Shown: positions 1 to 64,000 of the stretch, piece by piece
How the letters are laid out: each line of letters begins with the position of its first letter
How positions within the stretch are numbered: position 1 is the first letter of the stretch
From: Mermis nigrescens
Taxonomy: Eukaryota; Nematoda; Enoplea; Mermithida; Mermithidae
DNA: 64,000 nucleotides
NCBI GenBank assembly: GCA_036768485.1
Contig: JAVLUZ010000709.1
Coordinates: 124,001-188,000, forward strand
Direction of reading: 5' to 3'
Notes under the pieces: generated by a model
The model's input: the letters and a program-made list of their open reading frames with translations, nothing else
What the model was told of the DNA's origin: nothing
The model's database searches: none
Program-made: the position numbers and the translations under genes

Positions 1-700
1 ACACTTACAGTAGATTCCATAAAATTGACCTACATCAAAATGACGATTTACAAATAATTTACCTTTTAATTTGATTAATTTTATTTAATCTTTTAATGTT
101 TTCGATCCATATTGTTTAACAATTTCATTTTGTGAATGTTTCTTGTAGGGTTTAAAGTTTTGTGTCGAATAGTTAGGTGTAAATTATCCGTTTCTCATTA
201 TTTTATTTTCTGGAATTCAGCTGCAAGGAATGTGAGGTGCTGTATAGTTTTCAATCTGTATAACTAGTTTAAACCACCAAGCTTTCTTATAATCCCATTT
301 CGTTATGTTCGAAGTTCAGTATCAGGTGTAAAATGTAATGTAAACTACTGCAGTCCTTATAATTTCATTTTCTGAAACTTCGTTTAGTATAAACTACCGA
401 ATTCCTTATGATTCTATTTTCTGAGCCGATTTTCGCGCAGTTTAAAGTGTTGTAGTACATGATGTAGTGTAAATTTTCATACAACGATTCCTATAATTCC
501 ACCTTCGGACGCATCCGTGTAAACTGTCGTATTACCTTTCTGAAAATTATATCCTCTGAAGCTTCGTTGTGACGTTTAAAGTATTGCGTCAAACAAATTA
601 CTGTGAACTACCTTGTTCCCCATGTTTACATACATAATTCCTTTACTTGCGCTTTGTAGTACGGTTTAAACAATTGTACCGATAGTGTAAACTATCGCCG
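1..700. repeat. degenerate tandem-like array with GTGTAAA and TTATAATTTCATTTTCTGA motifs
   Basis: Loosely repeated units of about 50-85 bases. A T-rich phrase (TTATAATTTCATTTTCTGAA and variants near 120, 205, 290, 357, 407, 491 and 545) alternates with GTTTAAAGT and GTGTAAA. No coding sequence is seen. The same GTGTAAA word is dense again at 7100-9400 and 25000-26450. Confidence 0.5.
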
Positions 701-804
701 TTTAGTGCTCAGTTGGACGGCGCGTGAATCTATTAGGTGTATAGAGCTTGCTTAGTAAAATTGCTTTTTACTTTTTTCCGGGTATGCATAAATTCAGTGG
801 CGGA

Positions 805-1223
805 CAGGCACGTATCGCTGGGGGAGGGTGGGGGGGGGGGTCGGGCCCATACGTGGGCAGCAAGAAAATTCTGGGGGGGGGGGGTGCAAGATTTTTTTGA
901 AGGTCGAAAAATGGCCTTAAAAGTGGTGGTATGGCGATAAAAACACCATTTTTCGACGTTTCTCATCAAGCACTATCCATTGGCATCAAAAAATTGCGAA
1001 AAAAACGAAAAAAATTTTCAAAAATTGAATTCTGGGGGTATTTTTGATTACTGGTGGGGTGTATTTTGGTTTCTGGGGGGTGCTTACCCCCCAAACCCCC
1101 ACGCCCAGGTGTGGTCGGGCCCCCCGCAAATTCATAAATCGGAAAAATGGGACTTTTTAAACGTTATTTTGTGCTATTTTTGGGCTTAGTCCCCCCAAAA
1201 TAGGACGGCCAGCTACGTGCCTG
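805..1223. mobile_element. hAT-like MITE, CAGGCACGTA family, carrying an inserted CATAGG-family MITE
   Basis: Ends are CAGGCACGTA and TACGTGCCTG. Flanks GTGGCGGA (797-804) and GTGGCGAA (1224-1231) match at 7 of 8 positions, as expected for a hAT duplication. The site lies in the first bases of a CAGTGGCGGAT-family element beginning at 795. A second MITE sits inside at 848-1113. Confidence 0.75.
848..1113. mobile_element. hAT-like MITE, CATAGGTGGGC family (inserted in 805-1223)
   Basis: Starts CATACGTGGGCAG and ends CGCCCAGGTGTG. Exact 8-bp duplication GTCGGGCC at 840-847 and 1114-1121. The interior holds the family's G-run, the phrase CATCAAGCACTATCCATTGG and the TGCTTACCCCCC segment. Non-coding. 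Confidence 0.8.
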
Positions 1224-1428
1224 GTGGCGAATTTAGGATTTTCGTAAGAATGGCGGGAATCACAGGTTTTTGAAAAACCTCAAAATTGGTAAAAAAATTG
1301 CCCTTCACGTGCGAGGTAGCATTTTTTCGGCCTTTTGCGAGTCTATTCCTATTTAACATCGCTTTTGGCGCAACGTTCTTTCCTAGCGACTCATAATTTT
1401 TGACTATTTGGTGCGAAAAAATCATTAA

Positions 1429-1971
1429 CCCTCGCGTTCCCGTGCACCAGGACGGCGTCCTAGCCGATCACTTTTTTTGTTGTATGTTTTGTGTGACTAC
1501 AAAACTTTGTCTAGCCACATTTTAGCCCTAGTTACATCATTTGAAATGTTCAAGCTAGTGAATACAATTGTACATCCTAAAAATTAGCATATTTTCATGA
1601 TTATCACGTAAAAACTTGAATTACAAAAAAGTTTTGGCCATTGATTAATACAATATTGGTGGGCTTCTACTTTTTAATCAGCTACTACGGTCCTGAAATG
1701 ATATTTTAGTCAACTAAAATATGCTGTTTGTATTTATTTTTCGCGTGTCCACTTCATGCCTATGCTCAAGTATAGAGCAGTTTGCTAGTCATAACTTCTT
1801 ACAAAATTACTTTAGCGAAAAATGACAAACATATTCAGAAGAAGCTCAAAAAAATCGCACAAAATGATACTAATATTTGCTATGCTGAGTGGGACTAATT
1901 GCATTTTGGACTGGCTAGGACGGCGTCCTAGCACGGGATCTTATGACCTCAAAAAACATGGGAACGCGAGG
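1429..1971. mobile_element. piggyBac-like MITE
   Basis: TTAA (1425-1428) precedes the terminal repeat CCCTCGCGTTCCC. Its inverted copy GGGAACGCGAGG ends near 1971 with a degraded TTAA. Both subterminal regions contain the palindrome TAGGACGGCGTCCTA. Non-coding. Confidence 0.5.
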
Positions 1972-2182
1972 TGTAAATCTCTGGCCAAGCGCCGGAAAGT
2001 TTGTGAAATTTTCAGGGCAAAAGGACGTTAAGAAAGTTGAATTACCGTTCGACTATAGCGTTTGATTCGGAGCGTCGAACGTTTTTAACGTAGAAAATCG
2101 TGACGACGAGTTGCACACAATTTTATTATGTTGTATCGGCAACTTAAAGTTTTACATTGTGATGCGTGGGTTGTGTTGTGAG

Positions 2183-2425
2183 CATAGGTGGGCGGCACCA
2201 AAGTTTTGGGAAAGGGGTATAAAATTTTTCAAAGGTTCAAAAATGGCCTCAAAACTGATAGTATGGCAAAAAAACATCATTTTTCAACGTTTTTCATCGA
2301 GTAGTATCCATTGGTTTCAAAAAATTGCGAAAAAACAAAAAAAAATTCAAAAGTTTAATTCGGGTTGATTTCTGGGTGGGGTATTTCGGTTTTTCGGGAG
2401 GTGTATAACCCCCACGCCCGGTGTG
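2183..2425. mobile_element. hAT-like MITE, CATAGGTGGGC family
   Basis: Starts CATAGGTGGGCGGCACC and ends CGCCCGGTGTG. Flanks GTTGTGAG and GTTGTGTA match at 6 of 8. Intergenic and non-coding. Confidence 0.65.
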
Positions 2426-3166
2426 GTTGTGTAGTGTGCATAGATGCGCAGGATGGTCTGGGGAGTCAAAAATTGTGCTTTTGTCGTAGCCAAAATGACC
2501 TCAAAAACCGGTATAGGAATAGCATTTAAAACTATGTACGTTATTACACAGTTTCCATTCAATTTAAAGCACTTGTGAAGAGAATAATCAATTGTCATCC
2601 ATTTTTGGCCTTCTTTCCGCCTCATAATTTCTCGTTTTTATAAGTTAGGGGTCTAGACCACACGTTGGCATGGGGGAAGTTTACACCCACCTGCAGATTA
2701 CTGCTGTGCAGACCCTCTGAATTCTATTTTTGGTAACATTTTAGGCAATTTTTGGCGGTTTCACCCAACCGAGCCAGCGATTAGAATTTTCTTACTGTCC
2801 ATGTACATACATATGGTTTGGTTTGCGACTAAATTTAGGGTGGGGTCTGGATCAGGCAAAAGTCGATTAAAACGCTAAAAAACACCGAAAATCAGTCTCG
2901 CGGTCTACCGTATGTACATAATATGAACGATTGTTTTGTAATCTGAGTAGATCTAAGACACCTCCGTCAAGGCACAGGTATGGTTGAGACAAGTGTTATT
3001 TCGATATACTAAAAATAAATTTTGGCATGATTTTGGTGGACACGCTGTATTATCAATATCGTTTCAATTCTGAGAATTTTAGTATATCGTATTCTTATCA
3101 TATTAAAACTGGAAAATGTGCAAATATTTTTGATATAATTATGGTATAATTGGTAGCACTTTTTTC
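2426..3166. other. non-coding stretch, nothing recognised
   Basis: AT-rich sequence with short open frames only. No protein family, RNA gene or clear repeat end was recognised between the two flanking MITEs. Confidence 0.4.
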
Positions 3167-3327
3167 CAGGCATGTATTCGTGGCAGGAATTGTTCGGTCG
3201 TACCCCCAAAATTCAGAAAAATCGGAAAAATAGGTTTTTTTAAATGTTATTTTTGGCCTTTTTGGGCTTAGTCCCCCAGAAATTGATGGTGGTCCCATCA
3301 AAATAGGACGGCCAGCTATACGTCCTG
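3167..3327. mobile_element. hAT-like MITE, CAGGCACGTA family, empty of the inner MITE
   Basis: Starts CAGGCATGTATTCG and ends GGCCAGCTATACGTCCTG. Exact 8-bp duplication CTTTTTTC at 3159-3166 and 3328-3335. This copy has an uninterrupted centre, where other copies carry a CATAGG MITE. Confidence 0.75.
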
Positions 3328-3603
3328 CTTTTTTCTTTCGCTTTATACATTACTTCTTTTGTACGCTTGCAAGGTATTATCATATCGAGACAAAGATACT
3401 TAAATATATAGGTGTACATAGGTACTTATGTACATATGTGCATATGTATACCGAACCGAGCGACCTCATACATACATATACATATTGTCCATTAAGGTTT
3501 GCGTACCTTCGTTACTCATATGTAACGTACAACTAGCACAGCGTAGTAATCGTTGGAAATGATAGATAATCATTCAAAACAATATTGATCACTTGCATAC
3601 CTA

Positions 3604-4040
3604 TATAGGCACGTAGCTCTGGCGGGAATGCGGGGATCCGCACCATAAGTGGGCAGCACCGAAATTCTGGAGGAGGGGGAGGGGTGAAAAATTTTCAAAG
3701 GACAAAAAATGGTCTTAAAAGTGGTCGTATGGCGAAAAAAACACCATTTTTCGACGTTTCTCATCGAGCACGATCCAATGGCATCAAAAAATTGCTAAAA
3801 AAGCAAAAAAAAATTTTAAAATTTGATTTCTGGGGGGGTATTTTGATTTCTGGGGGGGGATATTTCAACTTCTGGGGGTTGCATACCCCCAAACTTCCCA
3901 CGCCCATGTGAGATCCGCACCCCCTCCCCCGCAAAATTCAGGAAAACTGGAAAAATAGGACTTTTAAACATTATTTTTTGCTATTTTTGGGCCAAGTCCC
4001 CCAAAATTGGTGCTCGCTAACTTTACCAGCTACGTGCTTG
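3604..4040. mobile_element. hAT-like MITE, CAGGCACGTA family, with inner MITE
   Basis: Ends TAGGCACGTAGCT and AGCTACGTGCTTG. Exact 8-bp duplication CATACCTA at 3596-3603 and 4041-4048. A CATAGG-family MITE occupies 3644-3912. Confidence 0.7.
3644..3912. mobile_element. hAT-like MITE, CATAGGTGGGC family (inserted in 3604-4040)
   Basis: Starts CATAAGTGGGCAGCACC and ends CGCCCATGTGAG. Exact duplication ATCCGCAC at 3636-3643 and 3913-3920. The insertion point within the outer MITE is the same as at 840 and 27264. Confidence 0.8.
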
Positions 4041-4048
4041 CATACCTA

Positions 4049-5108
4049 GTCTTTTGATATTGAAATAGAATAAACGAGTTTTAAACTATGCAATTTTATT
4101 ACAGGGCATTGATATGTATGCATTTAATTCCCTAAATATTTTGCTTACATAGGTATGTTACTACATACTTTGACCTAGTAACAGAAAATACATAATAGCA
4201 AAATATATTAAGTATATACCAAATATCAAAAATATATCACATTTTAAATAAAAAATAGTGAAATATCATATTCATATCGCTAACCTTACCAATATCATAT
4301 TTTAATTATTTTTGGGCTACCAAAATAACACTACATAGTCCAGACCACACTTTGGGCTTAAAGGGTTAGATCCCCGAAAATTTAATTGGGCTTTCAGAAT
4401 CAAAGTTTTGGCATGTTTTTTTTTAATTTCCGCCAATTTCATACCAAGCAGACCCCAGAACTCCGCTGCTGCCCATAGACGCTGGTCGATTTTCCTCTCG
4501 TCAAGTTTGGCAGAGGTACATATAATGTACCCGTAAATACACTTTCCGGCATGGAACAGTAGACCACCTAAAATTTTTAGTACAACGTGCAGCATATTAT
4601 ATAAGAAAGTTCGTGGACGGTGTACAGTAGTAACGCTCTTAAAGCATGCTGAAACTAGTCAGATATGTAGGTTGCAAATGATCCTGCTATTTAGTGCATA
4701 TTTTCTAAATGTGTATTTTGCAGGGAGTCCACAATATGAGCTTGTCAAGGTGACTAATCTTGTGGTCACTCCACGCACGCGACAAACTTCAAAGGTCCGA
4801 TTCTTGGTCCAGAAAGAGTCGAGTAAAATTGTAAAAACAGCCTGGCACATTATAGTATACAAGACTTGTCAATCACACACACGTACCGCGTGTATTCAGG
4901 CAGTCTGAGGAATTTAGACTATTCTTTCTAGCCCAAGAACTGGGCCTCTGAAACTTAACGCGCGCGCACATTGACCGGCGGGGATGGTCACTTTTACAAG
5001 TTCATATCCTGAACCACCTGCAGAACACTCCACATCATGAAAGTATTATGCACTAGTATAGTCTGCTTCGCATAAATTCTAGGAATTGTCATTGGCAGTA
5101 AGCCGAGG
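4049..5108. other. non-coding stretch, nothing recognised
   Basis: AT-rich intergenic DNA with short shadow frames. No conserved coding or RNA feature was identified. Confidence 0.4.
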
Positions 5109-5116
5109 GTCACGAT

Positions 5117-5301
5117 CATAGGTGGGCAAAATGGTCATAAAAGTGGTCGTATGGTGAAAAATCACCATCTTTAATGTTTCTCATCGAGCACTATCCAATG
5201 GCATCAAAAATCGCTAAAAAGCAAAAAAATTCAAAAATTGAATTCTGGGAGGGGTATTCCAACTTCTGGGGGTGCATACCCCAAACCCCCACCCACGTGT
5301 G
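5117..5301. mobile_element. hAT-like MITE, CATAGGTGGGC family
   Basis: Starts CATAGGTGGGCAAAATGG and ends CCACCCACGTGTG. Exact 8-bp duplication GTCACGAT at 5109-5116 and 5302-5309. 185 bp, a short internally deleted copy. Confidence 0.85.
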
Positions 5302-5309
5302 GTCACGAT

Positions 5310-7594
5310 AATCATATATCAGATCAATATTATAATCTCGATCTGTAGCTTATTGCCGGAGAGACTTAAAATTTATGACCGAAGTTGTGCGAAACAAGAC
5401 TATAGGTAGAATCATTTGGAATGCATCTGTCGTTTCAGCGTGTTTGAAGAACTTTACACTACTTTACGCCAACCACAGGAATTCTCATTTAACACGCAAT
5501 GTATGTAAAAGATTTTAGGCGGTCCACTTATTATGCCAGGTAGTTAGCGTACATAACAGGGGATGAAGAGGATCCGCCACCCAAGGTTGGTCGTTCCCCC
5601 ATATCGTTTTCAGTGTAACATGAATGATTTTGAAGAAAAAACATAAAATTCGAGAAAACTGAAGGGAACTGATCTGTTAAACATATTTCATCAAAAAGAG
5701 CATAAAATTTTATGTATGTCTATGTGTAAAAATTTGAACTGCATTAGATCAGTCAAAGATCAGAGATCAAAAAGCGCAAAAATTGCATATTTTCCAATAT
5801 GGCGGCCTACATGGCAGCAATATTGATTTTTTCTTAAAACTTGTGTATGCCATGCAAATGAATATTCAGTGCAAAGCGCTTTGTAAGCACATTCCAAAAT
5901 GCTCTCAAACACGAAATAATATAAAGTAGGTCAAGAGATATATATTAAAACGTCATTTTTCCAATATGGCTGCCTCCATGTTAAAAATTTGTATTGAGCA
6001 AATCTAAAGAACGAGAAACTTCTGTTTAAAAAAATTATTGTACAACAAAGCTTGTTCAAAGAGGCAACTATTTTGCTACTGTCGGGCATTCTACCTACAA
6101 TGTGTGCATAATGATAGCAGTAGCAATTTTTCGTCATTTTCATGCTACAAAAGTATAATATTTTGACATTTTTGAAATTTTTTTCACAAAATAGTTGCGC
6201 CCTAAGTTTTTCTATCAGAAAAACTTTACTTTTATAAAAATAGTTAAATGGATCTTGAGATTTGCTCAAAAAACCTAAAAGGTATGAACCACTTTTTTCA
6301 GGTGTCAACAATCACATACACTTTTATTATGCACTGCAAGCGGATTACTGTATTCTCAGTGCTCAATTTGCATGTATTTGAAAGCTCTTTAAAAACTGAT
6401 TCGAAAGTGCATTTAATCATTACATATGACTTCCTGGGTCAAGCACAGTAGACCATAAAGAGCAAATTTTACACGTTTTGGTGAAAATGATGTGCCCCTG
6501 AAGCCAGGACATTTTCGACCCCTTTAACTAAATTGAAAAAGGTTTGCGGGCCGTTTTAGGTGTTTTTTCGAAGTTTTGATCAAATATTGGATGTCATTTA
6601 CCCCCCCCGTTCTAAAATTATCCGGAGACCCCACCCGGAATTTTCATGTCGGACGTACCTACGCGTATGCATATGCTTTGCTCGCAGAACGAAGTACAGG
6701 AGTACGCCGAATATGTAAAGTACGGGTGCATATGTAGATGGCCAAATTTAAACCACATTACCTAAACAAAACGGGTTGAACAGATGCAGGTAAATTACGA
6801 TTGAAGGCGCATAAACGCGTATTATACGTATATATGTAACTACCTAAAAATGCATTCACGCAGGTCCCTATTCATAAACATTTCGCATAATTATTACGCA
6901 TACCAGTAATAACGTGCGAATTTATATAACAAAACAGAACGCACACACCGCATCGACGATCTGAACTTTAAACTCTACACATAACTTAACGAGAGTCGTA
7001 AAGAAGCCTAAAGTAAGTACCCACGCATGTATTACGCGTACGATGACGTCGTGGTAATGCGCAAAATCAAATAATTACAGGTTTTGAATTGCAATAATTA
7101 AACTGACTAGGTGAGCACAAAGTATGGAGGTTTATGTCGATACAGTGCCCTTCGGTTTACACTACACCTTTATTGGCCGGAATATCAGATTCACAAGCGT
7201 GCATTGGACGCCTTTGGGTTTAAAGCCCGCTTCAAACAAAGCTCAGCCCCAATCAGTTATAAACGCAAAGTAGAACGCCGGAAAATTTAGTGTAAAGTGG
7301 AAGACGACGCGTGTGCCCTCTGCGCTGCGATCTAACTTTACAACGCTCATTTCTCTTTATTTCTATTGGCTAAGTAACCAAATATAGATACTTTACACTA
7401 TTAACTACAGAGCTAAATGACGCGACCTTCTCAATAATTGTAATTTTACGCAATAACAAAAAAATCAGACGGAGTGAGTAAAGTAATTTAAAGATTGCTT
7501 ACGCTTTATTTATATAAATGAAGCACACTAGCGCTTGTAAACCCAAATACGATATGTATGGTTGTCACTTTTAGCTATGAAACATAAGACAAGA
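5310..7594. other. non-coding intergenic stretch
   Basis: No recognisable gene. The end of the stretch, from about 7100, contains several GTGTAAA/TTTACAC words. The longest open frames show no family resemblance. Confidence 0.35.
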
Positions 7595-7602
7595 GTGTCA
7601 TC

Positions 7603-7868
7603 CATACCTGGGCGTGGGGGAAGGGGGGCTTTTGGGGGTATGCACTCCTCAGAAACCAAAATGCCCCTTAGAAACCAAATACCTCCTCAGAATTCAATTA
7701 TTGAATTTTTTTGGTTTTTTTGCAATTTTTTGATGCCAATGGATAGTGCTCGATAAAAAATTTTGAAAAATGGTGTTTTTCCGCCATACCACCATTTTTA
7801 CGGCCATTTTTTGACCTTTGAAAAAATCTTGCACCCCCTCCCCCAAACATTAGTGCCGACCACCTATG
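7603..7868. mobile_element. hAT-like MITE, CATAGGTGGGC family, inverted orientation
   Basis: Begins CATACCTGGGCGTGGGGG and ends GCCGACCACCTATG, the reverse of the other copies. Flanks GTGTCATC and TTGTCATC match at 7 of 8. Confidence 0.8.
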
Positions 7869-8366
7869 TTGTCATCCGATAAACGATTTTTTTCTTTTCC
7901 ATTTTCAAAGAAAATGGTCCTTTACACAATCATGATTTGAATTTTTAGATAAAAACGAGACTATCCGTAATAATGTATGAATCTTGACAATTCAAAGCGA
8001 CTTTTAGAGTCTAAGGAAAGCCGCTAATGCGCATCGATCGCCTTTTCATAATACTTTAAAAAATGAGACAGTGTAAAGTAGTAAAAGCAGTGTAAAGTAG
8101 TCATATAGCGGCACTAGCTTAAAACGATTCAGTCGCCCGAAAAATCCAGCAGCGGATTTTCGTCAAATGAGGAAATTCGTATGGACACGGAAAGCGCATA
8201 AAATGAACAGTGTAAAGCAGTTTACACTTTATACCTACTTATATACAAAAAAGACGCGTATAGTCGCTTAAATCACTTCGATTTCAAAATGCTACTCGCG
8301 CGAAAGTTACAATATATATGAATTGACTCAATGTGGAAAAGTGAGCAGAGTGGAGCGGAGCAGTTT

Positions 8367-8534
8367 TTATTTCATTTCTTGTATTTGCTTTATTAGATAA
8401 GCTTTCTCGTCATTAAACTGTTCATCTTCCGTCCGGTCCGTATGAAATTTGGACAAAAATTCGACCAGCTTATCTCGATTTCTAATTAAAATATCGGCGA
8501 TAGGGCGAGGTTTATTGGGGTTCGCTACGAAGAC
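8367..8534 (-). CDS. Mo25: Mo25 exon 7 (last coding exon)
   Basis: 56 codons including the stop. Follows an AG acceptor, starts [16 protein letters not shown] and ends QIQEMK then TAA. Ends slightly earlier than longer family members, which have a few extra residues. Confidence 0.93.
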
Positions 8535-11500
8535 CTGACGAAAAAAAATGATAACTGACGCAAAAATGTAAAGTACGGTTGAGTGTAAACTAAGTATTAA
8601 TGTAATTTTATTAATTTTGACAAATCATTTTACGATTCAATGCATAAATTATTAATGCTATTCTGTGAGTCTAATTTTCGAAAATTGAAGTAAGCGAGTA
8701 AAGAGAAGTGTAAAGGAAATATTGATGTTATTTCATTACTTTAATTAAATCTTTAAAATCATTCAAAAACTTAATATAATTATTAATTTCACTGCTTCAT
8801 TCTAATATTCCAGAAATAATGCAAAGACTTAAAATGAAGTATAACGCGAATATTGATGTAATTTTATTGATTTTTTAGAATCATTTTACAATTTAATACA
8901 TTTGATACATTAATTCATACCTGGGCGTATGGTTGAGATTGTGCACCCCAGAGACCAAAATACCCCCAGAATTTAATTTTTGAATTTTTTAGTTTTTTTC
9001 GCAATTTTTTGATGCTAATGGATAGTGCTTGATGATAAACGTTGAAAAATGGTGTGTTTTCGCCATTTTATTATTTTTAAGGCCATTTTTCGACCTTTGA
9101 AAAAATTTTGCAACCCCCCCGAGCTCCGATGCCGCCCACCAACGATTATATCGTTTAACTCAATGATTAAAAAAAGCGTAAAGAGGAAAGCAAAGACTAA
9201 ATTTTGACGTTATTATAGTAATTTTACCAATTCCATTGAATAATTAAATAATTTATCATACCTAGTTACTAATTTTATTCCTTCGCTTTTGTTTTCGATA
9301 AGTAACGCGAAAGTGTAAAGTAAAAATATTGCCGCAATTTCCATGATTTGTTGAATAAACCGTGACGTATAATTTGATATATTGAATTATTAACTAGATT
9401 GATTCGCTTTAATTTTAAAAAAGTCGACGCAAAAGTGCAAAGCATAGGTGGGCAGCACCAAAATTCTGGGGGGGGGGGGGGTGAAAAAATATTCAAAGGT
9501 CAAAAAATGGTCTTAAAAGTGGTTGTATGGCGAAAGAACACCATTTTTCGACGTTTCTCACCGAGCACTATCCAATGGCATCAAAAAATCGCTAAAAAAG
9601 CAAAAAAAATTAAAAAATTGAATTCTGGGGGAATTATTTCAACTTCTGGGGGTGCATACCCCCACGCCCATGTGTGGTGCAAAGTAAATAATACTGTGAT
9701 GTCAATGTTTTTATTTTTTAATTTTTCGTCTGATTCTATTGGAGCAAAAGTGTCAAGGTATTGATAGGTAAATATGTATTCAAATAAATATGTAATACAT
9801 ATAATTTACATTACGAGCTTAACTATAATACATATACGAAAATTAATAAATAATTCATATTATCAACTGCTTATAATCACAGTTTATTAACCGCTTAGCA
9901 CGTGATTCATTATTGTTCTTTAAATTTCTCATTTAGCCGAGAACTTTAGAACAAAATCAGTATATTAAGCGTCTTAGAGCCATTTTTTCAGTTAAGATAG
10001 AGGCTGTTGACACGTTGATTGGTTTTATAAAAAAATGAATTATAAAAAAAATTAATAAAAAATAATTAAAAAAGCTTTTTTCATAAAAAAACTTTGTAAA
10101 CCCAATCCCCTCGTTTAAATAATTTGCCGTATTGCGGTGTAAAGTTCTATTGTGGTGTAGATTTTATAGCATTATATTTACATTTTTATAGTATATTCTT
10201 ATATTTTTTTATTTTTTTTGGAGTGAAGTGGTTAAACCGCTCCGTTTTTATTGTAACTTTTTCGAAGGCTCTAAGGCACAGGTATATATTAGATACATGC
10301 ATACAAAGGAATACTTTGCGACAAATCGATTAGAACATTCAGATTATTAGTCGAGTATACAGATTTAGAAGACTTAAAATTTAAAATTTAAAAATAAAAA
10401 TTGGATTTTAAGCTTCATGAATGAAAGTAAAATTATTCGTTTTTTCCAAAAAATTAAAAACTAGAATTTCCAAGGGCAACACCAAAACTCTGGTTGGGAG
10501 TGGAGGATATGGAGAGAGGGTGCAAGATTTTTCAAAGGTCAAAAAATGATCCTACAAATTGTGGTATGGCGTAAAAACAATAAAAAATAAAAAAAATAGA
10601 AATTAAAAAAAATAAAAATAATAAAAAATCGCGAAAAAAACGAAAAAAAATAAAAAAATTGAATTCTGGGGGTATTCAGGGTTTTTCGGTAGGGAAGGGG
10701 TACTTCGGTTTTTGGGAGGGAGGAGGGGTACTCGGTCTTCTGGGGGAGGGTGCATACCCCCACGCCCACGTATGACGCTAATCATAAATAACGGAAATAT
10801 TCATCGCTTTAATTACCAATCCAATGAAAGAAATTCCATTAAATGATTCGGATAAATCCATGATTTTTTGTCGAGTGAAAAAATTACCTATTTCAACACA
10901 GTTAATTAATATTAGAAAAGTAAAAAAGAAAAAGCCGTATAAATTTACGATTCGGGAATTAATTACGGGAACAAAATCAGAAAATAAGAGTAAAAAAAAT
11001 AAAATTATTGAAATAAAAACTTTTGATCAATTTTCTTATTTTTCTAAAAAAAGAAAAAGCGCAAGCCAAATGCTGCATCTCAGCAATTTTACATCTAATC
11101 ATAAAATTTCAAGGCTTTCAAGCTTTTTTGGTCAATTTATCAAAATTTTTGTGAAAAACAAAAAATTCAAGAAAAAGAATTTCGACTCCTGTAATTAATT
11201 TTTAAAAAAATTTCGGAATAACTAATTTGTGCAAAAATGATTTTCCTTTAATTTTTGGTCAAAAGCGGCAAAAAAGCGCGTAAAAAGGCCAGGTTTTGTC
11301 AATAAAAAATAGCGAAGGCGTGAAAAATCTCGATATTTGAGGAATGAGATACATAGGATGCGATTTGAAGAGAATATTACTTAATTCGCGTTTAGTCCGC
11401 CTTTAATCACGCTCAATCTAGCAGAGCGCATGGAATAATAAATTTACGAAAAAATAAAGCAACGAGACAAAAACAAAAAGATACGAATTAAATTGATCAC

Positions 11501-12188
11501 ATAATGATTTAAACAAAGACGGCAGTGTAAAGTAAAACTCACTTTAAACACGTGGAATGCTTCGAACTGTATGCTCCGGCTTTTTTCTTTGAGCATATTC
11601 ATCATTAGCTTCAAATTATCCGGGTTGCTAATATAGCGAGTCATTACGGTGAAATTATGGCGATCCAAAAGCAGTTCGCCGAGCAACTGTGTGTAAAGGA
11701 ATTTACAACGGATTTCGTAAAAAATAAAATTAAAATAAAATAAAAAATTAAAATAAATAATAAAATTAAAAATCGATATAAAATTGTCGAAACGGGAAGA
11801 AAAAGAGTAAGTAAATGCCCGAACGAAAGGAAAAATAATTTTTTGTACATTCAAAATTGATACAAAATTCCTAATACGATAGAAAAAGTCAAACAAATAC
11901 GTACAACGTATTGAGAAAATGAAAAAATCATGTAAAAAGGAAAAAGATTTCTCAATAAACTCCATATGGAATAAAAATAATTGAAAAAATAAGAAAACAA
12001 TAATGAAATATAAAATAAGTAAAATTGAAAAAAATTTAAAATAATCATAAATACATAATAATAATAATAATAATATTAATTATATAATAATAATATTATT
12101 AATAATAGAAACAATAATGAGTAGTATTAATAATCAAAAAATACAATAATAATAATAATAAATATTAATAGTAATAATATTAATAATA

Positions 12189-12224
<36 letters not shown>

Positions 12225-15200
12225 TAATCATCAAAATAATACATAAATATTACAGTAATGTGTAAATTCAACCGATTTATCTATAAATAGAATATCAAAT
12301 GATCAGCAATACAATATAATCACAATACAATATAATATATAATATAATATAATAATAATAATATTATTATTATAATAATATAATACAATACAATACAATA
12401 CAATTTGATATGTATATTGAAAAATTTAATATGTATTAATAAATATGTACACGAACGATTCTAATTTTCAGATGACAAAAATATTGTTATATAAATGTGA
12501 ATTTTATTTCTAAACAATAAATAATAGTTTAATAAGATTTCATTTCAACCAAGACTTTATAGGTTTGAAGCTACTACACAAAAATTTCGAAGATAAGAAT
12601 AAAGATCCGACAAAATCAATCTTGAATCTTGATTGGAACAAGAAGCGGATTTAAGGGGGGGAGGGCAGAGGGGCGGTTGCTCCCATTGGCCAAAAATATT
12701 TGGCGAGATAAAGAATGGATATGCAATTTGCAATGATTTTTGGCCGCCAGTGACCATAATTTCTCAAATTTTTCCGGCCGAAGCCTAAGACTAAGCCTAC
12801 GAGCCGGATGATACCTTTGACATTTATTTATCTCCTTGACGACCTGGAAGCCATTTTCGTTCATGTAGGTTACAAAAAAATTTAACAGAAGAAACAGCTG
12901 TTTTCTTCTATTTTCAGTAAAAATTTCGATGTTTCGCATCAAATGCTTTAAATATAGGAAATCAAGCAGTAAATCATGCTTCTAACCGTCTACTCGCCTT
13001 AATTTCCTCAAATTTTCCGGCTCTTCGCGCCGGATCTCTGTTAAAGTCAAAGAAATTAATGTAATGATTTTCCCCCACAAAATTGTCCAATATTTCAAAA
13101 TTTTTAGGAAAAAATATTTCGTCAAAAGTAATTTTATGTAGACGTATACAATTTAAAACACGGAAAAGACGCACTATTTCGCGCGTTACATAAGTGCAAA
13201 TTTTTGGACCTATTTATGACTGTTTTTGGAAAAGTTAGATACTGCCCCCCTTAAAAAATCCTAGATTCGCCCCTGCTTGAAACTAATCTATATCATTTTA
13301 CATATAAGTGCGTAAGTGACATACATGATCTGGGGGGGTTGCACCCCCCGCAGAATCATTTTTCACCCCCGCAAAAAATTTTTCACCCCCCCCCAAGAAT
13401 TGGCGATGTTTCAAAAGTTTCCAAACTTACCTGAAAATTGGTAGAAAAAGTGTCTTTTTAAGGGTTTTTGGCTATCTATTTGCTCAAAATCGCCAAATTT
13501 TCGCGCTTTGCGCCATATATTCATGTTTTAAGCGATATATTGGTCAATTTATTCGACTTTTCTAACCGGCCTTTAAAATTATCGCCAAATTTTTGATACA
13601 AGCATAAAAATCAGTTTTGCCTAATTTCCGACCGAAAATTCCGAAAACGTAAAAGTCGATAAATTAAAAACTTTCGAAAAGTTTGCATAAAATAGAAAGT
13701 TTAGGAGATACATGTGAAAAAAATGAAAAAATATTAAATTAATGCGAATAAAAGCGATAGATTATGTAATAAAAAAACTTTAAAAATAATAAAATGGAAA
13801 AAATCAGAAAAATATAGAAAAAATTAGAAAAGTAAAAACTAAGAAACGAAGCTTAATAAAACAATGCCAAACGACGACGTCATATTTTATAACTTAGGCC
13901 GAGAAATAATTTAAGGGCGCGACCAAAAATATGGGAAGGGGGTGCAAAATTTTTCAAAGGTCAAAAAATGGCCTAAAAAATGGGATTGTAACGAAAAAAC
14001 ACCATTTTGCAACGTTTTTTATCGAGCACTATCCATTGGCGTCAAAAAATTGCGTGAAAAACAAAAAAATTTAAAAATGGAACTCTGGAGGGTATTTTGA
14101 TTTCTGGGAGGGGCGCATACCCCCAAACCCCCTCCACAGCAGGTATGGTCGTAGTCTCATAGAGAGAAGAGACAATCTAAATATAAAGTGAAAAGATGAA
14201 TACATAAATATATTAAAATAAATAAATAATATAATAAAATAGGTATAATAAAACCCATAAACATGTAAACAAATTAACAAAAAATACGCGAAGCTAAATA
14301 AATAAAAAATGAAAAAAACAATAAGACTAAATAATTTTCTTTTACTTTCAAGGATTGTCTTCGAGTAACGTAATTCGTCGAATTTAATAAATTTTGATAG
14401 GCTTCGAAGAATCGATCGTATTTTTGCTCCAGATATTCCGCGCACATTACCTTGTGCTTAGTGATCATTTCCTTTTAACAAATTAATAATAAATTCAAAG
14501 GACGATAAAAAATCAAAAAATTATTAGAATTTTATTTAAATTCCAAAAAAATTAGATTAAAGTACAAAAAAATTTAAAAATATAATAATAAAAAATACGC
14601 AATATATAAACGTTAAATGCGTGCAACGAAAATAGATACGATAAAGTTGTATTAAACTCCTGACAAACAATTTAAAATTTTCATTGCTTTTCTAATACGA
14701 TCATTAAACAGTGCTAACTTATTCGTAGCGCGTTGCTATCGAATTCTGAATAAGCTTAATTATGCCCATAGGTGGGCGGCACCAAAGTTCTGGGGGAGGT
14801 GTGCATGATTTTTTCAAAGGTCAAAAAAATGCCTTAAAAATCATTCTTCAACGTTTTTCATCGAGCACTATCCATTGGCATCAATAAATTGCGAAAAATT
14901 TCAAAATTGAATTCTGGGGGTATTTTGGTTTCTGAGAGGATGCATACCCCAAACCCCCCATACCCAGGTATGATTATGCCCGTCACAATTGGTCCGTCTA
15001 CTACTGAGTCAAAAAAGAAAGAAATCAGGGCATGAAAGCAAAGATGCTAACACAATCATAAAAAATTAAAAAAATCGCAGAGACCGGGATTCGAACACCT
15101 TTGATGAAAAATCCATAAAAATTAAAAAAAACTGGCTAAAGCTGGATTCGAACTTCCGAATCAGAGATCAATGAACCTATTTAATTGGCTACAGTAAGCC

Positions 15201-17926
15201 GGGCGATTCTCGTCGCAAATTTTGACAATTAAGGGTCGATAAATGGTGCTAACGATTTCGCTATGCTAAAAATGTACCTGCGACGTCCTATCTCACAACA
15301 TAGGCAAATTAATCCTTGATTGTCCAAATTTTGTACCAAGAAGCGTGATAAAATAATAATTAAAGAATAATTGATCGACTTAAAATAAAAAATAATAAAT
15401 ATGTAATAAAACAATAAAGAATGATAAAAATAAGCCAAAATACTTTGAAAGTGCTAAAAGCGTCCGACGCGACGTCAAACGTCGAAACTTCGACGTATTT
15501 GAAAAAATTATAAAAATCTTCCGAATAAAGCATAATTTTGGCTAACGGTTCGTAGCGGACGCATTCGCGCATCATGCTGCCGCAACTCAACGCTATTTCG
15601 GGCGTTTCGTAGCTGTGATGCGCGGAAAATCGAATAAAAAATTATAGAAACTACAGTGCTCGCCATGAAACATGACGCACTATAATCGTCAGATTGTATA
15701 TTAGATGATGCGTCGCGAGTGCCGCGTTCCGTCTATAATGCGCTATCATTTCTTTTTTATTATTATAGGATATTTATCTGTATCATGCCGTTAATCTGGC
15801 GATGCGGACGGCACAATTTAGCTATTAATAGCGCCAACAAGAAGGAAGCGCGCACGTGCCTGAATATAGAATGGCATTCACGTGCGCGCACTCGCCTGAA
15901 TATACAACGGCATTCACGTGCGTGCTTCCGGCATTCACGTGCGCGCTTCCCCCTTGTTGGCGCTATTAATAGCTAAATTGCGCCGTCCACATCGCCAGAT
16001 TAACGGCATGATACAGATAAATATCCTATAATAATGAATAAGAGGTGATAGCGCATTATAGACGAAACGCGGTGCTCGCGACGCATCATCTAATATAAAT
16101 CTGACGATTATAGTGCGTCATGTTTCATGGCGAGCACTGTATAACGATTTTCTCAGTGGTGGATCCAGGATTTTCCTAAGGGGGAGGTGCGGTACCCCTA
16201 AGGGGGGGAGGCGGAACCCTGACTTGGGCGGAAAAATTAGCCTTTTTAACCCGAAAATCGCGGAAAAATTAGCCTTTTTAACCCGAAAATCGAGGAAAAA
16301 TTAGCCTTTTTAACCCGAAAATCGCTAAAAATCGCTTAAAAATCCTTAATTTTGCGCACTATTTTTGGCCAATGAGGGAGAGGGGCGGCCGCCCCCACCC
16401 CCTAAATCCGCCCCTGGATTTGTTTATTTTTATTAAATAATAAATTTTTCCAGTTTAAACAAGTAAGGCCACCGGAGAATACGTTTAACACGAGCAGGCC
16501 CGTAGCCAGGGGGCGGGGAGGACGCTTTCCCGAAATTGGGAAAAAATTGTGATTCTCCCTAAGATCCCCCAAAGGGAAAAATGGAAAATTGGCGAAGTGC
16601 GTCTGAAACGCCGCTAAGATACGGTTTTAGCGTACTTTTGAGCTGATAAACTGGAAAATTTATGGCGATTCGCGCCAAATTTATTGTTTATATAACGTTT
16701 CGTCTTCTAAACCGCTAAAAATCGCTCAAATTTGAGTTATAAGAAGGGGAACGTAAAATATGTCCGGCACTCCGAGCCGTATTTATTGTTTAAATGTTTT
16801 TTGTCTTCTACCCTGCTAAAAACTGCTTAAAGAAAGAATTCGTCGATTCAGTAATGATGAATCAGCTTAAATGATAAATTTGCTGAATATCAATATGAAA
16901 TTGAGTAAAAACATTTTCAAAATTTTTGCCGAGATACGCTCAAAACTGCCTTTATTTTCGCCAATCTCATAACGGTTTTCGAGATGACTGGCCTCGAAAA
17001 TTTTAGCCCCCTCTTCGGAATAAAATGCTGGATACAGGCCTGAACACGAGTATAGATGTAATGGCTCTAAAGTTTGAGTGTACACTTCCCGGCCATTTTT
17101 AGGGGGGAGGGCGGGAAATTCCCTCCAATTATTGGTCGAAAATGGCAAAAAAATCAGCTTAAAATGGCCAAAAAAATGCAACTTTTTTCCCGAAAATCGG
17201 GAAGGGGTTTATTAAAAATTTGTCACTCGGTGGGAGATGCGGGGGAGGACCGACTTTGGATGGGGAATCCTCCGATCAAGGTCGGCAGTCATCCCATCTC
17301 CCAAAAGTCAAAAAGTTTGACCCCGCTCGCTTTTTAGAGAAAATTTGCGTTTTCGGCTATGTTTAAGTATACTTTTTTGCCATTTTTGGCCGAAATGTGG
17401 AGGTTATTTATTTCCCCCACTAAATATGGTCAGGGATCCCCTCCCGAAATTTTGAGCCGCTAAATGTATGCACCGAATTAGGTACCCAAACTCGGCCCTA
17501 CATTCACAAAACACTTGATAATAACCAAAATTTTTAATCTCTCAAATTTGGGCCAATTATTCGATTTACTGATCGTTTTCACCTATCGCTTAAAAATTCG
17601 TTTTTTTCCGATTCTTAGCATAAAAATGTCAACCTGCATTATATTCCATCTGACCATTAAGCATAATTAAACAACGTTTCTTACACAATTGATAAAAGCA
17701 TGATAAACATAACATCGGAGATAAAAGAAAGTTATACTAAATTTCGGCGCCAAGAATTAAATAATAGAAAAGGAGAAATAAAGAGTTATTCAATACGCCT
17801 ACTGCTTCAAACATCAACCTTATTGCTTATTAGTTCTTTATTCCTAATAATTATTAGCCCTTTAACTTTATTATTTATTATGTAGTATTATTAATTATTA
17901 TTATTATTATATTGTTGTTATTATTA

Positions 17927-17965
<39 letters not shown>

Positions 17966-20900
17966 TTATTATTACCATTATTATTATTATTACTATTATT
18001 ATTATTACTATTATTATTATTACTATTATTACTATTATTATTATTACTATTATTATTATTATTATTATTATAATTACTACTACTACTACTATAATAATAT
18101 TAATATTAATAATAATAATAATTATTATTATTATTATAATTATTATTATTTTTATTATTGATACCCTTTCATAAGGGACAATAGCACGTCTTGCCGAGTG
18201 CATAAATATTCGACTGTAGGCGATCTGGTTCCGATTTGACGTCGAAGCAAATTATTGAATATTAAAGCGACGTCTTTCTTAGACTTGAACAAAAAAGAGA
18301 AAAATTTATTCGAAAAAAACAAAAAATCGCAAAAAATGAAAATTACGTTTTTATCATTTGTTTTTTTCTGCGCAAACGATAAATGTATACGTACATAATA
18401 CACAAACACATTTCTATTAGGCGTTTTGAAAAAAATTAAAAGTGACGATAATGCCTAAAAATTACTCAAAACCTCACTAAACGACAAAATTGTTCAATAA
18501 AAGCTACTTAAGCGAATTTTGAACAAAAAATAAACTCTTTTACAATTATTTATTATTCCACAAAAATCTTTTATTCCCCAATATTGCGATTGCGCTTGAA
18601 GTTTAGTTGTTATTTTGAGATTCTAGAATTTTGTCAAACCCGGGTCGCCAAAATTTAATCCGATAAACTTAATTTCGGCATAATGCGACCGCATTTGATC
18701 CAAAATTATGTTTTTTAGATTTATAGCCTTATTTGCCAATCGTCTATCTATAATTTTGAATTACTAGCTCAATTTACATTTTACGCGTAAAACTTCCTTT
18801 CTAATCGCCCGAAATAATATTGAAGTTCAAATTTTAATTCTTAAACGAATAATTGCACATATATTAGCCTAAGCCCTGCACTATTTACTTTGTTTGATGT
18901 TCAATTTTGCGCATTTTTCAACAATGGATTTGATATTTACAGTTGTAAGCATAGGCGGCGGCAGCAAAGTTCCGGGGGGTGTGCAAGATGTTTTTCAGGT
19001 AAAAAATGACCTTAAAAATAGTGGTATGGCGGAAAAAACACCATTTTTCAACCTTTCTCATCGAGCACTATCCATAGGTATCAAAAAATAGCGAAAAAAC
19101 AAACTTCAAAAATTGAATTCTGGGGGGGGGTATTTTGGTTCCTGAGGTGAGGGTATTTTGGTTTCTGGGGGGGGTGCATACCCCCAACCCCACGCCAAGG
19201 TATGATCTTGAGGCATCACCTCAAAATCGAGTCTGACTAAATTGGCGACCATAAGCGGAATAACGTTATAATTATAGGTTTCCTGTGCTAAAAGAGCCAC
19301 CACTTCCGACGGCGGCTCGTTTTCGGCGCTACCGTACAACACAGCCTTCATAGACTGTAAGTTTTTGCTAGCTTCTTCCTGTAGCTAAAAAACGAAAGAT
19401 AGGCTTAAACCGGTCTTCAAAGTGGAACAATCCTTTAGGCCTTTTTATGCTTTTGTTTTCTTTTTGTTTGTTGTTCTTGTTTTGTTTCTTTTTTAAACTC
19501 CACGAAGTTTTTTGGTGCCCCTAGAAGTTTTCATTTTCCGAAAAGGTCATAGAAAAGGTGTTATTTAAAGCGTTTTTTGATACTTTTTCGCTCAAAAGCG
19601 AAAAGTTTCGTAGTTTCGGGCCATATACGCAATTTTTCGCTATATTTTGTTCAATTTGCTCGAACTTTCCAGATATTTTTCGAAACTTTAACTTATTTCA
19701 GTTCTAGAAAGAAAGGGTATCATTCAAAACATCCAAAAATAGCCTTCTTGTCATACACCCGTTGTTTTTGAACCGAAATATGGCATTTAAAGAAAAAATA
19801 TCAATTCCGCCTTATTCTCCCCTCCACGCGCATAATTCCAGTGCTGTGCATATCTGATTCCAACCCCGTGAATAACCCCACTGAATACTGGACCTGCATA
19901 TATGCAGGCACGCATATCTGGGGGAATGGGGTTCGGAACCCCCAAATTCAGAAAAATCGATAAAACAGGACTTTTTAAACGTTATTTTGTGCTATTTTCG
20001 ACCCTTTTGGGTTTAGTCCCTCAAAACATTGGTGTTGTTCCCCCCAAAATAGGACGGCCAGCTATATGCCTGCATACAGGCCCAGTGGCGGATCTAGGAT
20101 TTTTCTAAGGGGGGGGGGCGGTACCCCTAAGGGGAGGGGCGGAACCCTGACTTGGGCGGAAAAATTAGCCGTTTTAACCTGAAAACCGCTAAAAATCGCT
20201 CAAAAATGCTCAATTTTGCGCACTATTCTGGGCCAATGGGGGGGGGCAACCGCCCCCGCCCCCCAAATCCGCCCCTGTACAGGCCCGTATCAAGGATTTT
20301 ATTTCGGGGGGGGGCCGAAAATTTTTGAGGCCAGATATCTCGAGAACCATTAGGAGATAGGCGAAAATAAAGACAGTTTTAAGCGTATCTCGGCGAGCTC
20401 TATACGACGGTGAAGAAAAATTTCCACAAAAAAATTAAATTTACACTTTATTTCATATTGATATACAGCAAATTTATCATATAAGCTGATTTCTCATCAC
20501 CTAATCGACGAATTATTTCTTATCTCTTGCCCTTGTACTTAATCATTGTTCTTTACACAGAAAAACAATACGGATAATGAATAATTCGGCACGGAGCGCC
20601 GAAAAAAATTGACATGCTCTGCATATCAACTTCAAATTTGAGCAGTTTTGAGCGGGCTAGAAGGCAAAAACTATAACTAAACAATGAATCCGGCGCACAG
20701 CGCTAGAAAAAAATTGACATGCTCTCTATGTCTAATTCAAATCTGAACGATTTTTAGCGGTTTAGAAGACAAAACTATACATAAACAATAAATCCGGCGC
20801 GAAGTGCCGGAAAAGTTTTAGTTTACTAGTTCAAAAGTACGCTAAAAACCTGTTTAGGCGATGTTTCACACGCACTTCGCCAATTTTTCATTTTTCCCTT

Positions 20901-22697
20901 TGGGGGACCCTTGGAAAAAACAAAAATTTTTTCCCATTTCGGAGGGGGCAGGCCCCCCGCCCCCTGGATACGGGCCTGCCTGCATATATGTGTATACATG
21001 TTGCAGTAGTTTTTTCGGCTAGGTATAATAATCATTTAATTCCTATAATTCCAAAAACTCAATCTGCACCGAAATTAAGTCGCATGTTTTGATTATTTTC
21101 AATCACAAAACCTCATAATTCGGTCCGAGTGTAAACAGGGACCGTTTTATACCTGAGAATCAGAAACTAAGGGTAAACTTCATATTTGTTATGCACACAT
21201 GTGACGCCTCGAAATTTTGGGTAGGGCGGCGGGATTCGACCATTAGCGGGGCGGGGTGGTGGGTTTAGCAACCTTCAGTTTTTTGACTTAAAACAACCAA
21301 AAAACACCTAAAAACGGCCATAAAATTAAATTTTTTTCCAGAAATGGGGGAGGTCAAAACATTTCCTGACTTTGGGGGTGAACGGACGACAAACATTGGG
21401 CAGAGGACAGACATGATCTTGAGGAGAGAGCTTCACTCCCCCCAGACAGGAAATTTTTTCAGTTGCCCCCTAACCCCCCAGAATTCCCGATTTTTCAAAA
21501 GTCTCCGATAATTGGCTGAAAATTCGCAGAAAAGGTGCTTTTTGAGCGTTTCAGCTATCTGTTTGCTCAAAAGTCGCAGAAAAGGTGCTTTTTGAGCGTT
21601 TCAGCTATCTGTTTGCTCAAAAGTGTCAAATTTTTCGGAGCCTTGTGCCGTATACTCATGTTTTGACTATAATTTGTTCAATTTATTCGACTATTTCGAT
21701 TTTTTGGGAATTTTTCTGTCTTTTTATGCTCTAGAAACACGGAGCATCGTCACCCCTTCCTCCAGAATTAATATGCTGCGCATGCACGGTGGGGTACAGA
21801 CATGCACAGCCAGTGGCGGATCTAGGATTTTCCTAAGGGAGGGCGGTACCCCTAAGGGTGGGGCGGAACCCTGACTTGGGCGGAAAAATTAGCCGTTTTA
21901 ACCCAAAAATCGTTAAAAATCGCTCAAAAACGCTCAATTTTGCGCACTATTTTGGGCCAATGGGGGAGGGCGGCCGCCCCCTCAATCCGCCCCTGTGCAC
22001 AGCATGAGAATTCTGGGGCGTTGGGGGGTGGGTGAAATTATTAAATGCCCTATTGGGCCAAAAAATAATAGGTGCGTGTTAAAAACATCTATTCGGCGTT
22101 TCTGACGATTTTCCATCTTTCTGAAGCATGAAAACATAAAAAATTCGAAAAAAGAAACAAGATGAACAAAATAAAGTCAAAACATTAGTTTTATGGCGAC
22201 GCATAAAAAAGCACGTTTTCAACGAATTCTTGAAATTTTTTAGGAAATAACAAAAAAATCATTAATTCTGAAGCTGGGCGAAAAAATTTCTGGGGGAGGG
22301 AAGAAATTCCCACCAAGATCGTGTATAGTGGGGATCTGCCCATACCTCTGTTGAATGTATGGTGTTAATCACATATTAAATTTAAAAATATTCAACTTTA
22401 CAATTATGTGATTACGTTGAAAGGTAATACCATTTTTTGCTTCAAATCGAATGATTTATTCGGAGATACTATTGTTTTTCTATAATGAAATTGCAAATCA
22501 ATATTATCTAACGCGAGGATACTTTTTAAAAAATACGACTGTTTAGATTTTCGCTAATTTATCATATTATTCATGCATATTCGTAGTTTTTCTGATTTCT
22601 TTTCGCCCTTCTCAAGGGCTGCTATGGATTCTTTAACGCTTTTTACTATGTCTACCGGTGATTGTTTCTTCGAGCCAAATAACGTCACTTTCTTCAT
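8367..22697 (-). CDS. Mo25: Mo25/CAB39 scaffold protein, seven-exon host gene
   Basis: Mo25 (calcium-binding protein 39) is the armadillo-like scaffold that binds STRAD and activates the kinase LKB1 and other STE20-type kinases in the cytoplasm. Seven coding blocks on the minus strand join in frame: 22697-22587, 19378-19220, 18283-18165, 15612-15444, 14471-14346, 11686-11543 and 8534-8367, giving about 331-333 residues, close to the family's roughly 340. Diagnostic phrases read directly are [55 protein letters not shown] and [16 protein letters not shown] before the stop. Exon ends are clean GT/AG and phases agree, except at the end of exon 1, where no GT follows the conserved part. No frameshift or internal stop is seen, so the gene looks functional. 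The introns hold several MITEs. Confidence 0.93.
8916..9144. mobile_element. degenerate CATAGG-family MITE, inverted
   Basis: Begins CATACCTGGGCGTATGG and ends near GCCCACCAACG. Internal phrases match the family, but no target duplication is visible, so the ends are approximate. Confidence 0.55.
9443..9676. mobile_element. hAT-like MITE, CATAGGTGGGC family
   Basis: Starts CATAGGTGGGCAGCACC and ends CACGCCCATGTGTG. Exact 8-bp duplication GTGCAAAG at 9435-9442 and 9677-9684. Lies in an intron of Mo25. Confidence 0.87.
10468..10774. mobile_element. degenerate CATAGG-family MITE
   Basis: Contains the family's CAACACCAAAACTCTGG start, an AT-rich expanded middle and the end GCATACCCCCACGCCCACG. 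The left end is eroded and no target duplication was found. Confidence 0.55.
11543..11686 (-). CDS. Mo25: Mo25 exon 6
   Basis: 48 codons between a CAG acceptor and GTGAGT donor. Reads [20 protein letters not shown] and ends FEAFHVFK, the best conserved helical repeat of the family. Confidence 0.95.
12053..12400. repeat. AAT/TAA microsatellite tracts
   Basis: Imperfect AATAAT and TAATAT arrays inside Mo25 intron 5, with a second block from about 12315. Confidence 0.85.
12635..13275. mobile_element. long CAGTGGCGGAT-family element, inverted, end-eroded
   Basis: Begins GCGGATTTAAGGGGGGGAGG and ends CCTAGATTCGCCCCTG, the inverse of the CAGTGGCGGATTTAGG start. The interior matches the long subfamily also seen near 34325 and 40533, including GCTCTTCGCGCCGG. 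No target duplication found. Confidence 0.55.
13909..14147. mobile_element. CATAGG-family MITE, degenerate left end
   Basis: Shares the ATCGAGCACTATCCATTGGC core and the GGGCGCATACCCCCAAACCC end with other copies. Right end GCAGGTATG. The left end is mutated and no duplication was found. Confidence 0.6.
14346..14471 (-). CDS. Mo25: Mo25 exon 5
   Basis: 42 codons, AG acceptor and GTAAAA donor. Reads [19 protein letters not shown] and ends [10 protein letters not shown]. Confidence 0.94.
14767..14972. mobile_element. hAT-like MITE, CATAGGTGGGC family
   Basis: Starts CATAGGTGGGCGGCACC and ends CATACCCAGGTATG. Exact 8-bp duplication ATTATGCC at 14759-14766 and 14973-14980. Lies in Mo25 intron 4. 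Confidence 0.88.
15444..15612 (-). CDS. Mo25: Mo25 exon 4
   Basis: 169 bases. The first base completes a glycine codon split by the intron. Reads [20 protein letters not shown] and ends [12 protein letters not shown] before a GTATTT donor. Confidence 0.95.
15654..16139. mobile_element. Tc1/mariner-type foldback MITE
   Basis: 486 bp with inverted arms of roughly 180-200 bp, starting CAGTGCTCGCCATGAAACAT and ending in its reverse complement. TA dinucleotides flank both ends (15652-15653 and 16140-16141). The loop between the arms has three to four copies of a GGCATTCACGTGCG phrase. It lies in Mo25 intron 3. Confidence 0.85.
16154..16416. mobile_element. hAT-like MITE, CAGTGGCGGAT family
   Basis: Starts CAGTGGTGGATCCAGG and ends AAATCCGCCCCTG. 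Flanks GATTTTCT and GATTTGTT match at 6 of 8. The interior repeats a 31-base unit (AAATTAGCCTTTTTAACCCG) about three times. Confidence 0.75.
17885..18160. repeat. TTA/ATT microsatellite next to Mo25 exon 3
   Basis: About 275 bases of ATT/TTA triplets with TAC and ACT variants, beginning a few bases after the exon 3 donor in the direction of transcription. Any open frame here is low-complexity isoleucine/valine and not a gene. Confidence 0.9.
18165..18283 (-). CDS. Mo25: Mo25 exon 3
   Basis: 119 bases, AG acceptor, ends AAAGG before GTATCA. Reads [20 protein letters not shown] then [19 protein letters not shown]. Confidence 0.95.
18950..19204. mobile_element. CATAGG-family MITE beside a splice donor
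   Basis: Starts CATAGGCGGCGGCAGC and ends CACGCCAAGGTATG. No matching duplication. Its right end lies 15 bases from the exon 2 boundary at 19220, inside Mo25 intron 2. Confidence 0.7.
19220..19378 (-). CDS. Mo25: Mo25 exon 2
   Basis: 53 codons, [20 protein letters not shown] to [10 protein letters not shown], then a GTGATG donor. The acceptor is CTACAG at 19379; an alternative TTTTAG would add two codons (upper end 19384). Both keep the frame. Confidence 0.92.
19905..20072. mobile_element. hAT-like MITE, CAGGCACGTA family, empty copy
   Basis: Starts CAGGCACGCATATCTGG and ends GGCCAGCTATATGCCTG. Duplication CATATATG at 19897-19904; its partner is displaced to 20983-20990 by the next insertion (20077-20978). 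The internal target reads GTTCGGAA, uninterrupted. Confidence 0.78.
20077..20978. mobile_element. hAT-like element, CAGGCCCGTATCCAGG family
   Basis: Starts CAGGCC (interrupted after six bases by 20083-20277) then CGTATCAAGGATTTTATTTC, and ends CCTGGATACGGGCCTG. Exact duplication CCTGCATA at 20069-20076 and 20979-20986. The interior has repeated GGCGC hairpins and a reversed CCTTTGGGGGACCCTTGG segment. Non-coding. Confidence 0.8.
20083..20277. mobile_element. hAT-like MITE, CAGTGGCGGAT family (nested)
   Basis: Starts CAGTGGCGGATCTAGG and ends CAAATCCGCCCCTG. Exact duplication TACAGGCC at 20075-20082 and 20278-20285. Inserted into the first bases of the 20077-20978 element. Confidence 0.87.
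21811..21995. mobile_element. hAT-like MITE, CAGTGGCGGAT family
   Basis: Starts CAGTGGCGGATCTAGG and ends CTCAATCCGCCCCTG. Exact duplication TGCACAGC at 21803-21810 and 21996-22003. In Mo25 intron 1. Confidence 0.87.
22587..22697 (-). CDS. Mo25: Mo25 exon 1 (start codon)
   Basis: Starts [20 protein letters not shown] and continues to [11 protein letters not shown], matching the family's amino terminus. The frame stays open for about 13 more codons, then stops. No GT donor follows the conserved part, so the exact 3' boundary is uncertain. Confidence 0.85.
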
Positions 22698-22904
22698 AAT
22701 TTCCGCCAAGATTATATGCCCAATTATCTATCTATTAACTAACGTACGAGAATTTAAGTGAACGAAATAAAAGGAAGTTCGAAAATAAGCAGTTTATCTA
22801 TAATCTGTACCATTATAAAGCATTTTGGAATATGGGCATTACTGAGGACTTCTTATGTAAACAAAGACTAGGGGCGGGTCTGGCTGACTCGAAAAATGAA
22901 AACA

Positions 22905-22995
22905 ACAACAACAACAATCATAATAATAATAAATAATTAATAATAATAATAACAATAATAAAAATATTAATAATAATGATAATAATATAATGATT
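22905..22995. repeat. AAT/AAC microsatellite
   Basis: AACAACAACAACAATCATAATAAT followed by imperfect AAT triplets, upstream of the Mo25 start. Confidence 0.8.
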
Positions 22996-23254
22996 AGCGA
23001 GAAACGTGAAAAATGTTTTTTACCATTAGTATTAATTTATAAATACCGATGAATTTAGGTAGTACCGAGAAACGTCAATAAATTTTCTGCCCCTATCATC
23101 AATTTAAGTTTCTGTGTCTTCTAATGATTTTCGAAGTCAAAAGATTATTATTCTATCATTTGCCACTTCGTGTGATCTTGTTGAACCCAGAAGGAGAAAA
23201 CAAATTTGAAAAGCGTCAATTTTCAATGCAATTTCGCAAAAATAAGGGGAAACA

Positions 23255-24885
23255 ATTACCAGCAAATAAAAATGCTCCGACAAAACGAATATACTTGGGA
23301 TTATGGATTATCATGGATGTAAATGGAGGGGACTAGAAAAAAGATACCTATGTACAGGCCCGTATCCAGGATTTTATTTGGGGGGGGCCCGAAAACTTTT
23401 GAGGCCAGATATCTCGAGAATCAATAGGAGATGGGCGAAAATAAAGGCAGTTTTGAGCGTATCTCGGCGAGCTCTATACGATGGTGAAGAAAAATTTCAA
23501 CAAAAAAATTAAAAAATTTTCACTTTATTTCATATTGATACATATGTATACAGCAAATTTATCGTTTAAGCTGATTTTTCATCACTTAATCGACAAATTA
23601 TTTCTTATCTCTTGCCCTTCTACTTAATCATTGTGCTTTACAAAGGAAAAACAATACGGATAATGAATAATTCGGCGCTGAACGCCAAAAAATGACATAT
23701 CCTGCATGTCATGTTCAATTTTGAGTGGACTAGAAGACAAAAACATATATGAACAATAAATGCGGCGCTGAGCGCCGGAAAAATTCCATGTTTTCGATGT
23801 CATAACTCAAATTTGAGCTGTTTTGAGTGAGCTAGAAGACAAAAACTATAGCTAAACAATGAATCCGGCGCACAGCGCTAGAAAAAGAAATTGACATGCT
23901 CTCTATGTCTAACTCAAATTTGAGCGATTTCTAGGCGGTTTAGAAGACAAAACTATACATAAAAAATCAATACGGCGCGAAGCGCCGGATACGCTAAAAA
24001 CCTGTTTTGGCGGTGTTTCAGACGCACTTCGCCAGTTTTTTATTTTTTCCTTTGGGGCGACCCTTAGAAGAAACAAAAATCTTTTCCTATTCGGGGGGGG
24101 TAGCCCCCACCCCGCCCCCCAGGATACGGGCCTGCCTTTGTATACGCCTGAAATTGCAAAATCTGTTAAAAATCAGACTTTCTCTAAGCAACGAAAAAAA
24201 TTGAAGTATATTCTGCGGCCGGCTAATTGAATTAAACTATTGAACCAAAAAACGATTCAGAAAGGAGCAGGCTAGCTATGCAGTAGCAATGGGAAACTAG
24301 ATGGAGTAAACTACCAGCGACTTTGCACGCCAATTAAATGAAATAGCAAACATCGATTAATTCGAGACAATCCAAAAAATTGTTGGCTTAAAGCAGTAGC
24401 AAACGCGATAGCTTGCGTGAAACAGACTACATGTTAGATTCATTTACATGCCCGCAACGATTGTGAGCACTAATCAACTGACGCCAGGTTTGCTTGCTTT
24501 AATGCTCATTACAACAAAATAAAACACCATAAAATACAATTGCATTTAGTTTTCTATCAATCACGATACGAAGCGAATCAGAGTTGCAAATTGCAAGCAA
24601 TTTACAAAAGTATACGTTTTAGATTATATTTACACACTCTTATATTAAGCAATTAAAATTATTCAAAGAAGGTTACACTTTTTCAAAGGCCGCAGAATAT
24701 ACTTCAATTTTTTCGCGCTGCTTTGAGAAAGTATATGTTTTAAGAGATTTTTCAACTTCAGGCGTATACATAGGTAGCTAATTCCTAGTTCCCTCCTTTT
24801 ACATCCATAATAATCCACAATCCAACGTATATTAGTCTTGTTTGTTCCATCGGAGCATTTCTCTTTGCTAGTACCCTGCTTTTAA
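23255..24885. mobile_element. foldback element with an inserted MITE
   Basis: Left arm (about 23255-23354 plus 24135-24225) is inverted relative to about 24690-24885. The shared phrases are TATGTATACGCCTGAA, GAAGTATATTCTGCGGCC and TTATGGATGTAAA. The left arm is split by the 23355-24134 element. No coding sequence recognised in the centre. Confidence 0.7.
23355..24134. mobile_element. hAT-like element, CAGGCCCGTATCCAGG family
   Basis: Starts CAGGCCCGTATCCAGG and ends CCAGGATACGGGCCTG. Flanks CCTATGTA (23347-23354) and CCTTTGTA (24135-24142) match at 7 of 8. It is a full-length relative of the 20077 copy, with GGCGC hairpins inside. Confidence 0.82.
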
Positions 24886-24999
24886 TTAGCATGAATTGAG
24901 GAAATCAGTCAGTAAGCACATACGCTAACACGCCACAATGATAACAGCAGTCCAATAAAGCGGAAAACAATATTGGTTCTGAACACCACTATCCTTTTT

Positions 25000-26450
25000 A
25001 AACAAGACAACCTTAACTTATTTGACAGATCAAAGGTTTCCAGCATAAACTTTACGCAAACATTGGGTGTAAAGAACACTCACGCTCAGATTCGTAATCC
25101 TAACGTTACATGAAACATTGAAAAAAAGATTAAACTTCTGTAACGAGACTAAATTCAATTTTTAGTGTAAATTTTATGTAACTACTAGGTGTAAAGTAAA
25201 CAAACACTCAGATTCGTAATTTGGACCTTATAGAACATAGTTTGAAAAATTCATGTTTTGCAACGCTTTAGGAGCAAAATACATCGATAGTGTAAACAAC
25301 ACAGTGACAATAAGTGAATGATGCAAACTTTGTACAACTACTGGGTGTAAAGATAAGTAACTATCATATTTGTAGTCTGACGTTACGTAGGACATTTTGA
25401 AAAAAATAAAGCTTCCGCAAGGATCTAGAACTGAAGATTATTTGCGTTGTAAACTCTGCACGAACAGAGTGTAAAGCAGAATTTAGCCGGATTCGACATT
25501 ATTCGACATCTCTGACATTACGATCAACATTTATGAAAATATTAAGTCTCCACAATGGCCTGAAGACAACCACTTTACACCACTCTGGAGTGTAAACAAA
25601 CGCGACGACTGGCGTATCATGTTTGATTCCTGGTAAATTTTCAGACTTAAGATCACGTCCAGATACATAACCGGAGAAGTTGGCAGAAAAAACAAGACCA
25701 TAACACGTTTAACACACTCAATTTTTGACTTTAAACCTACCGGAAAAGCTAAAAAATGACGTAAATGAACGCAATTTGCTGTGACATGTGCCCTTAGATA
25801 GTATTTTATTTTAATTATATTCGACCTATCCCGATTTCTAAATGAAGAAATGGCGAACAAAAAAACGGACAAAAAAGTATTGTCCACCAACTGTAAAAAT
25901 CTGGACCTAACTCCTCATTGAGTGTAAAGGGATTCTGTTTGGGCCGGTTTGTAGCCTTTGAATCGTAGTATGTACGTTTATGTGGAAAGCTTCTGTTCCG
26001 CGAAATGTTTGAGATATTCACCAATCAAAATCAAAATACAATCAAAATACGAAAAAAACGTTTTTTCGCCCAATTTACACCTTCTAATTTCAAACTTTAC
26101 ACCCCCATAAGTACCCTAATATTGCGTTTTTTAAACGCAGTCTGCTAGGATGTGTAGCCCTCATAAGGTAATTTATTTCCACTTCATTCAATTCATCCCG
26201 ACTTATAAGCGGAAAGGTTGGGATAGACAAAATCCGTTTTTTAAATAATCCACTAGAGTGTAAAGTTTTAAAGCCCTAGAACTGATTCTGTTATGAGTGT
26301 ACAGAAATTTGCTAATAAGCGGAAAGTCGCCCGTAAACCATAGAAGATTTCCATTAGAAAAAAGATTTCATGGGATTCGAGTTGTTGGCAGACATCAAGA
26401 AGGCAAAAAAGCAACCAAAATCTGCCTTTACACCCACTGATTTTCACACT
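25000..26450. repeat. degenerate array of GGTGTAAAG-containing units
   Basis: Units of about 120-170 bases begin with GGTGTAAAG or AGTGTAAAC (25068, 25187, 25291, 25345, 25470, 25588, 25922, 26254), often followed by CAGATTCGTAAT and TAACGTTACAT. Reverse-oriented TTTACACC words follow. Non-coding. Confidence 0.55.
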
Positions 26451-26869
26451 CCTTACAATTCCCCTCAAGAAGTAGTGCGAAATTCAAAATAAAAAAGTAT
26501 ATCTAGAGCATTCTATCCTTTACAATTATACCATTTAATTGCATGAGGCGTTTGCAGGCAGTTGTTCACAAGCTGCAGAAAAAAAACCTCCCAACATTCG
26601 CTATTATAACGTTACGCCAAAACTTTACTCGCTATGGCTGTTTAAATACAGAAAATATTTCAGGAAATCAGCTCTAAATCATGCTAAATTCGATGAAAAG
26701 ATAGAAAAATTTGTGCCTTTAACGAGAATTCTTCGAATTTTCGGTACTTCGCGCCAAATGTGAAGTATGTCTTTCCCATAATTTTATCTCACGCGCGACC
26801 AACAAACCCACATTTTTTTGAGTAAAATTTTTCTTCTAAAAGTTCAATTATTATCATCCCAATGAATGG

Positions 26870-27150
26870 AGCAAGCACAGGTGGGCAATGCCGCGCCACC
26901 CGCACCACCGGGTGGCGCCAGAAGGCACTTCGGTACCTTCAGAACCCCAGCTGGGTGGCGCCAGAAAAAAACAGTTTTTGAATGAGGGGATAGAATTTTT
27001 TGACCTAAAAATAAAAACGTGAGAAAATGATACAACCAACTAGCCAACCAAACAACCAGCCAACCGGCTAAACAACCAACCAACTAGCCAACCAACCGAC
27101 CAAATAACCGGCCAACTAACCAGCCAACTAGCCAACCAACCAACGACGAA
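26870..27150. repeat. GC-rich GGTGGCGCCAG block and CCAA/CAAC tandem repeat
   Basis: 26885-26965 has repeated GGGTGGCGCCAGAA. 27030-27145 is an imperfect CCAAC/AGCCAA tetranucleotide array (AACCAACTAGCCAACC). The cysteine- or tryptophan-rich frames over it are low-complexity artefacts. Confidence 0.75.
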
Positions 27151-27230
27151 GATCAAGATTAATAAGCTGATATAATCAGAAAGGTAAAGACAAAAAAGAC
27201 GACAGCGCGGGCACGCGGCTGATGGATGGA

Positions 27231-27597
27231 CAGGCACGTAGCTCTGGGGGAATGGGAGGGTCCGGCCGGACCATAGGTGGGCAGCACCAAAATTCTGTGC
27301 GGGAGGGGGGGGGTGAAAAAATTTTTAAAGGTAAAAAAATATTCTTAAAAGTGGTCGTATGGCGAAAAAAACACCATTTTTCGACGTTTCTCATTGAGCA
27401 CTATCCAATGGCATCAAAAAATCGCTGGGGTGCATACCCCTTCCCCCAAAGCCCCCAGGCCCATGTGTGGTCCGGACCCCCCAAAATTCAGAAAAATCGG
27501 AAAAATAGGACTTTTTAAATATTTCATGCTATTTCTGGGCTTAGTCCCCCCAAATTGGTGTTGGCCCCCAAAAATAGGACGGCCAGCTACGTGCCTG
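27231..27597. mobile_element. hAT-like MITE, CAGGCACGTA family, with inner MITE
   Basis: Starts CAGGCACGTAGCTCTGGGGG and ends GGCCAGCTACGTGCCTG. Flanks TGGATGGA (27223-27230) and CGGATGGA (27598-27605) match at 7 of 8. Contains 27272-27469. Confidence 0.83.
27272..27469. mobile_element. hAT-like MITE, CATAGGTGGGC family (inserted in 27231-27597)
   Basis: Starts CATAGGTGGGCAGCACC and ends CAGGCCCATGTGTG. Flanks GGCCGGAC (27264-27271) and GTCCGGAC (27470-27477) match at 7 of 8. Confidence 0.8.
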
Positions 27598-28179
27598 CGG
27601 ATGGAGAGGCTGGTCGGACAAGGCCGTTCAAATTCGGAAGTAAAAGTACTTTTACAAGGGTCCGTCAAAGAAATAAACTTAAAATTGGGGAAATTTATAT
27701 TTTGGTTTTCCCATCACCGTTTTCTCCAGCGATTCGGTACATTATAGACAGAATAAAAATTGTTTACCACATTTCCGTTTTTTCCACTTTTTCGAGATGT
27801 CTAAAATCGTAAGGAAAATAGAGCGCCCGCATTGAAAAATCAATGTTTTAGTAGAAAATCCTATTTAGACAACACATGTAATTTGTGTATAATAGTTTTT
27901 GCGCTCTTCTAGGAATATCACGATCAGTAATACTTCATATATTTTGAAACTTGATTTTCCTACCTTCAGCCAATTTCTGAAGTCGTCCTTGACAATAAAA
28001 ACTGAATAATTTATCAAAATGAAGCGAATCGCCAGAAATTTGCTTCAAAATCTTACCTCTCTAAAACGCAATTTTGCATTACAAAAATTTTCCACAAATC
28101 CCAACCAAGCCCGATTTTCCAAAATTTTGGTTGACGAATAGACAAAGAGCGGAAAACGGTTTTTGTTCGCTAACCCTAT

Positions 28180-29270
28180 CAGTGGCGAGTCTAGGATTTT
28201 CCAAAGGGGGAAGGGGGAAGAATTATAAATTTTTTTAAAAACACTCAAAAATAGGTCCAAAAATTTGCCCTTAACGCGAAATGGCGTTTTTTGGTGTTTC
28301 ATGTTGCATACTTTTACATAAAATCACACTTGACGCAACATTTTTTCTAAAATTTTAAAATTTTAGACAATTTGGAGCGAAAAAGTCAATAAAGTTCTTT
28401 GACTTTAACAAAAATCTGGCGCGAAGCGCCGCGAAAATTCGTGAAATTAAGACGGATAGAAGCCTAGAAGCATGATTTACTGCTTGATTTCCTGTATTTA
28501 TAGCATTTGATGCTAAAAATCGAATATTTTAATTGAAAATAGAAGAAAACTATGCAAAAATCGCTGTTTGTGCTGTTAAAATTGTTCTGAAACCTACATG
28601 AACGGAAAATGGCTTCCGGCAGTGTTTTTCAGTACAAGGTCCATTTGTACATGTAAAAAGATGGTCCCTAAGTCTTTGTACACGCAACTTTGGGTACTAT
28701 GATATAGTACCGCAGCGACTTTAGTGTGGTAAAAAGAGAATTGTTCGACCTTTGGTAGTGTATCTTGGCTTATTCCTGGTTTAATGAGGGCAAAAATTAT
28801 TAAGAATCGTCTTAAAACGGCGGGAAGCACAGAAAAATTTGACATCTTTCTTTTCGAAATGCGATTTCTGCTATTATAAAGATATATAGGACGCATAAGT
28901 ACTCATTTCGGCGGAAATTTTTGCGAAATTCAGACCTTTTTTACAGTTTTTTGTCTTCCCAAAAATCTTCGCATATGTACAAAGATGGTCCCGAAAAGTC
29001 ATTGTACATCGGGAAAAATCTTTGCGGAATACAAAAAAACGTGCTTCCTGGTCGCCAAGAGAGTAAATAAATGCCATTAATAGGTATCATCCGGCGCGTA
29101 GCGCCGGAAAAATTTGAGAAATTATAGTCACTGATGGCCAAAAATCATTGCAAATTGCATTTTCATTCTTTATTTCGCCAAATATTTTTAATTCTTTTCC
29201 AGATAAAATTATATGTGAATTATAATTTATTACATTTCTTCTGTTCAAAAAAGCGCGAAATTGAGTACAG
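28180..29270. mobile_element. long CAGTGGCGGAT-family element, right end missing
   Basis: Starts CAGTGGCGAGTCTAGG and runs through the long subfamily interior (GGCGCGAAGCGCC, TTTGTACATG and ATGGCCAAAAATCATTGC phrases) but lacks the terminal ATCCGCCCCTG. Confidence 0.5.
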
Positions 29271-30862
29271 TGGCATAAAAACGTAAAAATTTTCTGGCGC
29301 CCGGCGCCGAACCAGTGAACGACCGAAGCTCCAAAATTTAGCTTCGGCCAGCTCTTGCTTCGGCTTCGGCCGAAGCTTCGGCCGAAGCCGAATCTGTATA
29401 AATTCTTCAGTCTTATTCTGATTAGTATGAAGAACGAATTGCGAATTGAGTCATAAATATGAAATTTAAGCTTGATTATGTTCCAGGAGTAAATATGAAG
29501 TAATAAAACAGTGTCATTCATTTCAAAAAAATTTTATTCAAAAGCGCAATTAATTCTCTTCATTAGCAGTGATTTAATTATTAGACATTTAACGTATATC
29601 AGAAGCTAATACGTATTGATCATCATCAGATTCACTATCCTGAATATATAAAAATATAATGTATTATTAGGAATAAAGCCTGGAATTCCTGAGAATTATA
29701 AAAACAATTGATTAATTCCTAATTTTCCTGCTGATACTTAAATTTGTATAAGGTAGACATAAAAGCAAATTGAGATTTCTTCCCGTTATTAGATGCAGAA
29801 GTTTAAGAAAGTTAACACGTCGACCATGGAGCAATTATTTAATACAAAAGAGAATGGTACACAGCAGTGTTTTTTTGTACTCGGCAAAGACTTTTCTCGA
29901 TGTACAAAGATTCATTGGGACTGTCTTTGTACATTTACAAAGATTTTTGGGAAGACAAAAATAGCAAAAAAGGTCTGAAATTCGCAAAAATTTTAGGCGC
30001 TACGCGCCGAAATCAGTAATTGTGTGTTCTACATATCTTTATAATGACAGAAATTGCATTTCAAAAGTAAATATGTCAAATTTTTCGGCGCTTCGCACCG
30101 TTTTAAGACGATCCTTAGTAATTTTTGCCCTTAGAGACCCAGAAATTAGCTAAAATACACTACCGAAAGTCAAACAACTCTGTTTTTACCACACCAAAAT
30201 CGCTACTGTACCATATTCTAACACCCAAAAATTTGTGTATACAAAATTTACAACAATTTTTGGGCAAACAAAAACCATAAAAAAGGTGTATAATTCCCAA
30301 AAATTTTCGGTGCTTCGCGCCGAAATGAGTGGTTTTTTTGTGCCATATATCTTTAAAATGGCAGAATGTGCATTTAGAATGGAAAAATGTCAAAATTTTT
30401 TTGAGACAATTTTTAGTAAGTTTTGGCGTCAGAAACCCAGAAATTAGCTAAAATACACAGCCAAAGATCGAAAGCCCTGTTTTACCACACTAAAATCGCC
30501 ACTGTACTATAATATGGTACACAAAAATTTGCGTGTACAAAATGTACAAAGACTTTTGGGGACCGTCTTTGTACATGTACAAACTAGGGATGCATCGGGG
30601 CCGCCTTTTTGACCGGGGCCCGGGTCGGCGCCGGGGCCGGTACTAGAGACTGGGACCAACCGGGGCCAACTATTTTCGCTATATCCAGGATATACCATGT
30701 TTGGCCCAATTCACGTAACTTGCATCATTATCAGCCGAATTACTCATGTTTTAGATCAGACGAGTTGAAAATAGCTTAAACAAGGATAAAAATTTCGCAT
30801 GCATAGTTTATTATGTTGACAGCCAATCCAACACAAAAAAACATCTTTTGGAATTTCATCCG

Positions 30863-31027
30863 CAGGCATGTAGCTGGCCGTCCTATTTTGGGGTGACCAA
30901 CACCAATTTTGGAGGGACTAAGCCCAACAAGGCCAAAAATAGCACAAAATGACGTTTAAAAAGTCCCATTTTTCTGAATTTTATGGGGTCTGGCCGGACC
31001 CCCATTCCCCCCAGAGCTACGTGCCTG
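30863..31027. mobile_element. hAT-like MITE, CAGGCACGTA family, inverted, empty copy
   Basis: Starts CAGGCATGTAGCTGGCC and ends CAGAGCTACGTGCCTG. Exact 8-bp duplication TTCATCCG at 30855-30862 and 31028-31035. No inner MITE. Confidence 0.88.
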
Positions 31028-31121
31028 TTCATCCGGCAAACAAACCTACAGGAATGCCACAAAATGTTAAACGTATGCTTTTTCTCATGCAGAAGAAAAA
31101 GTCGGAACAGAATTAGATCCG

Positions 31122-31319
31122 ATGGGCTTTTTGCGGACAAAATTGGAAACTTGCCCGGCCCTGAAATATATAACTGACAAGGAAATATTTGAGCCCCCGC
31201 CCATGTGTACCCCGAGTGAACGCTTGTTCAGTACAAGCGGCAATATTTGCTCGGATTCCCGTTCTCGTTTGCTGAATGAGCGATTAGAAACGCTAGTGTA
31301 TTTGGCGAAAAACTTGTAG
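31122..31319 (+). pseudogene. hAT transposase fragment, C-terminal dimerisation domain
   Basis: A 65-codon open frame whose second half reads PPMCTPSERLFSTSGNICSD, then a leucine-rich stretch LNERLETLVYLAKNL before the stop. This is the hAT-family C-terminal dimerisation motif (SER-FS-G-------R--L). The catalytic upstream part is missing or interrupted, so this is a remnant. It lies inside the 30585-31558 element in the orientation expected of its transposase. Confidence 0.85.
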
Positions 31320-32196
31320 ATTATCGGTTTTGACTATTAAATTGCTGCAGCTATAAACGTGAATAAGCTAAATTTATGAAACAAAATTTGTGACCAATGT
31401 TTTGTTATACATGAATTATATGCACAGGCGATTATGCACGATTTTTCCTCAAAATATCGCCAAAATCCGAACAAAAAACGTTGAGATAATTCTAAATAAT
31501 AGGCTGAAAGTTGCGTATTTTGGCCCCGGGGCCAGGGTCTGGCCCCGGTGCATCCCTAGTACAAAAGGACATTGTTAAAATAAAAACACTGGTACACAAA
31601 AGACACACGATATACAACAAGTACAAAGATGGCGTTGGAATTTCGAGTAAACAAAGACATGCCTTCAAATGTGAGACATGTAAGAATAAAGGTGTGGCTT
31701 TTCCCTTAAGTGTCTCATCATTTTCGCGATCGCTAGTGATTCATTCATAGTCGAACTTTTTTAAAAATGGAAAGAGATGCGGAGCAGATACAATGCTTAG
31801 ATGAGTCAGTTTTTGTTATTAGTACATGGTTGCTTGCTGTTTATATAGTCAAAGTTACTGTTGTGAGCATATTTTTAACAAAATTCAAGGTGACTAGAAG
31901 ATAAATTGAGCTAAATGGCGTCGTCTGCGGTTAGTTATATTGCACATTGTCTAAATTTTAATGCGAATAAAAAATTGTCCTGAAAAAGAAGCTTCGGCCT
32001 TCGGCCATTTTTTCCTTCTTGCTTCGGCCTCCGAAGCAAGAAAACACCCCACCTTCGGCCGAAGCCGAAGCTTCGGTCATTCCCTGCGCCGGACTTATTC
32101 TTTATTTGCACGTTTTGCCTTCTAAATCGCTCGAAAGTGCTGAAAGTTGAGTTAAACGTGGAAAAAATATCAAATTTATCCAGCGCAACGCGCCGG

Positions 32197-32198
<2 letters not shown>

Positions 32199-32239
<41 letters not shown>

Positions 32240-32250
32240 TTATTTATTTT
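32199..32250. repeat. TA dinucleotide tract followed by TTTA repeats
   Basis: A perfect run of TA repeats passes into TTTATTTATTTATTT. Confidence 0.95.
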
Positions 32251-33719
32251 CTCTTTTGTTTTGGTTTGAAATACAATGATTGAGTCCAAAAGTTAAAGTT
32301 TTTAATGAATTGAATGATAAGAAATCAACGAAATTTTATAGAGCTCGTCGAGAAACATTCGAAAATGCCTTTATTTTGGCCTGTCTCCAAATATTTCTCG
32401 AGCTATCTGACTTGAAAGTTTATGATTTCCCTCCTGAAAAAATGCTAAATAATGGGCTGCTAGTAGCTAATACTAGGGATCGACCGGAGGTCCATTTTTT
32501 TCCGGGCCGGAGCCGGAGCTCCGGCCATCGTCACCTCCGGCTCCGGCCGGAGCCGGAGGCCGGAGGTGAACTTAGGATTTTCAGTGAACTAGAATTTTCA
32601 CAAGCCGTAAATATAATTCATATGATGTGCAGTATATAGGTTTGTATAAATACATTGCTCATGGATAAGTAAAAGATCTGTAGAAGTGAAAATTTTTAGC
32701 TCCAATCTCATCGCTTTCTCGCTTGCCCTTATTGTCTGGTAGGGATGCAACTGGTACCCAAACCCGAAACCGAATACTCGGGTACCCGAAACAAAATTCA
32801 AGACTCGAACCCGAACCCGAATAAAATGAACTTGACTACCCGAACCCTAACCCGAATAAAATTATTATAACTACTCGAACCCGAACCCGAATGTTTATGG
32901 ATTTTATTCGGGTTTATTCGGGTATTTTTAAGTTCTAAAATCCCAAAATTGTATGTCAAGGATTCAAGAATTTTCGGCTTTTTGCGCCGTTTTCAGTTTG
33001 CTCGACCCTAAAACGCTGAATTTCATGTAGTTATCAAGTGCACATTAATGGCTGTGTAATGAAGTGGTTTATTTCAATCGATTCAAGTGAATTTTTAATC
33101 TTTTTATTTCACAAAACGACTGCCAAATGATATCGTATAAAATGCTAAACACTGCTTCTTTGGTCGTAATTAAACTTGGTTTCTATCAAATTAAACTTCA
33201 CGAATAACAGTTTTTCGGCAGCACACATTTCCATAGGTGGTGAGGGGTATAACCCCCTTAGGGTCCAAGACTCAAGTCACTAACAGACTATATTCGGTGA
33301 AAACCTTTTGATTTTGTTGAGCTTAGTTTCTACTATGGAAAAAGTGCACTTAACTATTAGAATTTCATGAAGTGATACAGTATTTTGGAATGAGAGCAAG
33401 AGTAAATAGACAAACTATTTCTATAAAACTTGCATGTAACAGCTCAAACGTTTGGAAGAGGATGTCCTCGGCATACATGTAACGGCTGGAAATTTTGGGT
33501 GGGGGTCCCTGGCCATTTTTAGAAAAAGGGGGAGGTTTGCGACTCCAATTTTAGGCCAAAAATGACAAAAACACCTAAGAATAGCCAAAAAACGCAAGTT
33601 TTTGCCAGAAAATGGTGGAGGAAGGTCAAAAATTTTCTGACTTTGAAGGGGGTGCTCCGATTTTTGGCCAAAAGTGGCAAAAACATCTAAAAATAGCCCC
33701 AAAAAGCGCAAGTTTTCGC

Positions 33720-36240
33720 TAGTGATCTACCGGAGATCCGACTCCGGCTCCGGCCTCCGGCAAATCCGGCCATTTTTTCCACTCCGGTGCTCCGGCCGGA
33801 GGACATCAAAAAATCGGCCGGAGGCCGGAGAATTTTTCGTTTTTTGCATAGTGACCGAACGTACTAATTGCTGACATTATGCTTATTAAATTTAGTCAGA
33901 GCACAATATAATAGCAGAAAAAGGAAATAACACCAAATAAAGTGTCTATCACCACCACAATCGTAAAATATATATTTTTAGGAAAAAAGCGAAAATGGAA
34001 ATGAAACAAAAATTGTGAAAATCGCTGCAGTAAATTCCTGTTAACACTGGAAGTCATAGGGTAGCATAAGATGCAGCCTGGCCTGCACTGCACATGCTAT
34101 ACTGATTTTCCAGATAATGTTGCTGTCCATTCTGTACGTCATATCCGCGGTTCACTGAACATAATATAGTATGTAACGTACCTATGTATATATGGTCCTA
34201 CACAATCATGCTTTAACATCAAATATTGCCTATTGACGCTTTATTCAGGGCAGGCTAAGGAGACGACAGCTTTTTTCTTAATAAGAGCATTGAATAAAAT
34301 TTTGTTGAATGTAATCTATTTTACCAGTTGCGGATTTAGAATTTTCCTGAGGGGGCGGTATCCCTACTTTTCCAAAACAGCCAAAAATAGGTCCAAAAAT
34401 TTCCCCTTATAACGCGACATAGCGTTTTTTCAGTGTCTTACATTGTATACTTTCACATAAAATCACTTTTGACGCCATATTTTTAATTTTAAAATTTCAG
34501 ACAATTTTGTGTGAAAAAAATCATTAAATTTCTTTGACTTCAACAAAAACCTGACGCGTAGCGCCGGAAAATTTGTGAGATTAAAGCGGATAGATGTCAA
34601 GAAACATGATTTATCGCTTGATGCGAATTTTAGAACTTTTTAGCAGTTTTTATCTTCCAAAAAATCTTTGTACATGTACAAAGACGGCCCCGAAGTCTTT
34701 GTACATCGGGAAAAATCTTTGCCAAACATAAAAAAACGTGCTTCTAGGTCGCCAAAAAAGTAAATAAATGTCATTAATAGGCATCATCCGGCGCGTAGCG
34801 CCGGAAAAATTTGAGAAATTATGGTCACTGACGGCCAGAAATCATTGCAAATTGCATATCCATTCTTTAGGAATTTCCTAAGGGGGCGGATCCCAACTTT
34901 TCCTAAAACAGTCAAAAATAGGTACAAAAATTTGCCCTTAACGCGCGAAATAGCGTTTTTTCGGTCTTCTGCATTATGTACTTTTACATAAAATCACTTT
35001 TAATGTAATATTTTTTCTAAAAATTTTGAAATTTTCGACAATTTTGTGCGAGAAAATCATATACTTTCTTTGACTTTATAAAAATCTGGCGCGAAGCGCC
35101 GGAAAATCTTGTGAAATCAAGGCGGATAGACGTCCAGAAGCAGTCAGTGTTTTTGTACAAGGTCCGTTTGTACATGCACGAAGATCGTCCCCAAAAGTCT
35201 TTGTACATTTTGCACACACAAATTTTTAGGTACTATTATATGGTTCAGTAGCGATTTTAGTGTGGTAAAAACAGAGTTGTTCGAATTTTGGTAGTGTGTT
35301 TTAGGTAATTTCTGGGTCTCTTAGGGCAAAAATCACTAAGAATCGTAAAACAAGGCGAAGCGCCAAAAAATTTGACATTTTTCCTTTTGAAATGCAATTT
35401 CTCCCATTATAAAGATATATAGAACACACAATCACTCATTTCGGCGCGAAGCGCCGAAAATTTCTTTCGAATTGCAGACCTTTTTTGCAATTTCTGTCTT
35501 CCCAAAAATCTTTGTACATGTACAAAGACGGTCCCAAAAATCTTTGTACATCGGGAAAAATTTTTGCCGAATACGAAAAAAATCGTGTCTAGAAGCATGA
35601 TTTACTGCTAGATTTCTTGTATTTATAGCATTTGATGCGAAACATCGAAATTTTTAATCGAAAATAGAAGAAAACTATGCAAAAATAGCTGTTTCTGCTG
35701 TTGAAATTGTTTTGAAACCTACATGAACAGATAATGGCTTCCAGGTCGCCAAGAAAGTAAATAAATCTCATTAATAGGTACATATCATCCGACGCATAGC
35801 GCCAAGAAAATTTTTAGAAATTATGGTCACTGACGGCCAAAAATCATTGCAAATTGCATATCCATTCTTTGTCTCGCCAAATATTTTTGGCCAAGCTGGG
35901 GGGCGGCCATCCCCGCCCTCCCCTTAAATCATCCCCTGCATTCTTAATCTCGCCAAATATTTTTGGCCAATGAGGGGGCGGCCGTCCCCCCTCCCCCGCC
36001 GCCGTCCCCCTTAAATCCGCCCCTGTATTTCATATAACTAACTAGCTGATATTCAGTTAAGATGCATGTGCACTATGGTCTAGGGCTTGGTCACAAAGAT
36101 GTCCTATCTATCCGCACGTGTAAAATTATATTTCTCCGGCTCCGGCCTCCGGCTCCGGCTCCGGCCGGAGCAACGTGGTTCAATCCGACTCCGGCCGGAT
36201 CTCCGGCTCCGGCCATTTTGGCCGCTCCGGTCGATCACTA
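33720..36240. mobile_element. third nested hAT-like element, CCGGAG/CTCCGG arrays
   Basis: Ends TAGTGATCTACCGGAG and CTCCGGTCGATCACTA. Exact 8-bp duplication GTTTTCGC at 33712-33719 and 36241-36248. CTCCGGC arrays occur at 33735-33830 and 36135-36230. It lies inside 32740-37683. Confidence 0.87.
34325..36025. mobile_element. long CAGTGGCGGAT-family element (fourth nesting level)
   Basis: Starts CAGTTGCGGATTTAGAATTTT and ends TTAAATCCGCCCCTG. Flanks TATTTTAC and TATTTCAT match at 6 of 8. It carries internal duplications, perfect CTTTGTACATGTACAAAG palindromes at 34666 and 35510, and several GGCGCGAAGCGCC hairpins. Non-coding. Confidence 0.65.
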
Positions 36241-38589
36241 GTTTTCGCCAAGAATGGGGGAGGGTGGGTCAAAATTTTCTGACGTTGTGGGGCTGTAGGG
36301 AGGACGTCCAACCTGGGGTGGGGAATTCCCCAAAGCACTCTGTTACACGTCTGGTTTTCGACCATTTTAGGGGGGGCAAATGAAGAATGTTTGGCCGCAA
36401 ATCGCAAAAAAAGGCACCTAAAAATGTCCAAAAAAGGCGGGTTTTCGCCAAAAATCGATTTCGGCTCGTGCATTTATTTTTGGAATCATCTTTATACAAT
36501 GTTGAAATACTTTCTGGGGCAAAGTGATAGTAATTTTAACCTTTTTTTCAGTATTTTTTAGAAATTTCAAAATTTTCGGTCGCTTCGCGCAAAATATCAC
36601 TAATATACTGTATTTAACTTCAAAGGGGCATTAAATACTCCAAAATCAATCTTTGTGTAATATAGGCATCTTTATGCAGATTCAAATATCTTTTGTATCT
36701 ATTTCTACTGTTTTTAAAAATTTCATGCAAAAATAAGTACTGTTTAATATTTTTGCTTTTCCCTTCAATGATAAAATTGACTAATTTTTCTCGACATTAC
36801 GTTTGATTTATGAGCGCAGTGGTGCTTATTACAAGATTTGATTGACATTACAATTTCTTTAATATTTATGATTTTGTAGTACAAGTTGTTTTAGCTTTTC
36901 CAGTCGAGTTTCATGTGTAAATTCCATCGAAAGCTCATAAAAATATCGGCGCTTCGCGCCGAATTAATATTATCAACTAAATTCAGGCCAAATCGTCATA
37001 TTTAGGACTGCATGTGGGTCGCAGGTCACACACTGGTAGTATGTAAAAATTTGTATATTTAATATTATGTAATACATCTACAAAAATTTGTCTGCTCATT
37101 CAAAGACTTTTTCGGAGATCTTTATACATGCACAAAGAAGCCCGTACAAAAAAATCGTGTCGGCTAATAATAATGATGTACCACTTAATTCACTAGTCCC
37201 CCATTTAAGGATTTCACTCCTCTCTCAACTCTGGACCTTGGGAAACTATGTTCGGCAGTTTCTCCAAGCAAGCGATTTCGTGTGGGCTCATATATCAAAA
37301 GTAGTTGTTAATCTTATTTGTAGGTGTATATCAGACACAACACACACAGTGCTACCTCTCATTTACATTAGCGTTCTTGCACACTGAGAGGAGGAAGGAA
37401 AATCACTGGATACTTGAGCGAAACATATTAAATAATTAGGTACGAGGCTACAAAAATTGTAACATCTGGCTTACATGTACCTAAGAAATTCGTCATACAC
37501 TGGTGGTCCTATATACTTACTGAAATACCCGAACCCGAACCCAATCGGGTAGTGATTTTGATACTCGAACCCGAATCCGAACCCGAATAAATTGAAGTGG
37601 ACTACCCGAACCCGAATAAACTTGGATGAACTACCCGAACCCGAACCCGAATACACCAAAGTTCACTACCCGTTGCATCCCTATTGTCTGGATGCACTTA
37701 TACTTGAAAAGTACCCAAAATAAACATAGCATAAAGAGCATAGCAATGTGTCTGTATGTACTTATATCTACAATCTGTAATAGCTCAAAAAGTAGGTGAG
37801 CAGACTACGTCGCACCAAGTTTGTTATTCTGTCACTCGAAAGAGATTTATATCTATTTGTGCGCTGAATTAACGCGGACTCGGCTCGCTTTGCAATCTGA
37901 AATATTCTCGTTCATTATAAGCAGAATATATGATATAATATTTCACCAATGGTGCATTCACAATGCCACATTAGTGTTCACATTCACAGCTTCACTTATT
38001 AAACCTGTGTTTGTACAAATTCACAAAATAGGCAATCTGAGTGCTAAGCTTCAAAAGAAAAGAAGAGCGTTAAAGCATTGAATGATTCGGTTCAAAAAAC
38101 CTCCGGCCTCCGGCCCCTTTTTTGTACCTCCGGCCGCCGGAGGCCGGAGGACCAGAAAATGACCGGAGGAGCCGGAGGCCGGAGCTCCAGTCGATCCCTA
38201 GCTAATACCTTTATCATGCTCCCTAGTTTCCAGTTACGAATGTTTCCAGTGTTGCCCATTCGCAATAGAAATCAGAAATACTGACGGATCCAGGTATGTA
38301 TATATGTATTAAGCATACATGTAAGAGGAAAGCGGCGTGGGGAGATCCCACAACCCCCCCCAAAGACTAAAAATTTGTGACCCCCCCCGATCTTTCGAAA
38401 ACTTAAATTTTTGGCTGTTCTCAGCCAAATATTCTATGTCAGCTACTCCCCCATACAAATGGCCGGAGATCCCCTCCCAAAATTTCGAGCAGTTGTCTGG
38501 TATTAAGTATTTAAAGAGGCACGCACGACCAAACATGAAACAACCCGATTGGTCAGGGAGTCCCCGGCAATTTTAAGGGGGAGGGGGTA

Positions 38590-38985
38590 ATCATACATGT
38601 AACGGATCAAAATTTTGGGAGGTCCCGGCCATTTTTAGCGGAGAGAATATGACCTCCACTTTTTGACAAAAACACCTAAAAACGGCAAAATGATTTTTAC
38701 CAAAAATGGGGAGATCAAAAATTTTCTGGCTCTGAAGGCGATGGGGTGGGACGGCCGAATTCGGGTGAGGGATCTTCCCATCTCTCCAATTGCATGTACG
38801 ATGGTAATGACCTACAATTTTTGTCAAAAACGGCCAAAAAACACCTAAAAACGGCCTGATTTTTTTCAAAATTCATGAAGATGGGGGCGGAGTCAAAATT
38901 TTCTGGCTTTGAAGGGGAATGGGGCGGATGGCCGACTATGGGTGGGATATCCCCATTCAATCCTCTTACTATATGAGCATGATAC
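38590..38985. repeat. two-unit tandem repeat of a GC-rich dispersed family
   Basis: Two diverged units share TTTTTGACAAAAACACCTAA, AAAATTTTCTGGC and a GGGGCGGATGGCCGA-type segment. Related single units occur at about 33480-33660 and 36245-36470. Confidence 0.5.
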
Positions 38986-39133
38986 ACACATGGGCACGGG
39001 GAGGCGTGAGAGGGGTGTTGCTCCCCCTGAGCTTCAAAAAACTGCCATCTTAAGCGAAATACATCACTATTCAGGCTTTTTTGACTATGAGACAAACAAG
39101 GAAGGGGATAGAGAGAGTGAGAGGGGGTATTAC

Positions 39134-39390
39134 CATACATGGGCAGCACTAAAATTCTGGGGGAGTGCGAGATTTTTCGAAGATCAAAAAAATAGTCTTT
39201 TACATCGTGGTATGGCAAAAAAAACATCATTTTTCAACGTTTCTCATCGAGAACTATCCATTGGCATCAAAAAATTGCAAAAAACAAACAAATTTAAAGA
39301 ATTGAATTATGGGGATATTTTTGGTTTCTGGGGGTATACGGCCTTCTGGGAGGGTGCATTGCCTTAAAACCCCACCACGCCCAGTGTGTC
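39134..39390. mobile_element. hAT-like MITE, CATAGGTGGGC family
   Basis: Starts CATACATGGGCAGCAC and ends near CCACGCCCAGTGTGTC. Flanks GGTATTAC and GATAATAC match at 6 of 8. Confidence 0.65.
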
Positions 39391-39398
39391 GATAATAC

Positions 39399-40532
39399 CC
39401 TGCCTCAGATTTCGAAAAGCCAGGTACTGTCAGGCGAATTTGGGGAAACATAAGTTACTGCTTGGAAAATTTTGATTTAAATGCGAAAAAATACAGCTCT
39501 CTTGACCAAAGTTGAGTACCTAGTCAATTTACAGAAAAAGTATTATTTTTCCATTCATTATAATTTTTGTCGATTGTTTGCCACATTATAGTGAATTGTC
39601 CACTTGATAACATTGCCTAAGATGAGCAATTTTACGAAAAAAACAAACATTTCAGACCTCAGGAATAACATTTTCATTTCATCAAGTAGATAACAATATA
39701 AATATATTATCTACTAAAAACGCATGTCATCATGAGCCATGTTTACTATGTGACCGTTTTCGAATTTCTACCACTCCGGCTATTCCTACATAGCCCATTT
39801 GTGCTCAGAAACATACTATGTTAATCCAGAAATGCTATTTTCCCCGGGATATAAAAGGATTTTTATAGCTATTTCTCAACTAGTCTATATTGTTACTGTA
39901 AGCCCGAAAAGGCTAAATAGCTATTTGTAACTCTAGAAAAAGATAGAAATATTATATTTGCCACAAATGCTCAAAACAATTGGTTGTAAAGCGATCGCTG
40001 TAGAATCGTCTTTTACAAGGCACTTAGCCGTCTCCAAAATTTTGATTTTCACTCCTCCTGAAAGTTTGACCGTGGGCAAATATGATACTATACTGCATTT
40101 AATGCAGTACGCACGTACTTAAACGGTCAATACAGGATACACATATGGTTTAGCAAATAGCTGCGCAAGATCAAACTTACAGAGAGGGATGAAAATCAAC
40201 GCTTGGAGATGGTAAGGTAATTTAAAAAAAGACAGTTTCGCAGCGAAGAACAAAGGTATCACTTTAAAATCATTGTTTTCAAGCATTTGTGGCAAGTATA
40301 TAGCCTTTTTGAACTCGCAAACAGACTTATAACCTTTTAAACTAAAAATAGCAACTTGGCCCTTTTTGGTATCGAAAAATAGCCATAAATACTTTTAAAA
40401 CTCAGAAAAACAGCTATATAGCATTTCTCTGAACTCACATATCACGCTTCTCAGTATGAAGTGGCCAAAAATCTAGTTTAATAAGCCAAAAAACTATGAA
40501 TCTATATAGCATTACAAACCTGAGACAAGATT
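39399..40532. other. non-coding stretch, nothing recognised
   Basis: AT-rich DNA. Short low-identity repeats of TTGTGGC and TAGCTATTT are visible, but no gene or clear element end was found. Confidence 0.35.
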
Positions 40533-41330
40533 CAGTGGCAGATTTAGGATTTCCCTATGGGAGGGGGGTACACCAACTTTCCCAAATCAGTCAAAGATAG
40601 GCGCAAAAATTTGCCCTTCACGAGCAAAACAGCGTTTTTTCAGCGTTTTATATTGTTTACTTTTATTCAAAATCACTTAAACGAAAAAATCCTTAATGTT
40701 CTTTTTTGACCGGAATTTGGCGCAAGGCACTGGAAAATTTATGAGATCTAGGCTGGAGGATGTTTAGAAGCTTGATTTACTGCTCGATTTCCTCTACTTC
40801 TAGCATTTGACGCTGAAGGTCGAAATTTTTCAAAGGTTATGTCCGAAAATAAAAGAATTCTATGCCGAAATAGCTGTTTCTGCTCGTATTGGAGGCTATT
40901 GCGTGAACAAATAATGGCTTCCAGGTCGCAAAGAAAGTAAATAACGGTCATTAATTATTATCCGGAGCGAAGCGCCAAAACAATTTGAGAAATCATGGTC
41001 ACAGACATGGGCGGATTTAAGGGGGCGGGGGCGGCCGCTCTCCCATTGGCCAAAAATAATTGGAGAGATAAAGAATGGATATGTAATCTGCAATGATTTT
41101 TGGCCGTCAGTGACCATAATGTCTCGAATTTCTGCGGCGCAGCGCACCGGATTATACCTGGTAATGACATTTATTTATTTTCTTGGGCAACCAGGAAGCC
41201 ATTTTGGATTATAGAATAGGTTTCAAAACAATTTCAATAGCACAAACAGCTATTTTAGCAGTTTTCTTCTATATCCAATCGAAAATTTTCGACGTTTCGC
41301 GTGAAATGCTACAAATACAGAAAGTCCATT
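40533..41330. mobile_element. two long CAGTGGCGGAT-family copies joined head to head
   Basis: A forward copy (CAGTGGCAGATTTAGG, 40533 to about 40990) is cut off at TCATGGTCACAGAC. There it meets the reversed end of another copy (ATGGGCGGATTTAAGGGGGC) running to about 41330. The two halves are inverted versions of the same interior. Confidence 0.6.
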
Positions 41331-42522
41331 CAATAATAAACAATGCTATTTGCATGTCTCTTTGCTATCAATATTATTTGTACATACAGCGCTTCAAGTA
41401 CTTATTGTATACAGTTGCCTTTAGGATAGATTTGTCTGCGTGCGTGTGCGTACATATGCGTTTGTGGGTGTCTGCGTGCGTTGAATATAATAATGAAAAT
41501 TATCGCGAATGACAATAAACTCTATGCACTTTAATAGAAGCTTTGCCTACGTTGACTATAGATAAAATCATGCATTATTCTGATTCATTCAAAGATGTTT
41601 ATATTTAAAGGTGCATCTTACTCTTCAATAATTATCCAATCAAACTTTCAGCATGTTAAACGTGCAATTTTTAAAAATGGCAAAATTACATCCTGCTTTC
41701 TATATCCACTATATTTCAGGAAATAAAACAAATTTTGACTTTATGGCAATTCAAACCCCGAATTTTTTTGTTTTTCTCAACAGCCTTTGTTACTATGTAC
41801 CGGAATGGGCACACCTTCCCAAAATTTATTGACCATAGTATTTTTCATATTACAACTGAACATCTTTATGAGACAGGAATATTTGTAATTAAATTAGTCG
41901 TTTGCAGCAAGTAAAAGATTATTTCGTTATTCTATTTTTCAATTTAGATTTGTGATTACAGTTTTTTTTCAATTTAATTTTTTAATCTCAATATTTTTAG
42001 TTTTTCAATTTTTGAAATAATTTTAATAAATTTTTAGCCCGAACTAAATTGTGATCTTATCATTTTTAATTTATGCATGTTTTTGCTCTGGATTATATAC
42101 AATCAACTGACTTCGCAAAAGCTAAGCTGCGGAGAAGTGATAATTAAACAGCAAATTAAGCACTTGAAACTATTTTCCAACCGAAAAACCAGCTGAAAAA
42201 ATGCGCTCATTTTCAAAAACTTGGATTTCAGGTCAAAAAAGTTAGGAGCAAATGAACCAACTCTTGGAAAAATGCACTTTTACTTGGGAATAACACATGG
42301 GAATCCCAAGTCCTGGAACTTGGAAAACCGACCTAGTCTTCCAGGACTTCGAACCTGAAACTTGGAATTTTATGGACAAGAAAAATGATGGAGCAAACAA
42401 ACCGAAACTTGGAAAATTTTGCATTTTTCTAAGACGAACTTGGAACTTGGAATTCCACGGGAAATGAATTGGCCCCAGGGACATTATTCTTCCTTCCCCC
42501 TCTGGCTATGTCAGTGACAATA
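41331..42522. other. non-coding stretch with CTTGGAA repeats
   Basis: No gene recognised. 42265-42450 contains many CTTGGAA and CCAAG words in both orientations, similar in layout to the subterminal arrays of the hAT-like elements, but no ends or duplication were established. Confidence 0.4.
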
Positions 42523-42530
42523 GTTACAGT

Positions 42531-42876
42531 TAGGGCCGTATGTAAGGGGGCCGCCCCTCCTTGGCCGGAAATGAAAAAATTGGATGTCTTTGTCGTAAAA
42601 TTTTCAAATTTTTTAGCGCTCCTTGCATCAAATGCGCCAAACGTAAGGTACTTTCCATCATTTTAGCCCAAGTGCAATCAAAAAACAACACTTTTATAGC
42701 CTTTTTTATGAAAAAAATATTCTAAAAAAGTTGGAATTTCATGATTTTATTGGATAGAACATGTCGAAACACGTCAAAATAAGCGGTTTTTGCCAGCTAT
42801 CCTCACAAATTTTCCGAGTTATAGACTAATTTATGTTAGGTCCTGCTCCCTCGGCCGGATTTTGGATACGGGCGTG
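42531..42876. mobile_element. hAT-like element related to the CAGGCCCGTATCC family
   Basis: Starts TAGGGCCGTATGTAAGGG and ends GGATTTTGGATACGGGCGTG. Exact 8-bp duplication GTTACAGT at 42523-42530 and 42877-42884. Confidence 0.82.
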
Positions 42877-43061
42877 GTTACAGTAATGTACAGGGCTGGC
42901 ATGAGTTAATTTTGGGGGTTTTTGGGTTTTGGTGGGTTTTTTGGGTTCTAAAAAATCTTGGGTTTCTGGGTTTTGGGGGTAATTGGGGTTTTTGGTATTT
43001 TGAGATGCAGGCATCCCATCCAGTAGTCTGACCTTTTGTACATAAACAAAATAAGTACGTA

Positions 43062-43067
43062 TATATT
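43062..43067. repeat. left 6-bp target site duplication of the Polinton
   Basis: TATATT immediately before the element's first bases AGTAGTAAAGCCCGACC. Identical to 57892-57897. Six-bp duplications are typical of Polinton integration. Confidence 0.93.
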
Positions 43068-43087
43068 AGTAGTAAAGCCCGACCTTT

Positions 43088-43136
43088 CAGAGTCTCCGTG
43101 CTGAAGCATATACAGTGCTAAAGCATAGAGACTCTG
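43088..43136. promoter_or_regulatory. left terminal hairpin with internal repeats
   Basis: CAGAGTCTC (43088-43096) pairs with GAGACTCTG (43128-43136). Between them lie two near-identical 12-base repeats, GTGCTGAAGCAT and GTGCTAAAGCAT. Its position 20 bp from the tip suggests an integrase or replication-initiation site; that role is inferred. Confidence 0.6.
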
Positions 43137-43274
43137 TTTGGACTGACCCTGCTACTAGCGCGCTTCCTAATCCGCCCACGCATTCTTTCACAGCTAGCAA
43201 GCAACTCGCGTCGCACATGGTTTTTTATGCAACGTATGACTCGGCAAAGCGCCAAGTTGTTTTTTATATAGCAT

Positions 43275-43817
43275 TCAGGCGCCAGTTGTCTTGAACATGT
43301 CGAGCAGAAATATTACTTTTTTATAAAACCTATGCAGCTGAGCTTCAGTTTTTAGCCCAGTAACTACAATTTTTCCGCTTGTAAATATTAAGGCTGTTGC
43401 CTTGCTATCGGCAAATGCGAGTTTTAGCCCTGGAAATAATTCAGGCTCGTATTCTACGATTTTTTTGTGTGTGTTGGCGAGCGGAGTTAAGTTTATCTTC
43501 GCGCCAACTTTGCCCGAACCAACGATATTGTGTATGCGAAGATTAGTGACTTGTATTTTGTAGCCGCTTTTTCGCAAAAGTTCGCAAATTTTTTCATTCG
43601 CCATTTTATTTTCAGCCACGCTTTTCGCACCAACGCATACTAGCTTTCCCGAGCTAAACAGCAGACCCGTAGCTTTTGGTTCCTTAATTCGTATTATCAT
43701 TGCATTGAATCGTTTATGATCGTACTCAACTCCTTCACAAATTTTAGCAATCTTGTACAAATCTAGCAATTTGGCTGAAAGCCGAGCGCTCGAAACGACG
43801 TTTTGTATCGTAGCCAT
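43275..43817 (-). CDS. TATA-binding protein (TBP core), left arm
   Basis: 180 residues, intact, one substitution (P for S at residue 112). All four groove-wedging phenylalanines are kept. Own promoter box at 43857-43864. Confidence 0.93.
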   Translation of the reverse strand: MATIQNVVSSARLSAKLLDLYKIAKICEGVEYDHKRFNAMIIRIKEPKATGLLFSSGKLVCVGAKSVAENKMANEKICELLRKSGYKIQVTNLRIHNIVGSGKVGAKINLTPLANTHKKIVEYEPELFPGLKLAFADSKATALIFTSGKIVVTGLKTEAQLHRFYKKVIFLLDMFKTTGA

Positions 43818-43856
43818 CTTTATAGCAACACTGGCGATTAATTAGGGTGCAAGACT

Positions 43857-43864
43857 CTTATATA
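43857..43864 (-). promoter_or_regulatory. TATA box, left-arm TBP gene
   Basis: TATATAAG on the minus strand, mirror of 57095-57102. Confidence 0.8.
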
Positions 43865-43871
43865 GCCCTTA

Positions 43872-44624
43872 TTAGAAATAAGAAGGTTTAATTTTCCGAA
43901 AATGTAACTTGACAATCACTTTTCCAGAAATAAACGGAATAAATTCATCTAAATCGTCTTTAATGTTGATTTCGATACTCGAAATGTCCTTAACGAGAAT
44001 GGGGACATAGTGAGGAAAGTCGAAGGTTTTGTCGATTATCTTAGGATAGGAACCTTCAACATTTACTATGCGTAATAAGGGAGCCGACACATCTCCAACA
44101 ATTTGCGGTTCTAAAATATTTGCGTAAATGTACAATACTTCAATGCCCCCAACGTGCATGTTTGGTTCATTAACGCCCCATGCTGATTTCGTTATTTTGC
44201 CATCTTGAAACCCTAAAATTTTGGTTATCTCTGGTGGTAATGTTACTGATTTTACGAATTCACTGTACAATATTGTTTGTACTCGTTTTATCGTACTAAA
44301 GTACTTAAAAAATATTCCCTTTTTCACAATTTCGCCCCCATTTAGAAGGCAGAATTGCAACGTCTCAACAAATTCATGTATTGAGTCGTAACACCCTAGC
44401 GGTATCTTAATTACATGATCGTCGTCATCAACGTCTGTTATATGAATATCAGTTTTTTCAGTTTTTAGCGTTTCCCAATTGTGTGGGTAGATTAGCTGAC
44501 ATAGACCACATTCCCAATCTCCAGTTAACTTAATTTTTTGTGGTAAATGTACGGTAAATTCGGATGGGGTATTTTGTTTATCGCTAGCAGTGTTACTCGG
44601 TAAAGTTACATAGAATTGATCCAT
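43872..44624 (-). CDS. penton protein, left arm
   Basis: 250 residues, one substitution against 56335-57087, otherwise intact. Confidence 0.88.
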   Translation of the reverse strand: MDQFYVTLPSNTASDKQNTPSEFTVHLPQKIKLTGDWECGLCQLIYPHNWETLKTEKTDIHITDVDDDDHVIKIPLGCYDSIHEFVETLQFCLLNGGEIVKKGIFFKYFSTIKRVQTILYSEFVKSVTLPPEITKILGFQDGKITKSAWGVNEPNMHVGGIEVLYIYANILEPQIVGDVSAPLLRIVNVEGSYPKIIDKTFDFPHYVPILVKDISSIEINIKDDLDEFIPFISGKVIVKLHFRKIKPSYF

Positions 44625-45115
44625 TTTTTACACGTTTGATTAATTATAAAATCATTGTCTACTACAACTGTGCTGATCTTAAATAGACTGTTGACAAAAC
44701 CCGTCACAAAATCATCAGAAAACCTTTTGTCTAAACTTTTCATAATTAATTTCATGGGCACCTCTCTGCTCCGCCAAACCAGAAAGTATATGCATAATTG
44801 CCCACATGTAGACGTTAATGGTTGTTGTATGCATTTTTTATTATGCTTAATTTTATCAGCATACTGTAAGATGTAATTTTGCGTTTTTTCGTCAGGCGGC
44901 AGTCCGTAGCTGTCAAAATATTCGCATTCGTTCTGTGTGTTATAAAACATGCATACCCAGTGAGAACCTGGCTGAGTACTCGGATCTGTATTGATAACTA
45001 ATGCAGATGGTTTAGAAAAAATTGGCGGCAGTTTATCGCTCGGAAAAACACCAACAAAAATCGGTCTAACGGCGCAGTCACTATTTAGTGCGTTCTTTAG
45101 TTGAAAAGTATTCAT
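44606..45115 (-). CDS. adenain-type cysteine protease, left arm
   Basis: Identical protein to 55844-56353, with H52, D68 and C104 present. It lies just after the broken capsid gene. Confidence 0.92.
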   Translation of the reverse strand: MNTFQLKNALNSDCAVRPIFVGVFPSDKLPPIFSKPSALVINTDPSTQPGSHWVCMFYNTQNECEYFDSYGLPPDEKTQNYILQYADKIKHNKKCIQQPLTSTCGQLCIYFLVWRSREVPMKLIMKSLDKRFSDDFVTGFVNSLFKISTVVVDNDFIINQTCKKWINSM

Positions 45116-45117
45116 CT

Positions 45118-46429
45118 TTATGCAGTATAATCATACATTATATTGCGGTGCTTATCTAACATGATTAAATTGTCAAATTCAGCGTATACTATTACTTCTA
45201 TGCCAGTGTCAGGAATTTTTTCAGCAAATGATATTTCAATGCTTGTTGTGCCTTCTTTTATTAAATCCCAATGCCCACCGTCATCTTCATCAGGTGTTAG
45301 GTCAAAAGCAAAGAGGCATTGACCGTTTTTGAACCCTTCTCTAGTTAAGCCATTGCCTTTATTTTCTCTAGCAATATCTAGTGTCTCGAAAAGCTGATTA
45401 AACGCTCTTAAATACTTATTGTTTTTGAAATGCTAGTTTCAGTGGGTGAGAGGGGTAAGTTACGCCACCAGAAATCACTTTAACCTCGTTTATGCTGTAA
45501 GACTTAAAATTGAATGGCGACTTTTTTATATTTCCTCTGAATGCATCAGCGTCAACGCAACCAAAAATCAGACGCCTTGGAAGCTGCCCAGAGAACAATG
45601 TATTGAGTGGGGTGGATTGAGATGTACTTGAAATATGTAAACTCATCATCATCACTCTACGTATTGGATATTTAATTGTATTACTTGCTAAAACTTGTTC
45701 TATAGCTAGCGACGTGCTTTCTAGAATTTCTGCTTTGCGAACATAAAATTTAATTTGTTGTATGCTAAGATGAGCATCTAGGGCACCACCCGGACTTTCT
45801 AAAACAAATGCATCCGTATTTCTGTTTAGTTCGAGTCTTAAATCGGTGTAATTCAGCAAAAACCTATCTTGCAAAAAAAGGTCAATGTGAAGTGGGGCCA
45901 TTACTTCGACTATCGCTTTACCTTTAAAATAATGAACACGAGTTTGAAAGCCACTATTATTTTCAGAATCATGTTTAGTATCTTGTGTGTACAAGGAGGA
46001 TTGCAAATGCGAGTTTTTTGCATCCCAATTATAATTTAATTCAGTTTCTAGAAAAGCTCTGTACGCGTATTTATCGCTACTATCGTGAACTAATTTACCA
46101 TTCAAAAATAATTTTACTTGTCTGAAAAATGTTTTGCTAATCAAATTAATGGGTGCGACAGCGGGTGTGGCAGGAATTTTACCATCAGCTCCTGCTGGCA
46201 TAAGGCCAGGATTTAAAGAGAGCTGCATGTAAATGTAATTTTTATTTAGTTGTAAGAAATGAGGGTCGGGAGGTTGGTGAAATTCGTACGGACCTTCATC
46301 TGTTACTGGGTTAGTCAAATTGATTTCATCCCAATATCCTTGTTTCACAACAACCTGAGTCGGAGGTACTGTGAAAAAATCCAACTCGCTTTTTGTGCTA
46401 GCGGCTGAGATTGAATCGATTAGAGACAT
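45118..46429 (-). pseudogene. major capsid protein, left arm, frameshifted
   Basis: Mirror of 54531-55841 with an extra G at 45432 that breaks the frame after about 330 codons; the remaining third is open in another frame. A handful of residues differ otherwise (for example Q/R and S/G). Confidence 0.9.
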
Positions 46430-46591
46430 TTTTACTTCCTTTTTGTTTATGATTTGAGAATATATCATTCTTTGGTTCTTTTATAGACTTTGGTCGGACC
46501 CCCAGTCCCCGCCCTTTTTGTTGTAGCACCTCACTTGCTTGCCTAAGTAAATTCGAAGCGCCTTCCTTGCCATGCTCTTCTAAAGCCTGAA
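46398..46591 (-). pseudogene. 3' remnant of the pVI-like gene, left arm
   Basis: Only the carboxy-terminal part matching right-arm 54369-54562 survives. The glycine-rich amphipathic core and promoter are deleted. Confidence 0.8.
46478..46485 (-). promoter_or_regulatory. TATA box, left-arm capsid unit
   Basis: TATAAAAG on the minus strand, retained although the neighbouring pVI-like gene is mostly deleted. Confidence 0.75.
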
Positions 46592-46663
46592 TGTCATGTA
46601 CTTGGATGTTTCTCCCACCGCAAATTCATGCGGGACCAAAATCATTTTATTCGTGTGATTCAT
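46592..46663 (-). pseudogene. remnant of the 238-residue gene, left arm
   Basis: Only the first 24 codons remain before the 924-bp deletion junction at about 46591/46592. Confidence 0.85.
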
Positions 46664-47004
46664 CGTTTAGTTATAGCGTCTGCTAGCAATTGACCAGCTA
46701 TCCCTAATATAGGCGCCAGTAATATTGGCAAAAAACCACCTTTCTGCACTAGTAATACTTTTTTCTGCTTTATCGACCTATCCTGTGCGCTTATCTGACG
46801 GAGGTGCGATTTGTATCTGCTTAGTTTTTCAAGCTCGTGTGGTTTGACAGGAACGTTGCCGTTTAGTACATTCAGTATGCATTCGCATAAACACAATATT
46901 AATTCATTGTCAACCGTTTTCAAGATCGCCTTACGCTGATTCGGTTTCGCCTTGGCCAACACATCAAGGTACGTAATATTTTTCTGTAAACGTTTAGGAG
47001 CCAT
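46660..47004 (-). CDS. pX-like small virion protein, left arm
   Basis: 114 residues, one substitution (V for A near residue 31) against the right copy. Promoter box CTTTTATA (reverse of TATAAAAG) at 47034-47041. Confidence 0.75.
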   Translation of the reverse strand: MAPKRLQKNITYLDVLAKAKPNQRKAILKTVDNELILCLCECILNVLNGNVPVKPHELEKLSRYKSHLRQISAQDRSIKQKKVLLVQKGGFLPILLAPILGIAGQLLADAITKR

Positions 47005-47033
47005 TTTGTATATAATGATTAGAACGATAATTT

Positions 47034-47041
47034 CTTTTATA
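47034..47041 (-). promoter_or_regulatory. TATA box, left-arm pX-like gene
   Basis: TATAAAAG on the minus strand, mirror of 52995-53002. Confidence 0.75.
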
Positions 47042-47631
47042 ACTTTTCAGTGTAAACTACGCAATTTTTTGAGAATATTTTAGCACGTAGACGTAATTTA
47101 TCAGGCGTAGATTGAGTCAAATCAACTAAAAGATATGAAAACGGTTTCTGTGTTGCATCAGAATAAGCTTCTAAGAAATATTTAGGATTGTTTGGATAAA
47201 GTTGCCTAGCTAACGTTTGTGTTTGAAGTCTATCTGAAGGATTTTTCATTAAAACTAAATATTCTGCGTTTATCCTACACGTTCTTAAACCTTTGAAAAA
47301 TATGTTTTGAACAATGTGCACTACAGAAATGTTCCAGTGATGACAACCTTGTGTAAATAGTACATCATTATTTGCTTCTTTCATAAGATCGTCTATAATA
47401 ATGAGCTGGGGTTCGGAAGAGTGATCCCTTACTAGACTGAAATTGGGTGATCCTTTCACAAAAAATACATTTTCTATCTCTTCATGATCTTCAGCAAAAA
47501 AACCACCATATAAATTTTGGAGGTGGAGAAATAAAATTGGCCGCATTCTTAACGAGTTGCCTAACAAAAGTAGTTTTACCAGCTTTTGTAGGTCCTGCTA
47601 CAATGCACGTGAATGGGTGCTTAAAATCCAT
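47037..47631 (-). pseudogene. packaging ATPase, left arm, different frameshift
   Basis: Mirror of 52405-52999. A run of seven A (six in the right arm) near 47476-47482 shifts the frame between the Walker A and Walker B motifs. The carboxy part is open from 47567 to 47037. Confidence 0.88.
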
Positions 47632-47681
47632 GTTTAATAATAGAAACATTGCTGATAAAGTCTAATATACATGAAGCTCAC

Positions 47682-47747
47682 TTAGCCAGCTGCTTGCACA
47701 GCTGCCCAGCCTGCGGGACGTGGACCCGGAGCTTCTTTGCAAGCCAT
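47682..47747 (-). CDS. 21-residue small ORF, left arm
   Basis: Identical peptide to 52289-52354, in a region where nearby untranslated sequence does show length differences between the arms. Confidence 0.4.
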   Translation of the reverse strand: MACKEAPGPRPAGWAAVQAAG

Positions 47748-47809
47748 TTTTTTGGTTTGTTTTTTAATTTTTAAATCTTTTTTTCAATTTCAAATTTAAA
47801 AAAAACATT

Positions 47810-47817
47810 CTTATACA
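47810..47817 (-). promoter_or_regulatory. TATA-like box, left-arm small ORF/ATPase unit
   Basis: TGTATAAG on the minus strand. Confidence 0.5.
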
Positions 47818-48198
47818 GATAAGTTATCAGACGTATCCATTATTCGCTTAATTTCGAAGTTAATTGCACTTTCGCCTCGGGAAAATCCAAAATAACTTCG
47901 ATTCAAAGCACAAGTTTTGCCACATTTTGTAAAACAGACTGGTTTGAAAATTATGCGCCTGACATTCTAGATTTAGCGCAAAAATCCAAAAACCGCGCAT
48001 TTTGCGTTTTCCACTCAACCTATTTTCAGCATTGTGATCCGCTGCTTCTTGCTTCCAGTATTGTTTGTAATTTTCAGAGAAACGATTCCAAAAATATGAT
48101 GCTACGCGCGCCAACTCGCTGTTGTCGTACTGCCCGTAGCAGAATTTTGCGACCAGCCGTTCGCAGAAGCTTACGAAAAGTTTTTCGCCTTGAAACAT
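47811..48198 (-). pseudogene. unknown 128-residue protein, left arm, frameshifted near the end
   Basis: One extra base at about 47877 changes the last 20 or so residues and ends the frame at 47860. The rest matches 51836-52222. Confidence 0.75.
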
Positions 48199-48240
48199 GA
48201 CTGCTCAGTACCGGATGGCAATAACTGGGAGAGGTAGGGT

Positions 48241-48248
48241 CTTATATA
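48241..48248 (-). promoter_or_regulatory. TATA box, left-arm 128-residue gene
   Basis: TATATAAG on the minus strand, mirror of 51786-51793. Confidence 0.75.
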
Positions 48249-48251
48249 GAC

Positions 48252-48647
48252 TTATTGAACTAAAAATGGTGGGGTTTTTTCTGGTTCAGTGCCCATTTGC
48301 TTACTTTCAGCAACTTGACGACTTAGGACTACGCATCCTGCCTCCTGCGTCGCCCTATTGTACTCTACGCATTTTGGGCACATTTGAAGCGAAAAGTACA
48401 TTCGACCAGAATCTGTTACAAAGCAGTCTCTCTCTGAGCTACTTTTTTGACAAAAATAGCAAAGTTCGATCATAAGAGGGTACATGGGGCGCGGCAGGTT
48501 ACGGGCACACAATTCAATAGGAGGTCTAATACTCCTACCGAATGGGCGCCTATCTTCGACAGTAATTTTAGGCTTAACTTCGGAAGGTTTTTCCATTTTA
48601 ATTTCGGATGGTTTCTCTATTGTTCTTACTTCAGAAAGTTTCTCCAT
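48252..48647 (-). CDS. CxxC zinc-binding protein, left arm
   Basis: Residue-for-residue identical to the right-arm copy at 51387-51782, with its own TATATAAG box at 48682-48689. Confidence 0.75.
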   Translation of the reverse strand: MEKLSEVRTIEKPSEIKMEKPSEVKPKITVEDRRPFGRSIRPPIELCARNLPRPMYPLMIELCYFCQKSSSERDCFVTDSGRMYFSLQMCPKCVEYNRATQEAGCVVLSRQVAESKQMGTEPEKTPPFLVQ

Positions 48648-48681
48648 TATTTTATTTTATATATTTTTTTATCTCAGAGTT

Positions 48682-48689
48682 CTTATATA
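48682..48689 (-). promoter_or_regulatory. TATA box, left-arm CxxC gene
   Basis: TATATAAG on the minus strand, mirror of 51345-51352. Confidence 0.75.
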
Positions 48690-48692
48690 AAC

Positions 48693-49064
48693 TTAAATTT
48701 TTATGAGATGATTCACCCAGCTATTGAATTTTTCAGGAAAACCTCTCCATTTCACAAAATATTCAGTTTTTCCAGACTTTTTACGCGTTTTTAGAATTTT
48801 CTCAATAACATAGACATTGTCAATTAATTCAACCTTTTGCAATTCGGGTTCATAAAAGACTCCCTCCAATTTTTCGCCCGACTGATCTTTAATTACATAG
48901 ACTGGTGGTTTTCTTTTAAATCGGCTTTTTATTACAAATGTTTCTTCACTCCAATTTGGTTCATAGCCCTTTTCAAAAACACCCTTCACTTTAGTTATAC
49001 GTACCTTATCACCAATGTTGTACCTAAAAGTGACGTCCGCTTGTATTAATTTTGAAAGCTTTAT
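48693..49064 (-). CDS. integrase tail and chromodomain, shifted frame, left arm
   Basis: Mirror of 50970-51341, with two residue differences (FK versus LQ) before the chromodomain. It carries the same frame break relative to the integrase core. Confidence 0.83.
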   Translation of the reverse strand: MKLSKLIQADVTFRYNIGDKVRITKVKGVFEKGYEPNWSEETFVIKSRFKRKPPVYVIKDQSGEKLEGVFYEPELQKVELIDNVYVIEKILKTRKKSGKTEYFVKWRGFPEKFNSWVNHLIKI

Positions 49065-49719
49065 TTAAAATAATTAATTCATTATCAGCATTTACATTAG
49101 CTGGCTCTATCCCTATTGTGCGATGCTTTGTATTATTATAGCCAGTTACTAAGTCTTGCAGTACATCAATGTATCTATATTTGTTGTTTTTTGTGAAATA
49201 TCGCCACATGCGTTCCTTTAACGTTCGATTAAAGCGTTCAACAATGGACGCCTTTAGTTCGCTATTTATCGTAAAAAATTCTACATTATTTTCCTCGAGA
49301 AATTTCTGAAACTGTTTGTTGACAAATTCTTTACCAGCATCACCTTGTATTTTCTCCGGCTTACGTCCGCCTTCTAATATTGCTTTGAATGCATTTATTA
49401 TAGCCTCGACGGTTTTATTTTTTACAGGTATACTCCAAGCGTACTTACTAAACACATCTATGCAATTGAATAAAAATGCGTAGCCATCGTTATGTTTTTT
49501 TATTGACTGTAAGTCGGCCAAGTCTATGGCCCATTGTTCATCAATCCTAGAGACTATTACTTTATTACGCGCGTATTTTTTGCGAGCTGGCTTATGCAGT
49601 GTGTAAGTTGGCTGAGTCTCTAGCCATTTTATTACCGCTTTCTTGTTTAGCTTAGCTTTTTCAACTAGTGGACCTGCGCCTGTATACCCCGTTTTCGGCT
49701 CATAATAAATAGTTTCCAT
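49024..49719 (-). CDS. Polinton integrase catalytic part, left arm
   Basis: Mirror copy of 50315-51010 with the same D66, D127 and E161 and the same in-frame stop before the chromodomain. The residue before D127 is glycine instead of serine. The other differences are V/A, I/V and K/T. Confidence 0.9.
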   Translation of the reverse strand: METIYYEPKTGYTGAGPLVEKAKLNKKAVIKWLETQPTYTLHKPARKKYARNKVIVSRIDEQWAIDLADLQSIKKHNDGYAFLFNCIDVFSKYAWSIPVKNKTVEAIINAFKAILEGGRKPEKIQGDAGKEFVNKQFQKFLEENNVEFFTINSELKASIVERFNRTLKERMWRYFTKNNKYRYIDVLQDLVTGYNNTKHRTIGIEPANVNADNELIILNKAFKINTSGRHF

Positions 49720-49722
49720 TGC

Positions 49723-50112
49723 TTAATAGAAATATAGCGCGTGTTTACCTTTTGCGACTGCACAATACCTAGAAGAGCACTTTTCGCAAAACTTTACGTC
49801 AATTTTCAAGTTTATATGATTTCGAACGACTTTTAATTTACAATCGTTGCATTCCACTGCAAAGCTTATATCTTTTGGAGTGGGTCGAGGTCCATCTACA
49901 TCTTCTAAATAATAGTACAGCATGTATTTATTCTTTTTAATTACATTGAGTTCGCCAGAGCATTTTGTGCACAGTGAAAATGTGAAACCTAGAAAATTTT
50001 CATCATTTTTGATTTTGAGGATGCAATCGTTGCATCCTGGCTCAAAGAATCTACACCATCTGCGCAGAAAATGCTCTGGCGAAGTCAATGTAATTAAAAA
50101 GAATAAATACAT
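49723..50112 (-). CDS. zinc-binding protein, left-arm reading, crosses the palindrome centre
   Basis: 129 codons. Two cysteine modules of identical layout, CxxC-17-CxxC: C27/C30/C48/C51 and C88/C91/C109/C112, both opening CNDC. They look like tandem zinc ribbons of unknown role. The first about 18 residues come from antisense right-arm sequence, so the true amino terminus has been lost and the start codon is fortuitous. The stop lies 3 bases before the integrase ATG, so the two were probably co-transcribed. This arm keeps both modules. Confidence 0.6.
   Translation of the reverse strand: MYLFFLITLTSPEHFLRRWCRFFEPGCNDCILKIKNDENFLGFTFSLCTKCSGELNVIKKNKYMLYYYLEDVDGPRPTPKDISFAVECNDCKLKVVRNHINLKIDVKFCEKCSSRYCAVAKGKHALYFY
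49975..50059. other. unpaired centre of the palindrome
   Basis: 85 bases with no inverted partner. The middle holds a 9-bp stem AGGATGCAA/TTGCATCCT with a 3-base loop (50018-50038). The innermost 34 bases of the flanking arms have three mismatches, more than the rest of the arms. In the left-arm direction the loop encodes the CNDC and CTKC pairs of the zinc-binding protein. Confidence 0.85.
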
Positions 50113-50113
50113 G

Positions 50114-50311
50114 CTGTACTATTATTTAGAAGATGTAGATGGACCTCGACCCACTCCAAAAGATATAAGCTTTGCAGTGGAATGCAACGATTGTAAATTA
50201 AAAGTCGTTCGAAATCATATAAACTTGAAAATTGACGTAAAGTTTTGCGAAAAGTGCTCTTCTAGGTATTGTGCAGTCGCAAAAGGTAAACACGCGCTAT
50301 ATTTCTATTAA
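50114..50311 (+). pseudogene. zinc-binding protein, right-arm copy, 5'-truncated
   Basis: Mirror of the carboxy-terminal part of the left-arm protein. It keeps only the second CNDC-17-CEKC module. An open frame extends back to 49922, but those codons run through the loop and antisense left-arm sequence, so they are not original. Co-linear with the integrase, three bases downstream. Confidence 0.55.
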
Positions 50312-50314
50312 GCA

Positions 50315-51010
50315 ATGGAAACTATTTATTATGAGCCGAAAACGGGGTATACAGGCGCAGGTCCACTAGTTGAAAAAGCTAAGCTAAACAAGAAAGCGGT
50401 AATAAAATGGCTAGAGACTCAGCCAACTTACACACTGCATAAGCCAGCTCGCAAAAAATACGCGCGTAATAAAGTAATAGTCTCTAGGATTGATGAACAA
50501 TGGGCCATAGACTTGGCCGACTTACAGTCAATAAAAAAACATAACGATGGCTACGCATTTTTATTCAATTGCATAGATGTGTTTAGTAAGTACGCTTGGA
50601 GTATACCTGTAAAAAATAAAACCGCCGAGGCTATAATAAATGCATTCAAAGCAATATTAGAAGGCGGACGTAAGCCGGAAAAAATACAAAGCGATGCTGG
50701 TAAAGAATTTGTCAACAAACAGTTTCAGAAATTTCTCGAGGAAAATAATGTAGAATTTTTTACGATAAATAGCGAACTAAAGGCGTCCGTTGTTGAACGC
50801 TTTAATCGAACGTTAAAGGAACGCATGTGGCGATATTTCACAAAAAACAACACATATAGGTACATTGATGTACTGCAAGACTTAGTAACTGGCTATAATA
50901 ATACAAAGCATCGCACAATAGGGATAGAGCCAGCTAATGTAAATGCTGATAATGAATTAATTATTTTAAATAAAGCTTTCAAAATTAATACAAGCGGACG
51001 TCACTTTTAG
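50315..51010 (+). CDS. Polinton integrase catalytic part (DDE), right arm
   Basis: 231 residues of a retrovirus-like (rve) integrase that inserts the element into host DNA. The catalytic set is visible: D66 in WAIDLADLQ, D127 in SDAGKEF and E161 in VVERFNRTLKER. It belongs to the F54H12.3-type integrases found in Polintons. The frame stops at TAG (51008), but a frame shifted by +1 is open from 50970 and encodes the missing tail and chromodomain to 51341. The overlap (50970-51007) would allow a +1 shift. The left arm has the same break. Only 4 residues differ between arms. No TATA box is found upstream because the promoter side is lost at the palindrome centre. Confidence 0.9.
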   Translation: METIYYEPKTGYTGAGPLVEKAKLNKKAVIKWLETQPTYTLHKPARKKYARNKVIVSRIDEQWAIDLADLQSIKKHNDGYAFLFNCIDVFSKYAWSIPVKNKTAEAIINAFKAILEGGRKPEKIQSDAGKEFVNKQFQKFLEENNVEFFTINSELKASVVERFNRTLKERMWRYFTKNNTYRYIDVLQDLVTGYNNTKHRTIGIEPANVNADNELIILNKAFKINTSGRHF

Positions 51011-51341
51011 GTACAACGTTGGTGATAAGGTTCGCATAAGTAAAGTGAAAGGTGTTTTTGAAAAGGGCTATGAACCAAATTGGAGTGAAGAAACATTTGT
51101 AATAAAAAGCCGATTACAAAGAAAACCACCAGTCTATGTAATTAAAGATCAGTCGGGCGAAAAATTGGAGGGAGTCTTTTATGAACCCGAATTGCAAAAG
51201 GTTGAATTAATTGACAATGTCTATGTTATTGAGAAAATTTTAAAAACGCGTAAAAAGTCTGGAAAAACTGAATATTTTGTGAAATGGAGAGGTTTTCCTG
51301 AAAAATTCAATAGCTGGGTGAATCATCTCATAAAAATTTAA
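50970..51341 (+). CDS. integrase C-terminal region with chromodomain, +1 frame, right arm
   Basis: Open from 50970 to the stop at 51341 without needing an ATG. It reads ADVTFRYNVGDKVRIS, a typical integrase tail, then a chromodomain at the end (IEKILKTRKKSGKTEYFVKW, RGFP, SW). Chromodomains on Polinton integrases are thought to guide insertion to particular chromatin. It is best read as the second half of the integrase, reached by frameshifting or cut off by an old mutation. Confidence 0.85.
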   Translation: MKLSKLIQADVTFRYNVGDKVRISKVKGVFEKGYEPNWSEETFVIKSRLQRKPPVYVIKDQSGEKLEGVFYEPELQKVELIDNVYVIEKILKTRKKSGKTEYFVKWRGFPEKFNSWVNHLIKI

Positions 51342-51344
51342 GTT

Positions 51345-51352
51345 TATATAAG
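51345..51352 (+). promoter_or_regulatory. TATA box, CxxC protein gene
   Basis: TATATAAG, 42 bp before the ATG at 51387. Confidence 0.75.
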
Positions 51353-51386
51353 AACTCTGAGATAAAAAAATATATAAAACAAAATA

Positions 51387-51782
51387 ATGGAGAAACTTTC
51401 TGAAGTAAGAACAATAGAGAAACCATCCGAAATTAAAATGGAAAAACCTTCCGAAGTTAAGCCTAAAATTACTGTTGAAGATAGGCGCCCATTCGGTAGG
51501 AGTATTAGACCTCCTATTGAATTGTGTGCCCGTAACCTGCCGCGCCCCATGTACCCTCTTATGATCGAACTTTGCTATTTTTGTCAAAAAAGTAGCTCAG
51601 AGAGAGACTGCTTTGTAACAGATTCTGGTCGAATGTACTTTTCGCTTCAAATGTGCCCAAAATGCGTAGAGTACAATAGGGCGACGCAGGAGGCAGGATG
51701 CGTAGTCCTAAGTCGTCAAGTTGCTGAAAGTAAGCAAATGGGCACTGAACCAGAAAAAACCCCACCATTTTTAGTTCAATAA
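51387..51782 (+). CDS. CxxC zinc-binding protein, right arm
   Basis: 131 residues, function unknown. The amino third is a charged repeat (KPSEIKMEKPSEVKPK). The rest has one cysteine module, C63/C66 and C90/C93 (CYFC-23-CPKC), resembling the paired ribbons of the neighbouring zinc-binding protein. Preceded by TATATAAG 42 bp upstream. Identical in both arms, which suggests the arms separated recently or that this gene is under constraint. Confidence 0.75.
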   Translation: MEKLSEVRTIEKPSEIKMEKPSEVKPKITVEDRRPFGRSIRPPIELCARNLPRPMYPLMIELCYFCQKSSSERDCFVTDSGRMYFSLQMCPKCVEYNRATQEAGCVVLSRQVAESKQMGTEPEKTPPFLVQ

Positions 51783-51785
51783 GTC

Positions 51786-51793
51786 TATATAAG
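51786..51793 (+). promoter_or_regulatory. TATA box, 128-residue gene
   Basis: TATATAAG, 50 bp before the ATG at 51836. Confidence 0.77.
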
Positions 51794-51835
51794 ACCCTAC
51801 CTCTCCCAGTTATTGCCATCCGGTACTGAGCAGTC

Positions 51836-52222
51836 ATGTTTCAAGGCGAAAAACTTTTCGTAAGCTTCTGCGAACGGCTGGTCGCAAAATTCTGCTACGG
51901 GCAGTACGACAACAGCGAGTTGGCGCGCGTAGCATCATATTTTTGGAATCGTTTCTCTGAAAATTACAAACAATACTGGAAGCAAGAAGCAGCGGATCAC
52001 AATGCTGAAAATAGGTTGAGTGGAAAACGCAAAATGCGCGGTTTTTGGATTTTTGCGCTAAATCTAGAATGTCAGGCGCATAATTTTCAAACCAGTCTCT
52101 TTTACAAAATGTGGCAAAACTTGTGCTTTGAATCGAAGTTATTTTGGATTTTCCCGGGCGAAAGTGCAATTAACTTCGAAATTAAGCGAATAATGGATAC
52201 GTCTGATAACTTATCTGTATAA
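51836..52222 (+). CDS. unknown Polinton protein, 128 residues, right arm
   Basis: Not recognised. Rich in aromatic residues and lysine (YFWNRFSENYKQYW, FWIF). The helical YFWNRF-YKQYWKQEA stretch is faintly like an HMG box, too weak to call. A TATATAAG box lies 50 bp upstream. The stop codon overlaps the next promoter (TGTATAAG, 52216-52223). Confidence 0.65.
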   Translation: MFQGEKLFVSFCERLVAKFCYGQYDNSELARVASYFWNRFSENYKQYWKQEAADHNAENRLSGKRKMRGFWIFALNLECQAHNFQTSLFYKMWQNLCFESKLFWIFPGESAINFEIKRIMDTSDNLSV

Positions 52223-52223
52223 G
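52216..52223 (+). promoter_or_regulatory. TATA-like box, small ORF/ATPase unit
   Basis: TGTATAAG followed by AA. One base off the others; 73 bp before the small ORF ATG. Confidence 0.55.
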
Positions 52224-52288
52224 AATGTTTTTTTTATAAATTTGAAATTGAAAAAAAAGATTTAAAAATTAAAAAACAAACCAAAAAA

Positions 52289-52354
52289 ATGGCTTGCAAA
52301 GAAGCTCCGGGTCCACGTCCCGCAGGCTGGGCAGCTGTGCAAGCAGCTGGCTAA
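52289..52354 (+). CDS. 21-residue small ORF, right arm
   Basis: ATG with an AAAAAAATGG context begins a peptide MACKEAPGPRPAGW followed by AAVQAAG and TAA. It lies between the 128-residue gene and the ATPase, with TGTATAAG 73 bp upstream, and is identical in both arms. It could be a real minor protein, an upstream ORF controlling the ATPase, or the first exon of it. No family recognised. Confidence 0.4.
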   Translation: MACKEAPGPRPAGWAAVQAAG

Positions 52355-52404
52355 GTGAGCTTCATGTATATTAGACTTTATCAGCAATGTTTCTATTATT
52401 AAAC

Positions 52405-52999
52405 ATGGATTTTAAGCACCCATTCACGTGCATTGTAGCAGGACCTACAAAAGCTGGTAAAACTACTTTTGTTAGGCAACTCGTTAAGAATGCGGCCAAT
52501 TTTATTTCTCCACCTCCAAAATTTATATGGTGGTTTTTTGCTGAAGATCATGAAGAGATTGAAAATGTATTTTTTGTGAAAGGATCACCCAATTTCAGTC
52601 TAGTAAGGGATCACTCTTCCGAACCCCAGCTCATTATTATAGACGATCTTATGAAAGAAGCAAATAATGATGTACTATTTACACGAGGTTGTCATCACTG
52701 GAACATTTCTGTAGTGCACATTGTTCAAAACATATTTTTCAAAGGTCTTAAGAACGTGTAGAATAAACGCAGAATATTTAGTTTTAATGAAAAATCCTTC
52801 AGATAGGCTTCAGATGCAAACGTTAGCTCGACAACTTTATCCAAACAATCTTAAATATTTTTTAGAAGCTTATTCTGATGCAACAGAGACACCGTTTTCG
52901 TATCTTTTAGTTGATTTGACTCAATCTACACCTGATAAATTACGTCTACGTGCTAAAATATTCTCAAAAAATTGCGTAGTTTACACTGAAAAGTTATAA
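52405..52999 (+). pseudogene. FtsK/HerA-type packaging ATPase, right arm, one frameshift
   Basis: Genome-packaging ATPase of the Polinton/adintovirus type. The Walker A motif GPTKAGKT is at residues 13-20, Walker B LIIIDD at 76-81, followed by HHWNISVVHIVQNIFF. The start at 52405 (MDFKHPFTCIVAGPT) is preferred over the ATG at 52387, as the family starts near this phrase. An extra C at about 52746 breaks the frame after the Walker B half. The remaining half is open in another frame to 52999. The left arm lacks this insertion but has a different one. Confidence 0.88.
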
Positions 53000-53002
53000 A
53001 AG
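52995..53002 (+). promoter_or_regulatory. TATA box, pX-like gene
   Basis: TATAAAAG, 37 bp before the ATG at 53032. Overlaps the ATPase stop. Confidence 0.77.
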
Positions 53003-53031
53003 AAATTATCGTTCTAATCATTATATACAAA

Positions 53032-53376
53032 ATGGCTCCTAAACGTTTACAGAAAAATATTACGTACCTTGATGTGTTGGCCAAGGCGAAACCGAATCAG
53101 CGTAAGGCGATCTTGAAAACGGCCGACAATGAATTAATATTGTGTTTATGCGAATGCATACTGAATGTACTAAACGGCAACGTTCCTGTCAAACCACACG
53201 AGCTTGAAAAACTAAGCAGATACAAATCGCACCTCCGTCAGATAAGCGCACAGGATAGGTCGATAAAGCAGAAAAAAGTATTACTAGTGCAGAAAGGTGG
53301 TTTTTTGCCAATATTACTGGCGCCTATATTAGGGATAGCTGGTCAATTGCTAGCAGACGCTATAACTAAACGATGA
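53032..53376 (+). CDS. adenovirus pX-like / membrane-active small virion protein, right arm
   Basis: 114 residues. A basic, helical amino part with CLCECILNVLNGNVP is followed by a lysine-rich linker and a hydrophobic tail GGFLPILLAPILGIAG (about residues 89-104) ending in KR. Polintons and adintoviruses commonly encode this type of protein, likened to adenovirus core or membrane-lytic peptides; the exact role is inferred. TATAAAAG lies 37 bp upstream. Its stop overlaps the next ATG (ATGA), so the pair is probably translated from one message. One residue differs from the left copy. Confidence 0.75.
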   Translation: MAPKRLQKNITYLDVLAKAKPNQRKAILKTADNELILCLCECILNVLNGNVPVKPHELEKLSRYKSHLRQISAQDRSIKQKKVLLVQKGGFLPILLAPILGIAGQLLADAITKR

Positions 53377-54089
53377 ATCACACGAATAAAATGATTTTGG
53401 TCCCGCATGAATTTGCGGCGGGAGAAACATCCAAGTACATGACAGATCTGGATCATGAAATGCTAAGAATCGTACGCGATGATTCTGTACCTATTGATGC
53501 TAAAATTTTACAGTATAACCAAATCTTACGTAGGTATCAAATAATGAAGCAAAATATTGAAAAACCGTTTCAGTTAGAAATCAAGGATAGTGAGCAAAAA
53601 GTGGAACAAAATGCAGAAGATGCGATATTCAAAACAGTACCGCACAAATGGCACAAAAATGCTCTATTGCTACTAAAATATGCCCGCGAAAATCCCCATA
53701 TTAAATGGTCGGACAAGGGTGAAATGATTGTTGATGGGAATAAAATTGTGGGTTCAAATATCGTAGATTTAATTAACGATTTTTCACGGACGAGTAAGTC
53801 TAAGCCGGCTACTGGAGCTGACATTTTTCTGCAAAAATTGATGGAAGAAAATGTGCCAAAATCAACAATAATAAATAAGAATCGTCTAAACTTAATGACT
53901 AAAAAAGATGTTTATGTATCACCCGATATGTCTACTCCCGCCTCTCGTGCACAAAGTGTATCATCCGATATGTCTACTCCCGCCCCTACAAGAGCTCGTA
54001 CACAAAGTACACCGGAAGAACCACCAACGCCACCTAGAAGACCTCGTACGCGTAGTTTGCTAAAATCGTGGGCGAAAATAAGTCTATAA
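53373..54089 (+). CDS. unknown Polinton protein, 238 residues, right arm
   Basis: Function unknown. The middle (HKWHKNALLLLKYARENPH, IKWSDKGEMIVDGNKIVGSN) looks like a folded domain. The carboxy end is disordered, with two SPDMSTP/SSDMSTP repeats and an Arg/Pro-rich tail (TPPRRPRTRS) that could contact DNA. The start overlaps the previous stop by four bases; a second ATG at 53391 is possible. The left arm keeps only the first 24 codons. Confidence 0.7.
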   Translation: MNHTNKMILVPHEFAAGETSKYMTDLDHEMLRIVRDDSVPIDAKILQYNQILRRYQIMKQNIEKPFQLEIKDSEQKVEQNAEDAIFKTVPHKWHKNALLLLKYARENPHIKWSDKGEMIVDGNKIVGSNIVDLINDFSRTSKSKPATGADIFLQKLMEENVPKSTIINKNRLNLMTKKDVYVSPDMSTPASRAQSVSSDMSTPAPTRARTQSTPEEPPTPPRRPRTRSLLKSWAKISL

Positions 54090-54092
54090 AAG
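54085..54092 (+). promoter_or_regulatory. TATA box, pVI-like gene
   Basis: TATAAAAG in the context AGTCTATAAAAGAA, 40 bp before the ATG at 54125. Overlaps the preceding stop codon. The same 14-base context recurs at the capsid promoter. Confidence 0.77.
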
Positions 54093-54124
54093 AAATGCAT
54101 GCACTTTATGTACGTATACAAAAA

Positions 54125-54562
54125 ATGCGTCAACAATTTAATCCAGAAAATTTTAACATTTGGCTAGACTATTACGCCGACCAAGCCTCACAGGTTGGGT
54201 ACGGCATGATAGGATTCAAGGGAACTCCATACCAGAGAGGGGCGGGCTTGGGTAATTTTTTTCGATCCCTGTTTCGAATGGCTATCCCACTAATTAAATC
54301 AGCTGGCAAACAGGCTCTAGCATCTGGAGCACATGTAGCTGCTGATGTGCTGCATGGCAGGCCGGTCATTCAGGCTTTAGAAGAGCATGGCAAGGAAGGC
54401 GCTTCGAATTTACTTAGGCAAGCAAGTGAGGTGCTACAACAAAAAGGGCGGGGACTGGGGGTCCGACCAAAGTCTATAAAAGAACCAAAGAATGATATAT
54501 TCTCAAATCATAAACAAAAAGGAAGTAAAAATGTCTCTAATCGATTCAATCTCAGCCGCTAG
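54125..54562 (+). CDS. pVI-like minor virion protein, right arm
   Basis: About 145 residues from the ATG at 54125 (an earlier in-frame ATG is at 54095). The start at 54125 is chosen because the TATAAAAG box at 54085-54092 is then 40 bp upstream, like the other genes; 54095 would lie too close to it. The core GYGMIGFKGTPYQRGAGLGN followed by FFRSLFRMAIPLIKSAG is a glycine-rich amphipathic segment typical of Polinton pVI-like proteins, thought to act in membrane disruption and capsid maturation. It overlaps the capsid promoter and start. Confidence 0.72.
   Translation: MRQQFNPENFNIWLDYYADQASQVGYGMIGFKGTPYQRGAGLGNFFRSLFRMAIPLIKSAGKQALASGAHVAADVLHGRPVIQALEEHGKEGASNLLRQASEVLQQKGRGLGVRPKSIKEPKNDIFSNHKQKGSKNVSNRFNLSR
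54475..54482 (+). promoter_or_regulatory. TATA box, capsid-protease-penton unit
   Basis: TATAAAAG in the context AAAGTCTATAAAAGAA, 56 bp before the ATG at 54531. Lies inside the pVI-like gene. Confidence 0.77.
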
Positions 54563-55841
54563 CACAAAAAGCGAGTTGGATTTTTTCACAGTACCTCCGA
54601 CTCAGGTTGTTGTGAAACGAGGATATTGGGATGAAATCAATTTGACTAACCCAGTAACAGATGAAGGTCCGTACGAATTTCACCTACCTCCCGACCCTCA
54701 TTTCTTACAACTAAATAAAAATTACATTTACATGCAGCTCTCTTTAAATCCTGGCCTTATGCCAGCAGGAGCTGATGGTAAAATTCCTGCCACACCCGCT
54801 GTCGCACCCATTAATTTGATTGGCAAAACATTTTTCAGACAAGTAAAATTATTTTTGAATGGTAAATTAGTTCACGATAGTAGCGATAAATACGCGTACA
54901 GAGCTTTTCTAGAAACTGAATTAAATTATAATTGGGATGCAAAAAACTCGCATTTGCAATCCTCCTTGTACACACAAGATACTAAACATGATTCTGAAAA
55001 TAATAGTGGCTTTCAAACTCGTGTTCATTATTTTAAAGGTAAAGCGATAGTCGAAGTAATGGCCCCACTTCACATTGACCTTTTTTTGCAAGATAGGTTT
55101 TTGCTGAATTACACCGATTTAAGACTCGAACTAAACAGAAATACGGATGCATTTGTTTTAGAAAGTCCGGGTGGTGCCCTAGATGCTCATCTTAGCATAC
55201 AACAAATTAAATTTTATGTTCGCAAAGCAGAAATTCTAGAAAGCACGTCGCTAGCTATAGAACAAGTTTTAGCAAGTAATACAATTAAATATCCAATACG
55301 TAGAGTGATGATGATGAGTTTACATATTTCAAGTACATCTCAATCCACCCCACTCAATACATTGTTCTCTGGGCAGCTTCCAAGGCGTCTGATTTTTGGT
55401 TGCGTTGACGCTGATGCATTCAGAGGAAATATAAAAAAGTCGCCATTCAATTTTAAGTCTTACAGCATAAACGAGGTTAAAGTGATTTCTGGTGGCGTAA
55501 CTTACCCCTCTCACCCACTGAAACTAGATTTCAAAAACAATAAGTATTTAAGAGCGTTTAATCAGCTTTTCGAGACACTAGATATTGCTAGAGAAAATAA
55601 AGGCAATGGCTTAACTAGAGAAGGGTTCAAAAACGGTCAATGCCTCTTTGCTTTTGACCTAACACCTGATGAAGATGACGGTGGGCATTGGGATTTAATA
55701 AAAGAAGGCACAACAAGCATTGAAATATCATTTGCTGAAAAAATTCCTGACACTGGCATAGAAGTAATAGTATACGCTGAATTTGACAATTTAATCATGT
55801 TAGATAAGCACCGCAATATAATGTATGATTATACTGCATAA
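54531..55841 (+). CDS. major capsid protein (double jelly roll), right arm
   Basis: 436 residues from the ATG at 54531 (SLIDSISAASTKSELDFF). An upstream in-frame ATG at 54492 is only 17 bp from the TATAAAAG box, so it would probably not be in the message. The sequence is of the F54H12.2 type, identified as the Polinton major capsid protein with two jelly-roll domains: an early PPTQVVVKRGYWDEINL, then FFRQVKLFLNGKLVHDSS and YAYRAFLETELNYNWDAK. It forms the icosahedral shell with the penton protein. The protease ATG lies two bases after its stop, so they are likely co-transcribed. Intact in this arm. Confidence 0.92.
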   Translation: MSLIDSISAASTKSELDFFTVPPTQVVVKRGYWDEINLTNPVTDEGPYEFHLPPDPHFLQLNKNYIYMQLSLNPGLMPAGADGKIPATPAVAPINLIGKTFFRQVKLFLNGKLVHDSSDKYAYRAFLETELNYNWDAKNSHLQSSLYTQDTKHDSENNSGFQTRVHYFKGKAIVEVMAPLHIDLFLQDRFLLNYTDLRLELNRNTDAFVLESPGGALDAHLSIQQIKFYVRKAEILESTSLAIEQVLASNTIKYPIRRVMMMSLHISSTSQSTPLNTLFSGQLPRRLIFGCVDADAFRGNIKKSPFNFKSYSINEVKVISGGVTYPSHPLKLDFKNNKYLRAFNQLFETLDIARENKGNGLTREGFKNGQCLFAFDLTPDEDDGGHWDLIKEGTTSIEISFAEKIPDTGIEVIVYAEFDNLIMLDKHRNIMYDYTA

Positions 55842-55843
55842 AG

Positions 55844-56353
55844 ATGAATACTTTTCAACTAAAGAACGCACTAAATAGTGACTGCGCCGTTAGACCGATT
55901 TTTGTTGGTGTTTTTCCGAGCGATAAACTGCCGCCAATTTTTTCTAAACCATCTGCATTAGTTATCAATACAGATCCGAGTACTCAGCCAGGTTCTCACT
56001 GGGTATGCATGTTTTATAACACACAGAACGAATGCGAATATTTTGACAGCTACGGACTGCCGCCTGACGAAAAAACGCAAAATTACATCTTACAGTATGC
56101 TGATAAAATTAAGCATAATAAAAAATGCATACAACAACCATTAACGTCTACATGTGGGCAATTATGCATATACTTTCTGGTTTGGCGGAGCAGAGAGGTG
56201 CCCATGAAATTAATTATGAAAAGTTTAGACAAAAGGTTTTCTGATGATTTTGTGACGGGTTTTGTCAACAGTCTATTTAAGATCAGCACAGTTGTAGTAG
56301 ACAATGATTTTATAATTAATCAAACGTGTAAAAAATGGATCAATTCTATGTAA
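55844..56353 (+). CDS. adenain-type cysteine protease, right arm
   Basis: 169 residues of the adenovirus protease/Ulp1 clan, which matures capsid proteins. The catalytic set is in order: H52 in GSHWVCMFYN, D68 in YFDSYG, Q97/Q98 in IQQPLTS and C104 in TSTCGQLC. The length is a little below adenain. It starts two bases after the capsid stop and overlaps the penton gene by 19 bases, and it has no TATA box of its own. Identical in the two arms. Confidence 0.92.
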   Translation: MNTFQLKNALNSDCAVRPIFVGVFPSDKLPPIFSKPSALVINTDPSTQPGSHWVCMFYNTQNECEYFDSYGLPPDEKTQNYILQYADKIKHNKKCIQQPLTSTCGQLCIYFLVWRSREVPMKLIMKSLDKRFSDDFVTGFVNSLFKISTVVVDNDFIINQTCKKWINSM

Positions 56354-57087
56354 CTTTACCGAGTAACACTGCTAGCGATAAACAAAATACCCCATCCGAA
56401 TTTACCGTACATTTACCACAAAAAATTAAGTTAACTGGAGATTGGGAATGTGGTCTATGTCAGCTAATCTACCCACACAATTGGGAAACGCTAAAAACTG
56501 AAAAAACTGATATTCATATAACAGACGTTGATGACGACGATCATGTAATTAAGATACCGCTAGGGTGTTACGACTCAATACATGAATTTGTTGAGACGTT
56601 GCAATTCTGCCTTCTGAATGGGGGCGAAATTGTGAAAAAGGGAATATTTTTTAAGTACTTTAGTACGATAAAACGAGTACAAACAATATTGTACAGTGAA
56701 TTCGTAAAATCAGTAACATTACCACCAGAGATAACCAAAATTTTAGGGTTTCAAGATGGCAAAATAACGAAATCAGCATGGGGCGTTAATGAACCAAACA
56801 TGCACGTTGGGGGCATTGAAGTATTGTACATTTACGCAAATATTTTAGAACCGCAAATTGTTGGAGATGTGTCGGCTCCCTTATTACGCATAGTAAATGT
56901 TGAAGGTTCCTATCCTAAGATAATCGACAAAACCTTCGACTTTCCTCACTATGTCCCCATTCTTGTTAAGGACATTTCGAGTATCAAAATCAACATTAAA
57001 GACGATTTAGATGAATTTATTCCGTTTATTTCTGGAAAAGTGATTGTCAAGTTACATTTTCGGAAAATTAAACCTTCTTATTTCTAA
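56335..57087 (+). CDS. minor capsid (penton) protein, single jelly roll, right arm
   Basis: 250 residues of the Polinton penton family, which fills the vertices of the capsid. The opening FYVTLPSNTASDKQNTPSEF followed by LPQKIKLTGDWECGLCQLIY is the family signature. The carboxy part ends in beta-rich ISGKVIVKLHFRKIKPSYF. Its start is inside the protease gene, so it probably shares the capsid transcript. One residue differs between arms (K here, E in the left). Confidence 0.88.
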   Translation: MDQFYVTLPSNTASDKQNTPSEFTVHLPQKIKLTGDWECGLCQLIYPHNWETLKTEKTDIHITDVDDDDHVIKIPLGCYDSIHEFVETLQFCLLNGGEIVKKGIFFKYFSTIKRVQTILYSEFVKSVTLPPEITKILGFQDGKITKSAWGVNEPNMHVGGIEVLYIYANILEPQIVGDVSAPLLRIVNVEGSYPKIIDKTFDFPHYVPILVKDISSIKINIKDDLDEFIPFISGKVIVKLHFRKIKPSYF

Positions 57088-57094
57088 TAAGGGC

Positions 57095-57102
57095 TATATA
57101 AG
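57095..57102 (+). promoter_or_regulatory. TATA box, TBP gene
   Basis: TATATAAG, 47 bp before the ATG at 57142, directly after the penton stop. TBP could act on its own promoter. Confidence 0.8.
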
Positions 57103-57141
57103 AGTCTTGCACCCTAATTAATCGCCAGTGTTGCTATAAAG

Positions 57142-57684
57142 ATGGCTACGATACAAAACGTCGTTTCGAGCGCTCGGCTTTCAGCCAAATTGCTAGATTT
57201 GTACAAGATTGCTAAAATTTGTGAAGGAGTTGAGTACGATCATAAACGATTCAATGCAATGATAATACGAATTAAGGAACCAAAAGCTACGGGTCTGCTG
57301 TTTAGCTCGGGAAAGCTAGTATGCGTTGGTGCGAAAAGCGTGGCTGAAAATAAAATGGCGAATGAAAAAATTTGCGAACTTTTGCGAAAAAGCGGCTACA
57401 AAATACAAGTCACTAATCTTCGCATACACAATATCGTTGGTTCGGGCAAAGTTGGCGCGAAGATAAACTTAACTTCGCTCGCCAACACACACAAAAAAAT
57501 CGTAGAATACGAGCCTGAATTATTTCCAGGGCTAAAACTCGCATTTGCCGATAGCAAGGCAACAGCCTTAATATTTACAAGCGGAAAAATTGTAGTTACT
57601 GGGCTAAAAACTGAAGCTCAGCTGCATAGGTTTTATAAAAAAGTAATATTTCTGCTCGACATGTTCAAGACAACTGGCGCCTGA
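57142..57684 (+). CDS. TATA-binding protein (TBP core), right arm
   Basis: 180 residues forming essentially only the saddle-shaped DNA-binding core of TBP, the factor that recognises TATA boxes and nucleates transcription. Two direct repeats are visible: FNAMIIRIKEPKATGLLFSS with GKLVCVGAKS, and EYEPELFPGLKLAFADSKA with LIFTSGKIVVTGLKTEAQ. The four phenylalanines that wedge into the minor groove in known TBPs are at F37, F54, F128 and F145. The long variable amino-terminal arm of animal TBPs is absent. It has its own TATATAAG box 47 bp upstream and is the last gene before the tip. One residue differs from the left copy. TBP is not a standard Polinton gene; capture from a host or large virus is inferred. 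Confidence 0.93.
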   Translation: MATIQNVVSSARLSAKLLDLYKIAKICEGVEYDHKRFNAMIIRIKEPKATGLLFSSGKLVCVGAKSVAENKMANEKICELLRKSGYKIQVTNLRIHNIVGSGKVGAKINLTSLANTHKKIVEYEPELFPGLKLAFADSKATALIFTSGKIVVTGLKTEAQLHRFYKKVIFLLDMFKTTGA

Positions 57685-57822
57685 ATGCTACATAAAAAAC
57701 AACTTGGCGCTTTGCCGAGTCATACGTTGCATAAAAAACCATGTGCGACGCGAGTTGCTTGCTAGCTGTGAAAGAATGCGTGGGCGGATTAGGAAGCGCG
57801 CTAGTAGCAGGGTCAGTCCAAA
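57685..57822. other. subterminal non-coding region of the right arm
   Basis: Between the TBP stop and the terminal hairpin. Contains two direct ACATAAAAAAC/GCATAAAAAAC repeats (57690-57741) and a CTTGGCGCTTTGCCGAG imperfect stem. Mirrored at 43137-43274. Confidence 0.5.
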
Positions 57823-57871
57823 CAGAGTCTCTATGCTTTAGCACTGTATATGCTTCAGCACGGAGACTCTG
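57823..57871. promoter_or_regulatory. right terminal hairpin with internal repeats
   Basis: Mirror of 43088-43136. CAGAGTCTC (57823-57831) and GAGACTCTG (57863-57871) enclose ATGCTTTAGCAC (57833-57844) and ATGCTTCAGCAC (57850-57861). Confidence 0.6.
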
Positions 57872-57891
57872 AAAGGTCGGGCTTTACTACT

Positions 57892-57897
57892 TATATT
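57892..57897. repeat. right 6-bp target site duplication of the Polinton
   Basis: TATATT immediately after GGTCGGGCTTTACTACT. Matches 43062-43067 exactly. Confidence 0.93.
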
Positions 57898-57972
57898 ATT
57901 GTAAGTTTCATGCGTTGTGTAATTTTCCAATGTTTGATGCTCAACTTTTAAACTTATTACATAGATGTTTAT

Positions 57973-59071
57973 TACACATGTGCCAGGGCCGCTCTTTTTG
58001 CTGGGGCCGGGGCCGGGGCCTGGGCCCCAGTGCCGGGGCCTGGCCGGGGCCTGTACAAAACATATACCCTATACTTACTAAGCTATACCAAGCATCCACA
58101 TTATTTCTATACTGACCTAACATCTTAGTATTACTATTGTAAGCAATTACATATTGCTTTAATGAATTAAAGACTTAAAAATAAGCAGATAAAAGAGAAA
58201 TAAACAAAAAATTAATAAATAATTGTGAACATAGCTGTTAGGCATAGAAAACAATAAGCTAAGCTGAACAGAATATGACTTTTCTAGAGTATTTATGCTG
58301 ATTCGATGAAAGAAATAGACGAGCAAAACAGTACAATACAAAAGATTACGATTACATTGCACGAGAAATAAGTAACCCAGAGATTAACTGCACGCTTGAA
58401 AAACTTATCTCTAGAATATCAACAAAATCATAGGGGCGAAAAATGCTTGTATGACGAAAAATCATTTACCAAGATTAGGGAGCATGCATAATCAAATTAA
58501 AATAATATTTAAAAAATTAATTGAAAACCACACAAAAATGAAGACATTTGCTCTATTATTTGGCGCACAGCGCCCAAAATCAGTGAAAAATCGCATATAT
58601 TAAAGCAAACGAATTCTATCTGGATGATAAAATAAGTTGCCATACCCTAGCATTTTTTAAGGTACATAAGTACATACATCGATTTATAAAACAATTTTAC
58701 AGACACTGGTGAAAGTCCCTTGCATTTTAAACTTTATTGTCTAAGAATTATCGGTCAAACGTGCTTATTTTCGCAATAAAAATTGTTAATTGAGCTAAGC
58801 TATTCAAGAATGTATCGAATTGTTTCAATGCTCACTCAAATCTTTATTATTAGATTACCTGAAGCGAAACATAACAGTAGCCTAAGCTTAATTTTAACGG
58901 AATTCAGCTTATTTTTGCGAATAAATAAATATTATGTTGCGTAATTCGGCAAAAAAGATTAATTTTGTTCGATTTTCATTAATTTTTCATCGTTTTTACA
59001 GGCCCTGGCCTGGCCTGGCCCGGGGCCGGGGCCGGGGTTGGGCCCTGGCGCCAGGGCCTGGCACATCTCTA
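57973..59071. mobile_element. hAT-like element with GGGGCC/GGCCTGG arrays
   Basis: Left end TACACATGTGCCAGGGCC and right end GGCCTGGCACATCTCTA. Flanks ATGTTTAT (57965-57972) and ATATTTAT (59072-59079) match at 7 of 8. GGGGCCGGGGCC arrays lie inside both ends. No transposase recognised; the interior is AT-rich. Confidence 0.72.
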
Positions 59072-59084
59072 ATATTTATATACA

Positions 59085-59267
59085 TTGGCAGTTTTAACGG
59101 CCTCATCGAAACGGAATTTTTCAAACTTTGGTTTTGTCCATTCAAAATTGAGAAATTCACTGAGCACTGATACAGTCCGAAAGTTGGGGTTCATTAAAAT
59201 CAATGCTGATCAGCTTTATTATCCAACCATGATGGATACTAGTGATTGTGATGATAGGAATATGTGA
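59085..59267 (+). pseudogene. hAT transposase fragment, C-terminal dimerisation domain
   Basis: A 60-codon open frame with SSKRNFSNFGFVHSKLRNSL followed by TVRKLGFIKINADQLYY, matching the hAT dimerisation motif of the class with F---G-VHSK-RN-L. The upstream transposase is not visible. It is interpreted as the end of the hAT transposon (42891-59484) into which the Polinton inserted. Confidence 0.72.
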
Positions 59268-59787
59268 CCACTGATTACTGATTGACACAGCCACAATCGA
59301 ATAGAGCTTTCTTTTAAACATGTCCTACTTTTCATGTTAGGTCCTTTAATATGTCACAAAGTAAGCCAAGTCAATGTTTATAAGTGTATACAGACAACTC
59401 TGGTGTGTATCAGGAAAAACCCGCCAAAAACCCACCTAAACCCCCAAAAACCTAAAACACAAAATTTTAAAATCTGGGTTTTTGGTAATGTAAGTTCTGC
59501 GTGTCTTTTGGCCAATATATCTTCCAACAGTAATCTTTCAACGTGCTTAATCCTTACTGCTTGTTTAGGCCCAGTGAATGCGAAAAAGACAAGCCAGTTT
59601 GATTTGATTCTCTGTGTTTTGCATGCTGTCTGTTTTCTACTCTATACAACCAGCATTGCCAGGTGAAAATTTTAGAAACTGCCACATATCTTGAGAAAAA
59701 CTGCCTTTCCATGCACAAAGTATATGGAAAGGGCCAAAAAAACTACCACGGGTCCCTTTAAAAACTGCCACCTTGTGGTTAAGGATA

Positions 59788-59890
59788 GTGATCGACTGGG
59801 GCCCTGGCCCCAGCTATCCCCAGCCATTTTCAGCATCCCCGGCCCCAGCAGGGGCAAGGTCAATAAAATGGCTGGGGCCGGGGGAAAATT
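59788..59890. mobile_element. orphan hAT-like end with GGGGCC array
   Basis: TAGTGATCGACTGGGGCCC followed by repeats of CCCCAGC and GGCTGGGGCC. The other end is not found in the window. Confidence 0.5.
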
Positions 59891-61500
59891 TAGTGTAATT
59901 CGTATTTTGTACAGGATGTGAGTGATACTGCCAGTTATTTATCAATGGGCAAGCGTTAATTTTGAGAACAGTACTGATTCGACCATATGAATACTTAGTC
60001 CTTGTTATATCTTTCCTACTGTGCATAAATGAGCTTCTACTGAATAAATGTTCAGGACAATCTGTATGTTTTCAATTCCTTCAATTGACTAATTGAACCA
60101 AATTCTACTTTCATCTCATTTATTTGTAGCTAGTGGCTAAAAGATTTAGAGTTGACAAATACGTTCTATTTCTAGGTGGAAATTGTACCTTTTCAAAAAA
60201 CTATTTTTACAAACAACACTTTTACATTTAATTAAATGGGAAGTGCCTGCTTTGAAACGAGTTTTTTGTGTAATAGTTATTAGGACAGAATGTAATTATA
60301 CGCGAATGTAAACTGCGCTGCGCATTTGATCTGATAAACTATATATGTCACATTTATTACATCCAATACCTATTCCGCCCAATCCCTACATCTCTGTGAT
60401 TCCAATACTTCTGTTTCTGGTTTTGTTAATAGATATTATTACTTCTGTTTTTCATTGAAGCTTTCTCATTTATACTCAAAGTCTTTGTTTCTTATTTTAA
60501 CTTGCTTTGAAAATTTATGCTCTGTTAGGGCATTGACTGTGTGCCATCATTTCTTCTACACGCTTCCCGGGGGGGAATGAAATCAAAAAAATTTTAAAGT
60601 GCCTTTTGTACCATAAAAACGCTTGATATCCGTTGAGGACACGATTTTTAAGCATTTCTGAAGATGCTCTTTTTTTTAACATAGAAACACGAAAAAATTC
60701 CAAAAAATTGTATTAAATTGACCAAAATATAGTCAAAAAGTGACTATTTAATGTCAATTTGGCGCAAACCGCTACAAATTTGACAATTTTGAGCCATTTG
60801 ATAGCTAAAAACGCTAAAATCTAGACACTTCCTATGATTTTTCTAAAAAAGTATGAATTCTGGGGGTGGGTAAAAATTTTTTGCGGAAAATAAAAAATTT
60901 TTTCTTGGTAGGGGGGTGAAAACCCCTAAACCCCCATGATCATGTATGCTAACTTCTATAAGTTAGCTCACAAAAATACATCAGCCTGCCTATTAAATCT
61001 GTGTCCAGCAAATGCAAATTCGAGTCAGCTCGTGATTTAGCTAATGGTTAAAGAAGTCGATTGAAGCCAGAAAATCTTCAGAAGCTCTTATTTCTAAAGC
61101 ATAATTTGCGAGCAATTGGATTCAATACGTGGAAGCTCACAAGCACTTAGGCTGATGAACATGTAGAATGCGGAGTAATCAGCAGCAGCAGCAGTAGTGC
61201 AGATTCAAATATGTAACATTGAGTGTGATAATAGCAGCGACATATAATTTATTGATGATTCAGACAATGAAACACTGATCTAAATGTTTCTTGTGATATA
61301 AATAGTAATAAAACTTGATTCGAAAAGGCGCACCTAACTTTGCGCTTGCCATTTACTACTGAATGGAACAGTTGCTTATTACACTGGACAACAACAATTT
61401 TGCATCAGAAACAAAATTAATTGATTCTTAATCAAGTTTTTGCGCTCATTCCGAATCTGGCCATAGAATTTCTCAAGCAAGTCAATTTTTTGAGATATAT
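59891..61500. other. non-coding stretch with one probable dispersed repeat
   Basis: No gene recognised. About 60530-60950 resembles other G-run repeats of this window (AAGTATGAATTCTGGGGGTG and GTGAAAACCCCTAAACCCCC), but no ends or duplication were found. Confidence 0.35.
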
Positions 61501-61502
61501 GC

Positions 61503-61615
61503 AGTGATCGGACCGAGGGTACTTTTTGGACCCTCGGCCTCGGCCTCGGCCGAGGTGGCTTAAAATCCTTGCCTCGGCCGAGGCCGAGGGTAATGCCGAG
61601 GGTCAAGCTTATATG
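61503..61615. mobile_element. orphan hAT-like end with CTCGGC/GCCGAG array
   Basis: CAGTGATCGGACCGAGGGTA followed by CTCGGCCTCGGCCTCGGCC and its inverse. No partner end or duplication established. Confidence 0.45.
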
Positions 61616-62202
61616 CCTATACCCATAACTAGTACTCTTAGAATATTTTGTATGCACATAAGATAGAGAATAATCGTAATATAAAACACTTTATCGAATG
61701 TCAAATAATTCATTTTTATTTTCAATAATAGTAGATTAAACGTGTGAAGGATTTATTGAATAAAGTCAGCAGCATGAAAGCATACTTAATTTAACAAGTT
61801 GCCATTGATGAAGCCTTGGAAAAGTTAATAAAAAATATGGCTGAAAAAGCACTTAAAAACTTTTATTACTATAAATAAGAAAACAGTGTCCAAGAAATAA
61901 ACGAACAAACGAAATAAGCTAAGTAAAGACAGAGCTGTAGCCATTGTTGTGCTCGCTTTTGCAGTAATGGATGTTTAAACACGCTTTTTCAGTCATCCAA
62001 TTCTGGTGTGGCAGGTAATATGACGGAAACTGCACTGTACTTTCCGATCATAGTTTCCCAAAGTCCAGAGTTGAGGGAAGGGTGAAATCCCAAAATGGGG
62101 GACCAGTGAATTAAGTAGTGTCTTTGTATGAGCGAATAAATTTTAGTGGATATTTTATATAAATATATTTTTAACATACACATTTTACATACTGCCACGT
62201 AG

Positions 62203-62290
62203 AGCTGCACACTTTGCAAATTTTACTACCCGGGTACCCGGCTATTTCATTACCCGGGAATTCGGGTACCCGGGTCATACCCGGGTAGGA
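62203..62290. mobile_element. orphan hAT-like end with ACCCGGGTA array
   Basis: TAGAGCTGCACACTTTGC followed by repeated ACCCGGGTACCCGG. The partner end is probably outside the window. Confidence 0.45.
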
Positions 62291-62619
62291 CCTTAGATAA
62301 AAGAGAATGCAGTGAACATCGTTTATTTACGGTTGACAGTGAGGTCTAGGGCAAAGTGATATTTAAGCAGTAAAATTATTGAAAAATTATTGCAAGATTA
62401 AATAGAATCAAGGCTTTAATCTGAAGAATTCGTATGCATTTAATGAAATTCAAGTCATTTTCATAATTCAAAGCAAAAAATTGTGAAGCAGGTTTTGTAT
62501 CTTCATAGCGTCATTAAAACATTTGAAGCAGGAAAACACATTGACGAAAAGGAATTTTGAAATCAACCGGAAATGAAAATTTATTCAAAAACAAGTCCAA
62601 GTCTATCTGGAGCTGACTG

Positions 62620-63907
62620 CAGAGACGTAGTCAGAATTTTGGTTCGGGGGCATAAACGTTTTCATGTAGAATTTACGGCCTTTCTACTGACAAACAGTTC
62701 GGAATTCATAAGTGGCGCAAAGTGCCAAGAAATTTAGTCATTTTTTCCACCCTTAACAGTTTGTAGCTCTGTGAATACTAATAATCTGATAGAGCAGAAA
62801 ATTACCAAATTTGTCAAAACAGTTTTGACAATTCAAGCTTCTAACAAGAAAACTGCGAATTACTAACTTTGACTGAAGATATTTTGAGTGATTCAGGCTT
62901 TTAAACGCAATGCTGGAGCTTTACAAAAAGAGAAAACAGTAACTGGCGGCGCTATGCGCCGGAAAATTTTGACGTTTTCGCACATTAAACTCAATATATA
63001 CCGCTTAAATCATACAAAACAGACAAATTAATGCCGGCGCGAAACGCCGGAAATTTTTAGAAATTTCTAACCCTTTTACCTGGCTTGTTCTCCCTAAAAT
63101 CTCGTTGCACATGTACAACGAGATGTTATGGCTACGGGACGTCTGAGGTGGCGAGCGGGATCCGGGGCAGTCCCGAAAAATTTCGTAAAAAAACATTTTA
63201 ATGTTAAATAGTAACATTAAAATTTTCGCAAAATCGGCCAAATCTCGGTTCGGAAGCAAGCCCAAAAACACATAGAATTGATGAACTCCTACATTGCAAA
63301 AACTGATCTGAAATGCGTTTTTCGACCTCTGCTGGGTACATAGTGCAGCAACGGGTCGCTGCCAATAAGATATAGAAAGATGTATCCGTGAAAATTTTTT
63401 CTTACCGTTTTCAGGCCCATTTGTGGCCTTCTAATTAACAAAATGCAATTCATAGAACAAGAAATGCGCAAAAACATAAGAAAATTTGGCCATTCCTTCC
63501 AATTGAAATAGGATTATGTGTCCTTGTACAGAAAGATAAACGAAACAAAGAATAGACAAACTGGTACACAAAAGACAAACAAAGCAGAGAATAGATAAAC
63601 TGGTTCACAATCATTTCCGCACTTTTACTATCATGCTCAACAAGCATGCGCAGTTTCATTCAACGAACAAATAGTGCATTAAATTACTAAAGTGATGTGG
63701 AGTGCTGGATTATTTTAGCTGATTCAAGCTTTTAAATTTGTTGGATCTATATAGCAATAAATAATAATGACTCGGCGCGGAAAATTTTGAAGTTTTTGCC
63801 TTTTTGAACTTAGTTTTCTGGACATACATTATTGCAACAAAAAAATCAACAATATTTCTGAAAAATTTCGGGGGCAGGTACAACCAATGCCCCCGGCTAC
63901 GCCTATG
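62620..63907. mobile_element. hAT-like non-autonomous element, CAGAGACGTAG ends
   Basis: Starts CAGAGACGTAGTCAGAATTTTG and ends CCCCCGGCTACGCCTATG. Exact 8-bp duplication GCTGACTG at 62612-62619 and 63908-63915. The interior has GGCGC hairpins (62946, 63034) and a CGTTGCACATGTACAACG palindrome (63101-63118). No transposase seen. Confidence 0.85.
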
Positions 63908-64000
63908 GCTGACTGCATTTGGAACATCGATAGGCTTTGAACCAGATCTAACTAAAACAGTTGCGTGCATGATGTGAATAAAAGTTGCAGTTTAAATTTA

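Follow-up and report, generated by a model that had tools for sequence, protein, structure and literature searches.

To our knowledge, the canonical gene set of Polintons and Mavericks does not include a TATA-binding protein (TBP). Adintoviruses are defined by an rve integrase with a C-terminal chromodomain (PMC11071296), and term counts over the available main text of PMC11071296 and PMC11071308 return neither TATA nor TBP. Some large DNA viruses do carry TBP-like genes, as a sequence-only reading of the locus studied here had noted. According to the available portions of these sources, mirusviruses encode TBP, with a core gene cluster present in 59% of mirusvirus genomes versus 0% of Nucleocytoviricota (PMC10132985), mirusvirus-like elements integrated in the alga Cymbomonas have sporadic TBP genes (PMC10675990), and a viral TBP occurs together with a viral TFIIB in Megavirus chilensis and CpV-BQ1 (PMC11464507, PMC12085832). 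The authors of PMC12085832, in the part of the text available, propose that the TBP and TFIIB of CpV-BQ1 redirect the host RNA polymerase to viral genes. The same reading had placed TBP outside the known Polinton, Maverick and adintovirus gene set, and our search of the open-access literature, whose limited coverage leaves room for a prior mention, found no report of a TBP in any of the three. The accessible main text of the Mermis nigrescens genome paper (PMC10989877) contains no mention of Polinton, Maverick or virus.

The window analyzed here is a 64,000-nucleotide stretch of the M. nigrescens assembly (contig JAVLUZ010000709.1, positions 124,001 to 188,000). It contains a Polinton-type element at 43068..57891 that bears a TBP gene at both of its ends. 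We hypothesize, with a probability of roughly two in three, that this self-encoded TBP recruits host TFIIB and RNA polymerase II to the promoters of the element and that TBP is a bona fide and long-established gene of a Polinton-type lineage. Elsewhere in the window, a Mo25-like exon at 11444-12079 (E 4.8e-22) is ordinary host sequence.

The right-arm TBP gene (57142..57684, forward strand) encodes 180 amino acids, is intronless, and consists of the core only, without an N-terminal extension. It had been described as a complete TBP core with both repeats and all four DNA-wedging phenylalanines, and this description holds: the open reading frame contains two PF00352 stretches (E 2e-47; 159.4 bits against a cut-off of 22.9 bits), a match that rules out a chance open reading frame at this position, and its top PDB match, spanning residues 3-178, is a TBP. 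The phenylalanines are F37, F54, F128 and F145, which we take to be the intercalating residues of TBP. The left-arm gene (43275..43817, reverse strand) differs by one base and one residue (Ser to Pro) and is also open, in agreement with the claim that the gene is intact in both arms. In each arm TBP is the last recognized gene, 207 nt inside the terminal-repeat end, and a TATATAA box (57095..57101, forward strand) stands 47 nt before the right-arm ATG. The gene lies inside the target-site duplications with its own TATA box, as had been stated.

The target-site duplication, TATATT, adjoins the terminal repeat on the left (43062..43067) and on the right (57892..57897); the flanks are AT-rich, and this 6-bp match was chosen for abutting the repeats. 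The ends of the element start AGTAGTAAAG, the beginning of the terminal repeat. About 200 nt of the right end after TBP (57685..57891, forward strand) recur at the other end of a full-length sister copy on C49 as a terminal inverted repeat. The window copy is a palindrome of two right arms, whose alignment consists mainly of one block of 3531 nt at 99.7% identity and another of 3387 nt at 98.7%. Between the arms lies an unpaired centre of 85 nt (49975..50059), the apparent fold-back junction, with a 15-bp inverted match on both sides. The left arm has no counterpart of 53445-54366, so most of p239 and part of the putative minor capsid gene are missing from it, and its capsid match carries two in-frame stops, whereas the right-arm match is open. 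A Cys-rich open reading frame with repeated Cys-pair motifs (49723-50118 and 49916-50311) occupies the palindrome centre directly before the integrase. Neither open reading frame nor Pfam searches recognized a polymerase gene in the window copy, which is an inverted dimer of the right arm. We infer that it arose when a displaced strand folded back and was copied; such an origin would account for the TBP at both ends of the element. An outward-facing pair of capsid and TBP genes is also found in a different element family (C51:9200607-9213479), and inverted dimers may recur in the M. nigrescens genome.

Reading outward from the centre on the forward strand, the right arm encodes ten recognized or conserved genes that end in TBP. 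The first is an rve integrase with a chromodomain (50312..51341; E 2e-13 and 5.9e-10; two overlapping frames in the window copy). It is followed by a small conserved Cys-pair protein (51378..51782), zinc-ribbon-like and without a match among PDB sequences, that adjoins TBP in other element families. The IVa2/A32-like packaging ATPase (52375..52999), again in two overlapping frames in the window copy, rests on weak Pfam matches, of which the IVa2 match is at its cut-off and the A32 match is under its cut-off. Next come the conserved open reading frames p128 (52990..53376) and p239 (53370..54089), and a putative minor capsid protein (54056..54562), a label of convenience for a protein without a Pfam match. 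The double jelly roll-like major capsid protein (54531..55841) is below the Pfam cut-off (20 bits versus 27) and has 803 database relatives, with PF21738 present in 6 of the 120 that were listed. An adenovirus-type cysteine protease (Peptidase_C5, 55829..56353; Pfam E 1.1e-7) and a putative penton gene (56335..57087), likewise named for convenience, with no Pfam match but 85 database homologues, precede TBP. Rfam gave no match. The rve integrase, the protease, the terminal repeats and the 6-bp target-site duplication uphold the identification of a Polinton-type element. A sister copy on C49 measures 13.8 kb between its terminal repeats (5654613-5668418), and its flanks, TTTGCG and TTTACG, agree at 5 of 6 bases. 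Polymerase matches (PF03175) in open frames of 1092-1322 amino acids occur on C49, C47 and C93, 5.7-6.9 kb upstream of the capsid gene, the frame on C49 being the one of 1092 amino acids.

TBP is found far beyond the window copy. We searched the M. nigrescens assembly (523,963,438 bases in 860 contigs) with three element TBPs and with the Pfam model, taking from every search the best 150 of 2076-2552 candidates. Two of the resulting lists, which do not overlap, put element-type TBP at no fewer than 300 distinct places, some of them broken; one host TBP gene was recognized, at a separate locus and with introns. A capsid search returned 96 scored matches, of which 72, counting both window arms, reach at least 70% identity and 24 are at 61%. 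Among the TBP matches listed, counted on the same strand within 4 kb of the capsid gene, a TBP lay 0.8-2.5 kb downstream of 59 of the 72, in 52 of these cases 1275-1338 nt from the capsid gene, versus 4 of 1224 when capsid positions were moved by 20-100 kb. All 12 capsid matches at 99-100% identity have a TBP about 1.3 kb downstream. Thirteen of the 72 capsid matches have no listed TBP, and on direct reading three of them (C75, C29 and C19) carry a broken one. None of the 24 members of the 61% group has a downstream TBP among the matches listed; in 19 of them, on the list of another of the searches, a TBP in antisense orientation precedes the capsid gene by 2046-2063 nt (control 0/408). A check for TBP in related elements had been proposed, and all eight other elements fetched and read directly, from different capsid identity bands, carry the gene, intact in C44, C68 and C61 and broken in C75, C29, C19, C153 and C59, as does a contig from another source described below (L061).

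The surroundings of these genes vary. The Cys-pair protein lies beside TBP in L003, L033, L039, L040 and L041, and TBP lies downstream of distant capsid genes (24-28% identity) in L036 and L038. For L032, L034 and L035, searches with the proteins of the window element brought up no element gene besides TBP; in L032 there is another, partial TBP match, and L035 contains a reverse-transcriptase RNase H open reading frame. F-box open reading frames adjoin element-type TBP at L033:5524-6408, with a polymerase fragment close by, and at L032:6264-7166. The Cys-pair protein is conserved in L003, L033, L031, L037, L040 and L061, has a TATA box in all five copies tested, and is possibly a second transcription factor. 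At L044 (G000:C44:2930120-2935000) the putative penton is 95.6% identical to that of the window, whereas the protease and TBP are only about 70% identical, a disparity that suggests exchange between element families.

The position of TBP at the very tip had also been pointed out, and this stands for the window element and some sister copies. It does not extend to the whole family, because no terminal repeat was recognized in five of the nine sister right ends fetched (C51, C520, C192, C47 and C307), and a rule that TBP generally adjoins the terminal repeat, true of only four of the nine, was dropped. The repeat is present at full length in C49, over 60-63 nt in C629 and C44, where in C44 it follows TBP by about 0.9 kb, and over 30 nt in C93. 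In the other five, the sequence ceases to resemble the window at the TBP stop codon or no more than about 20 nt from it. C51 and C520 share one continuation unlike that of the window and C192 and C47 share another (L064/L065, L067/L069), which we read as right ends swapped or interrupted between subfamilies. TBP bends DNA, and the abutment of the gene on the terminal repeat in the window copy and C49 would suit a DNA-bending factor for replication, integration or packaging that has no part in transcription. We consider this role very unlikely, given the five right ends where no repeat was found just after TBP, the internal and antisense position of the gene in the other arrangement, and the retention of TFIIB-contact residues.

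Relatives outside the genome were also found. A scan of GTDB with the capsid alignment gave 78 candidate stretches and one confirmed locus, L061, an 11,589-base contig filed under a Planctomycetota MAG. Because it encodes a Polinton gene set, the contig is probably mis-binned. Its genes are the Cys-pair protein, TBP, ATPase, p128, p239, integrase, putative penton, minor capsid, capsid and protease. The TBP (Pfam E 2.1e-45) is antisense and immediately beside the ATPase, as in the antisense Mermis elements, with the integrase and penton elsewhere in the order. Two metagenomic TBPs on short contigs (P0001 and P0002) are 54-56% identical to the window protein. INPHARED phages yielded no match to the L061 capsid. 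Scans of IMG/VR, a collection that apparently contains few eukaryotic viruses of this type, confirmed no relative, and no conclusion is drawn from this blank because an alignment of mostly cellular TBPs drew a blank there too.

Is the gene simply a captured host TBP? We addressed the origin of the element TBPs with a tree of 43 sequences, rooted on nine archaeal-type ones and leaving out the near-duplicates L019 and L026. Mirusviruses, giant viruses and TRF proteins are not represented in it; most archaeal-type sequences, like P0004 and P0077, were assigned by look and not by name, and the groups tested were chosen after a first tree. One clade (support 99/92) unites the 15 TBPs of cellular eukaryotes, that of the host among them, and within it the host exons (L001, L002) group with the TBP of the nematode Aphelenchoides (99/95). 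The window TBP, L044, P0001 and P0002 form a clade (100/97) outside the cellular one, and the antisense-type TBPs with their relatives, and L061, are outside it as well; the branches of L061 (0.86) and P0003 (0.84) are long and could exaggerate depth. If one element copy had recently captured host TBP, or carried a processed host pseudogene, this would explain an intronless gene for a clearly eukaryotic-type protein. We regard such an origin as exceedingly improbable and count it as ruled out: grouping the window clade with the host and nematode TBPs is rejected (p-AU 3.9e-5), as is grouping all element TBPs with the host (p-AU 0.0186), the host gene is separate and intron-bearing, and element-type TBPs occur at hundreds of places, many of them divergent, and in L061 from another source. 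The comparison with host TBP that had been called for thus contradicts a recent host pseudogene.

Whether the element lineages gained TBP once or several times is a different matter, one that concerns origin and is compatible with a self-encoded transcription factor in either case. Several independent captures serving the same role, with the two gene positions as separate acquisitions, are a serious possibility to which we give somewhat less than even odds. The gene occurs in two positions and on two strands, either following the putative penton or, in antisense, next to the ATPase, and the best tree puts window-type and antisense-type TBPs on separate branches. However, the data do not reject a single clade for the element TBPs (p-AU 0.135), and with 58-61% identity between the capsid proteins of the two types, a move of the TBP gene is possible.

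A comparison of synonymous and non-synonymous change, also among the checks proposed, indicates that the element TBPs are under purifying selection during the evolution of the elements. In 4 of 10 pairs dS is below 1, and the NG86 values of dN/dS in these four (0.102/0.76, 0.035/0.222, 0.072/0.399 and 0.175/0.735) correspond to ratios of 0.13-0.24, with YN00 giving about 0.09-0.27. Five other pairs have dS of 1.2-3.5 and dN of 0.17-0.25, and for the window gene against L044 dS was not computable.

What the protein keeps and what it loses can be seen across 18 element-type TBPs, 15 from the genome together with L061 and the two metagenomic ones. The four phenylalanines are retained in all 18, apart from one F to Y, and the stirrup E-x-E is present in all 18; the second-repeat asparagine is Leu or Met in 7. 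For segment boundaries, and for what residues and faces do (E-x-E as the TFIIB contact, H2 as the regulatory face), we follow published TBP work. Mean identity of the element TBPs to host TBP, set against the mean for 12 other eukaryotes, is 0.62 versus 0.86 in S3-S4, 0.63 versus 0.91 in the second stirrup, 0.47 versus 0.80 in S1, 0.36 versus 0.92 in the first stirrup/S2 and 0.29 versus 0.82 in H1. It falls to 0.17 versus 0.69 in H2 and 0.16 versus 0.50 in H2', segments that, like H1', are more variable in ordinary TBPs also (0.51, 0.69 and 0.50 for H1', H2 and H2'). Because the DNA-contacting first stirrup/S2 has diverged and 7 of the 18 are without the second-repeat asparagine, the DNA preference of the element TBPs may differ.

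Promoter sequences agree with a role in transcription. The motif TATA[AT]A occurs at -60..-25 of the start codon in 12 of 14 element TBP genes, although the L035 instance is a TA microsatellite and should be discounted; shuffled bases gave a mean of 1.4 and a maximum of 6 in 2000 rounds, neighboring windows 0-1 of 14, and the overlapping -35..0 window 3 of 14. The motif is absent before the TBP starts of L003, L038, L007 and L061. At other element gene starts it occupies the same interval in 28 of 53 cases, versus 3, 3, 0 and 2 in upstream control windows, 0, 6 and 0 in downstream ones, and 14 in the overlapping -35..0 window. By gene, it precedes the Cys-pair protein in every copy tested, p128 in 8/8, the minor capsid gene in 6/8, the ATPase in 4/8, the putative penton in 3/7 and the integrase in 2/7; p239 (0/7) and the protease (0/3) have none at -60..-25, and the capsid start, in the window copy only, has a TATA box at -56. 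Because the sequences tested are partly related, and the element DNA is AT-rich, we use these counts as supporting evidence only.

A TBP that keeps E-x-E and has a diverged H2 would equally suit a squelching competitor, one that acts mainly against the host by competing for TFIIB or host TATA boxes and so damps host or antiviral transcription, with the element genes themselves using host TBP. Against this stand the purifying selection on the protein and the constant spacing of TATA boxes ahead of element genes, among them the TBP gene, and we think it unlikely.

We therefore return to a TBP that serves the element's own promoters. We propose that its core would bind the TATA boxes before element genes, that of its own gene included, and, through its conserved C-terminal stirrup, would pass the promoter to host TFIIB and RNA polymerase II. 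Given the divergence of helix H2 and of much of the convex face, it is probably less responsive to the host regulators TFIIA, TAF1, NC2 and Mot1. A TBP insulated in this manner would let element genes be transcribed when host TBP is limiting or restrained, and positive feedback through the TATA box of the TBP gene would constitute autoregulation; in this sense the element may control its own transcription, as had been suggested from its gene content. A self-encoded factor is supported by the gene's residence in the elements and its recurrent conservation, by the purifying selection and the residues retained, and by the placement of TATA boxes; the protease and p239 starts without TATA boxes, the diverged first stirrup and the broken TBP in five of the eight elements read speak against it. 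Going further, we tentatively suggest, as an idea we would not lean on, that TBP-bearing Polintons are a distinct viral lineage of a nematode and other hosts that acquired TBP before the sampled diversity of eukaryotic TBPs and now uses it as an initiation factor, insulated from host regulators, for its own TATA promoters.

The presence of TBP in hundreds of copies, and in a related element elsewhere, suggests that these small elements probably bring a part of the basic transcription machinery with them. It would be surprising for a 14-kb element in an animal genome to have a general transcription factor among its regular genes, since viral TBPs are otherwise found, in the available text of the sources, in mirusviruses and giant viruses, which have many genes (PMC10132985, PMC11464507, PMC12085832). 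These elements make it testable how a small virus or transposon gains hold of transcription initiation. They also offer a natural series of TBPs in which the phenylalanines and TFIIB contacts are apparently kept and the regulatory face is shed, and a convenient marker for a viral-transposon lineage that goes unmentioned in the literature searched.

With Polintons/Mavericks and adintoviruses the window element shares the rve integrase with chromodomain, the adenovirus-type protease, a putative packaging ATPase and a putative double jelly-roll-like capsid, the B-type polymerase (matches in sister copies), terminal repeats starting with AG and a 6-bp duplication; unlike them, it carries a TBP. 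It has the integrase with C-terminal chromodomain that characterizes adintoviruses, a likeness drawn from description. Compared with cellular TBP and TBPL2, the element protein has the same two repeats, four phenylalanines and TFIIB stirrup, but it is core only, intronless, about 38-47% identical, diverged in H2, and outside the cellular clade. Giant viruses, again by description, are large and have several transcription genes, whereas the window element has a TBP and no recognized TFIIB or RNA polymerase. The Cymbomonas elements are integrated, viral and TBP-bearing like ours, although in the available text their authors found no double jelly-roll capsid, polymerase or packaging ATPase (PMC10675990). 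Mirusviruses (Mirusviricota) resemble the window element, by description only, in having TBP, but according to the same text they have HK97-fold capsids and genomes measured in hundreds of kilobases (one of 431.5 kb) and are not Polintons (PMC10675990). Viral TBP is thus known from mirusviruses and giant viruses, and a TBP in a Polinton-type element is, within the literature searched, what is new here.
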